Shown: in pieces, positions 1 to 64,000 of the stretch
How the letters are laid out: every line of letters starts with the position of its first letter
Numbering within the stretch: the stretch's first letter is position 1
Source: Thermodesulfovibrionales bacterium
Lineage (GTDB): Bacteria > Nitrospirota > Thermodesulfovibrionia > Thermodesulfovibrionales > Dissulfurispiraceae
Length of the DNA: 64,000 nucleotides
Direction of reading: 5' to 3'
Assembly (NCBI GenBank): GCA_020062545.1
Contig: JAGUWD010000004.1
Coordinates: 1 to 64,000 of the forward strand
Made by a program: the position numbers and the translations under genes
Notes under the pieces: model-generated
The model's input: only the letters and a program-made list of their open reading frames with translations
The model's database searches: none
Told to the model about the DNA's origin: nothing

Positions 1-108
1 CTCTTTCCTGCTTATCCTTTCTTTAATATCCTTACCTTTTTGTCCTTCTGTTTCAAATGCATCTATAAACTGGTTAATATGTCTATACCTATGTGGTATG
101 TAGCTCAT
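1..108 (-). CDS. Partial hypothetical protein (N-terminus only)
   Basis: An open frame of 36 codons runs off the left edge, starting at an ATG at 108 and beginning MSYIPHRYRH. It is rich in charged residues and shows no domain I recognise. It would be transcribed away from the thiamine operon. No convincing ribosome binding site precedes the ATG, so it may be a chance frame. Confidence 0.35.
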   Translation of the reverse strand, partial: MSYIPHRYRHINQFIDAFETEGQKGKDIKERISRKE

Positions 109-116
109 CGGTTAAT

Positions 117-145
117 TTGACATTTTTCAATTTGTTACTTTATAG
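117..145 (+). promoter_or_regulatory. Sigma-70-type promoter of the thiamine operon
   Basis: TTGACA at 117-122 and TTATAG at 140-145 are separated by 17 bases. The predicted start lies just before the TPP aptamer, which supports the assignment. Confidence 0.7.
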
Positions 146-150
146 TTTAA

Positions 151-245
151 ACATCCCTGGGGGAGGCATAACAGCCTGAGAGTTTCCATCATATGGAGAG
201 ACCCCACGAACCTGATCCGGATAATCCCGGCGTAGGGAACGGGAA
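151..245 (+). promoter_or_regulatory. TPP (thiamine pyrophosphate) riboswitch
   Basis: The THI-box consensus is readable in order: a GGGG segment near 159-163, CTGAGA at about 176-181, ACCCC at about 211-215, GAACCTGATC at about 218-227 and the CCGGCGTAGGGA segment at about 227-238. It precedes thiSGEC, the expected target pathway. A terminator hairpin follows at once, so control is probably by transcription attenuation: TPP binding should favour termination. Confidence 0.95.
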
Positions 246-260
246 AATAGAGATAAAATA

Positions 261-301
261 CAAGTCCTCTATTCCTCACAGGGATAGAGGACTTTTGTTT
301 T
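261..301 (+). terminator. Riboswitch-controlled terminator hairpin
   Basis: AAGTCCTCTAT and ATAGAGGACTT form a strong inverted repeat around a short loop, followed by TTTTGTTTT. It sits between the TPP aptamer and thiS, the normal place for the expression platform. Confidence 0.85.
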
Positions 302-311
302 CAGGAAGATA

Positions 312-533
312 ATGAAGATCAAGGTAAACGGCGAGGATAAAGAGACTCAGAGCGAGAATGTACTTCAATTACTGAAGGAGTTGGACATTGTTCCTGAAAG
401 GGTTGCGGTTGAGGTAAATCTCGGTATTATTAAAAGAGCGGATTTTGAGAATTGTAAACTGCATGATGGCGATACTGTTGAGATAGTTTATTTTGTTGGA
501 GGAGGAATTTATGGAGGACAAATTAGTAATTAA
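312..533 (+). CDS. thiS: ThiS sulfur-carrier protein with a C-terminal extension
   Basis: A 73-residue ubiquitin-like sulfur carrier for thiazole synthesis. The fold signature is the ending [10 protein letters not shown], whose terminal Gly-Gly is normally adenylated and thiocarboxylated. Here the frame does not stop after the glycines but reads eight more residues (IYGGQISN), overlapping the start of thiG. It is the first gene after the TPP riboswitch. The extension must be removed, or the protein used differently, for standard chemistry. The assignment is firm from sequence and context; processing is unknown. Confidence 0.9.
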
Positions 534-1281
534 AGGTATTGAGTTCAAATCAAGGCTATGGATCGGGACAGGAAAGTACAAGGATTTTGAGGAGACTGCA
601 AGTGTGGTGGAGGCATCGGGTGCGGATGTGGTGACAGTAGCAGTAAGGAGAGTCAATATTGTTGACAGGAAATCAGAAAATCTTCTGGATTATATAGACC
701 CGAAAAAATACAAGATACTTCCAAATACTGCCGGATGTTATACGGTTGAGGACGCCCTTAGATATTCCAGACTTGCAAGGGAAGCCGGCGTGTCTGACAT
801 GATAAAACTTGAGGTTATAGGTGATGAAAAGACATTGTTTCCTGATGTAATAGGACTTCTAAAGGCAACAGAGATACTTGCAAAAGAGGGTTTTATAGTC
901 TTTCCTTATACAAATGACGACCCTATAATGGCAAAAAGGCTTGAGGATGCAGGCGCTGCTGCTGTTATGCCCCTCGGTGCGCCTATAGGTTCAGGGCTTG
1001 GCATAAGGAATCCGTATAACATAAAGATAATTCTCGAAGCAGCAAAGGTGCCTGTAATAGTGGATGCAGGTGTTGGGACTGCCTCGGATGCGGCTATTGC
1101 GATGGAACTCGGTTGCGATGCTGTTTTGATAAATACTGCTGTTGCAGGCGCTAAAGATCCGATAACTATGGCAGAGGCTATGAAGCATGCTGTTATTGCA
1201 GGGAGGCTTGCGCATAAGGCAGGACGAATACCGAAGAAGCTTTATGCAACTGCAAGTAGCCCGATAGAGGGGATGCTATAA
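511..1281 (+). CDS. thiG: Thiazole synthase ThiG
   Basis: A TIM-barrel enzyme that builds the thiazole phosphate ring from deoxyxylulose phosphate, dehydroglycine and ThiS thiocarboxylate. The start MEDKLVIKG at 511 is preceded by GGAGGAGG, which lies within the thiS glycine codons; an upstream TTG at 493 is less likely. Family stretches include GTGKY near residue 21, [10 protein letters not shown], the phosphate-binding [12 protein letters not shown] and the ending [11 protein letters not shown]. Length (256 aa) is normal. It overlaps thiS by 23 bases, suggesting translational coupling. Confidence 0.95.
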
Positions 1282-1323
1282 AGTTATGTCTGAAAAAACA
1301 GGATATACCCAAATTGAGCGATT

Positions 1324-1489
1324 ATATATGTCAGGCACGGCTCAAAGACTTTAAAAGTGTTAGTTGAAGTGCATGTAATAGAGAATAAATGCATTACTCA
1401 ACAAGTATCCAATGTTGTAGAATGCGGATACAAGATAAATGTATTTACAAGTGCGGGTTTAAAGTCTTTTCGCCGCACCTGACATATAT
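1324..1489. repeat. Dispersed structured intergenic element, copy A
   Basis: A 166-base element with long inverted arms: ATATATGTCAGG at 1324-1335 pairs with CCTGACATATAT at 1478-1489, followed by a GC-rich block and AAAGACTTTAAA/TTTAAAGTCTTT. The interior carries GTATCC...GGATAC and the conserved CAATGTTGTAGA. Copies B (14007-14166) and C (43185-43351) share the interior motifs and order but have different outer arms. It lies inside the thiamine operon between thiG and thiE. Confidence 0.8.
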
Positions 1490-1506
1490 TTTCCGTTTTT
1501 TTAGTT

Positions 1507-2139
1507 ATGCTGATAGGCTTTAAACTTTATTTGATTACCGACAGAAAACTGTTTGCCGATAGCGGGAAAATGTTTGCTGCTGTCGAAGAGGCGCTTAAGG
1601 CAGGCGTAAAGGCTGTTCAGTTGAGGGAAAAGGATTTGCCGACAAGGGAATTACTTGATATGGCATATAAAATGAGAGAGCTTACAGCGAGACATGATGC
1701 AAAACTTTTTATTAATGACAGGGCTGATATTGCAATGTGCGTTAATGCTGACGGTGTGCATCTTGGACAATCGAGCATGCCTGTTTATGCTGTGAGAAAG
1801 GTTGTTGGAGATAGAATGATGATTGGTGTTTCGACCCATAAGCTTAATGAGGCTTTAACAGCGAAAAGGGAAGGTGCTGATTTTATAACATTCGGGCCAA
1901 TTTATCCAACGCCTTCAAAGCTCAAATATGGCAAACCTGTTGGAGTCGAATCATTGAAAATAGTTGCAGAAAAGGTTGCCATTCCTGTTTTTGGTATTGG
2001 TGGAATAAAGCCTGATAATGTCGAAGATGTTGTAAATGCCGGTGCTTATGGTGTCGCATTGATAAGCGGTATCCTGGGCGAGCATGATGTAAGAAGGGCT
2101 GCAGAAAATTATTTAAAAATATTAGGAGAAAAATTATGA
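1507..2139 (+). CDS. thiE: Thiamine-phosphate synthase ThiE
   Basis: Joins the pyrimidine and thiazole moieties to form thiamine phosphate. Visible family motifs are YLITDR near the N-terminus, AVQLREKDLPTREL, LFINDRADIA, DGVHLGQSS, FGPIYPTPSK and the phosphate-binding FGIGGI. Length of 210 aa is typical. It is 17 bases past element A and overlaps the thiC start by four bases (ATGA), so the thi genes appear to be one transcription unit despite the element. No clear Shine-Dalgarno sequence precedes the ATG. Confidence 0.95.
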   Translation: MLIGFKLYLITDRKLFADSGKMFAAVEEALKAGVKAVQLREKDLPTRELLDMAYKMRELTARHDAKLFINDRADIAMCVNADGVHLGQSSMPVYAVRKVVGDRMMIGVSTHKLNEALTAKREGADFITFGPIYPTPSKLKYGKPVGVESLKIVAEKVAIPVFGIGGIKPDNVEDVVNAGAYGVALISGILGEHDVRRAAENYLKILGEKL

Positions 2140-3419
2140 CGCGGATAGAATTGGCAAAAAAAGGTATCATTACGGATGAAATGAAGGTTGTTGCTTCAGC
2201 AGAAGGCATATCTCCTGAGAGGCTTGTATCTGATATTGCCGAGGGCGTAACTGTTATAACAAGAAACAATCTGCATGACATCACTCCGCTCGGCATCGGC
2301 AGAGGGCTTAAAACAAAGATAAATGCAAACATAGGCACATCAAAGGACCGGGTCTCTTATGATGAAGAGATAAAGAAGCTGGAAGTCCTTGTTAAGTACG
2401 GCGCAGATGCTGTGATGGATTTATCAACAGGTGGTGACATTAAAGGCTTAAGAAATACCCTCATCCAAAAATCTCCCATCGCAGTCGGGACAGTGCCTGT
2501 GTATGAGACTGTGGTAAGGATTACAGAGAAGCATGGACATATCGCAAAGATGACGCCGGACGATCTTTTCAGTGTGATTGAAGATCATGCAAAGGAAGGC
2601 GTTGATTTCGTAACCGTTCACTGCGGCATTACACAAAAGGCAATAGAAAGATTAAGACAGGACAGGAGGATACTTGATGTTGTAAGTCGTGGAGGAGCAT
2701 TCCTCCTTGAATGGATGATTTACAATAATAAAGAGAATCCACTTTACGAACAATATGACAGGCTTCTTGAAATAGCAAAGAAGTATGATTTGACATTGAG
2801 CCTTGGCGACGGGTTCAGGCCCGGATGCCTTGCGGACGCTACGGACAGAAGCCAGATAGAGGAATTGGTTACTCTCGGAGAGTTGAGAGACGCCGCCCTT
2901 GCCGAAGGCGTTCAGACAATCATCGAAGGTCCCGGCCACGTGCCGTTGAATCAGGTCGAACTGAATATAAAGATGCAAAAGGAGATATGCAAGGGCGCTC
3001 CGTTTTATGTGCTCGGCCCGTTGGTTACGGACTGCGGTATGGGCTATGATCACATTACAGCCGCAATAGGCGGCGCTATAGCCGGAGCATCTGGTGCTGA
3101 TTTCCTCTGTTATGTCACTCCTGCAGAGCATATCAGACTTCCAAATATTGAAGATGTAAAGGAAGGTGTTATTGCATCAAAAATAGCAGCCCATGCTGCT
3201 GATATTGCAAAGGGAATTCCCGGCGCAATCGAGAAAGATAAAAAGATGGCGCAGTGCAGGAAAAACCTCGACTGGGAAGGACAGGCATCCCTGAGCTTTA
3301 ATCCTGAAAGAGTAAGGGAGTGGAGGGGGCAGGTTCCTCCAACTCTGAATGAAGTGTGCAGTATGTGCGGAGAGTTTTGCGCAATAAAAACCGTAGAGAG
3401 GGCATTACAGAGGAAGTAA
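2136..3419 (+). CDS. thiC: Phosphomethylpyrimidine synthase ThiC
   Basis: A radical-SAM enzyme that rearranges aminoimidazole ribotide to hydroxymethylpyrimidine phosphate. At 427 aa it matches the short form lacking the long N-terminal domain. Recognisable stretches include TGGDIKGLR, SLGDGFRPGCLADA, EGPGHVPLNQ and the C-terminal iron-sulfur motif CSMCGEFC. It is the last gene of the riboswitch-controlled operon; convergent minus-strand genes follow. Confidence 0.96.
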   Translation: MTRIELAKKGIITDEMKVVASAEGISPERLVSDIAEGVTVITRNNLHDITPLGIGRGLKTKINANIGTSKDRVSYDEEIKKLEVLVKYGADAVMDLSTGGDIKGLRNTLIQKSPIAVGTVPVYETVVRITEKHGHIAKMTPDDLFSVIEDHAKEGVDFVTVHCGITQKAIERLRQDRRILDVVSRGGAFLLEWMIYNNKENPLYEQYDRLLEIAKKYDLTLSLGDGFRPGCLADATDRSQIEELVTLGELRDAALAEGVQTIIEGPGHVPLNQVELNIKMQKEICKGAPFYVLGPLVTDCGMGYDHITAAIGGAIAGASGADFLCYVTPAEHIRLPNIEDVKEGVIASKIAAHAADIAKGIPGAIEKDKKMAQCRKNLDWEGQASLSFNPERVREWRGQVPPTLNEVCSMCGEFCAIKTVERALQRK

Positions 3420-3441
3420 GAATGTGAAATCCATCAATATC

Positions 3442-4236
3442 TTATTGTTCCAGGTGTTTAGCACTCCATTCTCTTAATTTGCTGCTTATAAATTCTATAA
3501 CTTTTTCGTGCTCTTCTGTGCCTCTGCCCTGAATCCACATTGGCTCTCCGAAGGCAAAATAAACTTTTTTAGAGGGATCAATTTTTCCGAAATCCTTTAG
3601 ATATTTGCCGTTGCCCCATGCATCGGTTTTCAGTGCAATTGGAACAACAGGAACATTTGCCCTATGGGCGAGTTTTATGCCGATTGTGTTGAATGCCTTT
3701 GGGTCAAAGACAGTTGTCCTTGTGGTCTGTGGAAATATGATAACAGACCTGCCTGCTTTTAATCTCTGAATTCCACCTTCCATTACTGCCTTCAAATCAT
3801 CACGGGGATTTGTACGGCCTACAGTAATCGGTTCTCTTGAACGCATCACGTATTTGAATACAGGGTATTCGACAAGGCCTTTCTTTACCACAAATGTCAC
3901 ATCTTTCAAAGGCTGGATTATTGCAGGAAGAACGAATGTTTCGAGCGTGCTCATATGATTTCCGATAAATACGCAAGGGCCTTCAAGATTCTTAAAATAA
4001 TCAACACCTGTTATTTCAATTTTGATTCCGACATTTTCCAATGAGCGAAGCACGTCAAGGCTGCTTTCAGTCCATTCGGCATTACCATACCTGGAACGCT
4101 TTGCATTAGAGCTCGCCTTGAATACAATTGGCAGAAGTTTGGAGTAAAAAATGAACGAAGGCGCTATTTTTGCAAGCAGTGGGACCTTATTAATGCTTGT
4201 TTCATAGGAGCCGTTTTTGAATATAAGTCCTTTCAC
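3442..4236 (-). CDS. Lysophospholipid acyltransferase, PlsC-like
   Basis: A 264-aa acyltransferase of the PlsC/AGPAT fold, expected to acylate a lysophospholipid or related acceptor at the inner membrane. Motif I reads NHMSTLE, so the usual HX4D acid is Glu. Motif III reads FPQTTR instead of the usual FPEGTR, and VPVVPIALK matches motif IV. The GTG start at 4236 has AGGAG upstream. It lies just downstream of the HD-domain gene on the same strand. The variant catalytic motifs make the acceptor uncertain. Confidence 0.8.
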   Translation of the reverse strand: MKGLIFKNGSYETSINKVPLLAKIAPSFIFYSKLLPIVFKASSNAKRSRYGNAEWTESSLDVLRSLENVGIKIEITGVDYFKNLEGPCVFIGNHMSTLETFVLPAIIQPLKDVTFVVKKGLVEYPVFKYVMRSREPITVGRTNPRDDLKAVMEGGIQRLKAGRSVIIFPQTTRTTVFDPKAFNTIGIKLAHRANVPVVPIALKTDAWGNGKYLKDFGKIDPSKKVYFAFGEPMWIQGRGTEEHEKVIEFISSKLREWSAKHLEQ

Positions 4237-4249
4237 TTAACGCTCCTGT

Positions 4250-4801
4250 TCATATTGGTTCTTTGAAAAAATCGAGCCATTCATCGAACCGTTTTAATTT
4301 GTCTTCTCCGAACCTTGCAATTATCTCTCTGATTTCCGGCACAGGCTTTTCCCTTTCGAGACTATGTTCTTTTTTTGAATAAAATTTGTCGGCAAAGCAA
4401 ATGATCTTTTCTTCGAGAGTGATGGGCTGCATGTCCCTTTTGGGAAGAGGAAATTTATTTGTTTCGATGTCGTCAATTGTGAGTCCTACGCCTACATGCG
4501 TTTCGCATACAGTGGCATGTCTTGGAAGCCCCTCCTTTTCGAGTATCTCCCTTCCTAAATAGCCATGGGAGATATATGGATGGAATCCGTAGCAGCCGAT
4601 CTTTGGAGAATGGGTCATGAATATGCCTATGTCATGGAGCATTGAAGCTTCCTCGATGAACTTAAAGTCAGGACTCAATTCCTTTACTCTCTCTGCAATC
4701 TGTAATGCCTTTTTTGCCACGAGCTTGCTGTGATGGATCAGAAAATAATATGCCTTTGAGTCGGGCTCATAGTATTTTTCTATTATCTTGAAAACATCCA
4801 T
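4250..4801 (-). CDS. HD-domain phosphohydrolase
   Basis: A 183-aa single-domain HD protein. The metal-binding signature HDIG occurs in SMLHDIGIFM, with a preceding His in the first helix (HHSKLV) and further conserved residues in CETHVGVG and CFADKFYSK. Such proteins hydrolyse phosphate esters of nucleotides or second messengers; the substrate cannot be read from sequence. It is divergent from nrdJ, with about 24 bases between starts, and probably co-transcribed with the acyltransferase. Confidence 0.8.
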   Translation of the reverse strand: MDVFKIIEKYYEPDSKAYYFLIHHSKLVAKKALQIAERVKELSPDFKFIEEASMLHDIGIFMTHSPKIGCYGFHPYISHGYLGREILEKEGLPRHATVCETHVGVGLTIDDIETNKFPLPKRDMQPITLEEKIICFADKFYSKKEHSLEREKPVPEIREIIARFGEDKLKRFDEWLDFFKEPI

Positions 4802-4825
4802 TCTATATTATAGTATAATTTCCAT

Positions 4826-6562
4826 ATGGAACTCACAGAGAATGCATTGAAGGTGCTGCACGCCCGTTATTTGATCAAGGATGAAAAGGGTAATGTAATA
4901 GAAACGCCTGATGATATGTTCAGGCGCGTTGCCCGTAATATTGCCCAGGCTGAGAAATTTTATAATGAAGATGCAAGTTACTGGGAAGATAGATTCTATG
5001 AGTTAATGACATCATTGAAATTCCTTCCCAATTCCCCTGCATTGATGAATGCAGGAAAGTCCATTGGACAGCTTGCTGCATGCTTTGTCCTTCCTGTTGA
5101 AGACTCCATGAAGAGCATATTCGATACATTGAAAAATGCTGCGTTGATACTCCAGAGCGGAGGTGGAACAGGCTTTTCCTTTTCAAGACTCAGGCCCAAG
5201 GCCGATATCGTGAGGTCAACAGGCGGTATTGCGAGCGGCCCTGTATCCTTCATGAAGATTTATAACACTGCCACAGATGTCATAAAGCAGGGTGGTGCAC
5301 GCCGCGGGGCGAATATGGGTATTCTCAGGATAGACCATCCGGACATACTGGAATTTATACGGATAAAAAGAAGGGAAGGGGAGCTGACTAATTTTAACAT
5401 CTCTGTTGCTGTCACTGATGCATTTATGGAAGCTTTGAAGGATGATAGAGAATATGAATTAAAAAATCCAAGGTCGGGTGAAGTTGTCGGAAGTCTTAGA
5501 GCAAAAATAGTTTTTGATGAAATTGTCGAAAGCGCATGGGAAACAGGAGACCCTGGCTTGATATTCATAGACAGGATTAACAGGGCAAATCCAACACCGC
5601 ACATTGGTATGATCGAGAGCACAAACCCGTGCGGTGAACAGCCCCTTTTGCCATACGAGGCATGTGTGCTTGGCTCTATGAACTTATCAAAATATGTTTT
5701 AAAAGAGAGTCAGAAGTCAGAAGACAGAGGACAGAAGCCAGAAGAAAAAATCGACTGGGATATGCTGGCAAAAGACATCAATACCGCTGTGCGATTCCTT
5801 GATGATTCTATTGATATTAATATATACCCTCTTCCCGAGATAGAAAGGATGCATAAAGGCAACAGAAAAATAGGGCTTGGGGTAATGGGATGGGCCGATG
5901 TGCTTATACTTTTGAACATTCCTTATAACCATAAAAAGGCATTTGAACTTGCAAGAAAGGTAATGAAATTCGTCAGAGATAAATCACGCGAGGCATCAGT
6001 GGAACTGGCAGAAAAACGCGGTGTCTTTCCAAATTTCAAAGGCTCTATATATGATGCGCCTGATATGCCGAGAGTGAGAAATGCAACCACAACCACTATT
6101 GCGCCCACAGGAACACTTTCCACAATTGCAGACTGTTCAAGCGGCATAGAGCCTCTGTTTGCCATTGCATACAAGAGGCTTGTCCTCGATACGGAGTTAT
6201 ACGAGATAAACAAATATTTTGTAGAGATTGCCCAAAAGAGAGGTTTTTTTTCTGATGAGATGATGACCTGGGTTTTGAGAAAGGGAAATCTCAGGGGGAT
6301 AAAAGGGATACCTTTGGATATAAAGAGACTTTTCAAAACAGCACTTGAGATCCCCCTGGAAGACCATATCGAGATGCAGGCGGCATTTCAGGAATATACC
6401 GACAATGCGGTCTCAAAGACTATTAATTTGCCCAATAAGGCTGGAAAAGAGGATGTGGAAAGGGCATTCATTCTGGCATATGACAAAGGTGTTAAAGGCA
6501 TTACTGTTTTCAGATATGGTGCAAAGAAGGGGACGCTTGTCAAATTTGCTGATGCGGATTGA
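4826..6562 (+). CDS. nrdJ: Adenosylcobalamin-dependent (class II) ribonucleotide reductase
   Basis: Reduces ribonucleotides using a B12-derived thiyl radical, an oxygen-independent route. The 578-aa protein shows the redox-pair cysteine in ACFVLP (C86), the radical site NPCGE (C269) and the partner in EACVLGSMNL (C280). Glycine-rich GGGTGFSFSRLRP and the C-terminal GVKGITVFRYG segment also fit. The expected C-terminal cysteine pair that recycles the active-site disulfide is absent; the protein ends KFADAD. Residues about 293-307 are encoded by a 7-base repeat block. The ATG at 4826 has no strong ribosome site. Confidence 0.93.
   Translation: MELTENALKVLHARYLIKDEKGNVIETPDDMFRRVARNIAQAEKFYNEDASYWEDRFYELMTSLKFLPNSPALMNAGKSIGQLAACFVLPVEDSMKSIFDTLKNAALILQSGGGTGFSFSRLRPKADIVRSTGGIASGPVSFMKIYNTATDVIKQGGARRGANMGILRIDHPDILEFIRIKRREGELTNFNISVAVTDAFMEALKDDREYELKNPRSGEVVGSLRAKIVFDEIVESAWETGDPGLIFIDRINRANPTPHIGMIESTNPCGEQPLLPYEACVLGSMNLSKYVLKESQKSEDRGQKPEEKIDWDMLAKDINTAVRFLDDSIDINIYPLPEIERMHKGNRKIGLGVMGWADVLILLNIPYNHKKAFELARKVMKFVRDKSREASVELAEKRGVFPNFKGSIYDAPDMPRVRNATTTTIAPTGTLSTIADCSSGIEPLFAIAYKRLVLDTELYEINKYFVEIAQKRGFFSDEMMTWVLRKGNLRGIKGIPLDIKRLFKTALEIPLEDHIEMQAAFQEYTDNAVSKTINLPNKAGKEDVERAFILAYDKGVKGITVFRYGAKKGTLVKFADAD
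5703..5746. repeat. Degenerate 7-base repeat block inside nrdJ
   Basis: Successive units AGAGTC, AGAAGTC, AGAAGAC, AGAGGAC, AGAAGCC, AGAAGAA read in frame as a polar stretch rich in Glu, Lys, Ser and Gln. The flanking protein remains well conserved, so this looks like an in-frame insertion. Confidence 0.75.
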
Positions 6563-6568
6563 GGTACT

Positions 6569-7324
6569 ATGTTTGCATTAAAGAAAATATTAACTGCATT
6601 TCTTTTGCCTCCGGGCATATTTATTGTCATTTTATTATTTTCAGGATTATGGTTTTTATTTAAAAAAAACTGGAAGGCAGGTATTATAAATTGCCTTACT
6701 GGTATTTTTATTTGGCTTTTTTCCATATCACCTGTCGCAGATGCAATGCTCGGAGGACTTGAATCTGATTTCAAAATTCCTGAAAATCCGCATGGGGATG
6801 TAATAATACTACTTGGAGGCGGTGTATATGATAAAGTACCTGACCTGTCAGGCATAGGTGCTCCTTCAGAAGATATGCTCGGAAGGATTATTACGGCTGT
6901 AAGGCTCCAGAAAAGACTTAATGTCCCGGTTATTGTTTCTGGAGGTGCTGTTTTTAAGGGCAGAAAGGCAGAGGCTCCAATTGCAAAGCGATTCATTGTT
7001 GACCTTGGTGTGCCTGCCAACAGGGTTATCATCGAAGATAAAAGTAGGGATACCATTGAAAATGCAAAGTATACTGCGGAGGTTTGTAAGAAATTTGGCT
7101 ATAAGAAGCCATTGCTCGTGACATCAGCATCTCATATGAGACGGGCAGTGATGAGCTTTGAAAAAGTTAATATGGATGTTATACCATTTCCTTCAAATTT
7201 TAAGACATGGAAGGATAAGAAATATATATGGAGAGATTACTTGCCATATGCCTACGACCTCAAGATGACATATAGTGCTATGCACGAATATTTAGGATCA
7301 TTAGTATACAAAATTGCATATTAA
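6569..7324 (+). CDS. YdcF/ElyC-family (DUF218) membrane protein
   Basis: A 251-aa protein with two N-terminal hydrophobic segments (residues about 10-32 and 38-55), followed by a DUF218 domain: [26 protein letters not shown]-like [10 protein letters not shown], and [11 protein letters not shown]. ElyC and SanA relatives act in envelope polysaccharide metabolism; this particular role is inferred only. It begins seven bases after nrdJ and overlaps the region before pdxJ. Confidence 0.8.
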
Positions 7325-7334
7325 GGAGGATTGG

Positions 7335-8048
7335 ATGTTACTTGGCGTTAATGTTGACCATGTTGCTACTGTGAGAGAGGCGAGAAAGACATTTGAGCCT
7401 GATCCTGTAATGGCCGCAACACTTGCCATATTAGGCGGTGCTGACGGTATTACAATCCATCTCAGGGAAGACAGAAGGCATGCTAAAGACAGGGATTTGA
7501 GACTCCTAAGAGAAGTTGTGCACTGTGAATTAAATCTCGAAATGGCGGCAACAAAAGAGATGATTAGAATTGCTCTTGATGTTAAGCCTGACATGGTGAC
7601 ACTCGTGCCTGAAAAAAGGCAAGAGCTTACAACAGAGGGTGGTCTTGATATGGTGGGACAGAAAAAAGTACTCAAAGAGACCATAAAAAAGCTTCAGGAC
7701 AGCGGCATTTCTGTCAGCCTTTTTATTAATCCGAATATCATGGATGTGGACATATCAAAAGAAATAGGCGCAGACATGGTTGAAATACACACAGGGCTTT
7801 ATGCAAATGCAAAAGGCAAAAAGCAGGGAAAAGAATTGCACAGGGTTATAGAGGCGGTAAAGGTAGCAAATAAACTCGGCTTGTTTGCAAATGCAGGTCA
7901 TGGACTGAATTACTTCAATGTGAAGAGCATAGCTGCTATTGAAGGGATAAGAGGTCTTTACATCGGCCACAGCATTATATCGAGAGCTATCCTTGTAGGA
8001 ATTGAAAGGGCAGTGAGGGAGATGAAGGGGTTGATAAGGGGATACTAA
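7335..8048 (+). CDS. pdxJ: Pyridoxine 5'-phosphate synthase PdxJ
   Basis: Condenses deoxyxylulose phosphate with aminoacetone phosphate to form vitamin B6 phosphate. Conserved stretches are [41 protein letters not shown]-like [14 protein letters not shown] and [11 protein letters not shown] chose the ATG at 7335, preceded by AAGGAGG, rather than an in-frame codon at 7314. The protein is 237 aa, normal for the family. Its stop codon lies within the putative attC-like end of the adjacent cassette. Confidence 0.95.
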
Positions 8049-8167
8049 CGCTCTGATGACTGACGAGCGCCACTATAAAGATGTTCAAGAGCACTGTGAA
8101 TCTAAAACTGTCTCTCATCCGCAAAAGCGTCCTGTGGCACTCGTTCACGTCCATTTGTTTGTTAGAC
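8045..8167 (-). repeat. attC-like recombination site
   Basis: Read on the minus strand, it begins GTCTAAC (8167-8161, matching RYYYAAC). Inner arms ACGAGTGCCAC and GTGGCGCTCGT pair with one wobble, and it ends CGTTAG (8050-8045). The stop codon of the minus-strand gene is the TAA of GTCTAAC, as is usual for integron cassettes. The final core GTTAGTA departs from GTTRRRY, which is expected if the last bases belong to the flanking locus. No integrase gene is in the window. Confidence 0.6.
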
Positions 8168-8707
8168 ATGTTTTGTCGCCTCGCCATCGTACTGTTTGAT
8201 GTATTCTTCAAGTCTCTGCCTCCGGCTTTCCATAACCGATCTGTCCGATCCTCCATCAAAGAAATGTCCTGGTGAAAACAATGGATATTCCTCCCCACTT
8301 TTGAGCTTGAGATTTATGTAATAGAATGTGACGAAGTTGGACTTTTTGCCAAGATAACCGATTCCGGTGCTGACGATGTCACTGAATGGTATCAATCGTC
8401 TTTTTGCCCTGAAGTGATTCGTGTCTTCCACAACAATGCGGCGCATCCCTATATCTACAACGATTGTTTGTTTCCCTCTGAATATAAATCCAGATATCCC
8501 GATGAGAAGCAAAAACATCCCCAACATAAATCCCGCCAGGCTGTTTGTCATGCCAGCACCTTCGAAGTGACGGAAAGCAATTACTAAGATTACGCCGACC
8601 ATCGTGCTTGCCAACGAAAGTGCAGTCTGTTTGATAGAATTGCTTTCAAATTTCAACGAATCCATAGATTGCCCTCTAATGCCGATATGGAATATGTCTA
8701 CGCCTAA
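8049..8707 (-). mobile_element. Integron gene-cassette-like unit
   Basis: The unit lies between a GTTAGGC core (8708-8702, minus strand) and the attC-like site ending at 8049. It contains one open frame starting 37 bases after the core and stopping inside the attC, the compact arrangement of integron cassettes. It abuts the pdxJ stop codon on one side and interrupts a toxin gene on the other. No integrase or further array is visible, so it may be a secondary-site insertion. Confidence 0.55.
8162..8665 (-). CDS. Hypothetical membrane protein, cassette-borne
   Basis: A 167-aa protein I do not recognise by name. Two hydrophobic helices are visible at about residues 13-32 and 43-63, followed by a soluble, basic domain with beta-like stretches (TIVVDIGMRRIVVED) and a charged tail. 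This 'two helices then PH-like domain' layout resembles small cassette or YcxB-like membrane proteins. It fills the cassette-like unit and ends in the attC stop codon. Function is unknown. Confidence 0.65.
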   Translation of the reverse strand: MDSLKFESNSIKQTALSLASTMVGVILVIAFRHFEGAGMTNSLAGFMLGMFLLLIGISGFIFRGKQTIVVDIGMRRIVVEDTNHFRAKRRLIPFSDIVSTGIGYLGKKSNFVTFYYINLKLKSGEEYPLFSPGHFFDGGSDRSVMESRRQRLEEYIKQYDGEATKHV

Positions 8708-8888
8708 CTATGCGGTGGCTATGGCTGATTCCGACCCTGACTGACCAAAAGTTACCAACCTTTTTGAAATGAAGGGATAAATGCGAAGGGTTGTTTTTAA
8801 GTAATTCAAAATTCTTTTTAGCTATTGCTTGAACAGGTTCAGGGAGCTTTTCAAAACATATCCAAAAGCGGCTGGTTGTTCGATGCAT
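8676..8888 (-). pseudogene. Truncated RelE/HigB-like toxin
   Basis: The first 54 residues, from MHRTTSRFW to SVRVGISH, look like a small plasmid-stabilisation-type RNase toxin with the expected F-E-L-L-K helix and a core beta strand. After GISH the frame continues into unrelated codons across the cassette boundary (GTTAGGC), so the C-terminal catalytic strands are lost. It starts directly after the stop of its antitoxin. Probably inactive. Confidence 0.7.
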
Positions 8889-9089
8889 TTAAAGTTCCTT
8901 GAGTTTTCCCCTCATTTTTTCATCGAAAGCTTCTTTGATAAGAAAATCTAACTTACCAGTTCCAGAGTCTGCTTCAATCTGTTTATCCCATTTTTCCCAA
9001 TCTTTTTCGGAGAACCATTTACGCAACTGTACATAATCCTCTTCCTCAATCGTCTCGATGGTCGCCTTAATTTCATCTACCTTTGGCAT
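8889..9089 (-). CDS. Antitoxin of the truncated toxin
   Basis: A 66-aa acidic protein with the run DYVQLRKWFSEKDWEKWD and a C-terminal half ending EKMRGKLKEL, a composition common to antitoxins paired with the toxin family next to it. The stop codon TAA is immediately followed by the toxin ATG, indicating coupled translation. Because the toxin is broken, this gene may now be an orphan antitoxin. Confidence 0.7.
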   Translation of the reverse strand: MPKVDEIKATIETIEEEDYVQLRKWFSEKDWEKWDKQIEADSGTGKLDFLIKEAFDEKMRGKLKEL

Positions 9090-9129
9090 TATATCTTTCG
9101 CCCTTTGCTAATCAGTATTTTTGACTTAT

Positions 9130-9690
9130 TATACCACTTTCTATTTTAACTTGTAATTCCCTGTAGTCTTGTACAGGGTAACCTTATTGTAGTAAGCTTA
9201 TGAGTGGAAAAGAACAGGGCGGTAAAGAAGGGATACCATTGTGTATGGCAGATACATTATCACATAGTATTTCCAGTGAAATACAGGAAAGCATTGTTAG
9301 ATGAGGAAGTAGTAGAAATAATTAAAGATATAGCATTGGGGATACAGGAACGATATGATATAGAGATAGAAGCGATGGAACCATACTCATATTTTGTGCA
9401 GTAGCCATCCGAAGATATCGCCTGGGCAAATAGTACGAGTATTTAAAGAGTATAACAGCAAGGGAAATATTTATAAAGAAGCCTACAGTTAAGAAAGAGT
9501 TGCGGGATGGAGAATTTTGGTCAGATGGATATTATGTAGCTACAGTTGGAGAAAGAGCGGATTGGGGAACGGTAGAGAAATATATTAAGGAGGCAAGGAG
9601 TATCACGAGAAGATTTGAAACAGATACGGCTGTTTTGGAGCTTGATACCCTGTGGTCTTGCCGCAGGATTCTTCATTTGCGGTGAGCCTT
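9130..9690 (+). mobile_element. Decayed IS200/IS605-type insertion sequence
   Basis: Contains the broken tnpA remnant and, at each side, a small palindrome typical of this single-strand-transposing family: CCCTGTA...TACAGGG near 9161-9180 on the left and CCCTGTGG...CCGCAGG near 9648-9667 on the right. No terminal inverted repeats or target duplications are expected for the family. Exact ends are estimated. Confidence 0.65.
9204..9685 (+). pseudogene. tnpA: IS200-type transposase TnpA (Y1 family), broken
   Basis: The N-terminal part reads VWQIHYHIVFPVKYRKALL, the usual start of Y1 transposases with the 'H-x-V-F' strand. A stop codon at 9402-9404 interrupts it. A downstream frame (from 9500) resumes as EFWSDGYYVATVG...VEKYIKE, which contains the tyrosine region of the catalytic domain. 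The HUH motif that should lie between is in the disrupted segment. A start-proximal frame shift is also possible, so this is a dead copy. Confidence 0.8.
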
Positions 9691-9736
9691 CGTTTCATGA
9701 TAGGATTAAGCAAATAGATATTATGGAGGTGTCCGT

Positions 9737-9928
9737 ATGGCAGAGGCTACTGTAAAAGAAAAAGTGTTGAAGGCTATCGAAGAGCTTCCTCAGGATATTA
9801 CTTTTGAGGATACTCTTGAAAAACTGTATTTTCTATATAAAGTCGAAAAAGGGATACAGCAAGCCGATGCAGGTCAAAAGATTTCTCACGACGAAGCAAA
9901 AGGGCGCATGAAAAAATGGTTGTTGTAA
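9737..9928 (+). CDS. Antitoxin of a RelE/ParE-type pair
   Basis: A 63-aa protein, with helical, charged sequence containing QDITFEDTLEKLYFLYKVEKGIQ, typical of small antitoxins that precede ParE/RelE toxins. It overlaps the toxin start by 13 bases, and GGAGG lies before its ATG. It is expected to bind and neutralise the downstream toxin and to repress the operon. Confidence 0.75.
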   Translation: MAEATVKEKVLKAIEELPQDITFEDTLEKLYFLYKVEKGIQQADAGQKISHDEAKGRMKKWLL

Positions 9929-10215
9929 GCTGGACTGTTCAGGCGCTTGATGACCTTGACGCTATCTGTGAATTTATTGCCCGCGATGCTCCTCGATACG
10001 CCCAGCTTTTCGCAATACAGGCATTTGAAACTATAGATAGACTTGCAATGTTCCCTCTTTCAGGCCGTGTTGTGCCTGAAATTAACAGAAAAGAAATAAG
10101 AGAAGTTATTCTTGGAAATTACAGAATCGTCTATCGTCTCAAAGAAGAAGAAACCGAAATTTTAACCGTTCACCACGGTGCACAATTGCTTACGGCTGAT
10201 AAACTTAAAAGATAG
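9916..10215 (+). CDS. RelE/ParE-family toxin
   Basis: A 99-aa protein with the family pattern: VSWTVQALDDLDAICEFIARD at the N-terminus, FPLSGRVVPE in the middle, REVILGNYRIVYRL and a C-terminal VHHGAQLL strand. Proteins of this fold act on gyrase (ParE) or cleave mRNA on the ribosome (RelE); the sequence alone does not say which. It appears intact, unlike the toxin at 8676-8888. Confidence 0.85.
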   Translation: MVVVSWTVQALDDLDAICEFIARDAPRYAQLFAIQAFETIDRLAMFPLSGRVVPEINRKEIREVILGNYRIVYRLKEEETEILTVHHGAQLLTADKLKR

Positions 10216-10379
10216 TGCAACAATTACTATACGAACTGTCGTATTTTCCAAAATCTGATTAAAATATAGCATACACTAAAGATTTTTTAAAGAGAAAAAG
10301 TGTTTAAAATCAACTATGAGGCATTCCAGCAATTTCGTATTTTATGGTAATATGAACTAAATGCGAATGGAGTTGATGA

Positions 10380-10769
10380 ATGATCGTCGGTATCGGCACG
10401 GACATTGTTGAGATAAGCAGAATAAAGGACGCGGTTGAAAAATGGGGAGAGAGATTTCTAAAAAAGATATTTACAGAGAGTGAAATCTCTTACTGTTATA
10501 AGAAGAGAGCCCCTTTTCCTCATCTTGCAGTGCGGTTTGCTGCAAAAGAGGCGTTTATCAAGGCATCAAGCTCGCTGCGCAGCAGGCGTTTGGAGTTCCA
10601 TGCAATCGAAATTTTGAATGAACCGTCAGGCAAGCCTTTTGTTAATATCAATTTTAGAGACAAAATTTTTGAGATTTCTTTTAAAAGTGAATTTTCTATC
10701 CATCTTACGCTGACACACGAGCGAAATTATGCAATAGCCACTGTTGTGCTTGAAAGAAAAAATTCATAA
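10380..10769 (+). CDS. acpS: Holo-[acyl-carrier-protein] synthase AcpS
   Basis: Transfers 4'-phosphopantetheine from CoA to acyl carrier protein. GIGTDIVEISRI near the N-terminus holds the metal-binding Asp, and RFAAKEAFIKA holds the catalytic Glu. The ending LTHERNYAIATVV fits the family, and 129 aa is normal. The 164 bases upstream show nothing distinctive. It begins a run of fatty-acid and electron-transfer genes. Confidence 0.93.
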   Translation: MIVGIGTDIVEISRIKDAVEKWGERFLKKIFTESEISYCYKKRAPFPHLAVRFAAKEAFIKASSSLRSRRLEFHAIEILNEPSGKPFVNINFRDKIFEISFKSEFSIHLTLTHERNYAIATVVLERKNS

Positions 10770-10803
10770 AAGGTATAATTTCAAGTTATTTTATCAGTTA
10801 TTC

Positions 10804-10841
10804 TAACTGTTCAAACAGTTTAAACTGTTCAATCTGTTCAA
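10804..10841. repeat. Short degenerate repeat before etfB
   Basis: Units of about eight or nine bases built on AACTGTTC recur four times, one of them inverted (AAACAGTT). The block lies between acpS and the etfB ribosome site. Confidence 0.6.
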
Positions 10842-10855
10842 AGGGAGGACATTTC

Positions 10856-11638
10856 GTGAATATTATTATCTGCATAAAACAGGTCCCTGATACGGCAGAG
10901 GTCAGGATAAACCCTGAGACAAATACCTTAATAAGGGAAGGGGTTCCGAGCATTATAAATCCATATGATCTGCATGCCATTGAAGCTGCACTCAAGATAA
11001 AAGAGAAGACAGGAGCAAGAGTTACCGTAATTACAATGGGGCCTCCTCAGGCTGAGGATGCCCTGAGAGAGGCAATATCAATGGGTGCTGATGATGTGAG
11101 GCTTATCTCTGACAGGGCTTTTGCAGGAGCCGATACATGGGCAACATCATATGCCCTTTATAAGGCCATTGAGAAGCTTGGATACGATATAATCCTATGC
11201 GGGAAACAGGCAATAGACGGAGACACTGCACAGGTAGGCCCTGAGGTCGCAGAATTTCTGAATATTCCACACATCGCATACATCAGAAAGATCGAGGATG
11301 TCAGCGATAAATCCATAAAGGTTCAGAGACTCATGGATGAAGGATACGATGTTGTTGAGTCACCGCTTCCGGTCTTGCTGACTGTTGTCAAAGAGCTCAA
11401 TACCCCAAGGCTTCCGTCCCTCAAAGGAAAAATGGCAGCCAAAAAGGCGGTAATCACAAGGATGGATTTGAATGCAATAGGCGCAGAGGCTGAGAATGTC
11501 GGCTTGAAAGGCTCTCCAACGCAGGTCAAAAATATATTCGCACCACAGTCAAAGGCTGACAGGAAGATGTTTCAGGGAAGTGTGGAAGAGCAAGTGGATG
11601 CTCTTGTCGGTGAATTAAGGGGGGTGAAATGCGTATAG
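10856..11638 (+). CDS. etfB: Electron-transfer flavoprotein beta subunit
   Basis: Small subunit of the ETF heterodimer, which carries electrons between acyl-CoA or other dehydrogenases and acceptors. The start MNIIICIKQVPDTAEVRINP and the segment CGKQAIDGDTAQVGPE (nucleotide binding) are characteristic. It starts at GTG 10856 behind GGGAGG and overlaps etfA by ten bases. Because the partner carries a ferredoxin domain, electron bifurcation is possible but not shown. Confidence 0.93.
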   Translation: MNIIICIKQVPDTAEVRINPETNTLIREGVPSIINPYDLHAIEAALKIKEKTGARVTVITMGPPQAEDALREAISMGADDVRLISDRAFAGADTWATSYALYKAIEKLGYDIILCGKQAIDGDTAQVGPEVAEFLNIPHIAYIRKIEDVSDKSIKVQRLMDEGYDVVESPLPVLLTVVKELNTPRLPSLKGKMAAKKAVITRMDLNAIGAEAENVGLKGSPTQVKNIFAPQSKADRKMFQGSVEEQVDALVGELRGVKCV

Positions 11639-12819
11639 CCGTCAATATAGAGAGATGCACGGGATGCGGCCAGTGTATTGATTCATGTCCATTTACCGCA
11701 ATAGTGATGCAGGAGGGAAAGGCATTCATTAATGAATACTGCCAGTTCTGCAGGGCATGCATGAGCATATGCCCGGAAGGCGCAATAATAGAGATAATGG
11801 AAGAGGGAGATATTCAGAAGGCTGATATTTCTGATTACAAGGGTGTATGGGTATTTGCAGAGCAGCGTGACGGCATGGTTGCTTCTGTTGCATACGAACT
11901 CCTTGGTGCAGGCAGGAGACTTGCGGATAAGTTAAAAGCAGAGCTTTCTGCTGTTTTATTCGGCTCTACCGAAGATCAGGCAAAAGAGCTTATTAGATGG
12001 GGTGCTGATAAGGTCTATCACTGCAAAGATTCTATATTCGAGAAATTTAATGACGAACCGTATTCGCAATTACTCACAAATCTCGTAAAAACGCACAAGC
12101 CCGAAATAGTCCTTGCTGGTGCTACCCCGATTGGACGTTCATTTATTCCAAGGGTTGCTGCACGTGTGAGGACTGGATTAACAGCAGACTGTACGGCACT
12201 GGAGATAGACGGGGATTCAGGGAATCTCTTGCAAATAAGACCTGCCTTTGGTGGAAACATAATGGCTACTATTCTATGCCCGAATCACAGGCCACAGATG
12301 GCAACAGTAAGACCGAGGGTGATGAAGCGCGGCGAATATAATGCAGACAGAAATGGCGAGATTATCCCTGTATCAGCAGATAACATTACCAGCAGGACAA
12401 AGGTGCTTGAAACAATTAAAGAGGTATCCGAATGTATGGTAAATCTTCAGGAGGCCGATGTCATTGTTGCAGGTGGAAGAGGACTTGGAAAGCCAGATGG
12501 ATTCAAAATGCTTGAGGAGCTTGCAGAAGTGCTTAACGGAGCAGTCGGCGCATCGAGGGCTGCTGTTGATGAGGGATGGATTCCATACAGCCATCAGGTA
12601 GGACAGACAGGAAAAACGGTCTGCCCCAAGATATATATTGCATGCGGCATATCGGGTGCTGTGCAGCATCTCGTTGGAATGCAGTCATCAGATATAATTA
12701 TTGCCATAAATAAAAATCCAGAAGCACCTATATTCAATGTAGCAACCTATGGCATAGTTGGAGATGTTTACGAGGTTGTGCCACTTTTAATCAAGAAGTT
12801 CAAAGAGGCAAAGCAATAA
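11629..12819 (+). CDS. etfA: Electron-transfer flavoprotein alpha subunit with N-terminal ferredoxin domain
   Basis: A 396-aa fusion. Residues 1-60 form a two-[4Fe-4S] ferredoxin (Cys 10, 13, 16, 20 and 38, 41, 44, 48). The remainder is an ETF alpha chain with the FAD-binding stretches VAGGRGLG, SRAAVDEGWIP, QVGQTGKTVCP and AINKNPEAPIF. Ferredoxin-fused alpha chains occur in anaerobes such as the lactate and caffeyl-CoA bifurcating systems. It overlaps fabD by one base. Confidence 0.93.
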   Translation: MRIAVNIERCTGCGQCIDSCPFTAIVMQEGKAFINEYCQFCRACMSICPEGAIIEIMEEGDIQKADISDYKGVWVFAEQRDGMVASVAYELLGAGRRLADKLKAELSAVLFGSTEDQAKELIRWGADKVYHCKDSIFEKFNDEPYSQLLTNLVKTHKPEIVLAGATPIGRSFIPRVAARVRTGLTADCTALEIDGDSGNLLQIRPAFGGNIMATILCPNHRPQMATVRPRVMKRGEYNADRNGEIIPVSADNITSRTKVLETIKEVSECMVNLQEADVIVAGGRGLGKPDGFKMLEELAEVLNGAVGASRAAVDEGWIPYSHQVGQTGKTVCPKIYIACGISGAVQHLVGMQSSDIIIAINKNPEAPIFNVATYGIVGDVYEVVPLLIKKFKEAKQ

Positions 12820-13751
12820 TGAAAATAGCCTTTGTCTTTCCAGGGCAGGGTTCCCAGAGCGTGGGAATGGGCAAAGACCTCTATGACAACTTTGACGAGG
12901 TAAAAAGAATCTATGAGGAGGCATCTGAGATCCTTGGTTATGATGTTGCTGATTTGAGTTTTAATGGCCCTGCCGAAGAACTCAATAAGACATTCAGGAC
13001 ACAGCCCTGCTTGCTCGTTTCAAGCATTGCAGCATACAGGACATTAACTCTGAAAAATATTATCCCTTCTGCTGTTGCTGGCCACAGTCTCGGCGAGTAT
13101 TCCGCCTTAGTTGCAGCAGGGAGCATATCATTCAAGGATGCTGTAAGGATAACAGAAATCAGGGGAAGGATAATGCAGGATGCAGTGCCTGAAGGCAAAG
13201 GCCTTATGGCAGCTATTCTCGGACTGGACAGGAATAGTGTGGATGGGATTTGTAAGGGTATTAAGACTGGCTATGTATCTGTTGCCAATTATAATTGTCC
13301 AGGACAGATTGTAATTTCCGGCGAGAAGGCTACAGTTGAAGAAGCCATGAAAATGGCTAAAGAAAAAGGTGCAAAACGTGCACTTCCACTTGCAGTAAGC
13401 GTTCCTTCCCATTGTAAACTCATGGAGGATGCAGGCAGAGAATTTGAAAAGGCATTAAAGGAGATCGGGATAAAGGATGCGCAGATACCCTTTGTGAATA
13501 ATACAGATGCAAAGTTTATATCAAATGCCGAAGATATAAGAAAGTCCCTTGTGATGCAGTTAAGCCGGTCTGTTTTATGGGAGGACTGCATAAAGACAAT
13601 ATCTTCGTCAGGCATAAGCACATTCATAGAGGTTGGCCCGGGCAAGGTTCTTTCCGGGCTGATTAAAAGGATAGATTCTTCTGCTAAGATTTTTAATGTA
13701 GAAAACATGGAGACTCTAAATAAAACAGTGTCGGAGATTTCAGAAGCCTAA
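12819..13751 (+). CDS. fabD: Malonyl-CoA:ACP transacylase FabD
   Basis: Loads malonyl groups on acyl carrier protein for fatty-acid synthesis. FPGQGSQSVGMG near the N-terminus, the nucleophile motif GHSLGEYSALVAAG, QDAVPEG and the histidine-containing VPSHCKLM segment are all present. The 310-aa length is normal. It overlaps both neighbours by one base, so etfA-fabD-TusA-like are tightly coupled. Confidence 0.95.
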   Translation: MKIAFVFPGQGSQSVGMGKDLYDNFDEVKRIYEEASEILGYDVADLSFNGPAEELNKTFRTQPCLLVSSIAAYRTLTLKNIIPSAVAGHSLGEYSALVAAGSISFKDAVRITEIRGRIMQDAVPEGKGLMAAILGLDRNSVDGICKGIKTGYVSVANYNCPGQIVISGEKATVEEAMKMAKEKGAKRALPLAVSVPSHCKLMEDAGREFEKALKEIGIKDAQIPFVNNTDAKFISNAEDIRKSLVMQLSRSVLWEDCIKTISSSGISTFIEVGPGKVLSGLIKRIDSSAKIFNVENMETLNKTVSEISEA

Positions 13752-13987
13752 TGATGCTGATCGATGTAAGGGGATTAAAACATCCGGAACATATAAGGAA
13801 GTTCAAGAGTCACTTTGAAGGCATCTGTACTGTGCATGAAGATGTCACTGTATATCTGGACGACAGGACGGATGATTTAAAGAAATTTGAGATGTATATC
13901 CGTATGTGCAATGGGAAGTATAAGGTTCATAAGGAAAATGGTTATTTAAGGATAAATATATCGGCATCGTTTAGTATGTGCGGATGA
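13751..13987 (+). CDS. TusA-like small protein lacking the catalytic cysteine
   Basis: A 78-aa protein beginning MMLIDVRGLKHPEHIRKF. The layout resembles TusA/SirA sulfur carriers (D-x-R-G-L-x-C-P-E-P), but CPEP reads HPEH, so no sulfur-accepting Cys is present at the usual place. The only cysteines are at IC near residue 27, MC near residue 54 and the C-terminal MCG. Assignment rests on the short motif and length; it may be unrelated. It is coupled to fabD and followed by element B. Confidence 0.5.
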   Translation: MMLIDVRGLKHPEHIRKFKSHFEGICTVHEDVTVYLDDRTDDLKKFEMYIRMCNGKYKVHKENGYLRINISASFSMCG

Positions 13988-14006
13988 TTATATTGAGTGA
14001 TTTTGA

Positions 14007-14166
14007 AAGACAGGCACTGCTCAAAGACTTTAAAAAGTGTTGGTTCAAGTGTATATGAGAGATAATAAATGGAGTATCTAATAAGTGACCAATGTAGTAG
14101 ATGACAGATACAGGATAAATGTTTTAACAAATGCGTGGTTTAAAGTCTTTTCGCAGCGCCTGTCTT
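14007..14166. repeat. Dispersed structured intergenic element, copy B
   Basis: A 160-base copy. AAGACAGG at 14007-14014 pairs with CCTGTCTT at 14159-14166; the arms continue through a GC block to AAAGACTTTAAA/TTTAAAGTCTTT. Interior GTATCT...AGATAC and CAATGTAGTAGATG correspond to copies A and C. It lies between the TusA-like gene and mdh, in the same orientation as the flanking genes. Confidence 0.8.
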
Positions 14167-14225
14167 ACAAAATGTACTGATTATGAGCGTAAGAACCACT
14201 TAATTTAGGCAAGTAGGAGAGAGCA

Positions 14226-15152
14226 ATGAAGAAAAAGGTTTCTGTTATAGGCTCCGGGAATGTGGGAGCATCCCTTGCGCAGATGATTGTACAATCTGCA
14301 ATTGCCGATGTAGTTCTTTTTGATATTGCAGACGGCATGCCGCAGGGAAAGGCATTGGACATTTCGGAGGCATGTCCGCTATGGGGATCTTCGGCTTCTA
14401 TTATAGGCACAAATGATTATTCCCATACAGAAAATTCCGATGTGATAGTTATTACCGCAGGATTTCCGAGAAAGCCCGGTATGAGCAGAGATGACCTTTT
14501 GCATGCGAATGCAAAGGTTGTATCGGAGGTTACTAAAAACACATCGAAGATATCTCCCGATGCAGTGATAATTGTTGTTACAAACCCAATGGATGTTATG
14601 GCTCAGGTGAGTATGGAGGTGTCGGGGTTTGGTTCTGAAAGAGTCATGGGAATGGGCGGAATTCTCGATTCTGCGAGGTTCAGGACATTTATTGCATGGG
14701 AAATGAGCATTTCTCCCGAGGATGTGGAGGCCCTTGTCCTCGGAGGACACGGTGATTTAATGGTTCCGATGCCAAGGTTTACGACAGTCAAAGGCGTACC
14801 CATTACAGAGCTTATCAGCAAAGAAAGGATCGATGCACTTGTAGAAAGGACAAGACATGGCGGTGCAGAGATTGTTGCGCTTTTAAAAACAGGAAGTGCA
14901 TACTATGCGCCTGCTGCTGCAACATATCAGATGGTAAAGGCAGTTTTGTTCGATGAGAAAAGAATGCTGCCCTGCTCTGCATATCTTAATGGACAATACG
15001 GTAAGAACGGTATTTATACAGGCGTGCCTGTGATGCTTGGAAACGGCGGAGTCGAGAAGATTATCGAGCTTAATTTAAATGAGCAGGAGAGGGCGGATTT
15101 TGAGAGATCAGTGTCAGCAGTAAAATTATTGGTTGAAAAACTAAATTTATAA
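14226..15152 (+). CDS. mdh: Malate dehydrogenase (NAD-dependent)
   Basis: Interconverts malate and oxaloacetate. Rossmann motif GSGNVGASLAQ, substrate-binding arginines in AGFPRKPGMSRDDLL, TNPMDVM, and the catalytic GGHGDLMVPM are in the expected order. The 308-aa length matches the lactate-dehydrogenase-like MDH group. A ribosome site (GTAGGAGAG) precedes the ATG; ndk follows after 12 bases. Confidence 0.93.
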   Translation: MKKKVSVIGSGNVGASLAQMIVQSAIADVVLFDIADGMPQGKALDISEACPLWGSSASIIGTNDYSHTENSDVIVITAGFPRKPGMSRDDLLHANAKVVSEVTKNTSKISPDAVIIVVTNPMDVMAQVSMEVSGFGSERVMGMGGILDSARFRTFIAWEMSISPEDVEALVLGGHGDLMVPMPRFTTVKGVPITELISKERIDALVERTRHGGAEIVALLKTGSAYYAPAAATYQMVKAVLFDEKRMLPCSAYLNGQYGKNGIYTGVPVMLGNGGVEKIIELNLNEQERADFERSVSAVKLLVEKLNL

Positions 15153-15164
15153 TGGAGGATTTTG

Positions 15165-15578
15165 ATGGAGAGGACATTATCGATTATTAAACCGGATGCA
15201 GTAAAGAAGAACGTCGTTGGTGAGATCATCAGCAGGTTCGAAAAGAATGGCTTGAGGATTGCTGCAATGAAGAAAATATGGATGACAAAGGAAGAGGCAA
15301 AGGGCTTTTACATTGTTCATAAGGACAGACCCTTTTATGACAGCCTTACGGATTTCATGTCTGAAGGGCCGATAGTTGTCATGGTTCTTGAGGGAGAGAA
15401 TGCGATTGCAAAGAACAGGGAGATCATGGGTGCAACAAATCCTGCAAATGCGGCGCCCGGAACAATCAGAAAAGACTTTGCAGAAAATATCGAAAGAAAT
15501 GCCGTTCATGGTTCTGATGCCCCTGAAACAGCAGCATTCGAGATAGGGTATTTCTTTTCATCATTAGAGATACTGTAA
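15165..15578 (+). CDS. ndk: Nucleoside-diphosphate kinase
   Basis: Transfers phosphate between nucleoside tri- and diphosphates through a histidine intermediate. [26 protein letters not shown] and the active-site [12 protein letters not shown] are intact. I use the ATG at 15165, spaced properly from GGAGGA; the TTG three bases earlier is less likely. The 137-aa length is typical. The stop overlaps the ubiD start by one base. Confidence 0.96.
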
Positions 15579-17041
15579 TGGCATATAGGGATTTAAGAGA
15601 TTTTATTTCGACTCTTGAAAAGAGAGGGCTTCTTCACAGGGTAAAGGTTGAGGTTGACCCCATACTCGAGATTTCCGAAATCACGGATAGGCAATGCAAA
15701 ATGCCTAATGGAGGCAAGGCTCTGTTTTTTGAAAAAGTTAAGGGTTCAGAATATCCTGTCGTAACCAATATTTTTGGCTCTTTTGAGAGGATGTGCCTTT
15801 CACTTGAGATCAATCACCTCGATGATGTCGGCAAACGCATTGAAGACCTGCTTAATCAGGCGCCGCCAAAGACATTGATGGAAAAGCTCGCGATGCTGCC
15901 AAAGCTCATTGAATTCTCAAAATGGCTCCCCAGGCGTGTCAAGGATGCACCATGCCAGGAAGTTATTGAAAAGGACAATCCTGACCTGTCCAAATTCCCC
16001 ATTATCAAATGCTGGCCTGGAGATGGACAGCCTACAGACGAGGGAAGGTTTATCACATTCCCGATGGTCTTTACAAAAGACCCTGAAACAGGCAGGCAGA
16101 ACTGCGGCATGTACAGGATTCACATCTATGACAAAACCACAACAGGAATGCACTGGCATATCCATAAAGACGGAGCAAGGCATTACGATAAATACAAAAA
16201 GCTTAATAAAAGGATGCCTGCAGCAATTGCAGTTGGAAGCGACCCTGCTGTTATTTATTCATCATCTGCACCCCTTCCAGAATCAATAGATGAAATGCTC
16301 TTTGCAGGATTTTTAAGGAGAGAGCCTGTTGAGATGGTAAAATGCATTACCTCTGATATCGAGGTGCCTGCAAACAGCGAGCTTGTTATAGAAGGCTATC
16401 TTGACCCCGGCGAGATGCGCATAGAAGGGCCATTCGGCGACCATACAGGCTTTTATTCTGCAGCGGATAATTATCCGGTCTTTCATGTAACCTGCATAAC
16501 GCACAGGAAAGATATGCTATATCCAGCAACCATTGTCGGAAAGCCTCCTATGGAAGACTGCTATATGGGCAAGGCGACAGAGAGGATATTTTTGCCTCTT
16601 ATCCGTCTTGATTTTCCTGAAATAAAGGATATGAACCTTCCCATGGAAGGCGTGTTCCATAACTGTGCTATGATTTCCATAAAAAAGAGCTATCCGGGCC
16701 ATGCGAAAAAGATTATACATGGCTTATGGGGCAAAGGGCAGATGATGTTCGCAAAGCTTTTGATAATTGTTGATGACGATGTAGATGTCCAGAATATCTC
16801 ATATACTGCATGGCGTGTTCTGAATAATGTTGACTGGAAGAGGGATGTCGTCATTGCCGAAGGCCCTCTTGATGACCTTGACCATGCAGCAAACTTTCCC
16901 CGCTACGGCTCAAAAATGGGCATCGATGCCACGAGAAAGACGAGAGAAGAGGGCATGACGAGGGACTGGCCTGATGAAATATACATGTCCGAAGAGATAA
17001 AAAAACTCGTTGATAAGAGATGGAAGGAGTACGGATTTTAG
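15578..17041 (+). CDS. ubiD: UbiD-family decarboxylase
   Basis: A 487-aa prenyl-FMN-dependent decarboxylase. The sequence runs from [10 protein letters not shown], through the cofactor region NCGMYRIHIYD and HWHIHKDGARH, to the acidic catalytic stretch EGPFGDHTGFY and the C-terminal IDDDVDVQN-like VDDDVDVQNISY. Family members decarboxylate quinone precursors or other aromatics. Which quinone pathway it serves is not evident; no ubiX or futalosine gene is in the window. It overlaps the ribD start. Confidence 0.88.
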   Translation: MAYRDLRDFISTLEKRGLLHRVKVEVDPILEISEITDRQCKMPNGGKALFFEKVKGSEYPVVTNIFGSFERMCLSLEINHLDDVGKRIEDLLNQAPPKTLMEKLAMLPKLIEFSKWLPRRVKDAPCQEVIEKDNPDLSKFPIIKCWPGDGQPTDEGRFITFPMVFTKDPETGRQNCGMYRIHIYDKTTTGMHWHIHKDGARHYDKYKKLNKRMPAAIAVGSDPAVIYSSSAPLPESIDEMLFAGFLRREPVEMVKCITSDIEVPANSELVIEGYLDPGEMRIEGPFGDHTGFYSAADNYPVFHVTCITHRKDMLYPATIVGKPPMEDCYMGKATERIFLPLIRLDFPEIKDMNLPMEGVFHNCAMISIKKSYPGHAKKIIHGLWGKGQMMFAKLLIIVDDDVDVQNISYTAWRVLNNVDWKRDVVIAEGPLDDLDHAANFPRYGSKMGIDATRKTREEGMTRDWPDEIYMSEEIKKLVDKRWKEYGF

Positions 17042-18159
17042 ATAAAGATAAGAAATTCATGCAAAGGGCATTGAACCTTGCAGAAAAGGCAAGGGGAATG
17101 ACGAGCCCGAATCCGATGGTTGGCGCTGTAATAGTTAGAAACGGAAAGATTATTGCAGAAGATTACCACAAAAAAGCCGGGGAGCCTCATGCAGAAGCCC
17201 TTGCAATAATCAAGGCAGGAGATAAGACAAAAGGCTCTATCCTTTATGTAACCCTTGAACCTTGCTGTCATCTGGATAAGCGTACACCTCCATGCACAAA
17301 GGCGATTATCAATTCTGGAATCAAAAAAGTCTTCATTGCAATGAAAGACCCGAATCCAAAGGTATCAGGAAAAGGTATCGAAGAATTAAGAAAACATGAA
17401 ATAGAGGTCGTCAGTGGAATGCTTGAGGATAAGGCAAAAAAACTGAACGAGGCGTATATAAAATATATAACTACGAGAATACCATTTGTTGTTTTAAAGG
17501 CAGCTATGACCCTCGACGGTAAGATCGCAACTCCAGAAGGACAGTCAAAATGGATAACAGGAGAAATGGCAAGAAAGATTGTCCACAGGATGAGAGGCAG
17601 CGTTGATGCAATTCTTACTGCTGTCGGTACGGTAAAAGCGGATAATCCGGAACTTACGGTAAGGCTTGGGGCAAAAAAAGGTAAAAGGCAAAAGGTAAAA
17701 AATCCCATAAGAATAGTTATCGATCCTAATCTTGAAATACCGCTTAATTATAAGATTTTCAATGTGCCGCCGGAAACGATAGTTGTAACCAGAAGACAAA
17801 AGACAGAAGCCAGAAGTCAGAAGTTAAAGACATTAACAGATAAAGGAGTAAAGTTCATCGAATATGACGGCGAGCGTGTGGATCTAAAATGGCTTATAAA
17901 AAGGCTTGGAGAGACTGGGATTACGTCTGTGATGATAGAAGGAGGGTCATCCCTCAATGCCTATGCTCTTCAGGATGGAATAGTTGATAAAGTGGTATTC
18001 TTCATTGCTCCAAAAATTATTGGAGGAAAAGATTCGATCCCTGCTATCGGCGGTAAAACATTCAGGAGACTGGAGGACGCCTTCAGGGTACACGACATGA
18101 AGATCAAGAGAGTCAGCGATGATCTGATGATCGAAGGTTATATAGCTCATGGCTCATAG
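17020..18159 (+). CDS. ribD: Riboflavin biosynthesis deaminase/reductase RibD
   Basis: Two-domain enzyme of the riboflavin pathway. The N-terminal deaminase shows zinc-binding HAEALA and EPCCHLDKRTPPC; the C-terminal reductase begins near residue 150 (KAAMTLDGKIATPEGQSKWITG) and contains VMIEGGSSLNAYAL. Start is ambiguous: ATG 17020 overlaps ubiD, and ATG 17059 is an in-frame alternative close to the usual RibD N-terminus. Residues about 258-271 come from a 7-base repeat block, and the stop lies in another. Confidence 0.92.
   Translation: MEGVRILDKDKKFMQRALNLAEKARGMTSPNPMVGAVIVRNGKIIAEDYHKKAGEPHAEALAIIKAGDKTKGSILYVTLEPCCHLDKRTPPCTKAIINSGIKKVFIAMKDPNPKVSGKGIEELRKHEIEVVSGMLEDKAKKLNEAYIKYITTRIPFVVLKAAMTLDGKIATPEGQSKWITGEMARKIVHRMRGSVDAILTAVGTVKADNPELTVRLGAKKGKRQKVKNPIRIVIDPNLEIPLNYKIFNVPPETIVVTRRQKTEARSQKLKTLTDKGVKFIEYDGERVDLKWLIKRLGETGITSVMIEGGSSLNAYALQDGIVDKVVFFIAPKIIGGKDSIPAIGGKTFRRLEDAFRVHDMKIKRVSDDLMIEGYIAHGS
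17791..17830. repeat. Degenerate 7-base repeat block inside ribD
   Basis: Units AGAAGAC, AAAAGAC, AGAAGCC, AGAAGTC, AGAAGTT follow one another in frame. The same unit family occurs in nrdJ at 5703-5746. It encodes a polar insertion in the reductase domain. Confidence 0.75.
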
Positions 18160-18219
18160 CTAATGGATAATAGCAAAGACTTAAAACTATGAGCCATGAA
18201 CCATGAGCTATGAGCTATC
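18141..18219. repeat. Inverted 7-base repeat hairpin between ribD and the next gene
   Basis: Left arm units ATAGCTC, ATGGCTC, ATAGCTA, ATGGATA face right arm units ATGAGCC, ATGAACC, ATGAGCT, ATGAGCT, which are near reverse complements. The stop codons of ribD (+) and of the minus-strand gene at 18215 both lie in the block. It may also act as a two-way terminator. Confidence 0.75.
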
Positions 18220-18781
18220 TCGGCTTAGCCAGTATCTCAAGAACTCTCAACTCAAGAAATCTCTTTGAAGCAGCTGATCTGATAACAAGCACAGAATCAG
18301 CGCCCTTTGCAGTCCCTGCCACTGCAAGGACTTCCTCTCCTTCAGGAATAAGCCCTGCATCAGCAGCCATCATCACGATTTCGCAGCAGACCTTTGGCCC
18401 TTCGCCGTATCTCCTCAAAGACTGTGCAACAACGAGCGTTGGATAAAGTCCATTGAATTTTGATGCAAAAGCGGTTTCTATATTATGGGTAATCATCGTG
18501 CCTGTATAGATCTTTGCACCTGTTGATTCTATCTTTTTCCGCATGTCTGAGGTCATTTCAAGGGTGTTGGCGCCCTTAAAACCTGCTGAATGAGTGACTA
18601 CCACCATATTTATTCCAGAATCCTTTAATGCCTCTGAAAATAAAAGCCCGGTATCTCCTTCTGTCGATGCTATGACTATATGTTTAAAATTACCGTCTTT
18701 GGTTGCATTTCTCACTATCTGAAGACATGCCTCTGTATTGTCCTTGCCGGATTTCTCAAAATACATAACCTTTCTTTCCAT
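18215..18781 (-). CDS. Pyruvate-kinase alpha/beta-domain-like protein
   Basis: A 188-aa stand-alone protein resembling the C-terminal domain of pyruvate kinase: KHIVIASTEGDTGLLFSEAL, VVVTHSAGFKG, and the end GTAKGADSVLVIRSA. No catalytic barrel is present. Such orphan domains are widespread in anaerobes and archaea with unknown function. Its ATG follows AGGAGG, and its stop lies in the 7-base repeat hairpin. Confidence 0.75.
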   Translation of the reverse strand: MERKVMYFEKSGKDNTEACLQIVRNATKDGNFKHIVIASTEGDTGLLFSEALKDSGINMVVVTHSAGFKGANTLEMTSDMRKKIESTGAKIYTGTMITHNIETAFASKFNGLYPTLVVAQSLRRYGEGPKVCCEIVMMAADAGLIPEGEEVLAVAGTAKGADSVLVIRSAASKRFLELRVLEILAKPR

Positions 18782-18842
18782 AAGATTCCTCCTGTTTGTG
18801 TTCTAATAAATCAATTATAATAGATTGAAGGTTTGATTACAA

Positions 18843-20003
18843 ATGGTTAATTATCTTTACATACACATCCCCTTCTGCATTAAAAAATGCATCTATTGCG
18901 ATTTCTATTCCATACCTTTTAAATCGCATATTGCAGAGGATTATATTAAGGCGCTGTGCATGGAAATAGGATTGAGAAAGGATGTTGTTGGCAATCTAAC
19001 GGCTATCTACATCGGCGGGGGTACGCCGACAATCCTTTCTGAAAAAGAGATTACAGGACTCTTCAAGGCGATGAGAGATAACTATGTAATTGATAATGAT
19101 GCCGAGATTACTATTGAGGCGAATCCACGCACTATTTCTGAAGATAAGGCAAGAAAACTACTCGATTCAGGCATAAACAGGATGAGCATCGGCATACAAT
19201 CTTTGATCGATAAAGAGCTTATAACCCTGGGCAGAAGCCATAATGCAGAGGATGCTATCAAGGCTGTGAAAGATGTTAGAAGTGCAGGATTTAAAAATAT
19301 ATCCATTGATTTAATCTACGGGATACCTTTTCCCAAATTTCAAATTTCAAATTTCAAATTTCAAAACTGGGAATACTCACTTCAAAAAACCCTTGAGTTA
19401 GAACCTGAACACATATCCACGTATGAGCTTACACCTGAAAAGGATACTCCGTTATACGAAGATATAAAAAGTGGAAGGCTTGTTATGCCCGATGAAGGAG
19501 TTATTTCAGAGATGTATTATGCAGGCATTGATATATTAAAGGAGCATGGGTATGTCCATTATGAAATATCTAATTTTGCAAAACCGGGCTACGAGTGCAG
19601 GCATAACCTCAATTACTGGGACATGGGTGAATATCTCGGCATTGGAGCAGGGGCGCACTCCTTTTTTAATAGAAAAAGAGTTGCTAATATAAGGGATATA
19701 AAACACTATATCGAAAGCATCAATGATAACAGGATACCGGTTGCAGAGGAACACTATATAACTAATGACGAGGCATTAAAGGAATGTATATTTTTAGGCA
19801 TGAGAAAGACAGATGAAATCGATATGAAACTTTTGCCTGACAAAAAGCGGGAGTTAATGAAAAAGGCCGTGGAGAATCTGGCATCCCACGGCCTTTTAGA
19901 AATTAAAGGCAACTATTTGAGGCTTACCCGAAAAGGACTTCTCCTTAGCAACGAGGTTATCGTGCAGGTATTGTTATCACTTGAGGAAAGCCGCCCCTCA
20001 TAA
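18843..20003 (+). CDS. hemW: Radical-SAM haem chaperone HemW-like
   Basis: A 386-aa radical SAM protein. C12, C16 and C19 form the CX3CX2C cluster site (FCIKKCIYCDFYS), followed by YIGGGTPT, SIGIQS and YGIPF. HemW relatives insert or deliver haem; CPDH-type enzymes share the fold, but length and the C-terminal HemN-like domain favour HemW. Residues about 164-175 arise from four CAAATTT units. Its 3' end overlaps degP by 47 bases on the opposite strand. Confidence 0.88.
   Translation: MVNYLYIHIPFCIKKCIYCDFYSIPFKSHIAEDYIKALCMEIGLRKDVVGNLTAIYIGGGTPTILSEKEITGLFKAMRDNYVIDNDAEITIEANPRTISEDKARKLLDSGINRMSIGIQSLIDKELITLGRSHNAEDAIKAVKDVRSAGFKNISIDLIYGIPFPKFQISNFKFQNWEYSLQKTLELEPEHISTYELTPEKDTPLYEDIKSGRLVMPDEGVISEMYYAGIDILKEHGYVHYEISNFAKPGYECRHNLNYWDMGEYLGIGAGAHSFFNRKRVANIRDIKHYIESINDNRIPVAEEHYITNDEALKECIFLGMRKTDEIDMKLLPDKKRELMKKAVENLASHGLLEIKGNYLRLTRKGLLLSNEVIVQVLLSLEESRPS
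19332..19370. repeat. Four-unit 7-base tandem repeat inside hemW
   Basis: CAAATTT is repeated four times almost exactly between CCC and CTGGG. It is read in frame as a KFQISNFKFQ-type insertion after the YGIPF segment. Near-perfect units suggest this copy is recent. Confidence 0.8.
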
Positions 20004-21393
20004 TCCCGAGCAATATGTCCTTGCCCTTCTCTATTTTTGAAACAGTGTCATTGTACTCTTTTGTGTTTGTTACGGGTTTTCTGTTGACCTCCATTATTAT
20101 GTCACCCTTGGCAAGAATGCCGAGGGCAGGGCTGTCCTCTTCTATGTTATTGACCAGCACCCCCTTTATTTTTCTTGTGATGCCGAGTTTCTGAAGTATC
20201 TCATCTGTCACTTCCTGAACAGATACGCCCCTTAACGAATTCTCGAATTGTGCTGGTGAAACGATCTGCGGTTCTATTGGAAGTTCTGCTATGGTAACCT
20301 TTGCAGTTAAAAGATTTCCGTTCCTGATGATTTTTATCTCGACTGTCTTGCCGGGTTTTGTTGCAGCAACCATATTTTTAAAGTGGAACGGGTTGTCTGT
20401 CTTTTTCCCGTCATACTCTACGATTACATCGTATCTTTTCAAGCCTCCCTTTTCAGCAGGACCGCCTTCCACAACGTCCACAAGCAACACGCCGCCTTCG
20501 TCTTTGAGACCAAGCTGCTTTACAAGCTCAGTGGTGAGCGGCTGTATCTGGACACCGAGCCAGCCCCTTACAACCCTTCCCTGATTGATGATGCTATCCA
20601 TCACATTTTTTACCATGTTCGATGGTATAGCAAATCCTATGCCCTGATAGCCTCCGCTTGTGCTGAATATGGCTGTATTGATGCCAATCAGTTCTCCCCT
20701 GATATTTACAAGAGCGCCGCCTGAGTTGCCTGGATTTATAGCTGCATCGGTCTGGATAAAATCCTCGTAATCAGTTATGCCGATGCCTGACCTTCCGAGG
20801 GCACTTATGATCCCCATGGTTATTGTCTGGCTTAAACCATAAGGGTTCCCTACTGCCAGCACAACCTCTCCGACCCTTAACTTATCGGAATCACCCCATG
20901 GGACTGTGGGGAGGTTGGTTTCGTTTATTTTGATAATAGCTATATCAGTCCTGGAATCCATTCCTATCGCTCTTCCCTTATACTCTTTGCCGTCTGACAA
21001 TTTCACTATGATGTCTTCCGCGCCTTCTATAACATGGTTATTGGTAAGTATATAACCATCGGGTGTTGCAATCACGCCCGAGCCTAAATTTGTTACTTTT
21101 CTCTTTTGTGGTCCAGGCTCCCCAAAGAACCTTCTGAAAAGAGGGTCATCAAAGAAAGGATGGCGCTGTGCTTTCACAGTTCGAGATGTCGATATGTTTA
21201 CTACAGCAGGCTTTACACGCTCTGCGACCTTTGACATAGCCTCACCGAATTTTGTAAGTATCTCCGTGGATTCCTTGTCTGTGGTGTCTGCCAGTATTAC
21301 CGACGGCAGCAGCAGGCAGACAAATAGCAAAAAGGTAACGAGTAATGAGCAACGAGTAACGAGTTTTTCAGATTTTAAATTTATATTTTTCAT
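19957..21393 (-). CDS. degP: DegP/HtrA-family periplasmic serine protease
   Basis: A 478-aa Do-type protease for envelope quality control. An N-terminal signal (hydrophobic LLVTFLLFVCLLLPSVILA) is followed by a trypsin-like domain with His in TNNHVIEG, Asp in DSRTDIAII and Ser in NPGNSGGAL. Two PDZ domains follow (about residues 280-370 and 390-470). Part of the signal region (EKLVTRCSLLVT) is encoded by a 7-base repeat block. It ends convergently inside hemW. Confidence 0.94.
   Translation of the reverse strand: MKNINLKSEKLVTRCSLLVTFLLFVCLLLPSVILADTTDKESTEILTKFGEAMSKVAERVKPAVVNISTSRTVKAQRHPFFDDPLFRRFFGEPGPQKRKVTNLGSGVIATPDGYILTNNHVIEGAEDIIVKLSDGKEYKGRAIGMDSRTDIAIIKINETNLPTVPWGDSDKLRVGEVVLAVGNPYGLSQTITMGIISALGRSGIGITDYEDFIQTDAAINPGNSGGALVNIRGELIGINTAIFSTSGGYQGIGFAIPSNMVKNVMDSIINQGRVVRGWLGVQIQPLTTELVKQLGLKDEGGVLLVDVVEGGPAEKGGLKRYDVIVEYDGKKTDNPFHFKNMVAATKPGKTVEIKIIRNGNLLTAKVTIAELPIEPQIVSPAQFENSLRGVSVQEVTDEILQKLGITRKIKGVLVNNIEEDSPALGILAKGDIIMEVNRKPVTNTKEYNDTVSKIEKGKDILLGIMRGGFPQVITIPAR
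21335..21367. repeat. Degenerate 7-base repeat in the degP signal-peptide region
   Basis: Plus-strand units GTAACGA, GTAATGA, GCAACGA, GTAACGA follow one another. On the coding (minus) strand they give part of the N-terminal segment just before the hydrophobic core. Confidence 0.7.
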
Positions 21394-21404
21394 CTTTCCT
21401 CCAT

Positions 21405-22790
21405 TTAAATCCTTAGTGGTTTTACTTCAAATTTTAAAACTCTTTTGGTATCTTTATCAACCCTGTATCTTTCGTCCAGTCTGTAACCTATTACCCACAC
21501 GATATTATTGCCGGAGATGAGCAGTGGAACTGCATCCCGTTCATCCCTCGGTATCTTTTCATCAACAAAGTAGTCCTGCAGTTTTTTCTTTTTTCCAAAT
21601 CCAAGTGGATAAAAGAAATCTCCATGCAGCCGCCCCCTTATTGTCATCGGGAAATGAACCTTATCCGCATCTATGACGGCAATTTTTTTCGCATCTCCAT
21701 AATCTTTTACCTCGTCAATGCCCATGATTGCTGAATGAATGACCATGGATGATTCCTTCACTATAGTTTCACCCGGACTGTCTATAACATAGGCAACAAG
21801 CTTTGTTGGCTTCCCGGATGTAATGAGAATGGTAGAATACCCTTTTATAACCCGTATATCTTTTGGCAGATATATCCTGTCCCCTGATTTGCCAGACTTT
21901 ATCAGGGACATTATTTCTTCGACATGAATGAAACCGATTCCGTGAAGCCCTTTAGTCTCATCGATAGCCCTCCTTAAAACCCTTCTCAATATCACCGTAT
22001 CCATCGCCTCCAGGGGGCCAAGGAAAAGCTCGATTGAATTGTCGGTCTTTCTCGTTATAAGCTTCATAAGGGTCTTTGTCACGAGTATCTCAAAATACCT
22101 CTCTTCGTCCCTGAAAATATCCGCAGTCCTCGAAATGGTGTTTACAACATCCATATTTATCTTTCTTGCCTCAGGGATAATGAGATACCTTATCTTATTG
22201 CGAAGATACTCTCTTTTGAGATTTGATGAATCGACTGCAAAGCCTATCCCTTCGGTTTCAAGAAAGTCTTCTATGTCGTTCCTCTCTATCTCAATAAGGG
22301 GTCTTATTATGTATTTTCTCACAGGTGGTATGCCGGAAAGTCCCGAAGGACCTGTACCTCTGAAAAGCCGCATTATTATTGTCTCTGCCTGATCATCCGC
22401 ATTATGCCCGAGGGCGATTTTATTTGCAGCCTTCTCAGTGGCGATTTCATCAAGGGCATTGTAACGCAGTTCCCTTGCTGCTTCCTGCTTGTTTAGCTTA
22501 TTTTCTTTTATATAGGACTTTACATCAATAGGTCTTGTTGTAAAAGGTATGTTCATGGAACTGCATGTATCTCTGCACAATTCAATCTCATAGGGAATTT
22601 CATCAGGCCTTAATCCATGGTCTATATAAGCTGCAGATATATGGATGCCGAATTCCGGTTTGAGTCTATGAAGGATTGTGAGCAGACACACTGAATCAGG
22701 GCCTCCTGAAAGCCCCACAAGTACATGGTCGCCCTGAACCAGCATGTGATATTTATTAATGGTTTCCCTGACTTTTTTGATGATTTCCAT
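21405..22790 (-). CDS. tilS: tRNA(Ile)-lysidine synthase TilS
   Basis: Modifies C34 of the CAU-anticodon tRNA-Ile to lysidine. The ATP pyrophosphatase P-loop SGGPDS occurs near residue 29, followed by HNADDQAET and the TilS segment IIRPLIEIERNDIE. The C-terminal region (RLHGDFFYPLGFGKKKKLQDYFVDEKIP) fits the substrate-binding domain. Length 461 aa is normal. It is 11 bases upstream of degP on the same strand. Confidence 0.94.
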   Translation of the reverse strand: MEIIKKVRETINKYHMLVQGDHVLVGLSGGPDSVCLLTILHRLKPEFGIHISAAYIDHGLRPDEIPYEIELCRDTCSSMNIPFTTRPIDVKSYIKENKLNKQEAARELRYNALDEIATEKAANKIALGHNADDQAETIIMRLFRGTGPSGLSGIPPVRKYIIRPLIEIERNDIEDFLETEGIGFAVDSSNLKREYLRNKIRYLIIPEARKINMDVVNTISRTADIFRDEERYFEILVTKTLMKLITRKTDNSIELFLGPLEAMDTVILRRVLRRAIDETKGLHGIGFIHVEEIMSLIKSGKSGDRIYLPKDIRVIKGYSTILITSGKPTKLVAYVIDSPGETIVKESSMVIHSAIMGIDEVKDYGDAKKIAVIDADKVHFPMTIRGRLHGDFFYPLGFGKKKKLQDYFVDEKIPRDERDAVPLLISGNNIVWVIGYRLDERYRVDKDTKRVLKFEVKPLRI

Positions 22791-22803
22791 TCATTTATTA
22801 TAC

Positions 22804-23688
22804 TCATTTTCCTATCAAAACAGAGCATTCGGCATGTCCGAGGATACTTCTTGATACGCTGCCGAGCATCCCCTTTACACCCCTCATTCCGCTGCTGCCG
22901 ATTGCAATCAGGTCGGTCTTTGACTGTTCTGCCTCGTTCAGTATCTCCAATGACGGGTCACCAAACTTTATGGAGACCTTTATTTTTGAAAATCTACTGC
23001 TTAATATTTTACGTGCGTCTTCGATGATTTTGTCTGATACCCCGAATTCTGCCTCCCTTATTTTTGCAATCTCGTTCTTGATCTTCTCGTCCACCTCCAT
23101 CCAGTATCTTTCAGGGATGTCTATATGAGCTGAAGGGATGACATTCACTATGGTGATTTCGGCATCCTTCGGGAAAGGGATTGAAGCTAAGAGCCTTTCC
23201 GCATTGACGGCAGAACTTGAGCCATCTGTTGCGTAGAGAACCTTTAATGTTCCGGCTGTTTCCCATTGGGGAGGTTTAACGACCATCACAGGCGTTCGCG
23301 AGTTTATGGAAACAGACCGTGTTATACTGCCTATCAATAGGGACTTTATTCCCTTCAGGCCCCTTGCACCCATTACAACGAGGTCTGCACCGGACTCTGA
23401 AGCTGCATCCACAATGGCCTTATCAGGATAGCCATCCAGCAATGCAGTACTGATTTTTACATTAAGTGGCTTCAAAATATCAATTGTTGAATCCAGTATC
23501 CGTGGTGCTATTTCCTGTTTTATCTGTTTGAGCTTTGCGTAATATAACTCTCTGTTGTCTTTGAAAGGGACATGAGATATGACGTTCAATACAAGGATTT
23601 CATCATCCTGCGAGAGGCTAAATCGTGATAAGAACATGGCAGCACCTTCGGAGTATGCTGAACCGTCTGTTGCAAGCAATATTTTCAT
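22804..23688 (-). CDS. Tandem universal stress protein (UspA-type)
   Basis: Two Usp domains are fused in 294 aa: the first starts MKILLATDGSAYSEGA and ends around GSITRSVSINSRTPVMVVK, the second starts LKVLYATDGSSSAVNA and ends GSVSRSILGHAECSVLIGK. Both have the nucleotide-binding G-x2-G-x9-G(S/T) pattern (MGARGLKG, IGSSGMRG). Role is probably general stress or energy sensing. Confidence 0.9.
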   Translation of the reverse strand: MKILLATDGSAYSEGAAMFLSRFSLSQDDEILVLNVISHVPFKDNRELYYAKLKQIKQEIAPRILDSTIDILKPLNVKISTALLDGYPDKAIVDAASESGADLVVMGARGLKGIKSLLIGSITRSVSINSRTPVMVVKPPQWETAGTLKVLYATDGSSSAVNAERLLASIPFPKDAEITIVNVIPSAHIDIPERYWMEVDEKIKNEIAKIREAEFGVSDKIIEDARKILSSRFSKIKVSIKFGDPSLEILNEAEQSKTDLIAIGSSGMRGVKGMLGSVSRSILGHAECSVLIGK

Positions 23689-23782
23689 TTTACACCTCCA
23701 GCGGCTTTCTTAAACTAAGAATATCACACCATGCTTTGCTTTACAATTTAATATCCGAGTTGATATTATAATTAAAATTTTT

Positions 23783-23875
23783 GGAGAGGTGGCCGAGTAG
23801 GTCGAAGGCAGCCGCCTGCTAAGCGGTTGTGGGGGTAACACCTCACCCAGGGTTCGAATCCCTGCCTCTCCGCCA
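23783..23875 (+). tRNA. tRNA-Ser (anticodon GCU)
   Basis: Acceptor stem GGAGAGG (23783-23789) pairs with CCTCTCC (23865-23871); discriminator G and an encoded CCA follow. The anticodon loop CTGCTAA (23816-23822) gives GCU, reading AGC/AGU serine codons. A long variable arm with GTGGGGG...CCTCAC and the T-loop GGTTCGAATCC are present. Confidence 0.97.
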
Positions 23876-23927
23876 GAATTATAAGCAATAAAGTAAGAAG
23901 TGAAAAATAAAAGGATTGGAGGATTAG

Positions 23928-24458
23928 ATGATGAAAACTATTAAGATTATCGCTGTCGGACTTGTATTATCGGTAGTTGTTGTTGGTTGCAAGAAAAAGG
24001 AAGAACAGCCTGTCCCAAAAACACCGATGCAGCAGGCTCCAATGTCAGTACCCATGCAGCCCTCGATGGCTCCTCACGGAACGGCCGGACCAAAAGTAGA
24101 GAAAAAGATTTTAGTGCCGGATAGTGTTGTTAAGGCAAAATGGAACAAAGTAAAATTCACCATCGAAGACAAGGCGTCTAAGAAGAGCAGCGAATATACA
24201 GTGAATGTCGGCTCCGAGTTTAAAGTGCCGAATACCAATCTGAGGATAGTTGTCGGCGAGTTCCTTCCTGACTTCAGAATGGATGAGACCACAATCACAT
24301 CGGCAAGTGATATGCCCAATAATCCGGCAGTGAGGGTCGAGGTGTTTGAGAATGGAAAGACTATCTTCAAAGGATGGCTCTATTCAAAATTTCCGACCAT
24401 TCATCCGTTTGAGCATGAAAAGTACGGTCTCACTCTGAAAGAGGGAATTAAAGGATAG
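23928..24458 (+). CDS. Lipoprotein with a DUF2155-like domain
   Basis: A 176-aa envelope lipoprotein. The signal peptide ends in the lipobox VVGC with Cys about residue 21, followed by a Pro/Met-rich linker. The C-terminal part has ITSASDMPNNPAVRVEVFENG and FKGWLYSKFPTIHPFEHEKYGLTL, resembling the DUF2155 signature (W-hydrophobic...P...EH..Y...L). The start is the first of two ATGs. It overlaps the next gene by one base. Confidence 0.7.
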   Translation: MMKTIKIIAVGLVLSVVVVGCKKKEEQPVPKTPMQQAPMSVPMQPSMAPHGTAGPKVEKKILVPDSVVKAKWNKVKFTIEDKASKKSSEYTVNVGSEFKVPNTNLRIVVGEFLPDFRMDETTITSASDMPNNPAVRVEVFENGKTIFKGWLYSKFPTIHPFEHEKYGLTLKEGIKG

Positions 24459-25033
24459 TGTCGACTTACATTTCATTAGGCAAAATCCCCGCAAGCCCTG
24501 AGGAGAGAAAGGAATTGTTGGCCAGGAGAGTTGAGATGGAGGAATATCTCTCGAATATTGAGCTTACGCAGGTTCAGAGGAGGGTTATTGATTTTCTGAC
24601 CTCTCAAAAGGGCTATGATAGTGCAGATATAGAAGCAAACCGGGATTTTAGAGTTGATCTCTTGGATGCCTCTTTTAACACAAGGGCAGATATTATACTG
24701 AAAATAGAGGGAAAGATATTTTGTATTATCAAATGCGTTATGAGTTCCCTTGAATCGTGGGAGAGGCACTCTATAGCCTTCAGCCGCGTTGTTGAGCCAT
24801 ACCAGATACCGTATGCAGTTGTGACAGACAGCGAAAGCGCGCGAATACTGGATGTTATTGGAGGCAGATTAATATCCGAAGGCCTCGATTCAATACCGTC
24901 CAAAGTCGATGCAATGAAGATTATTAAGGAAAAATCATTTTCTCCATATCCGAGAGAGAGGGCAGAAAAGGAAAAGAGGATCCTTTATGCCTTTGACGCC
25001 ATCAAGTGTTCCACAGATCTCGGTGGTGTATAG
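24458..25033 (+). CDS. Type I restriction HsdR N-terminal-like nuclease-fold protein
   Basis: A 191-aa protein with a GTG start. The central region reads FRVDLLDASFNTRADIILKIEGKIFCIIKCVMSS, similar to the HSDR_N_2 domain, where a D...(E/I)-x-K core forms a PD-(D/E)XK nuclease-like site; here the position is IIKC. No helicase or methylase genes are adjacent, so it is an orphan domain protein, not a restriction system. Coupled to the lipoprotein gene. Confidence 0.6.
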   Translation: MSTYISLGKIPASPEERKELLARRVEMEEYLSNIELTQVQRRVIDFLTSQKGYDSADIEANRDFRVDLLDASFNTRADIILKIEGKIFCIIKCVMSSLESWERHSIAFSRVVEPYQIPYAVVTDSESARILDVIGGRLISEGLDSIPSKVDAMKIIKEKSFSPYPRERAEKEKRILYAFDAIKCSTDLGGV

Positions 25034-25050
25034 ATACTGAAAATTATTTT

Positions 25051-25079
25051 TTGACAATTTAAATAATCTGTGGTTTAAT
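25051..25079 (+). promoter_or_regulatory. Sigma-70-type promoter of the pyrimidine operon
   Basis: TTGACA at 25051-25056 and TTTAAT at 25074-25079 are 17 bases apart, giving a start just before the PyrR-binding sequence. Confidence 0.75.
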
Positions 25080-25089
25080 AGTATCACCT

Positions 25090-25188
25090 TTAAAGATAGC
25101 CCTGTGAGGCTAAGAAGGTAAGGAGACATTGTGAAACACATATACAAAACAATATGCCTTCCTCTGAAGACAGGGGAAGGCTTTTTTT
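25090..25188 (+). promoter_or_regulatory. PyrR-type attenuator leader with terminator
   Basis: AGCCCTGTGAGGCT at 25098-25111 resembles the PyrR binding-loop consensus ARUCCNGNGAGGYU. A terminator follows: GCCTTCCTCTG (25156-25166) pairs with CAGGGGAAGGC (25171-25181), then seven T. PyrR bound to UMP would favour termination. A short frame starting GTG 25131 behind AAGGAG runs 28 codons to 25217 across the terminator and may be a leader peptide. Confidence 0.75.
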
Positions 25189-25722
25189 ATGGTCATGGCG
25201 AAAGAACTTTTAAATAAAAAGGACATGGAGAGGATAATTTCGAGGATCGCCCACGAGATTATCGAAAAGAACAAGGGCACAGAAAACCTCTGCATCGTTG
25301 GAATACAGCGCGGAGGCGTCCATCTCGCAAAAAGGCTTGCAAACAGGATAAAGAACATCGAGAATGTGGATATTACAGTAGGCTCCCTCGATATATCCCT
25401 TTACAGGGATGATATAGGGATAAGAAAGGAGCAGCCCATTGTCAGAAAGACTGAAATACCCTGCGATATAACCGATAAAAAAATAGTTCTCGTGGATGAC
25501 GTCCTGTTCACAGGCCGCTCTATCAGGGCTGCTATGGATGCATTGATGGATTTAGGAAGGCCTGCCCAGATACAGCTTGCTGTGCTCATAGACAGGGGGC
25601 ACAAGGAATTGCCCATCAGGGCTGATTACGTGGGTAAGAATATTCCCACCTCGATGTCGGAGAGCATAGAGGTTCAGCTTGAGGAAGAGGGACTTGAAGA
25701 CAAGGTATTGTTGCAGACATAA
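25189..25722 (+). CDS. pyrR: PyrR regulator / uracil phosphoribosyltransferase
   Basis: An RNA-binding attenuation protein of pyrimidine operons, with PRTase fold. The PRPP loop [20 protein letters not shown] and [15 protein letters not shown] at the N-terminus are characteristic. ATG 25189 and 25195 are both possible; the T-run of the attenuator directly precedes them. Placed first in the operon it controls, as usual. Confidence 0.93.
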
Positions 25723-25725
25723 GGC

Positions 25726-26631
25726 ATGAAGGATTTAGTCGGCATAAAGGAACTATCAAGAAATGAAATTGAGTCGATACTCAATACAGCATCATCGTTC
25801 AAGGATGTTTTGAAAAGGGATATTAAAAAGGTTCCAGCCCTGAGAGGCAAGACAGTTGTAAACCTCTTTTTTGAGCCGTCAACGAGGACCCGGACATCCT
25901 TTGAACTGGCAGAAAAGAGGCTCAGCACGGATGTGCTGAATTTCTCTGTGCCGACGAGCAGCGTTGTTAAGGGAGAGAGTCTTTTTGATACCATCAAGAC
26001 AATCGAGGCATACGGCGTGGATTTTATTGTGATGAGGCACTCGTCGAGCGGAGTATCCCATTTCATTGCAAGGAATGTGATTGCCTCTGTCATTAATGCA
26101 GGAGACGGCATAAACGAACACCCCACACAGGCGCTCCTCGATGCCTTCAGCATTATTGAAAAGAAGGGCAGCCTTGAAGGGCTTAATATCGCAATAGTTG
26201 GAGATATACTTCACAGCAGGGTGGCAAAGTCGAATATATACCTTCTTTCAAAATTTGGTGCAAACATCAGACTCATAGGTCCTCCGACACTTATTCCTGA
26301 CATGGCAGACCATAATGTTGAGGTCTTTTATGAAATGGATGAGGGACTTAAGGATGCTGATGTGATTATGATGCTAAGGATCCAGATGGAAAGACAGGGA
26401 AAGGGCTTTTTTCCATCCACCATGGAGTATTTTAAAAACTGGGGACTGGACATGAGAAGACTCAAACTTGCTAAAAAAGATGCAATAGTAATGCATCCGG
26501 GGCCGATGAACAGGGGCATCGAAATAAGCTCTGACGTGGCAGACTCGGAGCAGTCCATAATACTCGAACAGGTGACAAACGGACTCGCTGTTAGAATGGC
26601 TGTCATGTATTTACTGAGCGGGAGAGGCTAA
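25726..26631 (+). CDS. pyrB: Aspartate carbamoyltransferase catalytic chain
   Basis: Forms carbamoyl aspartate from carbamoyl phosphate and aspartate. The carbamoyl-phosphate site [13 protein letters not shown] and downstream [12 protein letters not shown] and [10 protein letters not shown] are intact. The 301-aa length is normal. No pyrI regulatory chain is present. Spaced one base from pyrC, three from pyrR. Confidence 0.96.
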
Positions 26632-26632
26632 A

Positions 26633-27932
<1,300 letters not shown>

Positions 27933-27940
<8 letters not shown>

Positions 27941-28952
27941 CGAACCGACGAATGAGGAATGGCTGAAATTGTATGATGCTGCCCTGAAGTTTAAGGCAAT
28001 TGAGGCATGGAACTGGATGTATGATGACTATTTGTTTGGGGTTCAAAACCCTGAAGACGGAGAAATCGGATATTGCACAGTTCTTGGAGCGCTCGGCGAG
28101 GTCTTCGGCTTAATTGTCTATATGGGGCAAAACGGGCTTAAAAGCTATCTAACAATTGCCTCAAATCCCGAAAACATGGAAGATAATGTGTTGATTCAAG
28201 ACTGCCTTAGCGCAACTTATGACGATAGAAAATACATTGATAAAAAAGATATGGCAATTATAAAGAAGCTTGGTTTAAATTTTAGAGGTAAAAATGCCTA
28301 TCCGCTTTTCAGAAGATATAAACCGAATTACTATCCATGGTATTTGACAGGAGATGAGTGCAGATTTTTGACAATTGCGCTTGAGCAGGCTGCCTATGCT
28401 TGCATAGAAGTAAAAGACGATGAATCGTTTTTACCGGATGTATTCGATACGGGATACTGCCTCGTCAGATATTTTGAAGACGACAAGTGGAAAGACAAGC
28501 AATCGCGGATTGATACCGGAGAGGAAAAAAGAAAAATTACAATCCAGACTAACGAGTTAAAGCTGGCTTGCATTAAGAAAAAAAGCGTAAAATCCGAAGG
28601 AAAATGGGAGATAGGCTTTTTTGTGAATTCTACTATGCCTATCAAAGAAAAAGAGCGCCCGTATTTCCCGATTGTAATGCTTATGGTAGATAGTATATCA
28701 GGTCATGTATTCAACGCTTATCTATCAGAACCATCAGACTATTATCAGAACATATTCGATAATTTTGTGGAATTTATAGAAAAAACAGGTGTTATACCAC
28801 AAGAGATATTTGTAGAAAAAGATGATTTGCAGACTATTCTTTATCCTGCAACTGCTGCTCTGGGTATAAAACTAACTAAAGTGAAAAAATGCAGAATGTT
28901 TAAAGAAGCACAGAGGGGACTGTTGGGATTTGGAAGAAGATTAATGAGGTAA
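27933..28952 (+). CDS. DUF6930/DUF7309-type protein
   Basis: A 339-aa cytoplasmic protein beginning MNSEPTNEEWLKLYDAALKF. The N-terminal half (WMYDDYLFGVQNPEDGEIGYC, LGALGEVFGL) matches my recollection of the DUF7309 family, and the C-terminal half resembles DUF6930. Function is unknown. It overlaps pyrC by eight bases and so is probably co-transcribed, but has no known pyrimidine role. Confidence 0.6.
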
Positions 28953-28965
28953 CCTGCATAAAAAA

Positions 28966-29403
28966 ATGAATGACTTTAAGACATATACTATTAACGCTGA
29001 AGATAAAGATAAGACAATATCTGCTATTAAGTCAGCACTCTTACAGCACGAGGAAATCAGGTTTGCCTATATCTACGGCTCTTTTGTTGACCCTGAGATG
29101 CCGTTTTTCAGGGATATAGATGTAGGGATTTATGTAGATGAAAATAGTGTATCTGCGGCGCAAATGATGGACTATTCTATAAACATCTCGTTGGAACTTG
29201 AATCAGCACTTAAGAAATATCCTGTTGATGTGGTTGTTTTAAATAATGCTCCAATAAGCCTTGTATTTAGGATTACACAGGGCGAATTGCTTTTTATCCG
29301 AGACGAAGACCTGTGGACTGATTTTGTTACAAGGGCATGGTCTTTATATAATGATCATGCTATTACAAGCAGACATACTCTTGAGGAGATAATAACAGCC
29401 TGA
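28966..29403 (+). CDS. MntA-type nucleotidyltransferase (antitoxin)
   Basis: A 145-aa minimal nucleotidyltransferase with YIYGSFVDP and the catalytic acids in RDIDVGIY, plus a C-terminal PVDVVVLN strand. Such MNT proteins, paired with a HEPN/HepT toxin, adenylylate the toxin (type VII toxin-antitoxin). The HEPN partner overlaps by one base. Sits inside the pyrimidine operon. Confidence 0.8.
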   Translation: MNDFKTYTINAEDKDKTISAIKSALLQHEEIRFAYIYGSFVDPEMPFFRDIDVGIYVDENSVSAAQMMDYSINISLELESALKKYPVDVVVLNNAPISLVFRITQGELLFIRDEDLWTDFVTRAWSLYNDHAITSRHTLEEIITA

Positions 29404-29819
29404 TGATAGACAGGGACAGAGTAACAGCATATATATCCGAGATAAAGGTTTCTCTTGATAATCTTAAAAATTATGCAAGGCTTGACAGACAAAGCTTTTT
29501 GTCTTCGCCCGTCAGCATCAGAGATACAAAATATTGCTTTATAATAGCAGGGCAGGCAGCTATCGATATGTGTTATCACCTTACAGCCAAACTGCTTAAA
29601 AAGGCTCCATCGGATTACGGCAACTGTTTTGAGCTTCTTGGCGAGACAGGCAAGTTTAACAAAGAGACATTAAAGTGCATGGCAAATATGGCAAAATTCA
29701 GGAACCTGCTTGTTCATCATTATATAAAGGTCGATGATGATCGTGTATATGATAAGCTCAACGAGATAGATTGTTTTGAAAGGTTTATACAAGAACTTAA
29801 AGATATTGTAAAAGAATAA
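29403..29819 (+). CDS. HepT-like HEPN protein (putative RNase toxin)
   Basis: A 138-aa all-helical DUF86/HepT protein. The HEPN ribonuclease signature RX4-6H appears as RNLLVHHY, followed by the expected Tyr. It is encoded directly after the MNT gene (ATGA overlap). In type VII systems this protein is the toxin and is inactivated by modification of the tyrosine near the motif. Intact as far as can be seen. Confidence 0.8.
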   Translation: MIDRDRVTAYISEIKVSLDNLKNYARLDRQSFLSSPVSIRDTKYCFIIAGQAAIDMCYHLTAKLLKKAPSDYGNCFELLGETGKFNKETLKCMANMAKFRNLLVHHYIKVDDDRVYDKLNEIDCFERFIQELKDIVKE

Positions 29820-29860
29820 AGAATAAGGAAAGGAGTAAAGGTTAAAGGAAGTTAATATTT

Positions 29861-29980
29861 ATGGATTCAATAGCGAACTGGATTAAATCGTCAAACTACG
29901 ACATAAAAACCGCTGAACATATGTTTGCTACAGGCAGATATGTTTATGTGCTTTTTATGTGCCATCAAAGGAGCTCTTGA
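29861..29980 (+). pseudogene. Truncated HEPN-domain gene (39 codons)
   Basis: Starts MDSIANWIKSSNYDIKTAEH and reaches FMCHQ, the usual first helices of a HEPN protein, then ends RSS and stop. The rest of the domain, including the RX4-6H motif, is missing. The last codons overlap the ribosome site of the next nucleotidyltransferase gene, suggesting a deletion that joined the two. Confidence 0.6.
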
Positions 29981-29981
29981 A

Positions 29982-30314
29982 ATGGTTAAAAAAAGATCCG
30001 AGATTAAAAAAATAGTTGAACGATATATCGCAGAACTTAAAAAATACAATATTGATATATACGCTGTTTTTTTATACGGTTCATATGCTAAAGGAAAGCA
30101 GAAGGAATACAGCGATATTGATATTGCGGTCATATCATCTTCATTCAAAAAAATGGATATTTTTGAGCGGCAGATGATTTTAAGTAAAGCACACCATAAT
30201 TTCGGAGAGCCGATCGAACCGATAGGATTTACGCCTGAACAAATTTTAAAGAAACGAGGATTTGCAAGAGAGGTTATTGAAAACGGAGTTGTGGTTTATA
30301 GCACTACGAAATGA
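29982..30314 (+). CDS. Nucleotidyltransferase-domain protein
   Basis: A 110-aa protein with the MNT pattern FLYGSYAKGKQKEYSDIDIAV. The start at ATG 29982 follows AGGAG; an upstream in-frame start at 29925 is less likely because it lies inside the HEPN fragment. It would normally pair with the preceding HEPN protein, here truncated, so it is an orphan antitoxin-like gene. Confidence 0.7.
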   Translation: MVKKRSEIKKIVERYIAELKKYNIDIYAVFLYGSYAKGKQKEYSDIDIAVISSSFKKMDIFERQMILSKAHHNFGEPIEPIGFTPEQILKKRGFAREVIENGVVVYSTTK

Positions 30315-30339
30315 TTCTTGACATTTGATTGGAGGATAG

Positions 30340-31473
30340 ATGGGTAAGGCATTGCTTGTACTGGCAGACGGGACGGTTTTTGAGGGAATGAGTTTTGGCT
30401 CTGAAGGAGAGACCATAGGCGAGGTTGTTTTTAATACATCGATGACAGGATATCAGGAGATACTTACAGATCCATCATATAAAGGCCAGATTGTCACCAT
30501 GACATGCACACAGATGGGCAATTATGGTGTTAATGCTGAAGATATAGAATCATCAGGCGGCCCGAAGGTCGAGGGCTTTGTTGTCAGGGAATATCTCGAT
30601 TTTCCGAGCAACTGGCGTTCGCAAATGTCCCTGGGACAATATCTCAGAGATAATAAAGTAGTCGGCATAGAGGACATTGATACAAGGGCATTGACAAGGC
30701 ATCTGAGAAATAACGGCGCACAGATGGGAATCATCTCGAGTGTTGATTTAAATCCTGAAAGCCTGTTGGAAAAAGTTAGGAAGCATCCCGGAATATCAGC
30801 ATTGGACATTGTGAAGGATGTAACGACACGGAATCCTTATAAATGGGAAGAAGGGGTGTGGAAATGGGGAATTAGAGCGACAGAGCGGCAGAGCGACAGA
30901 TATGAAGGAATGGCTAAGGTTGTTGTTTATGATTTCGGCATTAAGTTTAATATCCTGAGAAACCTTGTTGATGCAGGATTTGATGTAAGAGTAGTTCCTG
31001 CGCAAACTCCTGCTGAGGCAGTGCTTGAGATGAATCCTGATGGAATTCTTCTAAGCAACGGCCCGGGAGACCCTGAGACAGTAACATATGGCATCGAAAA
31101 TACAAAAAAACTTATAGGCAAAAGACCTATCTTCGGAATCTGTCTCGGCCATCAGATATTGGGCCTTGCAATGGGTGGAAGGACATACAAGCTTAAATTC
31201 GGTCATCATGGAGGGAATCACCCTGTGAAGGACTTAAAGACCGGCAGGGTTGAGATAACCTCGCAGAACCACAATTACTGCGTGGATATTAACAGCCTTA
31301 AAGGACAGGTGAAATTGACGCACAGGAATCTATTCGACGGCTCCGAGGAGGGGATGGAGCATGTGGAATACCCTGTATTTTCTGTGCAACACCATCCCGA
31401 GGCAGGCCCGGGGCCCAATGATTCCACACATTTGTTCAGGAGGTTCGGGGAGATGATGGAGGGAAAATGCTAA
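30340..31473 (+). CDS. carA: Carbamoyl-phosphate synthase small chain
   Basis: Supplies ammonia from glutamine for carbamoyl phosphate. N-terminal MTGYQEILTDPSYKGQ is typical; the amidotransferase domain has GICLGHQILGLA with the nucleophile Cys and the catalytic His in VQHHPEAGPGP. Residues about 178-187 (RATERQSDR) are from an 8-base repeat block between the two domains. Overlaps the flavin reductase gene by seven bases. Confidence 0.95.
   Translation: MGKALLVLADGTVFEGMSFGSEGETIGEVVFNTSMTGYQEILTDPSYKGQIVTMTCTQMGNYGVNAEDIESSGGPKVEGFVVREYLDFPSNWRSQMSLGQYLRDNKVVGIEDIDTRALTRHLRNNGAQMGIISSVDLNPESLLEKVRKHPGISALDIVKDVTTRNPYKWEEGVWKWGIRATERQSDRYEGMAKVVVYDFGIKFNILRNLVDAGFDVRVVPAQTPAEAVLEMNPDGILLSNGPGDPETVTYGIENTKKLIGKRPIFGICLGHQILGLAMGGRTYKLKFGHHGGNHPVKDLKTGRVEITSQNHNYCVDINSLKGQVKLTHRNLFDGSEEGMEHVEYPVFSVQHHPEAGPGPNDSTHLFRRFGEMMEGKC
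30873..30900. repeat. Degenerate 8-base repeat block inside carA
   Basis: AGAGCGAC, AGAGCGGC, AGAGCGAC repeat at the linker between the N-terminal and amidotransferase domains, in frame. Three octads give 24 bases, or eight codons. Confidence 0.7.
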
Positions 31474-31994
31474 AGGAAATAAAATCTGACATTTACCATC
31501 TTATGCATCCGAAGATGGCGTTTTTTCTTACAAGCATTGCAAAGGACGGCAAACCAAATGTTATGGCGTGTGCATGGGCAACACCTGTAAGCGAGGAGCC
31601 TCCTATTGTTGTTGTATGCGTTTCGAAGGAGAGTTACACTGCAGAGTTGATTAAGCAGACAAAGGAGTTTGTGATAAATATCCCTACGAAAAAAATTTTG
31701 AAGGCATTATGGATTTGCGGAAAGACGTCGGGCAGGGACACGGATAAATTCAAGAAGGCAGGACTCAAATACAGCAAGGCAAGGTTTATAAAATCCCCTG
31801 TAATTGATGAATGCATTGGGCATATAGAGTGCAAATTATGGAAGGCTCTGGATGCTGGCGAATGCTATGCATTCTTCGGGAAGGTATTGCACGCCGAGGT
31901 GGACGATGGTTATTTCAAAAAAGGTGTATGGACGGAAGCAGCAGAAATACCGCTTCATTTGGGTGGGGCAAAGATGGTTTACTTTAAACTGTGA
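31467..31994 (+). CDS. Flavin reductase-like (FMN split-barrel) protein
   Basis: A 175-aa protein with the flavin-reductase-like pattern: FFLTSIAKDGKPNVMACAWATPVS and SYTAELIKQTKEFVINIP, then SGRDTDKF. Such proteins bind FMN and reduce flavins or act as FMN-dependent oxidoreductases. No link to pyrimidine synthesis is apparent, although it overlaps carA and precedes carB. Confidence 0.75.
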   Translation: MLKEIKSDIYHLMHPKMAFFLTSIAKDGKPNVMACAWATPVSEEPPIVVVCVSKESYTAELIKQTKEFVINIPTKKILKALWICGKTSGRDTDKFKKAGLKYSKARFIKSPVIDECIGHIECKLWKALDAGECYAFFGKVLHAEVDDGYFKKGVWTEAAEIPLHLGGAKMVYFKL

Positions 31995-32008
31995 AGACAA
32001 AACATTAC

Positions 32009-32076
32009 TGTCATTCCGAGCGAAGCGAGGGATCTTGTCTTGAGATTGTTTCGGGACTTAGTCCCTCGCAATGACA
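32009..32076. repeat. Palindromic REP-like repeat
   Basis: TGTCATTCCGAGCGAAGCGAGGG-type left arm and GTCCCTCGCAATGACA right arm form an inverted repeat of 68 bases. Similar 'CATTCCGAGCGAAGCGAGG' palindromes are frequent in unrelated bacterial genomes. It separates the flavin reductase gene from the next gene. Confidence 0.7.
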
Positions 32077-32098
32077 ATATAAATAGACATTTAAGAAA

Positions 32099-32710
32099 AT
32101 GACATTGGATAATAATAAAGCTTACCAGATAAACATAAAAGATAATATGCTCATATTCAGGACAAGCTCTTTCAGGGCTGAAAAGGGGAGCGTGCTTCAC
32201 AGCGGCATTTACAACCGAGAACTTGCATCGAGCCTTGCAGCAGGCGCACTGGTGATGCTGCTGGGATTTTTTTTTGCCGCAAGCTTTAAAATAACCACAG
32301 TTCATTTCGTTGTGGCATTATTATTGTTCGTTATATTTTTCATTGTCTTCAGGACTTATATTTTTCTTGAGACCGTCCTCTGCGTTGTTGTTGATAAGAA
32401 AAATGGAAATATCGATATTGCACTTGAGAGGATTTTCGGCAAAAGGAGAATAACATCTCCACTGTCTGAACTCGGCAACATCAGACAGGACTATTTAGTG
32501 GTAACGCCGGAAAACCCTGACGGAATAAAGCTTGTGGAGCAGGTTGCCCTTCAGCATGGTACGGTGATACCCGGGTTTGGAAAGACCGCAGAGTTTTATA
32601 CGGTTGAGATGGAGTTTAAGAACGGAAAGAGGATTGTAGTATTTTCATCTGAAAAACCTGCTGAGGCAGAAAATATTGCAATGCAATTTAGAAACTTTAT
32701 AAAGGGGTAA
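32099..32710 (+). CDS. Hypothetical membrane protein
   Basis: A 203-aa protein I do not recognise. Two adjacent hydrophobic helices (about residues 44-60 and 68-90) sit between an N-terminal beta-rich part and a soluble C-terminal part with repeated beta strands ([34 protein letters not shown]). The overall plan resembles the cassette-borne membrane protein at 8162-8665. It precedes carB by two bases. Confidence 0.6.
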
Positions 32711-32712
32711 AA

Positions 32713-35700
32713 ATGCCAAAGAGAACAGATATTAAGAAAATTCTATTAATCGGCTCAGGCCCTATTGTAATAGGCCAGGCATGCGAATTCGATTACTCAG
32801 GAACGCAGGCATGCAAGGCCCTCCGGGAGGAAGGCTACAAAATAGTGCTTGTGAACTCAAACCCAGCAACTATAATGACAGACCCTGAGATAGCCGATGC
32901 AACTTATATCGAGCCATTGTCATCGGAAATTCTGGAGATGATTATCAAAAAAGAAAGGCCGGATGCAATCCTCCCGACAATGGGCGGACAGACTGCATTG
33001 AACCTTGCGGTTGAATTATCGGAATCAGGATTCCTCGACAGGTATGGGGTGGAGTTGATCGGCGCAAAATTGCCTGCTATAAAAAAGGCAGAGGACAGGG
33101 AGCTTTTTAAAGAGGCCATGAGGAAGATAGGTCTCGATGTCCCAAAGAGTGCTGCTATTACAAGCATGAAGGACGGCCTCGATATTATCGAGCATATAGG
33201 CTTCCCTGCCATACTCAGGCCTGCCTTTACCCTCGGCGGTACAGGAGGAGGGATTGCATACAATATCGAGGAATACAGAGAACTCCTCGAAAAGGGATTA
33301 AAGCTGAGCCCTGTCCATCAGGTGCTGGTTGAAGAGTCTGCCCTCGGCTGGAAGGAATATGAACTGGAGGTTATGAGGGACGGGAAGGACAATGTGGTCA
33401 TCATATGCTCTATAGAAAACTTCGATGCAATGGGAGTGCATACAGGAGATTCCATCACCATAGCCCCTGCACAGACCCTGACTGATAAGGAATACCAGAG
33501 GATGCGCGATGCTGCTATTGATGTTATTAGAGAGATAGGTGTTGATACCGGAGGTTCAAATATACAGTTTGCCCTGCACCCAAAAACAGGCAGGATGATA
33601 GTTATTGAAATGAATCCAAGGGTATCGAGGAGTTCTGCACTGGCAAGCAAGGCAACCGGCTTCCCCATAGCAAAGATTGCTGCAAAACTTGCTGTGGGCT
33701 ATACACTCGATGAGATAAGAAACGATATAACGAGGGAGACGCCTGCATCCTTTGAACCAACGGTAGACTATGTGGTAACAAAGATTCCCAGGTTTACCTT
33801 CGAGAAATTCCCCGAAGCAGACGCGACGCTCACAACACAGATGAAGTCCGTGGGTGAGGTGATGTCCATAGGCAGGACATTCAAGGAATCCCTGCAAAAG
33901 GCATTGAGGAGCTTAGAAATAGGCTCTGCGGGCTTTGAAAATATAGAGACCGATATTGATGAAATAAAAGCCAGATTAAAGACACCAAATGCCGAGAGGA
34001 TATGGTATATAGCACAGGCATTGAGACAGGGGATGGGTGTGCATGAGATTTATGAACTCACATGGATAGACCCGTGGTTCTTGAACAACATAAAGCAGAT
34101 TGTGGAGATGGAAAATAGAATAAAGGAGTCAGCAATCAGTAGTCAGCAGTCAGCAGAAATGCTCAAAAAGGCGAAGGAATACGGTTTCTCTGACAAGAGG
34201 ATTGCAGAATTGACAGGCAAAACAGAAGCTGACATTAGACGATTGAGGATTGAGCTTGGGATAAAGCCAGTTTATAAACTGGTTGATACCTGTGCTGCAG
34301 AGTTTGAGGCATATACCCCGTATCTTTATTCGACGTATGAAAGACCGTACTTTAGCCTTCAGCCTTCAGCCCTCAGCCCTAAAATAGAATGCGAGGCAAA
34401 TCCAACAGACAAAAAGAAGGTGATCATCCTCGGCTCGGGCCCGAACAGGATCGGGCAGGGAATAGAATTCGATTATTGCTGTGTTCATGCGGTCTTTGCC
34501 CTGAAGGATCTCGGTTATGAGACCATAATGGTTAATTGCAATCCGGAAACTGTCAGTACTGATTACGATACAGCAGACAGGCTTTATTTCGAGCCTTTGA
34601 CAATAGAAGATGTCTTAAGCATTATTGAAAAAGAAAAGCCAGAGGGTGTAATAGTCCAGTTCGGAGGCCAGACACCGCTGAAATTAGCTGTACCTCTTGA
34701 AAGGGAAGGGGTGAATATCCTCGGTACATCCCCTGACTCTATCGACAGGGCAGAGGACAGGAAGAGATTCAAAGAACTACTGCATAAATTGGATCTAAAG
34801 CAGCCTGAAAGTGGAACGGCAATGTCCTGCGAAGAGGCAGTGGCTGTTGCAGACAGGATAGGATACCCTGTAATGGTAAGGCCGTCTTATGTCCTTGGCG
34901 GAAGGGCAATGGAGATAGTCTACAATGAGATATCCCTGACAGATTATATGAAAAGGGCGGTTAAGGCATCGCCGGAGCATCCCATTCTTATTGATAAATA
35001 CCTTGAAGATGCAATAGAGGTGGATGTGGATGCAATATCGGATGGTGTGAATGTTATTATCGGCGGTGTTATGGAGCACATAGAAGAAGCAGGGATACAT
35101 TCAGGGGATTCTGCATGTTCCATTCCCCCATATTCCCTGCCTTCAAATATTGTGGATGAAATAAAGAGGCAGGCAAAGGCTCTGGCAAGGGAGCTTCATG
35201 TCGTGGGCCTGATGAATGTACAGTTTGCAGTGAAAACAAAGGAACCAGTAGCCAGTAGCCAGGAGCCAGAATATGAAATATTTATCCTTGAGGTCAATCC
35301 GAGGGCATCGAGGACAATTCCCTATGTGAGCAAGGCTACTGGCATTCCCCTTGCAAAGCTGGCTGCAAAGGTTATGCTCGGAAAGACATTGAAGGAACTG
35401 GGCATCGTTAAAGAAAGACAGATAGAACATGTGGCTGTCAAAGAAGCGGTTTTCCCGTTTGACAGATTTCCGGGAGTCGATGTTATTTTAGGACCAGAAA
35501 TGAAGTCCACAGGCGAGGTTATGGGCATAGACAAAGACTTCGGGCTTGCCTACGCAAAGGCCCAGGCTGCAAGCAACAATAAAATACCTACATCCGGGAA
35601 AATATTTATAAGCGTAAAAGACAAAGATAAGCCTCATACTGTTGATATTGCAAAAAGGCTTTCTGAAATGGGTTTTCAGCTTATTGCAACGAGAGGGACG

Positions 35701-35988
35701 AAGCAGTACCTTGAGGACAGGGGAATTGATGTCGACTTAATCAATAAGGTTATGGAGGGAAGGCCGCATGTTGTTGACATGATAAAAAACAGGGAAGTAA
35801 ACTTCATAATAAATACAGTTACAGGCGCACAGGCACAGAAAGATTCGTTATCTATAAGAAGAAGCGCGCTTCAGCATAATATCCCTTACACAACCACAAT
35901 ATCCGGTGCAAGGGCTGTGCTGAGAGCAATAGAGATGCTTTTGAAAAGGGAATTAAGCATAAAATCAATACAGGAATATCATGAATAA
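32713..35988 (+). CDS. carB: Carbamoyl-phosphate synthase large chain
   Basis: Makes carbamoyl phosphate for pyrimidines and arginine. Two homologous ATP-grasp halves start at residues about 8 ([22 protein letters not shown]) and 570 ([21 protein letters not shown]). Substrate-binding [12 protein letters not shown] and [11 protein letters not shown] segments and the C-terminal MGS-like domain are present. Three 7-base repeat insertions are at residues about 472-481, 547-556 and 843-853. Length 1091 aa is slightly above the usual 1070. Confidence 0.96.
34127..34156. repeat. Degenerate 7-base repeat block inside carB (first)
   Basis: AGTCAGC, AATCAGT, AGTCAGC, AGTCAGC in frame give a Ser/Gln-rich stretch ([10 protein letters not shown]) in the oligomerisation region. 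Confidence 0.75.
34353..34380. repeat. Degenerate 7-base repeat block inside carB (second)
   Basis: TAGCCTTC, AGCCTTC, AGCCCTC, AGCCCT repeat in frame (LQPSALSP) just before the second ATP-grasp half. Confidence 0.7.
35241..35272. repeat. Degenerate 7-base repeat block inside carB (third)
   Basis: GGAACC, AGTAGCC, AGTAGCC, AGGAGCC, AG in frame ([10 protein letters not shown]) interrupts the second ATP-grasp domain just before the conserved NPRASR segment. Confidence 0.75.
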
Positions 35989-36073
35989 TAGGTCATAGGT
36001 TATCGGTTATTGGTTAAGGATATTTTTAATTTTTTTATTTCCCATAACCTATAACCTATAACCTATAACCTAA
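35986..36073. repeat. Inverted 7-base repeat hairpin between carB and the phosphofructokinase gene
   Basis: Left arm ATAGGTC, ATAGGTT, ATCGGTT, ATTGGTT faces right arm CCCATAA, CCTATAA, CCTATAA, CCTATAA, CCTA. The AT-rich loop contains TTAAGGATA...TTTATTTCCC. The carB stop codon TAA abuts the left arm. A long hairpin of this type could terminate transcription. Confidence 0.8.
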
Positions 36074-36089
36074 AGAACAGGAGGTTTAT

Positions 36090-37304
36090 ATGTCATCCAT
36101 CAAAAGAATCGGTGTTATTACAAGCGGTGGCGACTGCGGAGGTCTTAATGCAGTCATCAAAGGGGTTGCACGGTATGCCTATTCATTGGGAATCGAGTCG
36201 GTGGTAATTCCCAATGGCTATGCAGGTCTTTATAACCTTGTTGACCTTGATAAGGTTGTCTCCCTTAATGCAGAGCGTGTAAGCAAAATAGAGGCTTCCC
36301 TTGCAGGCTCTGAGGCAGGACATTCCCGTGTAAAACTGAGCAAAATAAAGGACCCAAATACTTACGAAAGGATAAAGGAGGGTCTCAAAAAATTCGGAAT
36401 AGATGCACTCATAATAAGCGGAGGCGACGACACAGGAAGCGTTGTGGTTGACCTTGCATCACATGGAGTCCCCTGCATACATGTGCCCAAGACCATGGAC
36501 TTAGACCTTCAGCCTTATAGTGTTGGAGGTGATTCTGCGGTGAACAGAATAGCCACCTTTGCGAGGGATTTGAAAACAACGGGGTTAAGCCACAATCGTG
36601 TGCTTGTTATCGAGGTTTTCGGGAGATATGTCGGGCACACAGCGTTCAGAGGCGGGGTAGGTGCAGAGGCTGACTGCATATTGATACCGGAGATACCAAC
36701 TGACTTTGATGTTGTCTATGAGCACATGAAGACTACATATTTTGGAAGGGTGATGAGGAGCGATGTGAAGGCAGGCACATATATCATTGTTGTTGCCGAG
36801 GGGCTTAAAAACGCAAGTGGAGAGATGCTTTACGATGAATCGGCAGGTGTTGATGCATTCGGACACAAAAAGCTTGCAGGAGCAGGTAAATATGTGAGGC
36901 AGCAGTTGGAGAAAAGGCTTAAAAATGACCCGGAAGTTGTAGAGTTTATGAAAAAGACAGGCATGTATGCACCCGGTGTTTACGAGATTCCGGAGGTAAG
37001 AGAGGTAATGCCGGGGCATCTGGTGCGCTGCGGCGGCTCATCTGCATTTGATGTAAATTTTGGCTATAAGGCCGGAGCAGCAGCAGTAGTGTTGTTATTG
37101 GAGGGAAAGACTGCAAATACGGTGGTTAATGTGGACGGCAACAGGATCCACTATATGCCCACATCAGAGGCAATAAAGAGGAGGGAAGTGGATATTAAGG
37201 AAGTTGCCCTTTTTGAAAGCCTTGGCATCTGCTTCGGAAGAAAGCCGCAGAAGTTCGAGCATGAGTTTTCAGAGGTGAACGGAGGTATTGTACGACATTT
37301 GTAA
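36090..37304 (+). CDS. pfkA: 6-phosphofructokinase-family protein
   Basis: A 404-aa phosphofructokinase with VITSGGDCGGLNAVIKG at the phosphate donor site, IISGGDDTGSVV, VPKTMDLDLQ and VFGRYVGHTA. The Asp in GGDD and the Lys in PKT are usually associated with pyrophosphate-dependent enzymes; however TMDLD departs from the usual TIDND. The donor (ATP or PPi) is therefore open. Its ribosome site (AGGAGG) follows the 7-base hairpin. Confidence 0.85.
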   Translation: MSSIKRIGVITSGGDCGGLNAVIKGVARYAYSLGIESVVIPNGYAGLYNLVDLDKVVSLNAERVSKIEASLAGSEAGHSRVKLSKIKDPNTYERIKEGLKKFGIDALIISGGDDTGSVVVDLASHGVPCIHVPKTMDLDLQPYSVGGDSAVNRIATFARDLKTTGLSHNRVLVIEVFGRYVGHTAFRGGVGAEADCILIPEIPTDFDVVYEHMKTTYFGRVMRSDVKAGTYIIVVAEGLKNASGEMLYDESAGVDAFGHKKLAGAGKYVRQQLEKRLKNDPEVVEFMKKTGMYAPGVYEIPEVREVMPGHLVRCGGSSAFDVNFGYKAGAAAVVLLLEGKTANTVVNVDGNRIHYMPTSEAIKRREVDIKEVALFESLGICFGRKPQKFEHEFSEVNGGIVRHL

Positions 37305-37353
37305 GCAGAAATTTCTCGATCTAAGGTAATTATATTTGCAAGGGAGTTCGAGC

Positions 37354-39936
37354 GTGTCTATTTTTAAAAGAATAACGCAGAAACAGTACCGATTAAAGTC
37401 CTTTGTATGCATCGCTGTCCTGATAGCATCGTATATTAGTTTTAACGCAACATATCTTGTTGTGTCATCTATTTACCGTCATGCCTTTATAAAAAACGCA
37501 GATGAGGTTTCAGATGCAATATCGCATCAGATATTCAACTCAATGCTCCAGCTTATGGAACGCGGCTGGAGCAGGGATGAACTAAAGAAATTTCTCGATT
37601 CCATAAAGGGCGGACGTACACAGTTTCCATACAAGATTGAAATGTTCAGGGGAGAAGCGGTTGAAAGGGATTTCGGAAAAATAGAGCAGTCAGAAATTGG
37701 TAAAAATATCAGGGATGCCTTTAGCTCAGGAGATGCCATAACTTATAAAGATAATTCGAATGTCATAAACATTTATCCTGTTAAGGCAGACATGAAGTGC
37801 CTTAAATGCCATATTCATGCAAGAGTCGATGAAGTGCTCGGCGTAATGAAGATACAGCAGGATATAAGCCCTGCAATTAATGAAGCAAAAAAGAGATTTA
37901 ATGTATTCTTTTTTATCCTTTTCCCTATTCCATTTATTATGGCAGGGGCTGTTGCTCTTTTTTTGAATAAGAGGATAAAGAGTTCTACTAACTTTTTTCA
38001 CAAACAGGTCAGCGAAATAAACAGCATCAAGGATTTGACAAAACTTAATAATATAGATGTTGTCGAAACAGGCTTTAAGGAGTTCAACGAGACATTGTCG
38101 GAGGTCAGAGAGCTTTCCAGAAAAATCAGAAGATTAGCTGTTGACAGAGATATCCTCGAGTTCGAAATAAAGATACTTGACAAGTTTATAATAACATCAG
38201 AGGTGGTCAGAGACTGGAAGGAATATGTAGGGTATCTGCTTCTGGAAGTAAATAAGGTCATGGAGGCATATGCCCTGTTTTCGATATTTCAGGTGGATGA
38301 AGTGCTTTATGACCTCGAGATATTCTGGAGGAATACGCCTACCGATCTCACAAAGGAACGGTTTGAAACCATAGTTCTCAAGCATATCAGAGATAAAAGC
38401 AGCAAGTTCAGCGATATAACCGAACTGAAGATCAATCACAATGTTGCTGACCCATCTTCACATTTGCCCGAGCTCAACGAAAAGGATATAGAGTTCCAGA
38501 CAAAGTCACTTATCCTCGATATGCCGCAGATAGGTGGCGTAGTAGGTATAGGGGTGCAATCTAAAATAACCGATGACCCTATCCGCTCTCTTGTAATAGA
38601 CGGCATCCTTGCAACTCTCTTGAATGTTGTAGGTTCCATAAAGGCAATATCGAAATATACGAAGGATCTGGAATACTATGCCACAAGGGACCCGCTGACA
38701 AACCTTTATAACCAGAGGGTTTTCTGGGAATTGCTTGGCTATGAGATAGGAAGGGCAAAGAGGTATGATTATAAATTTTCTGTTTTAGTCATCGACCTCG
38801 ACAACTTCAAAAACATCAACGATTCGTACGGACACACCTTTGGAGATAAGTTCCTGTCAGAATTTGCTTTGAAGACAAAAGAGTCATTAAGGCAGGGAGA
38901 TATACTTGCACGATACGGAGGGGATGAGTTTGTTGTTGTGCTTCCGGAGGCTGATGAAGAACAGGCATTTGTGGTTGCAGGCAGGACAAAGGAGCATCTT
39001 GAAAGTATATACCTTACAGCCCCTGATGGAACGCATGTCAGGGCCACTGTTTCGATAGGTTTGGCTGTATTCCCAGACCATGCAGACAATGCCAGGGACT
39101 TATTTATATTCGCAGACAATATGATGTACAAGGCAAAGGCGGAGGGCAAAAACAGGATAATCATACCCACACAGAAGGATATCATAGACGTATTCAGGAC
39201 TCTAAGCGAAAAGACCTTTGTAGTCTCTAATGCAATAGAAGAAAAGAAAATAACACCGTACTTCCAACCCATAATCAATATAAAGACAGGCGAAGTAGAG
39301 TGCTATGAGGTCTTCAGCAGAATGGAGACAGACAAGGGCATTCTCAATGCAAGGGAGTTCATAGAGGTTGCAGAAAGACTCGGGGCCATAAGCAAGCTGG
39401 ATCTTATACTCATGGAAAAGGTCTTTGAAAAGGTGAAGGTTGAGGGTTATAAAGGGTACCTGTTTATCAACCTGTCCACAAAGTCCTTAATTTTGAGTGA
39501 ATTTATACCCAATATACTAAAACTTGCAAAAAGGTATGATGTTGACAACAGCAAGGTTGTTTTTGAAATAACAGAGAGGGATACGGTAAAAAACATATCG
39601 CTGCTCGAAAAATTTGTTGATAACCTCAAATTCGAGGGGTTCGGATTTTCTATCGATGACTTCGGCACTGGCCTTTCGTCCTTCCACTATGTGAAGAGGT
39701 TCCCTATAGACTTCGTAAAGATAGATGGAGACTTCATAAGAAGCATGGTGCGGAGCGAAAAGGACATGGCTATTGTCAGGACCATGCTGGTACTGGCAAA
39801 GGAGTTCAATATAAAAACCATTGCCGAATATGTTGAGAATAAAGACATCCTTGATGCAGTAAAGGCACTGGGCATAGATTACGGCCAGGGCTATTACATC
39901 GGCACCCCTTCTCCTGATTTGGCAACAGGGATATAA
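37354..39936 (+). CDS. Membrane GGDEF-EAL protein with periplasmic CxxCH haem-type domain
   Basis: An 860-aa cyclic-di-GMP signalling protein. GTG 37354 behind GGGAG is preferred over TTG 37336. A first helix (residues about 15-35) and a second (about 190-208) bound a periplasmic domain with MKCLKCHIHARVDEVLG just before the second helix, matching DUF3365/Tll0287-like haem sensors. GGDEF is intact (YGGDEFVV). The EAL domain keeps YEVFSRM in place of EAL, then ITERDT and DDFGTGLSS, so phosphodiesterase activity is likely but not certain. It opens the respiratory cluster. Confidence 0.88.
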   Translation: MSIFKRITQKQYRLKSFVCIAVLIASYISFNATYLVVSSIYRHAFIKNADEVSDAISHQIFNSMLQLMERGWSRDELKKFLDSIKGGRTQFPYKIEMFRGEAVERDFGKIEQSEIGKNIRDAFSSGDAITYKDNSNVINIYPVKADMKCLKCHIHARVDEVLGVMKIQQDISPAINEAKKRFNVFFFILFPIPFIMAGAVALFLNKRIKSSTNFFHKQVSEINSIKDLTKLNNIDVVETGFKEFNETLSEVRELSRKIRRLAVDRDILEFEIKILDKFIITSEVVRDWKEYVGYLLLEVNKVMEAYALFSIFQVDEVLYDLEIFWRNTPTDLTKERFETIVLKHIRDKSSKFSDITELKINHNVADPSSHLPELNEKDIEFQTKSLILDMPQIGGVVGIGVQSKITDDPIRSLVIDGILATLLNVVGSIKAISKYTKDLEYYATRDPLTNLYNQRVFWELLGYEIGRAKRYDYKFSVLVIDLDNFKNINDSYGHTFGDKFLSEFALKTKESLRQGDILARYGGDEFVVVLPEADEEQAFVVAGRTKEHLESIYLTAPDGTHVRATVSIGLAVFPDHADNARDLFIFADNMMYKAKAEGKNRIIIPTQKDIIDVFRTLSEKTFVVSNAIEEKKITPYFQPIINIKTGEVECYEVFSRMETDKGILNAREFIEVAERLGAISKLDLILMEKVFEKVKVEGYKGYLFINLSTKSLILSEFIPNILKLAKRYDVDNSKVVFEITERDTVKNISLLEKFVDNLKFEGFGFSIDDFGTGLSSFHYVKRFPIDFVKIDGDFIRSMVRSEKDMAIVRTMLVLAKEFNIKTIAEYVENKDILDAVKALGIDYGQGYYIGTPSPDLATGI

Positions 39937-39939
39937 ATG

Positions 39940-39964
39940 CCGTTAGAAAAGCATTTTCTAACGG
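39940..39964. terminator. Hairpin after the GGDEF-EAL gene
   Basis: CCGTTAGAAAA and TTTTCTAACGG pair over 11 bases with a three-base loop (GCA). No T-run follows, so it may be an mRNA-stability hairpin rather than a terminator. Confidence 0.45.
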
Positions 39965-39990
39965 GATAAAGATGTTATAATGAAAACGAG

Positions 39991-41691
39991 ATGAGACGTT
40001 TTAATTTAATTTTAGTTTTTTTGTTTGTTTCTGTTTCTGTTTTTTGCCTTCCTCACGACTCTTTATCGCAGCAGGACAATACAATCAAAATCGGTGTTGC
40101 GTCCATGATTACGCCTATCGATGCTGTCAAGTATTATCAGGAAATAATTGATTACGTAGGCGAGCAGATAAAACAGCCTGTACAGATGGTTCACAGAAGG
40201 ACATATGATGAAATGGATTCATTACTCGAAAGGGGAGAGGTTAAGGTGGCGTTTATCTGCTCTGCGCCATATGTTAAAAACCGCGAGAAATTTGGTGTCG
40301 AACTCCTCGTTGCTCCGAGTGTAAACGGCAAGGCAACATATCATTCATACATAATTGTCCATAAGGACAGTACGATTCAGTCGTTTGCTGATTTGAAAGG
40401 TAAATTTTTCGCCTTTACCGATCCCAAATCCAACACAGGTAAACTGTATCCTACGCATCTGCTCAAAACAATGGGATTTACTCCCGAGAAATTTTTTAAG
40501 AGGGTCATGTACAGCTACAGCCATAACAAATCAGTGGAACTGGTGGCTAAGAAGGTTGTAGACGGCGCTGCTGTTGAGAGCATTGTCTATGAGTATATGG
40601 TGAAGAAGGGCTCGCCTTATGTAAAACAGACAAAGATTATAAAACGGTCTCCTCCCTACGGAATCCCTCCTGTTGTAGTAACAAAAGACATAGATGCGAA
40701 TCTCAAGAAAAAAATAAGGGATGCCTTTTTGAACATGCATAAAACAGCAAAGGGGGCCGCAATACTTAAAGACATGATGATAGATGGTTTTGTGCAGATA
40801 TCAGACAGTGCTTATGATCCAATAAGGGAAATGGAGAGATCTGTTAAAAATGATGTTATGGCGGCGAAAAAGAGAAACGGTAAAAAGACGGTTTCTTTCG
40901 GTGTAATACCGAGGGATAACCCGAGGATATTGTACGAAAAATACCAGCCGCTCCTTGACTACCTCTCCGAAAAGACGCCATATTCATATGAGCTTGTTAT
41001 AAAGAAAAACTATGAAGACACTGTGGAAGCACTCGGTCACGGCGAAGTTGAGGTTGCACTTCTCGGTCCTCTGACATACCTCGAAGCACGCGCTAAATAC
41101 GGGGCTATATGCATACTTAAACCGAAGGGAATCAACGGTAATGCCTCCTATAAGAGCGTAATAATAAAGAGAAAGGATTCATCTGTAAACAGCGCCAATG
41201 GACTAAAAGGAAAAAGCATGGCCTTTTCAGCTTCCAAATCAACATCAGGTAATCTAATGCCCCGTTATATACTTGCAAACTCAGGAATCCACCTTAATGA
41301 ACTGAGTGGCTATGCTAATTTTGATTATCACGACTCTGTTGTCAAGGCGGTTTTGAAAGGGCAGTACGACGCTGGTGCTGTGCGTGATTCGGTGGCAAGG
41401 AAATATATGAAACTCGGCATCGAGGTAATAGCCGAATCTCCGAACATCCCGACAGGCCCCCTTGTCGTAGGCCCCGGAACACCATTTTCAGCAATAGAGA
41501 ATATCAAAAAGGCATTGCTTGGGCTGAATCCCAACAACCCAAACCATCAGAAGATATTAAAAAGGCTTGATGATGACTTCAGAAATGGTTTCATGGAGGC
41601 GTCGGATAAAGATTATGCTGATATACGGGCGAAAATTAATGCAGTGCCCCAGACATGCGGTAAGGGCTGTCATCCTAAGATAAGACTATGA
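39991..41691 (+). CDS. Tandem PhnD-type periplasmic binding protein (ArrX-like)
   Basis: A 566-aa exported protein with an N-terminal signal (VFLFVSVSVFCLPHDSLS). Two PhnD-type substrate-binding domains follow, starting IKIGVASMITPID and KTVSFGVIPRDNPR; each has the F-T/S-D-P-x-S-x(T/S)G element (FTDPKSNTGK, FSASKSTSGN). PhnD-like proteins next to a histidine kinase sense arsenite or arsenate in AioX/ArrX systems. The C-terminus has CGKGCH (spacing of three, not the two normal for c-haem). The stop overlaps the kinase start. Confidence 0.82.
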   Translation: MRRFNLILVFLFVSVSVFCLPHDSLSQQDNTIKIGVASMITPIDAVKYYQEIIDYVGEQIKQPVQMVHRRTYDEMDSLLERGEVKVAFICSAPYVKNREKFGVELLVAPSVNGKATYHSYIIVHKDSTIQSFADLKGKFFAFTDPKSNTGKLYPTHLLKTMGFTPEKFFKRVMYSYSHNKSVELVAKKVVDGAAVESIVYEYMVKKGSPYVKQTKIIKRSPPYGIPPVVVTKDIDANLKKKIRDAFLNMHKTAKGAAILKDMMIDGFVQISDSAYDPIREMERSVKNDVMAAKKRNGKKTVSFGVIPRDNPRILYEKYQPLLDYLSEKTPYSYELVIKKNYEDTVEALGHGEVEVALLGPLTYLEARAKYGAICILKPKGINGNASYKSVIIKRKDSSVNSANGLKGKSMAFSASKSTSGNLMPRYILANSGIHLNELSGYANFDYHDSVVKAVLKGQYDAGAVRDSVARKYMKLGIEVIAESPNIPTGPLVVGPGTPFSAIENIKKALLGLNPNNPNHQKILKRLDDDFRNGFMEASDKDYADIRAKINAVPQTCGKGCHPKIRL

Positions 41692-43151
41692 ATACAATTA
41701 CTGCTTTTTTCTCAAGGTTGGGTCTGAGGTCTAAATTCATTCTGATTACGACAGTAGCCATTATACTTCTCATGGGGATAATAGGTTATATGGCTGTCCA
41801 GAGAGGGAAGAGCATTCTGTACGCCGAGGTCGAAAGGCAGGGACGGTTGCTGGGAGAGACCCTTGCTATTCCGATAATCAACGACTTGATTTACGAAAGG
41901 CTTGGATTGGTGGAGGAAGGCGGCCTGCTCGATAATTACATAATGGAGATATTCAACAGACGCGATGTGGATTTGATTTACATAGCCATTCTGGATGAGG
42001 AGGGGAAGGTAATATCTCACAATAATATTTCGGAGTACGGAAAGATATATTCAGACCACGCAACTGTGAAGGCATTACAGGCAAATGATGCCGTAATACA
42101 CAGCTTTTCGCACAACGGACATAATGCACTTGATTTCGGAGTCCCGCTTTCCATAGGGAAAAAGCGGTGGGGCACGTTGAAGTTTGCAATATCCCTTGAG
42201 GAGGTCGAAAGGGAGATCGTTGCCACTATTAAAAAGATCATCATTCTTACATTGTTCCTCATCATTGCAGGTTTCGGCGTCATACTCCTCTTGAGCAACC
42301 GCTTTATAAGTCCAATAACACATCTTGCTACTACCATGGAAAAAACAGGGGGCGACTATTTAGATGTCAAAGTCGAGGTGAAGGGACATGATGAGCTTGC
42401 CATTTTAGGCGAGAGGTTTAACAGCATGATAGAGAGGATAAAGCAGGCAAACGAAGAACTCAGAAAAACCCATGAAAAGCTGGTACAGTCGGAGAAGCTT
42501 GCATCTGTAGGCATACTTGCCGCAGGTGTTGCCCACGAGATAAACAATCCGCTTGGAGGGGTATTTAACTGTGTGCAGATGTTGAAGCTCAATGGCAATA
42601 ATCCCGAATTAAGAGGGAAGTATCTGGATCTGATAAAAGAGGGACTTGACAGGATAGAAAATACTGTAAGCAAGCTTTTATGGATGTCAAGGAAAGGAGA
42701 CCACACGCCTGTCAGCATTAATGTCAAAGATTCTATAAACGGTGTCTGCACATTTGTGGGATATAAGCTCAAGAAAGGCAAGATTCAGTTTTTCAATGAG
42801 GTGGAGGACGGACTTTTCATGGTATTTGACCCTCATGATTTTCATCAGGTGATTTTAAATCTCTTCATAAATGCAATCCATGCCATGAAGGACGAGGGGT
42901 GTTTGACTGTCAGGGGATACAGGGATGATTCGAAGATAAAAGTGGAAGTTATAGATACAGGCGAGGGTATCGCACAAGAAAATTTAGGCAAGATATTTGA
43001 CCCGTTTTTTACAACAAAACCTCCTGGGGAAGGAACAGGGCTCGGCTTGTGGTTGAGTTATGACATAGTCAGAAATTATAATGGAGAAATCTCTGTTGAA
43101 AGCGAGGTCGGGAAGGGCAGCAAGTTTACACTGACTTTTCCGGCAAATTAA
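41688..43151 (+). CDS. Sensor histidine kinase with extracytoplasmic domain and HAMP
   Basis: A 487-aa kinase: N-terminal helix (residues about 17-33), a Cache-like periplasmic domain (about 40-180), a second helix (about 184-204), HAMP, then HisKA with phospho-acceptor HEINNPLGG and an HATPase with NLFINAIHAM, DTGEGI and GTGLGLWL. It is encoded in an overlap with the binding-protein gene (ATGA), so the binding protein is the likely ligand receptor. Partner of the NtrC-type regulator that follows. Confidence 0.9.
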   Translation: MNTITAFFSRLGLRSKFILITTVAIILLMGIIGYMAVQRGKSILYAEVERQGRLLGETLAIPIINDLIYERLGLVEEGGLLDNYIMEIFNRRDVDLIYIAILDEEGKVISHNNISEYGKIYSDHATVKALQANDAVIHSFSHNGHNALDFGVPLSIGKKRWGTLKFAISLEEVEREIVATIKKIIILTLFLIIAGFGVILLLSNRFISPITHLATTMEKTGGDYLDVKVEVKGHDELAILGERFNSMIERIKQANEELRKTHEKLVQSEKLASVGILAAGVAHEINNPLGGVFNCVQMLKLNGNNPELRGKYLDLIKEGLDRIENTVSKLLWMSRKGDHTPVSINVKDSINGVCTFVGYKLKKGKIQFFNEVEDGLFMVFDPHDFHQVILNLFINAIHAMKDEGCLTVRGYRDDSKIKVEVIDTGEGIAQENLGKIFDPFFTTKPPGEGTGLGLWLSYDIVRNYNGEISVESEVGKGSKFTLTFPAN

Positions 43152-43184
43152 AATTAAAGCGATTTTATAGGTCAGACATGAGGT

Positions 43185-43351
43185 TATGACAGTATGTGTG
43201 CATCAAAGCCTTTACAAAGTGTTATTTTTTATTTATGCCAGAGATCATTAAGGCTCACTTATGTGGTGAGCAATGTTGTAGATGACAGGTTCAAGACAAT
43301 GTTGCATAATATTCTGGAGTGTAAAGTCTTTTCATCACACATACTGTCATA
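43185..43351. repeat. Dispersed structured intergenic element, copy C
   Basis: A 167-base copy with perfect 16-bp outer arms (43185-43200 with 43336-43351), then TTTACA/TGTAAA where copies A and B have TTTAAA/TTTAAA. The interior GCTCAC...GTGAGC hairpin and CAATGTTGTAGATG match A and B in order. Located between the kinase and its regulator, in the same orientation as the genes. Confidence 0.8.
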
Positions 43352-43370
43352 TGCAATATATTAATTTGGG

Positions 43371-44705
43371 ATGAGAGAAACAATTATATTAATAGAAGAC
43401 GAAAAATTGATGAGGGTTACCCTCGATGATGCCCTTAAATCGGCAGGATATGAGGTTATATCCTTTGAAACAGGTACGGAGGCTCTAAGTTTCCTGAGAG
43501 ATAATTCATTCGATGTGCTGGTTACCGATGTAAGGCTGCCTGATATTGACGGTATCGACATACTCCGACAAATTACAAGGACAAATGAGGCGCAGATAAT
43601 TGTGATGACTGCCTTTGGTACAATAAAAGATGCAGTGGAAGCTATGAGGCTCGGTGCATTCGACTACATAACAAAACCGTTTTCTCTGGACGAATTCCTT
43701 CTGCTGATAGAAAGGGCACTGGATGTAAGGAGGCTTAAGGATGAAAATATAAGGCTCAAAAAAGACCTCAACAGATGCTACTGCTTTCCTAATATAATTG
43801 GCGAAAGTCAGGAGATGAAGAGAGTCTTCTCATTGGTCGAAAAAGTTGCTGAATCAGACTCGACAGTCTTAATACTCGGAGAAAGTGGTACAGGAAAGGA
43901 ACTTATAGCGACCACAATCCATTACCAGAGCACGAGGAAGGACAAACCTCTGATAAAGATAAACTGTGCAGCATTGCCCGAGGGTCTGATAGAGAGCGAA
44001 TTGTTTGGACACGAAAAAGGTGCATTCACAGGTGCAATAAAGAGAAAGCCTGGCAGGTTTGAGCTTGCCAATGGCGGCACCATTTTCCTCGATGAAATTG
44101 GAGACATCCCTCTTTCCACACAGGCAAAGATTTTGAGGGTCATACAGGAAAGGCAATTTGAAAGAGTGGGCGGTACAGAAACGCTGAATGTGGATGTAAG
44201 GATAATAGCTGCAACCAATAAAAACCTTGAAGGTGAGGTAAGAAAAGGCAATTTCAGGGAAGACCTCTATTACCGTCTCAATGTTATACCTATAACACTT
44301 CCGCCATTAAGAGAGCGTAAGGAAGATATACCCTATCTTATAGATTTCTTTTTAAGCAAATGCGCAAACAAGTTTTCGAGAAACATCAGTTTCTCAAAGG
44401 ACGCCATTGATGCGCTTTTAGCATACGATTACCCGGGCAATATCAGAGAGCTGGAAAATATTGTGGAACGGTGCGTAACCCTTTCAACTTCGGATACGAT
44501 ACAGAAGGATGACTTGCCGCCTTTTATTGTTAAAAAAACGGACAACAAATATTTCTCCCTTTCTGACATAGCAGCAGAGGCAGAAAAGGAGCATATAATC
44601 AGGATGTTAAAAACCACAAAGGGCAACAAAACCAGGGCAGCGGAAATGCTCGGAATCAGCAGAAAGACACTATGGGAGAAAATGAATGCATACAGGATAG
44701 ACTGA
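43371..44705 (+). CDS. Sigma-54-dependent response regulator (NtrC/ArrR-like)
   Basis: A 444-aa activator. Receiver domain with phospho-acceptor Asp in LVTDVRLPDIDG, a central AAA+ domain with GESGTGKE, GAFTGA and FLDEIGDI, and a C-terminal Fis-type helix-turn-helix (NKTRAAEMLGISRKTLWEKM). The GAFTGA loop shows that it contacts sigma-54. It is followed directly by a sigma-54 promoter with dyad sites, its likely target. Nothing else in the window is a comparable activator. Confidence 0.93.
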   Translation: MRETIILIEDEKLMRVTLDDALKSAGYEVISFETGTEALSFLRDNSFDVLVTDVRLPDIDGIDILRQITRTNEAQIIVMTAFGTIKDAVEAMRLGAFDYITKPFSLDEFLLLIERALDVRRLKDENIRLKKDLNRCYCFPNIIGESQEMKRVFSLVEKVAESDSTVLILGESGTGKELIATTIHYQSTRKDKPLIKINCAALPEGLIESELFGHEKGAFTGAIKRKPGRFELANGGTIFLDEIGDIPLSTQAKILRVIQERQFERVGGTETLNVDVRIIAATNKNLEGEVRKGNFREDLYYRLNVIPITLPPLRERKEDIPYLIDFFLSKCANKFSRNISFSKDAIDALLAYDYPGNIRELENIVERCVTLSTSDTIQKDDLPPFIVKKTDNKYFSLSDIAAEAEKEHIIRMLKTTKGNKTRAAEMLGISRKTLWEKMNAYRID

Positions 44706-44764
44706 AATAATGATGTTCAAAACATGAGCATGTGTGTAGAATATGAACATCAGATAGAATAATT

Positions 44765-44930
44765 TGTTACCTGATTGTAACATTCCTTTTTATACCTCCA
44801 AAAATTATTTTATAAAGCAATACAAAGGCAAACAGACAGACAAAGGCCATTTCTTGTTTCATTTTTGTAACGCTCTCCTTAAATAAAGTCCTTGAAATTC
44901 ATGTAACTAATAATGGCATGAAAGTTGCTT
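44765..44930 (+). promoter_or_regulatory. Sigma-54 promoter with two upstream dyads (cytochrome operon)
   Basis: TGGCATG (44914-44920) and TTGCTT (44925-44930) form a -24/-12 element. Upstream are TGTTAC-N6-GTAACA (44765-44782) and TGTTTC-N6-GTAACG (44855-44872). The dyads are 90 bases apart start to start, and the second is 59 bases before the -24. The same distances occur before arrA (50061-50226). They are probably binding sites of the 43371 regulator. Confidence 0.85.
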
Positions 44931-44965
44931 ACTTTAGAAGTTATGTTAGATTTTTGTTGTTCTCT

Positions 44966-45011
44966 GGATGAACGGGCCTCCCCCACACCCCCATACCCGT
45001 TCATCCATCTT
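44966..45011 (+). promoter_or_regulatory. Leader hairpin with C-rich loop
   Basis: GGATGAACGGG (44966-44976) pairs with CCCGTTCATCC (44996-45006). The 19-base loop contains two CCCCC runs, and ATCTTTTT then GGGGG follow. It lies between the sigma-54 start and the cytochrome ATG. The loop C's could pair with the GGGGG after the T-run, giving an alternative fold, or the hairpin could terminate. Confidence 0.65.
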
Positions 45012-45042
45012 TTTGGGGGCTTATTTAAACAAGGAGAAAAAG

Positions 45043-46047
45043 ATGTTTAATCCGTTTAAGCTCTTTGAGAGATTAGTTGTATGGTATTCAGAGAAACTAT
45101 CCCGCAAGGCAAAGATAATTATCTCCCTTTTTGTTTTACTTTTTGTTATCGGCGTCGGTTTTGCAGGTTATAAGATCAACGACTATTTTGAGCATGACCC
45201 GAATGCCTGTGCCCTGTGCCACGTCCATGACTATGCAAACAAGGCATGGGCAAAGAGCGTGCACAAAAAAGTTACATGCCACGAGTGTCATCATTCAACG
45301 AAGAAGGAACAGGTGGTGCAGTTGTACAGGTTTGTATTTATGGGTCAAAAAACGGTTGAACCAAGACACGGACAGATTATCGTAGCATGGAAGATATGTA
45401 TCCAGTGCCACTGGGAAAAGGACAAAAGATATCCGGATGCGCCTGCAGTGAACCGTTCAAGGTATCATGCAAAGCATGTATTCATCGAGCAGATAGAGTG
45501 TGCAAAGTGCCACGGCTACGTGGTTCATAATTTCCTTCCCGAGGAGAGGTTCTGTGTTAATTGCCATACAGGCAGAGAGGTTCATGGTACAGGCATGGAA
45601 AAACTTGCCTGCATCAACTGCCATACTGACCGCACTCCCCATTTGAGGCCCGACAGGGAGAAGTGTCTGTTCTGTCATGGAGAAGAATCAATAAGGAAAA
45701 AGCTGATCGAGGAAGGGACGATAGATACCAAATATTTCCGGCCTTCATCGGAGCTTATTAAAAAGGCAATAAAGATAAATGTGCCTAAAGATGCACCCAT
45801 GCAGTTCTACTGCTATGAGTGTCATAAGCCTCATAAAAAGGTGAGGCCCGACTGGGGTGACTGTCTTAAACGCTGTCACAGCGACCAGCTCTATGTGGGC
45901 AAGCACGAGTTGCATATAAAAGGCATGAGCATGAAGTGCGTTGACTGCCACAAGCCCCATTCATGGAGGGTTACAGAGTCTCAGGCAAAGAAGGATTGTG
46001 TGAAATGCCACGAATACAAAGACCCTAAAAAGTTTATAGGGGCATAA
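45043..46047 (+). CDS. Membrane-anchored multihaem c-type cytochrome (NapC/NirT-like)
   Basis: A 334-aa cytochrome starting MFNPFKLFER behind AAGGAG; an upstream start at 44968 would run through the hairpin and is rejected. One N-terminal helix (LFVLLFVIGVGFAG) anchors a periplasmic part with ten CxxCH sites (CALCH, CHECH, CIQCH, CAKCH, CVNCH, CINCH, CLFCH, CYECH, CVDCH, CVKCH) and one CxxxCH (CLKRCH). It probably passes quinol electrons to ArrAB, like CymA, though with more haems. Regulated by the preceding sigma-54 promoter. Confidence 0.9.
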   Translation: MFNPFKLFERLVVWYSEKLSRKAKIIISLFVLLFVIGVGFAGYKINDYFEHDPNACALCHVHDYANKAWAKSVHKKVTCHECHHSTKKEQVVQLYRFVFMGQKTVEPRHGQIIVAWKICIQCHWEKDKRYPDAPAVNRSRYHAKHVFIEQIECAKCHGYVVHNFLPEERFCVNCHTGREVHGTGMEKLACINCHTDRTPHLRPDREKCLFCHGEESIRKKLIEEGTIDTKYFRPSSELIKKAIKINVPKDAPMQFYCYECHKPHKKVRPDWGDCLKRCHSDQLYVGKHELHIKGMSMKCVDCHKPHSWRVTESQAKKDCVKCHEYKDPKKFIGA

Positions 46048-46102
46048 CTCCCACGCTCCCATAGTTAATAAATTTGATGGTTATGTCAGGTTTATTTTTT
46101 AG

Positions 46103-46972
46103 ATGCAGAAAAGAATAACTAATCGGGTAGCATATAAGTTTTTGTTATTTCTGGTTGTACTATTTTGTATGACCTTAAATGCCCATACAGTATTTGCCGG
46201 AACTGACATTAAAATATCCGGCTCCAGCACCATACAGCCCCTTGCAGAAGATGTAGGGAAACTGTATCAGCAAAAATATGGACAGCCGGTTCATGTGCAG
46301 GGCGGCGGAAGCATGGCCGGTATAAAAAATGCCATTTCAGGCATTTCAGACATTGGAATGGTTTCGAGGGCGTTAAAAAAAACTGAGAAGTCGAAACTGC
46401 GTTATACCACCATTGGTTTTGATGCCGTTGCAATAATTGTAAATAAGCGCAATCCCTTAAATGAAATAAACAGGACAACCCTTATCACTATATATAACGG
46501 GATTATTAAGAACTGGAAAGAGATAACCACGTGGGATCAGCCGATCAGTCTGGTATCAAAACAGATAGGGAGATCAACGCTGGAGGTGTTCGAAGAATAT
46601 ACTGGATTAAAACATCATTCCAATGGCCGTGGAATCAATGGCAATATCTCGAAAGAGGCATATGAAGCAGGCTCTAATATCGAGGCGGCAACGCTGGTAG
46701 GTGGTGCGCCTGGAGCCATAGGGTATGTATCGGTAGGTACGGCTATGTCCCTGATCGAAAAAGGAATGCCTATAAAAATTCTTGCCTTAAACGGAGTTGC
46801 AGCAATAAAAAAGAACGTGCTTAACGGTACATATCCCGTCAGGAGAGAGTTGAACCTCGTATACAGGAAGGATGATAAAAGGATAAAAAACTATTTAGAC
46901 CTTTTTTTAAGCATGGAGGGACAGGAGATAGTGAAGGCTCAGTGCTTTATTCCTGTCGGAAGAGGCCGGTAA
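46103..46972 (+). CDS. PstS-like periplasmic binding protein
   Basis: A 289-aa exported protein. After a signal (LLFLVVLFCMTLNAHTVFA) comes IKISGSSTIQPLAEDVGKLY, the phosphate-type anion loop, then GGGSMAGIKNAISG, GIIKNWKEIT and GAPGAIGYVSVG. It resembles PstS/phosphate binding proteins but no transporter genes accompany it. A histidine kinase gene starts four bases later, so sensing of phosphate or an analogue such as arsenate is plausible. Confidence 0.82.
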   Translation: MQKRITNRVAYKFLLFLVVLFCMTLNAHTVFAGTDIKISGSSTIQPLAEDVGKLYQQKYGQPVHVQGGGSMAGIKNAISGISDIGMVSRALKKTEKSKLRYTTIGFDAVAIIVNKRNPLNEINRTTLITIYNGIIKNWKEITTWDQPISLVSKQIGRSTLEVFEEYTGLKHHSNGRGINGNISKEAYEAGSNIEAATLVGGAPGAIGYVSVGTAMSLIEKGMPIKILALNGVAAIKKNVLNGTYPVRRELNLVYRKDDKRIKNYLDLFLSMEGQEIVKAQCFIPVGRGR

Positions 46973-46976
46973 AAGC

Positions 46977-48251
46977 ATGAACCTTTCCGAGAAAAGTAAA
47001 ATTATCCTTCCAATTCTTTTGATTGCCGTTTTTGTTTTTTCATCTTTTGGCTGGATTTTTTATTTTCACAAGTATCAGTTGAAGCAGATAATTGAAACAA
47101 TACAGTTGCTGAACCGGATAGACAGCGATATCAAAGAGTTCAACAGGGTCATCCAGAGCGGCATTTTAACACTTGATAACAAATATACCATTCAGGCCGA
47201 CAGGTATTCCCTCGGTATTTTCGACAGCTTAAATACCCTCAAGAAGACCCACTCCTCAGAGGCCGAAAGGATAAAGAGAAGATACATGGATTATTACTCA
47301 AAGCTTATATCTATCAATTCATTGTTTCTCGAAAAGAGGCTACAAGAGGGAAGAAAGAGATTAGATGAACTGGAACTTATCTATTCGGAGATAAATGAGG
47401 AAATATCAAAGACACTCCATATGCACATGGGTGAGTATGAAAGGGCAATAAAGAACATAAACATATTTATGGCTACGACCTCCGTTGTTTTTACCGTGAT
47501 GGTTTCACTGATTATCGGCCTTTTCATGCATTACAGCAAAAAGAGGAAACAGGCGGAAAAGGCAATGATAGAATCCGAAAAAATGGCCTCTCTTGGTGTT
47601 CTGTCAGCAGGTGTTGCTCATGAGATAAGGAATCCGCTGACAATAATATCTCTTGGTGTAGAACAATTGAAATACATGATTAGTGGCAATCCCGAATTGC
47701 TTAAGGTTGCCGAAAACATTAAAAATGCAGTGATAAGGGCAGACAGGATAGTAAGAGGGCTGCTGGATTATTCCCAGCAATCTGCCTTTAGGTTTGAAGA
47801 CCTTAACGTTGCTTTAATAATGGAAGAGTCTTTGCAAATACTGGCCGAGCAGATAAAAAACAGGAATATCTCTATCATCAAACAATTTTCTCCAGACCTG
47901 CCAGGACTAAAGTGCGACAGGGATAAAATGCGGCAGGTCTTTGTAAATATCCTGCTCAATGCTATCGATGCCATGCCTGATGGTGGAACAATTTCAATAA
48001 AACTCGAAAGCGATGAAAAAACCCTGCTGCGAATCGTCTTTACAGACACAGGAAAGGGGATTTCGGATGAAGAGATACATAAGGTCTTTGACCCGTTTTT
48101 CAGTACCTCTCACAAAACCAGCACAGGTCTGGGTCTTTCTATAGCAAGGGGTATAGTGGAAAGGCACGGCGGCAGAATAACAATAGAGAGCAGGGAGGGA
48201 AAAGGCACTGATGTGATAATCACATGTCCAGCGGGTAAAAGTAGTGATTAA
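46977..48251 (+). CDS. Sensor histidine kinase paired with the PstS-like protein
   Basis: A 424-aa kinase with helices near residues 10-30 and 158-180 and a helical periplasmic domain between them. The kinase core has HEIRNPLTIIS with the phospho-acceptor, NILLNAIDAMPDGG and DTGKGIS, GLGLSIARG. No HAMP is obvious. No regulator gene follows it; it may act on the NtrC-type regulator at 43371 or on the receiver at 55608. Coupled to the binding-protein gene. Confidence 0.85.
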   Translation: MNLSEKSKIILPILLIAVFVFSSFGWIFYFHKYQLKQIIETIQLLNRIDSDIKEFNRVIQSGILTLDNKYTIQADRYSLGIFDSLNTLKKTHSSEAERIKRRYMDYYSKLISINSLFLEKRLQEGRKRLDELELIYSEINEEISKTLHMHMGEYERAIKNINIFMATTSVVFTVMVSLIIGLFMHYSKKRKQAEKAMIESEKMASLGVLSAGVAHEIRNPLTIISLGVEQLKYMISGNPELLKVAENIKNAVIRADRIVRGLLDYSQQSAFRFEDLNVALIMEESLQILAEQIKNRNISIIKQFSPDLPGLKCDRDKMRQVFVNILLNAIDAMPDGGTISIKLESDEKTLLRIVFTDTGKGISDEEIHKVFDPFFSTSHKTSTGLGLSIARGIVERHGGRITIESREGKGTDVIITCPAGKSSD

Positions 48252-48255
48252 ACTC

Positions 48256-48346
48256 AAATTACGCAAGGGCATGACAGTAGATGTACTTCAAAGTATTTAC
48301 AATCTGTTATACGCAATAGTAATATTATTTTACATTTGCGTAATTT
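48256..48346. repeat. Shortened relative of the dispersed element, copy D
   Basis: A 91-base element bounded by AAATTACGCAA (48256-48266) and TTGCGTAATTT (48336-48346). Its interior from 48271 (ATGACAGTA...TTCAAAG...TTTACAA...TGTTAT) matches the 5' half of copy C at 32 of 40 aligned positions by hand. The middle and right parts of copy C are missing. Between the kinase and the chemoreceptor gene. Confidence 0.65.
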
Positions 48347-48364
48347 AGTTAACGGAGGGGGAGT

Positions 48365-49969
48365 ATGAATCTAAAAGATGTATCTCTAAAAAACAAGGTA
48401 ATGGTGCCGATTGCAGTGATGGTCACTGTAGGCATTGTAATCACAATTTTTGTAACAACAGGCAAGACCAGGAGTATTGTTATAGATGAGGCAAAGCATA
48501 CAGCCCTTGCCGGGTTCAGAGATACGGTATTAAATACCCTGACAACAATGATGATTACCGGCAATATCAAAGAGGCCAAGTCCCCGTTTTTAGAGCAGAT
48601 GTCGCATATCGCAGATGTACATGTGATAAGAGCGGAAGTCCTCGATAAAGATTATGGAAAGGGCAAGCCAGAGGAATATCCAAAGGATGAGATCGAAAGA
48701 GAGGTCGTGGAAAAAGGCATGGAGAGGATTTTTCTCGAAGGAGAACATCTCAGAGGTATTTTCCCATATATTGCAAAGTCAAATTATATGGGCAGAAACT
48801 GCCTTAACTGCCATAATGTAAAAGAAGGGACTGTCCTTGGCGCAATAAGCATAAAGATACCACTGACACGTTCCTTTGCCACTATCAGGTCATCCCGCAA
48901 CCTCTATTTCGGACTCGGATTAATTGGCATTCTGTCAGTAACCGGAGCCATATTCTTTCTCGTTACAATTGCCTTCAGGCCACTGACTCATCTGATAGAA
49001 AAGGTCAGACAGTTGTCAGAAGGAGATTTGACAGCCACAATAGACTATCACAGTAAAGATGAAATAGGCGTTCTTGCGCATAACATGAACAAGATGATAC
49101 AGTCTTTTAACAGCATGATAAACGGCATACTCGCATCATCAAACAAAGTGGTGTCCACAGTGGATGTATTGAGGACCAGGGCAGAAAAGACATCAGAAGG
49201 TGCAAAGAATCAATCCTTACAGGCCCACCAGATAGCAACTGCAGCAGAAGAGATGAGCCAGACAATAACAGATATAGCTAAAAATGCATCCGTGGCATCT
49301 GATACATCATCAGAGGCAATGGAAATAGCAGAAAGCGGCAAACAGATAACGGATACAACTGTTGAAACGATAAATGAAGTCAATACTTCCACGGCAGAGC
49401 TTTCAAGGATGGTGGACAGGCTGAACAACAGGGTGGTTGAGATTGGAGGAATAGTAACCGTAATCAAAGATATTGCAGACCAGACAAACCTTTTAGCATT
49501 GAATGCAGCAATCGAGGCAGCAAGGGCAGGTGAGCAGGGAAGGGGATTTGCAGTTGTTGCTGATGAGGTAAGAAAATTAGCAGAAAGGACAATAAAGGCA
49601 ACAACAGAGATTTCGGAAAAGATAGGAGCAGTGCAGGTTGAATCCGAGCAAACGGCTAAGTCTATGTCTTCCTCCACAAAGGGTATAACTAAGGCAGTAG
49701 GACATGTGAAGAACTTGAAGAATGTTCTGGATACCATTGTGGAGTCTGTTCAGAATGTCAGAGATCAGATAACACAGATAGCAACTGCAGTTGATGAACA
49801 GTCTGCTGCATCGGAAGAAGTGGCAGGAAATATAGAAAAGACATCTGCCATTGCAAAAGACATGGAGAAGATGGCGGATGATGTAATGCAGGAGATTGAT
49901 GCATTGGCAAAGATAGCAGAGGAATTAAGAAACTCAACAGCAGGGTTTAAGACAAGGGAAACAGAATAA
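48365..49969 (+). CDS. Methyl-accepting chemotaxis protein with periplasmic CxxCH motif
   Basis: A 534-aa chemoreceptor. Helices at about residues 13-30 and 178-202 bound a sensor domain in which [17 protein letters not shown] lies just before the second helix, as in the GGDEF-EAL protein. HAMP and the signalling hairpin follow, with [20 protein letters not shown] and [18 protein letters not shown], conserved for CheA/CheW coupling. Covalent haem binding would make it a redox sensor, consistent with energy taxis linked to the reductase cluster. Confidence 0.9.
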
Positions 49970-50060
49970 AATATGGCGCTATGACTGTGAAAAGGGAAAT
50001 TTCCGAGAGGGCATCAAACTGTCTTGATATCATTAAGGAGAGAACAGAATAAACCAATAT
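49970..50060 (+). other. Intergenic segment with a possible 23-codon frame
   Basis: A short frame at 49981-50052 begins MTVKREISERASNCLDIIKERTE and ends in a stop; it has no recognisable homologue and no good ribosome site. I see nothing else before the promoter at 50061. Confidence 0.2.
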
Positions 50061-50226
50061 TGCTACTAAATCGTAACACTCCGATTTTTGGATAAAAGGA
50101 CATTGTTTTTATTGATAATAAAAGCAGATATGTGCTTTTTAATTGATATCTGTTTCTTTTTAGTAACACATCTGTAAGAATAAACCTTTTGTTTTCAATA
50201 TGTTACATATGGCATAAAAGTTGATA
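50061..50226 (+). promoter_or_regulatory. Sigma-54 promoter with two upstream dyads (arrA operon)
   Basis: TGGCATA (50210-50216) and TTGATA (50221-50226) form the -24/-12 element; TTGA is weaker than TTGC. Upstream dyads are TGCTAC-N6-GTAACA (50061-50078) and TGTTTC-N6-GTAACA (50151-50168). Spacings (90 bases between dyads, 59 to the -24) equal those of the cytochrome promoter at 44765. The 134 bases between here and arrA contain no further clear motif except the ribosome site. Confidence 0.8.
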
Positions 50227-50362
50227 TGATATTGTTATTTGACAAACAAAATGAGGTGGGATAACCTTTAGAACAGGCATGACAGAAGGGGGTGAGAAGG
50301 AGGGATTTCAGAATTTCTGCAGTTAATTTCTTGTTAATTTTAAACCTGAAAAGGAGGTAAAG

Positions 50363-52915
50363 ATGGAGATTAAGAGAAGAGACTTTCTTAAGGTAAGCGT
50401 AGCAGCAGGCGCGGCAATGGCTTTAACAGGACCATCGCTTAATGCGTTTGCTGCGGTGCCAAAGCCGCTTGCAGGTGAAAAAGTGAGCGGAAGCACAGAT
50501 CCCGGCAAATGGATTGCATCTACATGTCAGGGGTGTACCACATGGTGTCCTGTTGAAATATTTGTCCAGAACGGCAGGGCTGTAAAGGTCAGAGGAAACC
50601 GTTATTCAATGCAAAATTTAGGTTATGTATGTCCGAGAGGTCATCTATCACTTCAGCAGGTTTATGACCCTGACAGGATAAAGGTTCCTATGAAAAGGAC
50701 AAACCCTCAAAAAGGAAGAGGGGTTGATCCCAAATTTGTTCCGATTACCTGGGATGAAGCACTCAATACCATTGCCGATAAAATGATGGAGCTAAGAAAA
50801 GCTGGCGAATCGCATAAATATCTTCTCATGAGGGGAAGATACACCTATATGAGGGATATGATTTATGATGCGATGACTAAGATCTACGGCTCCCCTAATA
50901 ATATTTCACACAGCGCTATCTGTGCTGAGGCAGAGAACTTCGGAGCATTTTACACAGAAGGGATGTGGGGATACAGGGATTATGATTATAACAAGACAAA
51001 ATATCTTGTTATCTGGGGATGCGATCCTACCAACTCAAACAGGCAGGTTCCTCTTTTTATAAAAAGTTTTGGCGAAGTGCTTGATAAAGCTACGGTTGCG
51101 GTTGTTGACCCGAGAATGCAGACAACAGCTTCAAAGGCGCATGAATGGCTTCCTATAATACCTGGGCAGGACGGCGCTCTTGCAACAGCCATTGCCCATG
51201 TAATCCTTACGGAAGGGCTCTGGAATAAGGAATTCGTCGGCGATTTCAAAGACGGCAAGAATCAGTTTAAGGCGGGTAAGACAGTTGATGAAGCCGCTTT
51301 TGTCGAAAAAGAGACTTCCGGACTCGTAAAATGGTGGAACATTGAACTTAAAGACAGAACACCTGAATGGGCTGCCCCAATTACCGGAATTCCAAAAGAG
51401 CAGATAATAAGGGTTGCAAAAGGAATGGGTAAGGCTGCACCTAATGTAATTGTCTGGCTGGGCCCCGGCGCCGCAATGCAGGTAAGAGGCGGTTACAGTG
51501 CCATGGCGATACATGCGCTTAATGGACTGCTCGGCGCAGTTGACCACGAGGGCGGAACACTCGGCGGAGCAAAACAGGCAGCTGAGCATATGCCTAAGGT
51601 AGATAAATATCAGGACGATATTGCAAAAAAGCATTCCAAGATGCAGAAGATAGACCAGAGAGGATACAAACACCTCCCTGCTCTCCATCAGGGCAAACCT
51701 GGAGACGGAGTCGTAACAAACAACACTGCTACAGGCATCCTTGAGTCTGATCCCTATGACATAAAAATGGCTATTGGTTACATGAATAACTTTACTTTCT
51801 CATGCACAGGCGCACAGAGATGGGAAAAGGCAATGGAGAAAATACCATTCTTTGTTCATATTACAACAAATGTCGCTGAGATTACGCAGTATGCAGATAT
51901 CGTGCTTCCTGCTGCCATCACAAAATATGAGAAATGGGGATTTGTAAAACAGAAACAGAACAGACATGCCCATGTTTCGCTTATCCAGCCGGTAATTAAG
52001 CCTATGTGGGATGTTAAGATTGATGAAACCGAGATACCATTCCTGATTGCTGAAAAACTCAAAGAGAGGGGCTTCTCAAACCTCTATGACTATTACACCC
52101 ATGAGCTTAAAGACCCTGAAACCGGTCTGGCTCCACGCAATGCAAAAGAGTTTGCGCTCTATTCAGTTAAATATTACACCTACCCTGCATGGGGCAAAGA
52201 AGACGGCGCTAAGCTTGGAGACAAGATTAACGGCTGGGAAGACTATCGGAACCGCGGCGTATGGAACTCAAAGCCTTATGAATATAAAAAGAGATGGGGC
52301 GGCAAATTCGGCACTGTAACAAAGAAGTTTGAGTTCTACAGCGAAACCCTTAAAAAAGCTCTTAAAGCTCATGCTGAAAAACATAAGACAAATGTGGACG
52401 ATATCCTTGAGACCTGCAAATATACTGCAAAGGGTGAACTGGCATTTGTGCCTCATTACGAGCCTCCTTTCAGACACGGAGATGTGAAAGATTATCCCTT
52501 CACCTTCATTGACTACAAGTCAAGGCTCAACAGGGAAGGAAGAAGCCAGAACGCTCCTTGGTATTACGAATTCCATAAGGTTGACTTTGGAGATTTAAGC
52601 CATGAGGATGTTATCCATATCAATCCTGCCGATGCCCATAAACTCGGAATCAAGGATGGCGATATGGTAAAGGTAACCTCAGTAAGCGGCAGTTTCATCA
52701 TTAAGGCTCACCTTTGGGAAGGCATCCGTCCTGGTACAGTCGCAAAGTGCTACGGTCAGGGACACTGGGCATACGGAAAGACCGCTTCCAAGGAATTCGG
52801 CAAGACCCCAAGAGGAGTCAACAATAATGAGATTATGCCCTTTGACATTGAACGTTTAAGCGGTGCTAACGTAAGAAACGGCGGATTTACCGGCGTTAAA
52901 ATTGAGAAGGCTTAA
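50363..52915 (+). CDS. arrA: Molybdopterin oxidoreductase, arsenate reductase ArrA-like
   Basis: An 850-aa DMSO-reductase-family catalytic subunit. A Tat signal (RRDFLK, then hydrophobic to residue 31) precedes the [4Fe-4S] site CX2CX3CX27C (C55, C58, C62, C90). From memory of Shewanella ArrA numbering, C187 is the Mo ligand (Cys193), R159/Y160 match R165/Y166, H183/S184 match H189/S190 and Y204 matches Y210. Asn192 stands where ArrA has Lys198. The C-terminal MoCo-binding domain and the strings YDPDRIKVPMKRTNP and GQGHWAYG are ArrA-like. ArxA (arsenite oxidase clade) remains an alternative. Confidence 0.82.
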   Translation: MEIKRRDFLKVSVAAGAAMALTGPSLNAFAAVPKPLAGEKVSGSTDPGKWIASTCQGCTTWCPVEIFVQNGRAVKVRGNRYSMQNLGYVCPRGHLSLQQVYDPDRIKVPMKRTNPQKGRGVDPKFVPITWDEALNTIADKMMELRKAGESHKYLLMRGRYTYMRDMIYDAMTKIYGSPNNISHSAICAEAENFGAFYTEGMWGYRDYDYNKTKYLVIWGCDPTNSNRQVPLFIKSFGEVLDKATVAVVDPRMQTTASKAHEWLPIIPGQDGALATAIAHVILTEGLWNKEFVGDFKDGKNQFKAGKTVDEAAFVEKETSGLVKWWNIELKDRTPEWAAPITGIPKEQIIRVAKGMGKAAPNVIVWLGPGAAMQVRGGYSAMAIHALNGLLGAVDHEGGTLGGAKQAAEHMPKVDKYQDDIAKKHSKMQKIDQRGYKHLPALHQGKPGDGVVTNNTATGILESDPYDIKMAIGYMNNFTFSCTGAQRWEKAMEKIPFFVHITTNVAEITQYADIVLPAAITKYEKWGFVKQKQNRHAHVSLIQPVIKPMWDVKIDETEIPFLIAEKLKERGFSNLYDYYTHELKDPETGLAPRNAKEFALYSVKYYTYPAWGKEDGAKLGDKINGWEDYRNRGVWNSKPYEYKKRWGGKFGTVTKKFEFYSETLKKALKAHAEKHKTNVDDILETCKYTAKGELAFVPHYEPPFRHGDVKDYPFTFIDYKSRLNREGRSQNAPWYYEFHKVDFGDLSHEDVIHINPADAHKLGIKDGDMVKVTSVSGSFIIKAHLWEGIRPGTVAKCYGQGHWAYGKTASKEFGKTPRGVNNNEIMPFDIERLSGANVRNGGFTGVKIEKA

Positions 52916-52934
52916 GGAAAGGAGGTAAAGATAG

Positions 52935-53732
52935 ATGCCTAAATACGGAATGGTAATAGATTTACAAAAGTGTGTAGGCTGCGGAGCTTGCGCCCTTGCT
53001 TGCAAAACAGAGAACAACACCCAGGACAGGGCAAAAGGACAGACCTTTAACTGGGCGGATTTCATCTATAAAGCAGAGGGTAAGTTTCCGAATGTTAAGT
53101 TTACGGCAATGCCTGTTCTCTGCAACCACTGCACCGACGCCGCATGTGTGAAGGCATGTCCGGTAACACCGAAGGCAATGCACAAGCACGAAAACGGTAT
53201 GACCATACATAATATGGAAAGGTGTATTGGATGCCGTCAGTGTCAGAGAGCATGTCCTTATAGTTCGGAGGATGTGGACAAAAGCAAGGCGGCATATAGT
53301 GTAATTAGCTTCAATGATTTTTCGGATGAAGTACATCCTTTCTACAGGGATAAAAAAGAGGTTGTTGCAGGTTGCACCGCATCAGGAGCAGAGATCGCTC
53401 AAAAAGCAGGAGACATTCCTCCGCACAGAACACTTTACAAACACTCCGACTATGCAAGCGTAAGAGTTGCGGGCAAGGTCGAAAAGTGCATGTTCTGCGA
53501 GCACAGGGTTCTTAACGGCGAGCAGCCGTACTGTGTAGCTTCATGCCCTGCGGGAGCCAGGATATTCGGAGACCTTAATGACCCGAACAGCGAGGTTAGC
53601 AAGGCTCTTAAGGCACATAAAGCTGTTCAGCTGGCAAACAACAAGGGCGAGCTTTTAAAGCCAGGCGAAAAAGGCACACAGCCTAATGTTTACTACATAA
53701 GGGGCTTCAAGGTAACGGCCAAAAAGGCGTAA
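52935..53732 (+). CDS. arrB: Iron-sulfur subunit, ArrB-like
   Basis: A 265-aa four-cluster ferredoxin subunit of the DMSO-reductase family. Cysteine groups: CVGCGACALAC, CNHCTDAACVKAC, CIGCRQCQRAC and CMFCEHR...CVASC. The start MPKYGMVIDLQKCVGCG and the ending VYYIRGFKV match ArrB. No signal, so it is presumably carried through Tat with ArrA. No membrane anchor subunit (NrfD/ArrC type) is present in the cluster, so electrons probably arrive from the multihaem cytochrome. Confidence 0.88.
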   Translation: MPKYGMVIDLQKCVGCGACALACKTENNTQDRAKGQTFNWADFIYKAEGKFPNVKFTAMPVLCNHCTDAACVKACPVTPKAMHKHENGMTIHNMERCIGCRQCQRACPYSSEDVDKSKAAYSVISFNDFSDEVHPFYRDKKEVVAGCTASGAEIAQKAGDIPPHRTLYKHSDYASVRVAGKVEKCMFCEHRVLNGEQPYCVASCPAGARIFGDLNDPNSEVSKALKAHKAVQLANNKGELLKPGEKGTQPNVYYIRGFKVTAKKA

Positions 53733-53742
53733 TGCCTGTATG

Positions 53743-53800
53743 AAGTGATGGAGCTGTGGGGTGATGGAGCGGTCAGATGTTTCATCACCCCCAATCTATA
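53743..53800. repeat. Small inverted repeat after arrB
   Basis: GTGATGGAG occurs twice, in units of about sixteen bases, and a reverse-complement arm follows: GGGGTGATG at 53757-53765 pairs with CATCACCCC at about 53783-53791. It precedes the chaperone gene and may be a weak terminator or processing site. Confidence 0.5.
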
Positions 53801-53839
53801 TTCTTTTGCGCCAAAATACTTCCAATAAATGAGGTGAAA

Positions 53840-54505
53840 GTGAACATAGACGTATTATTAAATGAAAAAATAAGGGGAGACTGCTACAGGCTTTTATCTG
53901 CATGTTTTTATCAGCCTGATAAATCTCTTTTTGTACAGGAAAATCTCTTGAGAAATCTTGCAGAGGCACTGAAAAGGGTCTGTCCTCCTGCCTCTGTATT
54001 TGCAGAAGAGATAGAAAGAGCAATTGCGAAATATACAAATGAAGAACTGTTAGTTGATTATGCAAAACTTTTTGTAGGACCAAATGAGCTGATCGCACCG
54101 CCATATGGCTCGATTTATCTCGATAAGGAAAGAAAGGTTATGGGGGATTCCACGATTAAGACAATGGAACTCTACCGGGAGGCAGGACTTGCCATCAGCG
54201 ATGATTTTAAGGAACTGCCTGACCATATAGCCGTTGAGTTGGAATTCATGTATTATCTTGTATTTAAAGAGACAGAGGCACTGGAAAAATCTGATATTGA
54301 TACCGCTCATAAATTTATTAAGATGCAGCAGGAATTTCTAAATTCATTTCTCGGCCTCTGGATAAATAATTTCTGCGAAAGAATAGAAAACGGCACTGAC
54401 AACGAATTCTATCGAGCACTTGCCAGATGTGTCTCGGCCTTTATTATGAACTCTGTTATCCCTGATAAAATCATGAGCGAAAAGGCACAGGGAGTTCTAA
54501 ATTAA
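53840..54505 (+). CDS. arrD: TorD-type molybdoenzyme chaperone
   Basis: A 221-aa helical chaperone that would bind the ArrA Tat signal and help cofactor insertion. The TorD pattern is visible in LLVDYAKLFVGPNELIAPPYGSIYL and MYYLVFKETEAL. GTG 53840 behind GAGG is the preferred start; an upstream in-frame start would lack a ribosome site. Overlaps the next gene by one base. Confidence 0.82.
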   Translation: MNIDVLLNEKIRGDCYRLLSACFYQPDKSLFVQENLLRNLAEALKRVCPPASVFAEEIERAIAKYTNEELLVDYAKLFVGPNELIAPPYGSIYLDKERKVMGDSTIKTMELYREAGLAISDDFKELPDHIAVELEFMYYLVFKETEALEKSDIDTAHKFIKMQQEFLNSFLGLWINNFCERIENGTDNEFYRALARCVSAFIMNSVIPDKIMSEKAQGVLN

Positions 54506-55482
54506 TGCTGCAGGGCAAAATAATCAACACTATGTCGAACACGGCAGATGCGATTGCCGTAGACCAATCGAGGTGTTTGAGGATGCGTTTTAACAAAAGC
54601 ACCTGCAGCGAGTGCATTAAGCATTGCAGGTTCGATGCTGTCAGAATAGACGAGTGTATTGACATCAAGAGAGATGCATGTTCTGAATGCATGTTATGCG
54701 TATCTGTATGTCCTTCGGGATGCTTTGATGCAAAAGCTACGGATTTTTATTCCCTTATCTCGAGATTAAAGAAAGCTGTTAATTCTGTTTCGTCCCCCGT
54801 ACTTGGCTGCAATGAGAGGGTGGATTTAAAGGCACATGAAAGAACTGTTTGCTTTGGTTTTCTGTCGGAAGATCATATTATTGCCCTTTCGGTTTTCATG
54901 GAGGGACGGCTCCAGATTAATCTTACGGGATGCGCTGATTGCAGGAACGGGTTCATTGTCGATACCCTGAAGAAAAGAATCGGGAATATTGCTAAAAATA
55001 CCTCTTTGAATGTATTTGAAAAGATATGCCTTGTGGAAGATGGATCAGAGTTGTATTATCAGGACATCTCTTACGACCGCAGGGGATTTTTCAAGGCGAT
55101 TAAAAATCTGACATTTCTTCATGCCTCTGAGTTTTTCGAGAACGACGAAGTTATGGCACCACAGTCATATTCAGCAAAAAAAATTCCTATCAAGAGGGAT
55201 TTGCTGAACAGGGTTATATCTTATAAAAAGGGAGACAACACCGCTTTGCTTGAAAATTATTATTATACCGTTGATATAAACGAAGACTGCAACAACTGCT
55301 TTGCTTGCATAGGCATGTGTCCTACAGGTGCATTGAAAATAGAAACCGCAGGCGATGGCAGGGAATTGTCTTTCAATACTTCATTATGCATCGGATGCGG
55401 ATTGTGTGAGGGGTTTTGCATAAATAATGCAATTTCAATTGAAAAGGGCTTTAGAGGGCATAATCCTTTTGAATTTGCTTAG
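54505..55482 (+). CDS. Multi-cluster ferredoxin-type protein
   Basis: A 325-aa iron-sulfur protein. Cysteine groups occur at CSECIKHC, CSECMLCVSVC, a middle CADC, CNNCFACIGMC and CIGCGLCEGFC, so two ferredoxin domains with about three or four clusters flank a non-conserved middle. Similar proteins accompany molybdoenzyme chaperone genes; an assembly or electron-transfer role for ArrAB is inferred. No signal peptide. Confidence 0.75.
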   Translation: MLQGKIINTMSNTADAIAVDQSRCLRMRFNKSTCSECIKHCRFDAVRIDECIDIKRDACSECMLCVSVCPSGCFDAKATDFYSLISRLKKAVNSVSSPVLGCNERVDLKAHERTVCFGFLSEDHIIALSVFMEGRLQINLTGCADCRNGFIVDTLKKRIGNIAKNTSLNVFEKICLVEDGSELYYQDISYDRRGFFKAIKNLTFLHASEFFENDEVMAPQSYSAKKIPIKRDLLNRVISYKKGDNTALLENYYYTVDINEDCNNCFACIGMCPTGALKIETAGDGRELSFNTSLCIGCGLCEGFCINNAISIEKGFRGHNPFEFA

Positions 55483-55490
55483 CTCTCCCT

Positions 55491-55537
55491 CGTGGATGGG
55501 GTGCTTTCCCCTGTTCCCCCGCCCCATCCACATTTTT
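55491..55537 (+). terminator. Terminator hairpin with C-rich loop
   Basis: GTGGATGGGG (55492-55501) pairs with CCCCATCCAC (55522-55531), then ATTTTTATT. The loop holds CCCC and CCCCC runs, like the hairpin at 44966. It closes the arrA-arrB-chaperone-ferredoxin unit. Confidence 0.8.
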
Positions 55538-55607
55538 ATTGGCGGCTGAATAAATTTAATATTAAATTTACAATTAGATTGGTTATCATTAATAATGAAC
55601 TCAGGAG

Positions 55608-55973
55608 GTGGGCGAAATAAATATACTCATAATAGACGACGAGCCCCTGATTATAACGTCATTACTGGAGTATTTGTCCGAAAAGGGACATGACGTGGTT
55701 GGCACAAATTCGCCTAATGCTGCTGTTTCTCTGATAAATTTCGATAAATTTGATGTAGTAATTACGGATTTAAAAATGAAACCCTATAGCGGTATCGATA
55801 TAATCAGGAGGCTCAGGAGCGCAGGTTTTGCCGGCAAGATAATTATGGTGTCGGCCTTTTATAAGGAGAATAAAGAGGAAATGGATGCATTGAAAATCGA
55901 TGCCTGTTTTGAAAAACCGTTTTCATTGAAGGATATCCACAAGAAAATAGAAGAATGGGCAGCTCAAAATTAA
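55608..55973 (+). CDS. Stand-alone receiver-domain protein
   Basis: A 121-aa CheY-like receiver with acidic pocket (IIDDEP), phospho-acceptor Asp in VITDLKMKP, and the conserved Lys in FEKPF. No output domain. GTG 55608 sits inside the AGGAGG ribosome site, so initiation may instead occur at the in-frame ATA at 55617; the start is uncertain. May be phosphorylated by the orphan kinase at 46977. Confidence 0.85.
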   Translation: MGEINILIIDDEPLIITSLLEYLSEKGHDVVGTNSPNAAVSLINFDKFDVVITDLKMKPYSGIDIIRRLRSAGFAGKIIMVSAFYKENKEEMDALKIDACFEKPFSLKDIHKKIEEWAAQN

Positions 55974-56575
55974 TTAATTCAGACTTCGAAGGACTCCTTG
56001 CTGAATCTGTAAAGATTCACGGACACCTCTGTCCCGGACAGGTTCTTGGCGTCAAGATGTCTATTTTAGGATTATCCCAAATTGCAATAGAAGATCCTAA
56101 AGGCAAGGACAGAAAAAGCCTGATTGTATTTGTGGAGATGGACAGGTGTGCAACGGATGCTGTGCAGTCTGTTACAGGATGCAGCCTCGGTCACAGGACT
56201 ATGAAATTCATGGACTACGGCAAGATGGCAGCTACATTTGTGAACCTGAAAACTGGCAAAGCTGTGAGGATAATAGCGAAAGAAGAAGCAAGGGATAAGG
56301 CAAAGAAATACTTCCCTGACATTGAGGATAAATACAAGGCACAGCTTGAGGCGTATAAGATAATGCCTGATGAGGAGTTGTTTGAGGTCATGTATGTAAG
56401 GGTGAATATAAAGCCGGAGGATATGCCGGGCAGACCTTTAAAGCGGGTCTCATGCGATATTTGCGGCGAATTCGTGCAGGATATGAGGGATGTTGCAAAA
56501 GACGGCAAGACCTTATGTAAACCGTGCGCTTTGGGAGGATATTACACAATTGAAGACGAGTCTTATGGTAAATAG
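55955..56575 (+). CDS. FmdE-domain protein with zinc ribbon
   Basis: A 206-aa protein. Residues about 18-120 match FmdE (HGHLCPGQVLGVKMSILGL, CATDAVQSVTGCSLGHRT, a CX-metal site), and the C-terminal part has a two-cysteine-pair ribbon (CDICGEF...LCKPC). FmdE-type proteins often sit in molybdenum or tungsten enzyme clusters; the precise function is unproved. It overlaps the receiver gene by 19 bases. Confidence 0.85.
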   Translation: MGSSKLINSDFEGLLAESVKIHGHLCPGQVLGVKMSILGLSQIAIEDPKGKDRKSLIVFVEMDRCATDAVQSVTGCSLGHRTMKFMDYGKMAATFVNLKTGKAVRIIAKEEARDKAKKYFPDIEDKYKAQLEAYKIMPDEELFEVMYVRVNIKPEDMPGRPLKRVSCDICGEFVQDMRDVAKDGKTLCKPCALGGYYTIEDESYGK

Positions 56576-56846
56576 TTATGTAGTCCCTCTGAACGATTTT
56601 ATGCAAGACTACATCGCTAACATTCTGTGTGCGATAGCGAACTCATTCGGTATATCTACGAATAGTGTGACAGTATGCGTGGACGCTGAAGAGTTTCATG
56701 TTTATACCGAAAAAGGAGAGATAGATATTTCAAAAAAAGATTTTGCGAGACAGTTGATAGAAAGTACGGTTAAGGGCATGCTGTCACCGTTAAAAGGGAT
56801 ATTCTGGCTTCAGAAGATTACAATTACTACAAGCACCAAGGAATGA
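56565..56846 (+). CDS. Hypothetical protein in the molybdenum cluster
   Basis: A 93-aa protein from ATG 56565, overlapping the end of the FmdE gene. It begins MVNSYVVPLNDFMQDYIANI and has a predicted beta segment (SVTVCVDAEEFHVYTEKGEIDI) followed by a helix. I recognise no domain. Position between FmdE-like and ModE-like genes suggests a link to molybdenum handling, but only by association. Confidence 0.55.
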   Translation: MVNSYVVPLNDFMQDYIANILCAIANSFGISTNSVTVCVDAEEFHVYTEKGEIDISKKDFARQLIESTVKGMLSPLKGIFWLQKITITTSTKE

Positions 56847-56864
56847 TTTTTTATTATTAACGTT

Positions 56865-57230
56865 ATGCAAAAAAGTCATAGCGATATGGAGATTAAATCA
56901 AAGCTCTGGATAGAAGTTGACGGCGAGCCTGTTTTCGGCAGGGGCAGGAGATTCCTGCTTCATGCCATAGACAGATATGGTTCCATCAATCAAGCCGCAA
57001 AGGAGATAAATATTTCATACAGGAGAGCCTGGAGCTATATAAAAGCAATGGAGGAAAGGCTTGGCATAAAACTGGTTGAGAGGCAGGCAGGGGGCAAAAA
57101 CGGAGGCGGGGCCAATCTTACAGACGATGCCCGTAAATTTCTTAAGCAATATGAACTTATGGAAGATGGCATAAAAGAAATTGTTGATAAAAAATTTAAA
57201 ACTATATTCGGTAAAAATTCTAAGCACTAA
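56865..57230 (+). CDS. ModE-type DNA-binding protein (N-terminal domain only)
   Basis: A 121-aa winged helix protein: KSKLWIEVDGEPVFGRGRRFLLHAID, then helix-turn-helix SINQAAKEINISYRRAWSYIKAMEERLG, then VERQAGGKNGGGANLTDDAR. This matches the DNA-binding domain of ModE, without the molybdate-binding Mop domains, so it may sense molybdate in another way or bind constitutively. The stop lies in a 7-base repeat block. Confidence 0.87.
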   Translation: MQKSHSDMEIKSKLWIEVDGEPVFGRGRRFLLHAIDRYGSINQAAKEINISYRRAWSYIKAMEERLGIKLVERQAGGKNGGGANLTDDARKFLKQYELMEDGIKEIVDKKFKTIFGKNSKH

Positions 57231-57293
57231 ATTCTAAAAGCAGGGTTTTGAGTTTGTTTAGGATTTAGGTATTAGGATTTCGAATTTGAAATA
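57215..57293. repeat. Degenerate 7-base repeat block before the MoeA-like gene
   Basis: AATTCTA, AGCACTA, AATTCTA on the left face TTAGGAT, TTAGGTA, TTAGGAT, TTCGAAT, TTGAAAT on the right. The stop codon of the ModE-like gene is in the left part. The arms are near reverse complements (TAGAATT / AATTCTA type). Confidence 0.65.
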
Positions 57294-57304
57294 GGAGGAT
57301 AATT

Positions 57305-58438
57305 ATGTGTGACATTCAGGGTTCTGATACGAGGAACAGGATCGGTGTTAAAACAATCCCGTTGGAGGAAGCTGTGGGTATGGTTCTTGCCCATGATATT
57401 ACCGAGATAAAGCAGGATGACTTTAAAGGCAGGGCATTCAAAAAAGGGCATATTGTCAGGGAAGAAGATATAAGCCATCTCCAGAGACTCGGAAAAGAAA
57501 ATCTGTTTGTTTTAAATATTGCAGATGACGAGATGCACGAAGACGACGCCGCATGTGCACTTGCCAATGCCTTAATGGGTGAAGGCGTGAGAATGGAAGG
57601 AGAACCGAAAGAGGGGAAGATAAATATAATTGCGGACAGGGATGGCCTTCTGAGGATAAATAAGAATGCCCTTACTCAATTCAATACGCTCGGTGATGTA
57701 ATGTGCGCAACACTGCACAGCAATACCGTGGTCAAAAAAGGTCAGCTTGTCGCAGGCACAAGGGCAATTCCGCTGGTAGTTAAAAAGGCGATAGTACAGA
57801 AGGCTGTTGGAATTGGAGAAGAAGCGCGGAAGAACAGAGGTGCAGAAAATCGTAATGGTGGAATAATCGAAGTTAAAGAATTGAGAAAACCGAAGGCCGG
57901 AGTGGTCATCACAGGCAACGAGGTTTATTATGGAAGGATAAAGGATGCATTTGCTCCTATAATCAGGAAGAAGATCGAGACATTTGATGGAGAGATTGTC
58001 GGTATATACTATGCGCCTGATAATGAAGAATTCATAGAGGCAAGGCTCAGAGAGCTCATAGACGCCGGTGCAGATTTGCTTATTACAACAGGAGGCATGT
58101 CTGTCGACCCTGATGATGTTACAAGGTTTGCGATAAGGAACCTCGGAGCGACAGATATTACATACGGCTCTGCAGTGCTTCCCGGAGCGATGTTTTTAGT
58201 GGTATACATTAGTGCGACAGTGCGGCAGAGCGACAGTGCGACAGACACTTCACCCATTCCTGTTTTAGGTATTCCTGCCTGCGGAATGTATCATAAGACA
58301 ACCATATTTGATTTAGTTCTTCCGAGGGTGCTTGCAGGAGAAAAAATCGGCAGACATGAGCTTGCAGAACTCGGACATGGAGGATTATGTCTCAATTGCA
58401 AGGAATGCAGATACCCTGTGTGTCCTTTTGGGAAGTAA
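57305..58438 (+). CDS. MoeA-like molybdopterin-binding protein
   Basis: A 377-aa protein related to molybdopterin molybdenumtransferase. The N-terminal part has LEEAVGMVLAHDITEI, and the molybdopterin-binding segment reads VVITGNEVYYGRI and LLITTGGMSVDPDD; the usual MoeA subdomain order is changed. The C-terminus has CLNCKECRYPVC, four cysteines. Residues about 303-314 come from an 8-base repeat. It would insert Mo in ArrA cofactor, as inferred from position. Confidence 0.85.
   Translation: MCDIQGSDTRNRIGVKTIPLEEAVGMVLAHDITEIKQDDFKGRAFKKGHIVREEDISHLQRLGKENLFVLNIADDEMHEDDAACALANALMGEGVRMEGEPKEGKINIIADRDGLLRINKNALTQFNTLGDVMCATLHSNTVVKKGQLVAGTRAIPLVVKKAIVQKAVGIGEEARKNRGAENRNGGIIEVKELRKPKAGVVITGNEVYYGRIKDAFAPIIRKKIETFDGEIVGIYYAPDNEEFIEARLRELIDAGADLLITTGGMSVDPDDVTRFAIRNLGATDITYGSAVLPGAMFLVVYISATVRQSDSATDTSPIPVLGIPACGMYHKTTIFDLVLPRVLAGEKIGRHELAELGHGGLCLNCKECRYPVCPFGK
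58210..58248. repeat. Degenerate 8-base repeat block inside the MoeA-like gene
   Basis: AGTGCGAC, AGTGCGGC, AGAGCGAC, AGTGCGAC, AGAC in frame (SATVRQSDSATDT), near the C-terminal domain. Same AGAGCGAC family as in carA and pyrC. Confidence 0.75.
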
Positions 58439-58509
58439 GGCAATTGAGTGTGGAGTTTTGGAGTATTGTTATTTGACAGAAAGAGGTGTTTTTGCTATTC
58501 TCATACACG

Positions 58510-59370
58510 ATGAAGAAGAGTCACAGAACAGCAGAGCAGCAGTTATATGGAAATAAATTATTCTTTAAAAACTACTGCTCTACTGCGCTGCTGCTCTACT
58601 GCTCTACTGCTCTATTTATGTTGCTCTGCTGCGCCACTTCTTATGCCTTTGATGTAAAGGGTTTGCAGCCCCTTCCACCCTATGGAGTATTTTCCACGTT
58701 CAGTGCAGAGAGCCTGAAACAAAATAAGGTAGGATTTGGATTAAGCGTTGAAAAATCCTATGATCCCAATTTTTACCGCACTGTTTTTAATCTCGCATAT
58801 GGAATTCATGACAAATTCGAAATGAACATAACACTTCCATATGTGGCAGAGTGGGAAAACAGGGTTGATGGTTTTGAGGATGTGAGTCTGGGAGTTAAAC
58901 ACAGAGTTATAGACGAAGGGAAATACTGGCCTGCTGCTGCTTATATATTAACTGTATCACCTCCATCCGGCAAGGATGAGTTCACTACCGAAGGCAGGGT
59001 TGGAGGAGGCTTGTTACTGACAAAAAAGGTTGGACCTTTTAAGGGTCATTTTAACGCCTTTTATTCAAAACCTGATAAAAAAGAAGAATTAAAAGACGAA
59101 TATGCCGTTAACCTCGGCGCAGAACTGGCTGTAACACATGACTCAAAGGTGCTTGTCGAGGTCGTTGGAAGAAAAAACCATTTTAAAAATAAGATAGACA
59201 TGCTGGAATGGAGACTCGGATACAGGATTGCAACCACTGATTATATGTATACCACTATCGGAGCCGGTTTCGATATAAAAAACAGAACCCCCGACTACAG
59301 GCTGATGTTTTCTGTAAGTGTAATCCTGCCTCCGGAAAAGAAAAGAATCCAGAGAATATACGAAGAGTAG
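58510..59370 (+). CDS. Outer-membrane beta-barrel protein
   Basis: A 286-aa protein. The signal segment (NYCSTALLLYCSTALFMLLC) is followed by a cut site near ATSYA. Alternating strands follow, ending in the aromatic pattern of an outer membrane barrel (LMFSVSVILP before a charged tail). No specific family is recognised; it resembles the transporter/MetA-pathway barrel group. The signal peptide coincides with an 8-base repeat block, so the repeat supplies the hydrophobic core. ATG at 58510 is preferred over an upstream start. Confidence 0.7.
   Translation: MKKSHRTAEQQLYGNKLFFKNYCSTALLLYCSTALFMLLCCATSYAFDVKGLQPLPPYGVFSTFSAESLKQNKVGFGLSVEKSYDPNFYRTVFNLAYGIHDKFEMNITLPYVAEWENRVDGFEDVSLGVKHRVIDEGKYWPAAAYILTVSPPSGKDEFTTEGRVGGGLLLTKKVGPFKGHFNAFYSKPDKKEELKDEYAVNLGAELAVTHDSKVLVEVVGRKNHFKNKIDMLEWRLGYRIATTDYMYTTIGAGFDIKNRTPDYRLMFSVSVILPPEKKRIQRIYEE
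58525..58613. repeat. 8-base repeat element encoding a signal peptide
   Basis: Left units AGCAGAGC, AGCAGTTA face right units ACTGCTCT, ACTGCGCT, ACTGCTCT, ACTGCTCT. The core between them (58547-58575) begins ATGGAAATAAATTATTC and matches 63127-63167 on the other strand at about 37 of 41 positions. Confidence 0.8.
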
Positions 59371-59390
59371 TTTATGTTATAATAAAACGC

Positions 59391-59669
59391 ATGTTTGATT
59401 TAGGCATACAGGAACTTATAGTAATTTTTATTGTTGCCCTTCTTGTCTTTGGCCCCAAGAGATTGCCGGAACTTGGCAGAACCCTCGGAAAGGGGATTGC
59501 CGAGCTCAAAAGGGCAATGCATGGCGTTAAGGAACAGATGGATGCGGAACTTCACGATATAAAACAGCCTGTATCGTTGGAGACAGATGTTTATAAGTCA
59601 GAACAAAAAACAGAAAATGAAAAAACAGATGTGGCAGAAACCGAAAAAAAGGCTGAAGGGGTAGGGTAA
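59391..59669 (+). CDS. tatA: Twin-arginine translocase subunit TatA/TatB
   Basis: A 92-aa membrane protein: N-terminal helix MFDLGIQELIVIFIVALLVFGPKRLPELGR, hinge FGPKRLPEL and amphipathic KGIAELKRAMHGV, then a charged tail. The Tat pore or receptor needed for export of ArrA. Distinguishing TatA from TatB by sequence alone is uncertain; the residue after the hinge favours neither. It ends one base before tatC. Confidence 0.9.
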   Translation: MFDLGIQELIVIFIVALLVFGPKRLPELGRTLGKGIAELKRAMHGVKEQMDAELHDIKQPVSLETDVYKSEQKTENEKTDVAETEKKAEGVG

Positions 59670-60461
59670 ATGGAAGATGGAAAAATGCCCCTCACAGAAC
59701 ACCTCGGCGAACTCAGAAAGAGGATAACAATAACCTTAGTCGCCTTACTTATCACTTTTACAGTTTCATTCAGTTATTCAGAAGAGATTTTTAAATTCAT
59801 AATGTTTCCCCTGCGATACAATCTGGACTTTTCTGTAAAAAATATGTATGTGCATTTCGTCCAGCAGGACAAGCTCCAGAACACAAAACTCGTATTCCTT
59901 GCACCTGCTGAGGCGTTCTGGATGAATCTCAAGGTCGCCTTCGTTGCGGGTCTTATGTTATCCCTGCCTGTAATGTTTCACCAGTTATGGAAATTTATTT
60001 CTCCCGGACTTCTGCCAAAGGAAAAGAAATATATATTTCCTTTTATCTTTTCGGCAACCACGCTTTTTCTTTTTGGCGCTGCATTCTGTTTTTTCATAGT
60101 ACTTCCTTTTGCCATGGGATTCCTTCTCACTTACAAGGTTGGTGATTTTTTAATGCCTATGCTTTCTGTGGGGCAGTATGTGGATTTCTGCCTCAAGTTT
60201 ATTCTTGCCTTCGGCGCAATATTTGAGCTCCCGATATTTATCATATTCCTCACAAAAATGGGGATTGTAACTCCCAGAACCCTTGCTAAAAACAGGAAAT
60301 ATGCTGTTTTGATAGCATTTATACTTGCCGCAATCTTAACGCCAACACCTGATGCATTTAACCAGACATTGATGGCTGTTCCCATAATACTTCTTTATGA
60401 GATTGGCATCTGGATCTCGCCGTTGTTTGTGAAAAAAGAGGCAAAAACAGAAGGCGATTGA
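59670..60461 (+). CDS. tatC: Twin-arginine translocase subunit TatC
   Basis: A 263-aa protein with six predicted membrane helices. MPLTEHLGELRKRI at the N-terminus contains the conserved signal-recognition EHL-ELR segment, and APAEAFWMNLKVA and ILTPTPDAFNQTLMAVP follow. With tatA it forms the dedicated export route next to the Tat-dependent reductase genes. Confidence 0.95.
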   Translation: MEDGKMPLTEHLGELRKRITITLVALLITFTVSFSYSEEIFKFIMFPLRYNLDFSVKNMYVHFVQQDKLQNTKLVFLAPAEAFWMNLKVAFVAGLMLSLPVMFHQLWKFISPGLLPKEKKYIFPFIFSATTLFLFGAAFCFFIVLPFAMGFLLTYKVGDFLMPMLSVGQYVDFCLKFILAFGAIFELPIFIIFLTKMGIVTPRTLAKNRKYAVLIAFILAAILTPTPDAFNQTLMAVPIILLYEIGIWISPLFVKKEAKTEGD

Positions 60462-60476
60462 TTCGAATGCAAGCAA

Positions 60477-60755
60477 ATGGCAGAGCAGAATAAAAGGAAT
60501 TTCAGGGCCATAGTTTCGGATATATCAGAGGGGTTTGTTGCTGTAAATCCAATTTATTTGAAACCCTTTGATGAAAATGCCCTTAAAACCCTTTGCAGGG
60601 CTATAGAGCGCAAACAGATCGAGATCAGGTCAGAGCCTTTCCCTTATGACGATATCTATTTAATAAGGAAAAGGAACATAAGACTCCAGAGGCTTTATTC
60701 AGCCTTGATGGTAATAAAAAACTTTGCACGCGAAAAGCGCTATAGGGTCTATTGA
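60477..60755 (+). CDS. Hypothetical protein after tatC
   Basis: A 92-aa basic protein beginning MAEQNKRNFRAIVSDISEGF. No domain recognised. The ATG follows tatC by 15 bases and has a weak ribosome site. Its stop lies at the left edge of a 7-base repeat block. Real but function unknown. Confidence 0.5.
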   Translation: MAEQNKRNFRAIVSDISEGFVAVNPIYLKPFDENALKTLCRAIERKQIEIRSEPFPYDDIYLIRKRNIRLQRLYSALMVIKNFAREKRYRVY

Positions 60756-60844
60756 GTTCATAGAGTTTCTTGGGTTTAGAGTTTATAGAGTTAAAAATAC
60801 AATAAACTTTATGAACTCAACGAACCCGGCAAACACAATAAACT
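60753..60844. repeat. Inverted degenerate 7-base repeat between 60477 gene and ychF
   Basis: Left units GAGTTCA, TAGAGTT, TCTTGGG, TTTAGAG, TTTATAG, AGTTAAA face right units AATAAAC, TTTATGA, ACTCAAC, GAACCCG. The stop codon of the preceding gene is at the left edge. Confidence 0.7.
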
Positions 60845-60859
60845 TGATTCGGAGGAAAT

Positions 60860-61957
60860 GTGAAATTAGCTATCATCGGACTTTCCAATTCAGGCAAAAC
60901 CACTGTTTTTAACGCCCTTACAGGACAGAACCTTGAAACAACCATTTATCCCACTGTAAGCGGAGAGCCTAACTACGGTGTTGTAAAGGTACCTGATTAC
61001 AGGATCGATAAACTTGCTGAAATATATAAACCCAAAAAAATTACTTATGCAACAGTTGAATACATAGATTACATAGGACTTACGAAGGGAGACATTGCTC
61101 AGAACAGGAAGGTTTTTGACTTGATAAAGGATGCCGATGCCATTGTCCATGTGGTAAGGGCATTTGAGGACGATTCGGTCTCCCATCCCATGAACGAGAT
61201 TAATCCTCTGAGGGATATCGAGACATTGGAGCTTGAGCTGATATTCGGGGATATAGAGCTTGTCGAAAAAAGGCTTGCAAGAATGGAGGAAAGCGCAAAG
61301 AAAGGGAAAAAGCCGAATGAGGCAGAAAAGAAGCTGCTCCTTAAATGTAAGGATGCCCTTGAAAAAGAAGTTCCTCTCAGGAATGTGAGTTTTGACGACG
61401 AAGAACAGAAGGCCATGAAGCACCTCCAGTTTGTCTCCACAAAGCCTGAAGTAGTAGTTATAAATATAGGAGAAGGAGACTTAAATACCGATAAGGCATT
61501 AAACCTCCAGAATAACGCTGAAAGATATTTTGCAGACAAAGGTATTTCGGAAACAACAAAGGTCGTAACACTCTGCGGGAAGATAGAGATGGAAATTGCA
61601 CAATTAAATCCAGATGAGGCAATGGCATTTCTCGATGACCTTGGAATACAGGAGCCAGCCCTGAATAGATTAATACATGTGAGTTATGATCTTCTCGGTC
61701 TTATCTCTTTTCTTACAGCAGGTGAAGATGAGGTCAGGGCATGGACTATTAAAAAAGGCACCAACGCACAGCAAGCCGCAGGCAAGATACATTCGGACAT
61801 TGAAAGGGGATTTATCAGGGCAGAAGTTGTGGGCTACGATGATTTCATTTCATCTAAAAGCATGTCTGCTGCAAGGGATAAGGGGCTATTGAGGCTTGAA
61901 GGAAAGACCTACGAGGTAAAGGATGGCGATATAATCAATTTCAGGTTTAATGTGTGA
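60860..61957 (+). CDS. ychF: Ribosome-associated ATPase YchF/OLA1
   Basis: A 365-aa TRAFAC-class protein. The P-loop reads GLSNSGKTTVFN (commonly GLPNVGKST), followed by YPTVSGEPNYG and a C-terminal TGS domain (AGEDEVRAWTIKKGTNAQQAAGKIHSDIERGFIRAEV). YchF prefers ATP; it may bind ribosomes and be redox-regulated. GTG start behind GGAGG. No obvious link to the respiratory cluster. Confidence 0.94.
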   Translation: MKLAIIGLSNSGKTTVFNALTGQNLETTIYPTVSGEPNYGVVKVPDYRIDKLAEIYKPKKITYATVEYIDYIGLTKGDIAQNRKVFDLIKDADAIVHVVRAFEDDSVSHPMNEINPLRDIETLELELIFGDIELVEKRLARMEESAKKGKKPNEAEKKLLLKCKDALEKEVPLRNVSFDDEEQKAMKHLQFVSTKPEVVVINIGEGDLNTDKALNLQNNAERYFADKGISETTKVVTLCGKIEMEIAQLNPDEAMAFLDDLGIQEPALNRLIHVSYDLLGLISFLTAGEDEVRAWTIKKGTNAQQAAGKIHSDIERGFIRAEVVGYDDFISSKSMSAARDKGLLRLEGKTYEVKDGDIINFRFNV

Positions 61958-61964
61958 GAAGAAT

Positions 61965-62993
61965 CTATATGGTCGAAAAAATCCTCTCAATCTCCTGCCT
62001 TTCCTGAGTGGTGGACATAAAGATCAATGCATTTTGGGGTTTTATAACATAATCATCCGGCGGATTAAAAATCCAATCGTCTTTTGTCCTGACAGCCAGC
62101 AGAAGCACGTTTGGATATCTCTTTAACTGTAAATCGGCAACGGTCTTTCCGACAAATGGTTCGGGCACCGTAATTTCTTCTACTCTCAGGTTTTTCTCCT
62201 TATCACGGAGCATTATATCTAAAAATGAGACAACCGTTGGTCTTATCATCTCGGATGCCATCCTGAGACCGCCTATGAATGTGGGAGATACCACTGCATC
62301 TGCGCCTGCTTTTTTCATCTTTTCCATATTTTTCAGATCATGGCAGCGGGCAACAACCCTGATATTGGGGTTTAATTGTTTCGCGGTCAGGCTTATGACG
62401 AGATTCTGGTTGTCATCGCCCGATACCGCAAACAACCCTTTTGCCTCCATAATCCCAGCCTTAAGCAGCGTGTCGCTGTCTGTAGCATCGCCTTCTATGT
62501 AAACCCTTTCATGGAACATTTCAAGAATCTTTTCTATCTTCTTCCTGTCTATATCTACTATTACATGAGGTCTTTTAGTATCGTAAAGCTCGCTGACAAT
62601 GTGAAATCCTACGCCTTCGATGCCACAGACGATGTAGTGATCTTTGAATTTCTTGATTATCTTTTCCATCTTCCTCCTCCGAAAGGTTTCGTTAAGTTCT
62701 CCTTCAACTATAAATGCGGTAAAGTTTGAAAGGATATAGGTTAGCGTGCCTATTCCAAAGAGGGCTATGAATATTGTAAATACCCTCCCAGAAGGATTGC
62801 CTGACATGTCTATTATTTCGCCGTATCCGATTGTTGCAATGGTAATTACGGTCATGTAAAGGCAATCAAGGACAGAATACTGCCCTTTTCCGATAAACCA
62901 GTAGCCAGTTGTTCCGATGATTAAAACGGATATCAGGGACAGTCCGGCCCAAATAAACCTTTTATAAATCTGCGATGATATGTTATCTGACAT
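61965..62993 (-). CDS. Potassium channel with RCK (TrkA) domains
   Basis: A 342-aa channel. Two membrane helices flank the pore loop TIGYGEIID (selectivity filter TIGYG) and are followed by an RCK/TrkA-N domain (YIVCGIEGVGFHIVSEL, VVARCHDLKN) and a TrkA-C domain (VPEPFVGKTVADLQL). Two-helix plus RCK arrangement matches MthK/KCh-type channels. Convergent with ychF. Confidence 0.9.
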   Translation of the reverse strand: MSDNISSQIYKRFIWAGLSLISVLIIGTTGYWFIGKGQYSVLDCLYMTVITIATIGYGEIIDMSGNPSGRVFTIFIALFGIGTLTYILSNFTAFIVEGELNETFRRRKMEKIIKKFKDHYIVCGIEGVGFHIVSELYDTKRPHVIVDIDRKKIEKILEMFHERVYIEGDATDSDTLLKAGIMEAKGLFAVSGDDNQNLVISLTAKQLNPNIRVVARCHDLKNMEKMKKAGADAVVSPTFIGGLRMASEMIRPTVVSFLDIMLRDKEKNLRVEEITVPEPFVGKTVADLQLKRYPNVLLLAVRTKDDWIFNPPDDYVIKPQNALIFMSTTQERQEIERIFSTI

Positions 62994-63126
62994 GATTGCT
63001 ACCTGTTATTCTTAATATAACCTTTAAAGAAAAAACTTACAATTACTTACCAATAACTCTGTATTTTCGTATCTTTATGCGGGCTATAATTCCGAGGATT
63101 TAAAGAGGATAAGGGCTCGATATTAG

Positions 63127-63167
63127 AGCAGTAGCGCAGTAGTTCTTAAGGAATAATTTATTTCCAT
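63127..63167. repeat. Copy of the 58547 repeat core, with AGCAGT units
   Basis: The reverse complement begins ATGGAAATAAATTATTCC and agrees with 58547-58587 at about 37 of 41 positions. It abuts the 5' end of the histidine-kinase fragment. The AGCAGT units (AGCAGTAG, CGCAGTAG) match the octads of the outer-membrane-protein copy. Confidence 0.75.
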
Positions 63168-63169
63168 TC

Positions 63170-63573
63170 AAGAAAACCTCTGGCCTGTTGAAGTTGACGA
63201 AGTGCAATTGAGGCAGGTAATCCACCACTTAAGCATTAATGCCCAGGAGGCCATGCCGAAGGGCGGTAATGTTGAAATCAGGGCTGAAAATGTTACCGTC
63301 GGTTCTGAAGACGGTCTTCCTGTAAAAGAAGGCAGATATGTAAAAATATCCGTAAAAGATCATGGCATTAGCATTCCGAAGGAAAACCTGAAAAAGATAT
63401 TTGACCCATACTTCACAACAAAACAAATGGACAGTCAAAAAGGTAAAGGACTTGGTCTTGCTGTCTGTTACTTCATAATAAAGAAGCACGATGGATATAT
63501 TGATGTGGAATCGGAAATCGGAAAGGGATCGGTCTTCTCTGTATACATTCCTTCCGCTGGGAAGGAGATGTAA
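63170..63573 (+). pseudogene. C-terminal fragment of a sensor histidine kinase
   Basis: The HATPase part only: QENLWPVEVDEVQLRQVIHHL, NAQEAMPKGG, KDHGISIP, DPYFTTK and KGLGLAVCYF. The N-terminal sensor and HisKA His region are missing, and the remnant begins right after the repeat at 63127. The methionine at 63202 would give a 123-aa protein. The fragment is probably a deletion remnant. Confidence 0.75.
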
Positions 63574-63610
63574 TTTATAACGTGTTTATTTATCCATTAA
63601 AATATTTTAA

Positions 63611-63639
63611 TTGCCTTACTGTTTTTGATTGTGTTATAA
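63611..63639 (+). promoter_or_regulatory. Promoter of the fluoride-responsive crcB unit
   Basis: TTGCCT at 63611-63616 and TTATAA at 63634-63639 are separated by 17 bases, ahead of the riboswitch. Confidence 0.55.
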
Positions 63640-63653
63640 CAATTAAAAATTAA

Positions 63654-63745
63654 AAAGGCGATGGGGTTCGCCATAACCGCTTTCGGTTCCGAAGCTGATA
63701 ACTCCTACTCTCGGTTAAAAAATTTAAGAGGGTAGGAGTTTTTTA
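63654..63745 (+). promoter_or_regulatory. Fluoride (crcB) riboswitch with terminator
   Basis: GGCGATGGGGTTCGCC, AACCGC and CTGATAACTCCTAC give the fluoride aptamer consensus. ACTCCTAC at the 3' end pairs with GTAGGAGT at 63733-63740, followed by TTTTTT, so aptamer and terminator compete. The terminator stem also holds the ribosome site AGGAG before the ATG at 63746, so control may be both transcriptional and translational. Confidence 0.93.
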
Positions 63746-64000
63746 ATGCAATCAATGATAAACTATCTAATAATAGGCGCGGGAGGTTTCATAGGTGCGA
63801 TAGCCAGATACGCAATCGGCGTCTGGATAGGCCAGAAATGGGGGAGGAGTTTTCCCCTCGGAACATTTGTTATTAATGTAAGCGGGAGTTTTTTTATCGG
63901 TCTGATTATGTCCTTATTTACGGAAAGATTTATGGTGAATCCTCAATGGAGGCTTTTGCTGGTTGTAGGCTTTCTTGGTGCATATACGACCTTTTCAACA
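63746..64000 (+). CDS. crcB: Fluoride channel CrcB (Fluc), partial
   Basis: A partial frame running off the right edge (85 codons visible): MQSMINYLIIGAGGFIGAIA, RYAIGVWIG, FPLGTFVINVSGSF and GFLGAYTTFST. The NVxGSF and TTFST elements are signatures of Fluc fluoride channels, two of the four helices being visible. The preceding fluoride riboswitch agrees with the function. Confidence 0.93.
   Translation, partial: MQSMINYLIIGAGGFIGAIARYAIGVWIGQKWGRSFPLGTFVINVSGSFFIGLIMSLFTERFMVNPQWRLLLVVGFLGAYTTFST

Follow-up and report, generated by a model that had tools for sequence, protein, structure and literature searches.

Two predicted RpoN promoters in the window (the whole stretch of 64,000 nucleotides analysed here), one ahead of a cytochrome c gene (promoter A) and one ahead of an arrA-like gene (promoter B), raise the question of whether the inverted repeats upstream of each mark them as targets of a single regulator, and if so of which. 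The original prediction ascribed to both an identical four-part architecture, with two TGYTWC-N6-GTAACR dyads (the far UAS1 and the near UAS2) followed by a sigma-54 promoter with its -24 element. All four dyads and both TGGCAT elements were found at precisely the bases predicted (Table 1), and recounting from the sequence gave start-to-start distances of 90 bp between the dyads and 59 bp from the second dyad to the -24 element at both promoters. The intervening sequences do differ, the inter-dyad spacers of promoters A and B being 38% identical, which is the background level. The -12 elements are TTGCT at 44925 (promoter A) and TTGAT at 50221 (promoter B); the latter departs from the consensus TGGCAY-N5-TTGCW at the -12 C, and TTGA also serves as the -12 element in 9 of 39 related promoters. 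The GG and the -12 G are invariant in those 39 promoters and the genome (G000) carries rpoN (TIGR02395, 447.5 bits against a cut-off of 277), in agreement with the predicted sigma-54 dependence.

Table 1. Features of the arr locus and its two promoters, in window coordinates.
Feature	Position	Strand	Basis
arrX-like sensor, tandem PhnD-type binding protein	39991..41691	+	first half closest to ArrX structure 6x6b, 1.3e-46
arrS-like sensor kinase	41688..43151	+	sCache, HAMP, HisKA, HATPase
arrR-like NtrC/AtoC-type response regulator, proposed activator	43371..44705	+	domains; co-occurrence with twin dyads
UAS1, promoter A, TGTTACCTGATTGTAACA, proposed ArrR operator	44765..44782	+	conserved class in 39 promoters; GTT-N10-AAC
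UAS2, promoter A, TGTTTCATTTTTGTAACG	44855..44872	+	90 bp from UAS1
IHF-type position, promoter A, ATTCATGTAACTA	44897..44909	+	39-promoter alignment; 3 mismatches to WATCAANNNNTTR
-24/-12 sigma-54 promoter A, TGGCAT-N5-TTGCT, TGGCATGAAAGTTGCT	44914..44929	+	59 bp from UAS2
Leader hairpin and U-run, GGATGAACGGG ... CCCGTTCATCC ATCTTTTT	44967..45014	+	between promoter A and its first gene
Cytochrome c, 10 CxxCH, NrfH-like N-terminus	45043..46047	+	first gene after promoter A
PstS-like solute-binding protein, operon A	46103..46972	+	profile match
Second histidine kinase, operon A	46977..48251	+	domain match
Methyl-accepting chemotaxis protein, one CxxCH in sensor region, operon A	48365..49969	+	domains, motif
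UAS1, promoter B, TGCTACTAAATCGTAACA	50061..50078	+	pattern match
UAS2, promoter B, TGTTTCTTTTTAGTAACA	50151..50168	+	90 bp from UAS1
IHF-type site, promoter B, TTTCAATATGTTA	50193..50205	+	one mismatch to WATCAANNNNTTR
-24/-12 sigma-54 promoter B, TGGCAT-N5-TTGAT, TGGCATAAAAGTTGAT	50210..50225	+	59 bp from UAS2
arrA-like molybdopterin subunit, Tat signal	50363..52915	+	NF041714; PDB 6cz7
arrB-like iron-sulfur subunit	52935..53732	+	NF041715, 257 bits, below cut-off 450
TorD/DmsD-type chaperone, promoter B operon	53777..54505	+	domain match

A hairpin with a U-run similar to that in the leader of operon A is present at the same place in a related locus (L038). A search of Rfam over positions 39900-58000 gave no match.

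The genes for the binding protein, kinase and regulator are adjacent, in the order 39991-41688-43371, and the best PDB match of the binding protein is the ArrX structure 6x6b; its second half resembles phosphite/phosphonate binders, unlike described ArrX. The regulator has a receiver domain, an AAA+ domain with the GAFTGA motif at residue 217 and a Fis-type helix-turn-helix, the composition of the AtoC class. By these similarities the three genes form an arrXSR system, for which arsenate is the presumed ligand. The molybdopterin subunit matches NF041714 over the full profile length with 1164.7 bits and, among solved structures, ArrA 6cz7 with 1022 bits, the next being a thiosulfate reductase with 164 bits; because the NF041714 score falls below the curated NCBIfam equivalog cut-off of 1600, we call the enzyme ArrA-like.

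The dyads are confined to these two promoters. Five strand-matches to the pattern in the window correspond to four sites, one of which matches on both strands, where 0.08 would be expected, and TGYTWC-N6-GTAACR was found nowhere else in the whole genome (2,619,295 bases). Allowing one mismatch to TGTTAC-N6-GTAACA added a single, unrelated site on contig C8. The genome-wide search for further dyads at these spacings, proposed with the original prediction as a check, returned the two-dyad composite exactly twice, and the reversed-pattern control not at all.

When 84,980 species genomes were scanned for a -24 element combined with dyad 2 and dyad 1, the gaps being allowed to range loosely over 41-44 and 68-80, 26 matches were obtained against about 0.4 expected by our own base-frequency estimate; the twin-dyad composite is not a chance occurrence. 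Nearly all of the matches are in Nitrospirota MAGs, with a few in MAGs of Syntrophaceae and other Deltaproteobacteria. An ArrR orthologue is encoded within 21 of the 26 matched stretches, and two more (L062 and L073) are on contigs that carry one elsewhere. Among 396 Nitrospirota genomes, with ArrR orthologues called at E<=1e-170, the twin dyad is present in 30 and ArrR in 51, and 29 of the 30 pattern carriers have ArrR; in the thirtieth (G346) the site lies 30 bases from the contig end. The exact pattern is missing from 22 of the 51 ArrR-bearing genomes, some of which have looser sites (L109, L121, L136), and in some of the others the sites may lie off the contig. Most regulator orthologues from the same family (71-89% identity) are accompanied by twin dyads with this geometry, upstream of arrA or of a related operon, and in a genome of the same genus (G008) the twin promoter is kept at both operons. 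The case for ArrR as the cognate activator rests most firmly on the 29 of 30 co-occurrence, and co-regulation of both promoters by the protein encoded at 43371, as had been proposed, is strongly supported by this comparison.

The anatomy of the promoter was defined from 39 non-redundant examples, after removal of four rows of the raw scan that were reverse-strand duplicates or had mis-registered -24 boxes. The consensus is YGTTACNTAATCGTAACA for UAS1 and YGTTTCCTTTTCGTAACA for UAS2, and the cores of the two differ, UAS1 leaning to TTAATC and UAS2 to CTTTTC. UAS1 and UAS2 are separated by 86-94 bp and UAS2 and the -24 element by 58-60 bp, while spacer identity is near background (median 0.40 against 0.37 in shuffled sequences); this conserved geometry with unconserved spacers is new. 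A single exception, L136 (genome G003), has UAS1 67 bases before UAS2 but retains 59 from UAS2 to -24, as counted directly on its sequence, which indicates that the near distance is constrained and the far distance tolerant. The predicted 59 bp thus proved tight across relatives, whereas the 90 bp is one value within a range, and because the UAS1-UAS2 spacing is not fixed, the 90/90 match of the two window promoters is partly luck. Distances of 86-94 bp and, once, 67 led us to discard strict helical phasing between the dyads as an explanation.

The proposal that the dyads represent a new operator was not borne out. They correspond to the GTT-N10-AAC operator documented for AioR, for which a footprint on GTTCGGATTTCCGAAC and a 16-position motif have been published (PMC5335332). 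Of the dyads in the window, three have GTT-N10-AAC and the one at 50061 has GCT-N10-AAC; among the related promoters GTT-N10-AAC is present in 37 of 39 UAS1 and 37 of 39 UAS2 sequences. The full 16-position motif is matched without mismatch by 16 of 39 UAS2 and 7 of 39 UAS1 sites, where the chance of such a match is 0.026% for random 5-6-5 dyads and still only 5% once the half-sites are fixed. From this fit we conclude that the operator is of a known kind.

The four-part description is incomplete, as a fifth, IHF-like element precedes the -24 box in most promoters. A site within one mismatch was found in 25 of the 39 promoters, against 2.4 in shuffles, with 22 at a single offset; its core is TCAANNNNTTR and it ends about 4 bases before -24. 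The recurring GTTA in this region had suggested a third ArrR half-site, a candidate we rejected since TCAA...TTR with variable bases fits IHF better. Genome G000 encodes IHF alpha, scoring over its cut-off, and a probable IHF beta just under its own. A role for IHF is doubtful at promoter A because of the three mismatches there.

Taken together, these features make it very probable, as judged from sequence and comparative data, that both RpoN promoters are activated by the ArrR-like regulator as the output of an arsenate-sensing arrXSR relay. Periplasmic arsenate, or a related oxyanion, would bind the tandem ArrX, and ArrS would then phosphorylate ArrR. Dimers of ArrR would occupy the far dyad, centred at about -166, and the near dyad, at about -76 (positions obtained arithmetically from the spacings, with the start of the -24 element taken as about -26). 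Bending at the IHF-type site, where present, could help the AAA+ ring to reach, through looping, the sigma-54 polymerase at -24/-12, so that the arrAB-torD operon and operon A, with its cytochrome, PstS-like protein, second kinase and chemoreceptor, would be switched on jointly.

Other readings of the dyads were considered. The genome has 24 matches to the regulator family at E<=1e-80, and another of these roughly two dozen NtrC-type proteins might bind the dyads with arrR nearby by chance. Yet of the 345 genomes among the 396 that lack an ArrR orthologue the pattern occurs in one only, at the contig edge noted above, and in many genomes the sites start some 10-60 bases past the end of arrR, so we judge this very unlikely. 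A different division of labour would make the near dyad the sole activator site and leave the far dyad to repression, to autoregulation of the arrXSR transcript or to a neighbouring unit. The contrast between a tight near and a loose far spacing would suit such a scheme, as would the differing cores of UAS1 and UAS2, but UAS1 is no less conserved than UAS2 and occurs also at promoters distant from arrR (L039, L040, the second promoter of L042, and L140); we regard the scheme as unlikely, though worth keeping in mind.

That the spacings are exactly equal at the two window promoters might also reflect recent promoter duplication and not selection. True orthologous spacers, those of the window arrA promoter and L037, are 69% identical, against the background-level 38% between promoters A and B, and the geometry persists in many families despite unalignable spacers. 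Duplication was rejected on spacer identity and is extremely unlikely. Dyads as such suit many regulators, and could in principle be repressor operators or terminators unrelated to sigma-54 activation, an idea rendered scarcely credible by their fixed distance of 58-60 bp to -24/-12 in 39 promoters and their match with an operator at which an activator of this regulator type has been footprinted.

Besides the ArrA-like type, enzymes of two TtrA-like types stand behind the twin-dyad promoter, as do PhsA-like enzymes, which have a triheme cytochrome ahead of them; none of the ArrA-, PhsA- and TtrA-like enzymes reaches the curated cut-off for its family. Mapped onto the ArrR tree, the ArrA label requires 8 changes, of which well-supported branches force at least 5, and the PhsA-like label 6, with at least 3 forced; only these two counts were used, because two tree rows labelled TTR1 (L075 and L086) are better called TTR2. 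The regulators of L065 (ArrA-like) and L068 (TtrA-like) are sisters (support 100/100) and the ArrX proteins 85% identical. Sister regulators likewise serve L107/L141 (ArrA-like) and L064 (PhsA-type), with ArrX 94% identical; at L064 the triheme cytochrome gene is visible while the enzyme itself is not in view. The controlled molybdoenzyme thus changes repeatedly on the regulator tree, among ArrA-like, PhsA-like and TtrA-like forms; the switch is portable, and this is new. Against an unchanged signal, the ArrR of G188 is 84% but its ArrX only 61% identical to that of the window, and in one TtrA-like group ArrX identity is 52-56%. No ArrA orthologue was found elsewhere in the searched genomes with other enzymes (best matches 29-35%). 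We tentatively raise the possibility, which we hold at somewhat less than even, that ArrXSR and the twin-enhancer promoter are a portable cassette and that the PhsA- and TtrA-like enzymes behind it in genomes lacking ArrA are unrecognised reductases of arsenic or related oxyanions. If so, the 86-94/58-60 operator grammar would serve as a marker by which to find such reductases.

The switch recurs in dozens of relatives, nearly always with the same regulator and sometimes before another respiratory enzyme. For respiratory arsenate reduction in uncultured Nitrospirota, on which the literature searched contained no regulatory study, it provides a predicted layout of operator and promoter that spans the phylum, and it would extend an operator of arsenite oxidation to arsenate respiration. 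The operator, and not enzyme homology, points to enzymes that would escape ArrA searches and are candidates for arsenic respiration, and the strict near spacing beside the looser far spacing is a testable statement on how such enhancers work.

Paired dyads upstream of -24/-12, with activation by looping, are familiar from NtrC-type two-site enhancers such as glnAp2, where the sites are about 30 bp apart as opposed to the 86-94 bp seen here. The ArxXSR system of Alkalilimnicola ehrlichii likewise combines an AtoC-type regulator, ArxR, with an RpoN promoter, and a site with gtaac has been predicted, by homology only, upstream of arx; the target of this system is an arsenite oxidase, and the available part of its description does not include a twin-site geometry. 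In Chrysiogenes arsenatis, as here, arrX-S-R lie beside arrAB, and ArrX binds arsenate; the ArrR of that species is of the CitB type, without AAA+, and arrAB was not found to be preceded by an RpoN promoter, whereas the window ArrR is of the AtoC type, as are AioR, ArxR and epsilonproteobacterial ArrR (PMC5908839). The aio cluster of the plasmid-borne relative in Azonexus (NZ_CP151407) was set aside as an aio promoter comparison, having an NtrC-type regulator but another dyad, GTTGAAG...CTTCAAC, before its operon. The AioXSR system of Agrobacterium and Rhizobium, acting on aioBA and mcp, shares the set of binding protein, kinase and NtrC-type regulator, the RpoN promoter and GTT-N10-AAC. The AioR of Agrobacterium GW4 switches on a chemoreceptor gene as well, and one site is described in the aioBA fragment used (PMC5335332); an arsenic oxidoreductase target together with a chemoreceptor gene, here in operon A, is common to that system and to the window locus. 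Unlike AioXSR, the locus described here has an ArrA-type reductase as target, a tandem-fusion binding protein, and two operators at the 86-94/58-60 geometry together with an IHF-type site.

The surroundings of the arr genes suggest that the regulon is tied to c-di-GMP turnover, since a gene for a CxxCH-containing GGDEF/EAL protein adjoins arrX, which encodes the tandem binding protein, in the window, or the arrA promoter in two related genomes (G012 and G013). The kinase of operon A (46977) has no obvious partner in its vicinity besides a stand-alone receiver protein. A promoter with twin dyads, the paired operators proposed for the regulator ArrR, was also found in genome G025, where no ArrA match was detected at a threshold of 1e-40.

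Features in or near the arr regulon in the window and in loci from related genomes (L-numbers)
Feature	Location	Remarks
Leader stem and U-run	window 44967-45014	between promoter A and first gene; 11-bp stem GGATGAACGGG/CCCGTTCATCC, then ATCTTTTT
Counterpart leader stem and U-run	L038 7225-7268	same-genus genome; stem GGTGAACGGG/CCCGTTCACC
Twin-dyad promoter	L142 4197-4290	G025; precedes kinase and PstS-like genes
Stand-alone receiver	window 55608-55973	downstream of arrAB
GGDEF/EAL protein, CxxCH	window 37336-39936	directly upstream of arrX
GGDEF/EAL protein, CxxCH	L039 5794-8352; L040 9037-11598	G012/G013; directly upstream of arrA promoter

Two roles are possible for the leader stem following promoter A: attenuation, or termination of arrXSR transcripts. 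Its position is matched by the stem and U-run of the same-genus genome, and its GAACGGG/CCCGTTC core occurs only once in the genome; its fold is not clearly better than those of shuffled sequences (z -1.1).

Tandem ArrX closes with a conserved tail (41640-41691), which is TCGxxCHPxxxL (CX3CH) in most of the orthologues inspected and has a variant with shifted cysteines in L050 and L072; the tail could possibly bind heme, a metal or arsenite.

The ArrA-like protein of Syntrophus sp. GWC2_56_31 (L065) is 81% identical to that of the window, closer than many Nitrospirota copies (62-66%), and this sequence comparison suggests that the arr island moved between phyla by transfer.

Follow-up and report, generated by a model that had tools for sequence, protein, structure and literature searches.

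A shortened copy of a dispersed MITE family with IS1380-type ends between a histidine kinase gene and a chemoreceptor gene in a Thermodesulfovibrionales bacterium

The short intergenic repeat studied here, copy D, belongs together with its closing stem to one mobile family of DNA elements. The family has the marks of MITEs: its many members are short and mostly intergenic, carry no transposase gene, share terminal inverted repeats, go with a 5-bp target duplication and occupy sites that are filled in one genome and empty in another. D thus adds a new case to a familiar class of elements. Very probably the family is moved in trans by IS1380-family transposases, and D is a short copy which was internally deleted, kept its ends and is now immobile. 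Table 1 lists the features within our window (the whole 64-kb stretch of DNA that was analysed).

Table 1. Copy D, its parts and neighbouring genes, and the other family copies in the window.
Feature	Positions	Strand	Basis or remark
Copy D, short (97 bp) subfamily-A element, intergenic	48253..48349	+	End-to-end match to family ends; left-end profile E=1.3e-4; site empty in G002
Left terminal inverted repeat of D, AAATTACGCAA	48256..48266	+	Motif and register as in full copies
Right terminal inverted repeat of D, TTGCGTAATTT	48336..48346	+	Perfect complement of left arm; full copies end in same motif
Left inner arm and core start of D, GGGCATGACAGTAGATGTACTTCAAAGTATTTACAA	48267..48302	+	Profile and shuffle tests
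Possible right-inner-arm remnant in D, CTGTTATACGC	48304..48314	+	Predicted fold pairs CTGTTATACGC with ATGACAG; alone not significant
TTAAA, possible left target duplicate of D	48248..48252	+	Exact 5-mer at D's other end is TAACG
Histidine kinase gene (HisKA, HATPase_c), upstream of D	46977..48251	+	
Methyl-accepting chemotaxis protein gene, downstream of D	48365..49969	+	
Copy C, interior of a full copy, outer repeat degraded; between two signalling genes	43183..43357	+	Sites without element in relatives
Copy B, subfamily-B copy, core part	14021..14162	+	
Copy A, subfamily-B-like copy, core part	1332..1481	+	Weak profile matches on both sides; 11-mer core pair

D is placed directly between the stop codon of the kinase gene and the ribosome-binding site of the chemoreceptor gene. 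Its left end starts at 48253 and reads CTCAAATTACGCAAGGG, and there is no ORF of 80 aa within the element. Of the parts of a full copy, D retains the two outer ends plus the left inner arm, and the conserved core is missing. The original prediction had described an 11-bp inverted pair around D, which is indeed present and perfect, but had regarded this pair as unrelated to the dispersed element and had considered that the closure of the stem might have re-evolved. Neither idea stands: this stem is what the family has as its terminal repeat, and 16 of 18 positions agree with the end of an IS1380-family element. A check of whether the pair is conserved in position was positive: full subfamily-A copies finish in this very motif pair at the same position, and we therefore consider the right terminus to have been kept by D. 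The 5-mers beside D, TTAAA on the left (which includes the kinase stop codon, 48249-48251) and TAACG on the right, do not form an exact duplicate, and TTAAC would be duplicated only if one end base had been lost.

The resemblance of D to copy C, noted originally from a hand count of 32 of 40 positions, amounts to 78% over 45 nt, or 30 of 40 positions in one ungapped register. A left-end profile built from 15 subfamily-A copies, D excluded, ranked C first (E=5.3e-11) and D second (E=1.3e-4) in the window, and D's left-end score was reached by none of 1000 dinucleotide shuffles. Profile and shuffles support the view of D as a shortened relative of the dispersed element and rule out chance as the source of the similarity. 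Copy C, not D, is the member that lost its outer terminal repeat. One kinase match and the C/D match have an equal spacing of 5085, and we considered that a single duplication of the kinase region had produced both copies; this was rejected, and two separate insertions are likelier, because both sites are without an element in relatives although the genes are present.

With copy C as the query, the family was found at 28 places in the 2.6-Mb genome at E<=0.001 (the query included), and 26 of 29 own-genome loci entered our alignment (L020, L026 and L030, partial or doubtful, were left out). Full copies mostly measure 211-217 bp (about 215 bp), although another, nested repeat can bring the length up to 266 bp, and run from an outer terminal repeat through an inner arm, the core, a second inner arm and a right-side spacer to the other outer repeat. 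The core consists of the paired AAAG.CTTTA.AAAG / TAAAGTCTTT plus GCAATGTAGTAGATGACGGATTCAAGA. The ends follow the motif CCYRAATT and fall into at least three types, namely A (CCYRAATTACGCAA), which D has, B (CCTAAGTTGAGCGATT) and C-type (CCATAATCCGTAATG). Most copies (21/29) have no overlap of more than 20 nt to any ORF of at least 100 aa. Two loci of the same genome, L021 and L014, have unlike outer ends, C-type on the left and B- or A-like on the right, which looks like an exchange of ends. Elsewhere, family copies contain insertions of yet another subfamily, which has the ends CCTTA..GTTGCAT and a core of the same kind (L104 in G003:C60, L134, L136, L140, L142, L168). Elements in G005 and G041 (L181, L190) combine B-type ends with a different interior palindrome (GGACAGGCGTCTCGCCTGTC).

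The family was found in a few Nitrospirota bacteria. A search for the exact core pattern over 84,980 species genomes, a set which possibly does not include the own genome, returned 46 stretches. They come from just four assemblies, of which three bear the title Nitrospirae bacterium and the fourth the title uncultured bacterium. A DNA search at E<=1e-5 detected the family in 8 of 60 genomes, the own genome included. Literature queries worded as MITE plus IS1380 and MITE plus Nitrospirae returned no description of it.

For both sites, D's and C's, there are relatives without the element. In the congener G002, the genes matching those around D are 21 nt apart with no element between them. Three genomes (G001, G015 and G024) have an empty C site; G002 has a 45-nt gap there without an element, and G028 a gap of 146 nt, for which only the length was compared. 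In G003, a truncated A-type end (L101, G003:C58:1221-1235) lies upstream of the same chemoreceptor gene with a different gene before it, and is a second, different insertion there. Of 46 copies found, four were dropped (L175, L177, L178 and L179, A-pattern hits judged chance from their interiors); among the remaining 42, in which both ends were read, exact 5-bp AT-rich duplicates flank 14, compared with a mean of 1.0 and a maximum of 6 in 2000 shuffles. No comparable excess exists at 3, 4 or 6-10 bp. A piggyBac-like 4-bp TTAA duplication, suspected from a nested G003 copy, was discarded, as the excess across the family is at 5 bp only.

The candidate mobilisers are IS1380-family insertion sequences (PF13701), which have the same terminal sequences as the family and have exact 5-bp AT-rich duplicates beside two of the elements inspected (TTAAA at L252 and TATTA at L249), but differ from D and its relatives, which are without a transposase gene. 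Of 176 genomes of the order, 59 have PF13701 genes; the own genome gave no match, so the mobiliser is not resident. One such gene in G003 has a B-type end upstream (AAAATCGCTCAACTTGGG), and on a second G003 contig a B-type end lies downstream of a fragment identical over residues 413-459. These two ends differ slightly (AAG..TTTT vs AAA..TTCT), and a like difference exists between the left and the right end of B elements. Relatives of the G003 protein are found in 5 of 100 genomes, and of the 12 loci, counting the two in G003 itself, 9 carry a B-type end. For subfamily A, the match comes from another genus of the order, where a 1699-bp IS1380-family element (L252) has CCCAAATTACGCAAGGGT-type ends, i.e., those of D, with TTAAA on both sides. 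Its left end matches a single place in the window at 15/18 or better, and this place is the left end of D (16/18). L252 was the only one of 30 inspected IS1380-family loci with an A-type end; the IS1380 elements of G002 (L112) and G003:C60 (L118), with ends that are similar (CCCAAATTGCG; CCCCTATTTTGCCG) but not identical, were rejected as mobilisers of A. Judging by these sequence matches, the family end is apparently recognised by an IS1380-type transposase.

Short forms were sought with an A-type and a B-type pattern, each run over 30 genomes, and were found in both congeners, G002 and G003. Besides D itself, the A-type pattern matched a 62-bp copy in G002, with breakpoints other than D's, and four hits judged to be chance. 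With the B-type pattern, the own genome gave a single match (C15:2729-2799), G005 two and G041 one. In G003 it gave 56 matches on the plus strand, most of about 80 bp, and 55 on the minus strand, the two sets being largely identical near-palindromic places; a reversed control of this pattern gave zero matches. In most G003 short forms the palindrome CCTGCCTGTGCGTTGCACGCAGACAGG stands in place of the core, and in some long G003 copies (L155, L165) it flanks the core on both sides, which suggests that recombination between two such palindromes could remove the core. The same 27-bp palindrome is nested in many G003 elements (L083, L098, L110, L148, L155, L165 and others), sometimes on both sides of the core, and has the look of an independent small repeat which either enters the core or takes its place. 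Short forms have therefore arisen independently more than once, at least one kind multiplies, and shortening is compatible with mobility.

In the mechanism that we favour, transposases encoded by IS1380-family insertion sequences would recognise the ends CCYRAATTACGCAA (subfamily A, D included) or CCYRAGTTGAGCGATT (subfamily B) and move the elements in trans, with insertion at AT-rich sites and duplication of 5 bp. D would have arisen by internal deletion, before or after insertion, with its ends kept, and is presumably immobile in its own genome because no PF13701 gene was found there. An immobile deletion derivative is thus the most likely identity of D, and among the origins proposed earlier the decayed copy fits best, D being a single copy with no clean target duplication. 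Against this reading we count the lack of an exact duplication at D, the lack of a PF13701 match in the own genome, the presence of the A-type end at a single one of 30 loci and in another genus, the non-significant right-arm remnant, and a core that is more alike between subfamilies than the ends are.

Two alternatives concern the origin of D itself. It could be that a broken left fragment of a copy came by chance to lie within an 11-bp inverted repeat of independent origin, given that such pairs occur 12 times in the window, as compared to 0 to 6 times in ten Markov controls, that D lacks an exact target duplicate, and that its right inner arm shows no significant similarity: without the outer arm, 75 of 1000 shuffles equal the right side of D by mean score and 148 by best score. 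With the outer arm, however, the numbers out of 1000 fall to just 11 (mean) and 8 (best), the pair agrees with full-copy ends in sequence and register, and the left end has the IS1380-family match that no other place in the window shares, all of which makes such a coincidence very improbable. The other possibility is that D belongs to a separately multiplying minimal form of subfamily A, moved as such. Separate minimal forms, which the original prediction had allowed for D, do exist in relatives (at least 56 places in G003 and the one A-type copy in G002), and exact 5-bp duplicates flank 8 of 21 short copies, mostly from G003. For D itself two points speak against it: its own genome holds no second copy (the next best match has E=0.8), and the G002 short form looks independent of D because the two break at different points. 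We thus consider it very improbable that D is a member of such a form.

A third view, which we also find very unlikely, is that the main role of the family is that of a structured RNA or cis-regulatory element, with D as a reduced version. In its favour, the arms covary (16 of 25 predicted pairs changed on both sides in 26 copies), the plus strand of D folds better than 200 of 200 shuffles (z -3.9), and the core is conserved across subfamilies. On the other hand, transposon ends can covary without any RNA function, and target duplications, empty sites and ends in common with IS1380-family elements explain the dispersal. At gathering score, Rfam had no match to the element in the four window copies, and in three loci with other copies it gave one match at E<=1, outside the element. 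(A TPP riboswitch at 149-256, a PyrR site at 25083-25190 and a fluoride riboswitch at 63648-63714 were recorded in the window at gathering score.) D has no terminator-like site, and its two promoter-like sites at 9 of 12, against 1.0 in shuffles, are uninformative. 

Within the mechanism that we favour, D may also act on transcripts: if the kinase and receptor genes are co-transcribed, D would add to the mRNA a stem of at least 11 pairs just before the receptor ribosome-binding site. This stem could affect RNA processing; in Correia elements, RNase III is reported to cut at such stems (PMC10969869).

The conservation of the core is unusual, being the reverse of what is expected for MITEs that depend on nothing but their ends. 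Similarity between subfamilies is 84-86% in the core halves and 73% in one middle stretch, as compared to 36-45% for the inner arms and 39% for the outer arms, the latter figure being lowered by partly misaligned columns in the alignment. One explanation, speculative and in our view rather unlikely, is that the core of full-length MITEs is a cargo: it would persist, and the ends around it would be swapped for the ends of different IS1380-family transposases. If true, the core would be a functional RNA or protein-binding element travelling on changing ends, and D and the 80-bp forms of G003 would be the same vehicle with its cargo lost.

Similar elements are known from other bacteria. Correia elements, or NEMIS, of Neisseria are likewise described as small, non-autonomous, mostly intergenic elements with terminal inverted repeats, with a long form of about 155 bp and a short form of about 107 bp without an internal piece (PMC2229807), which resembles the long and short forms seen here. 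They differ in their end sequences, with TA at the termini, where our family has a 5-bp AT-rich duplication and IS1380-type ends. The 113-bp MITEAba12 of Acinetobacter was attributed to a parent IS because the two have their ends and the length of the duplication in common, a reasoning also followed here, but it has a 9-bp duplication, another IS and a parent resident in the same genome (PMC6382973), whereas the parent of our family is not resident.

Overall, our work links this family to IS1380-type transposases and shows that shortening has occurred repeatedly and that a close relative can hold short forms in large numbers. With its long, short, filled and empty states, the clade offers a natural series for asking which part of a MITE its spread requires. 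It also bears on the question of why the interior core is better kept than the ends, for which the core-less D is a natural comparison.
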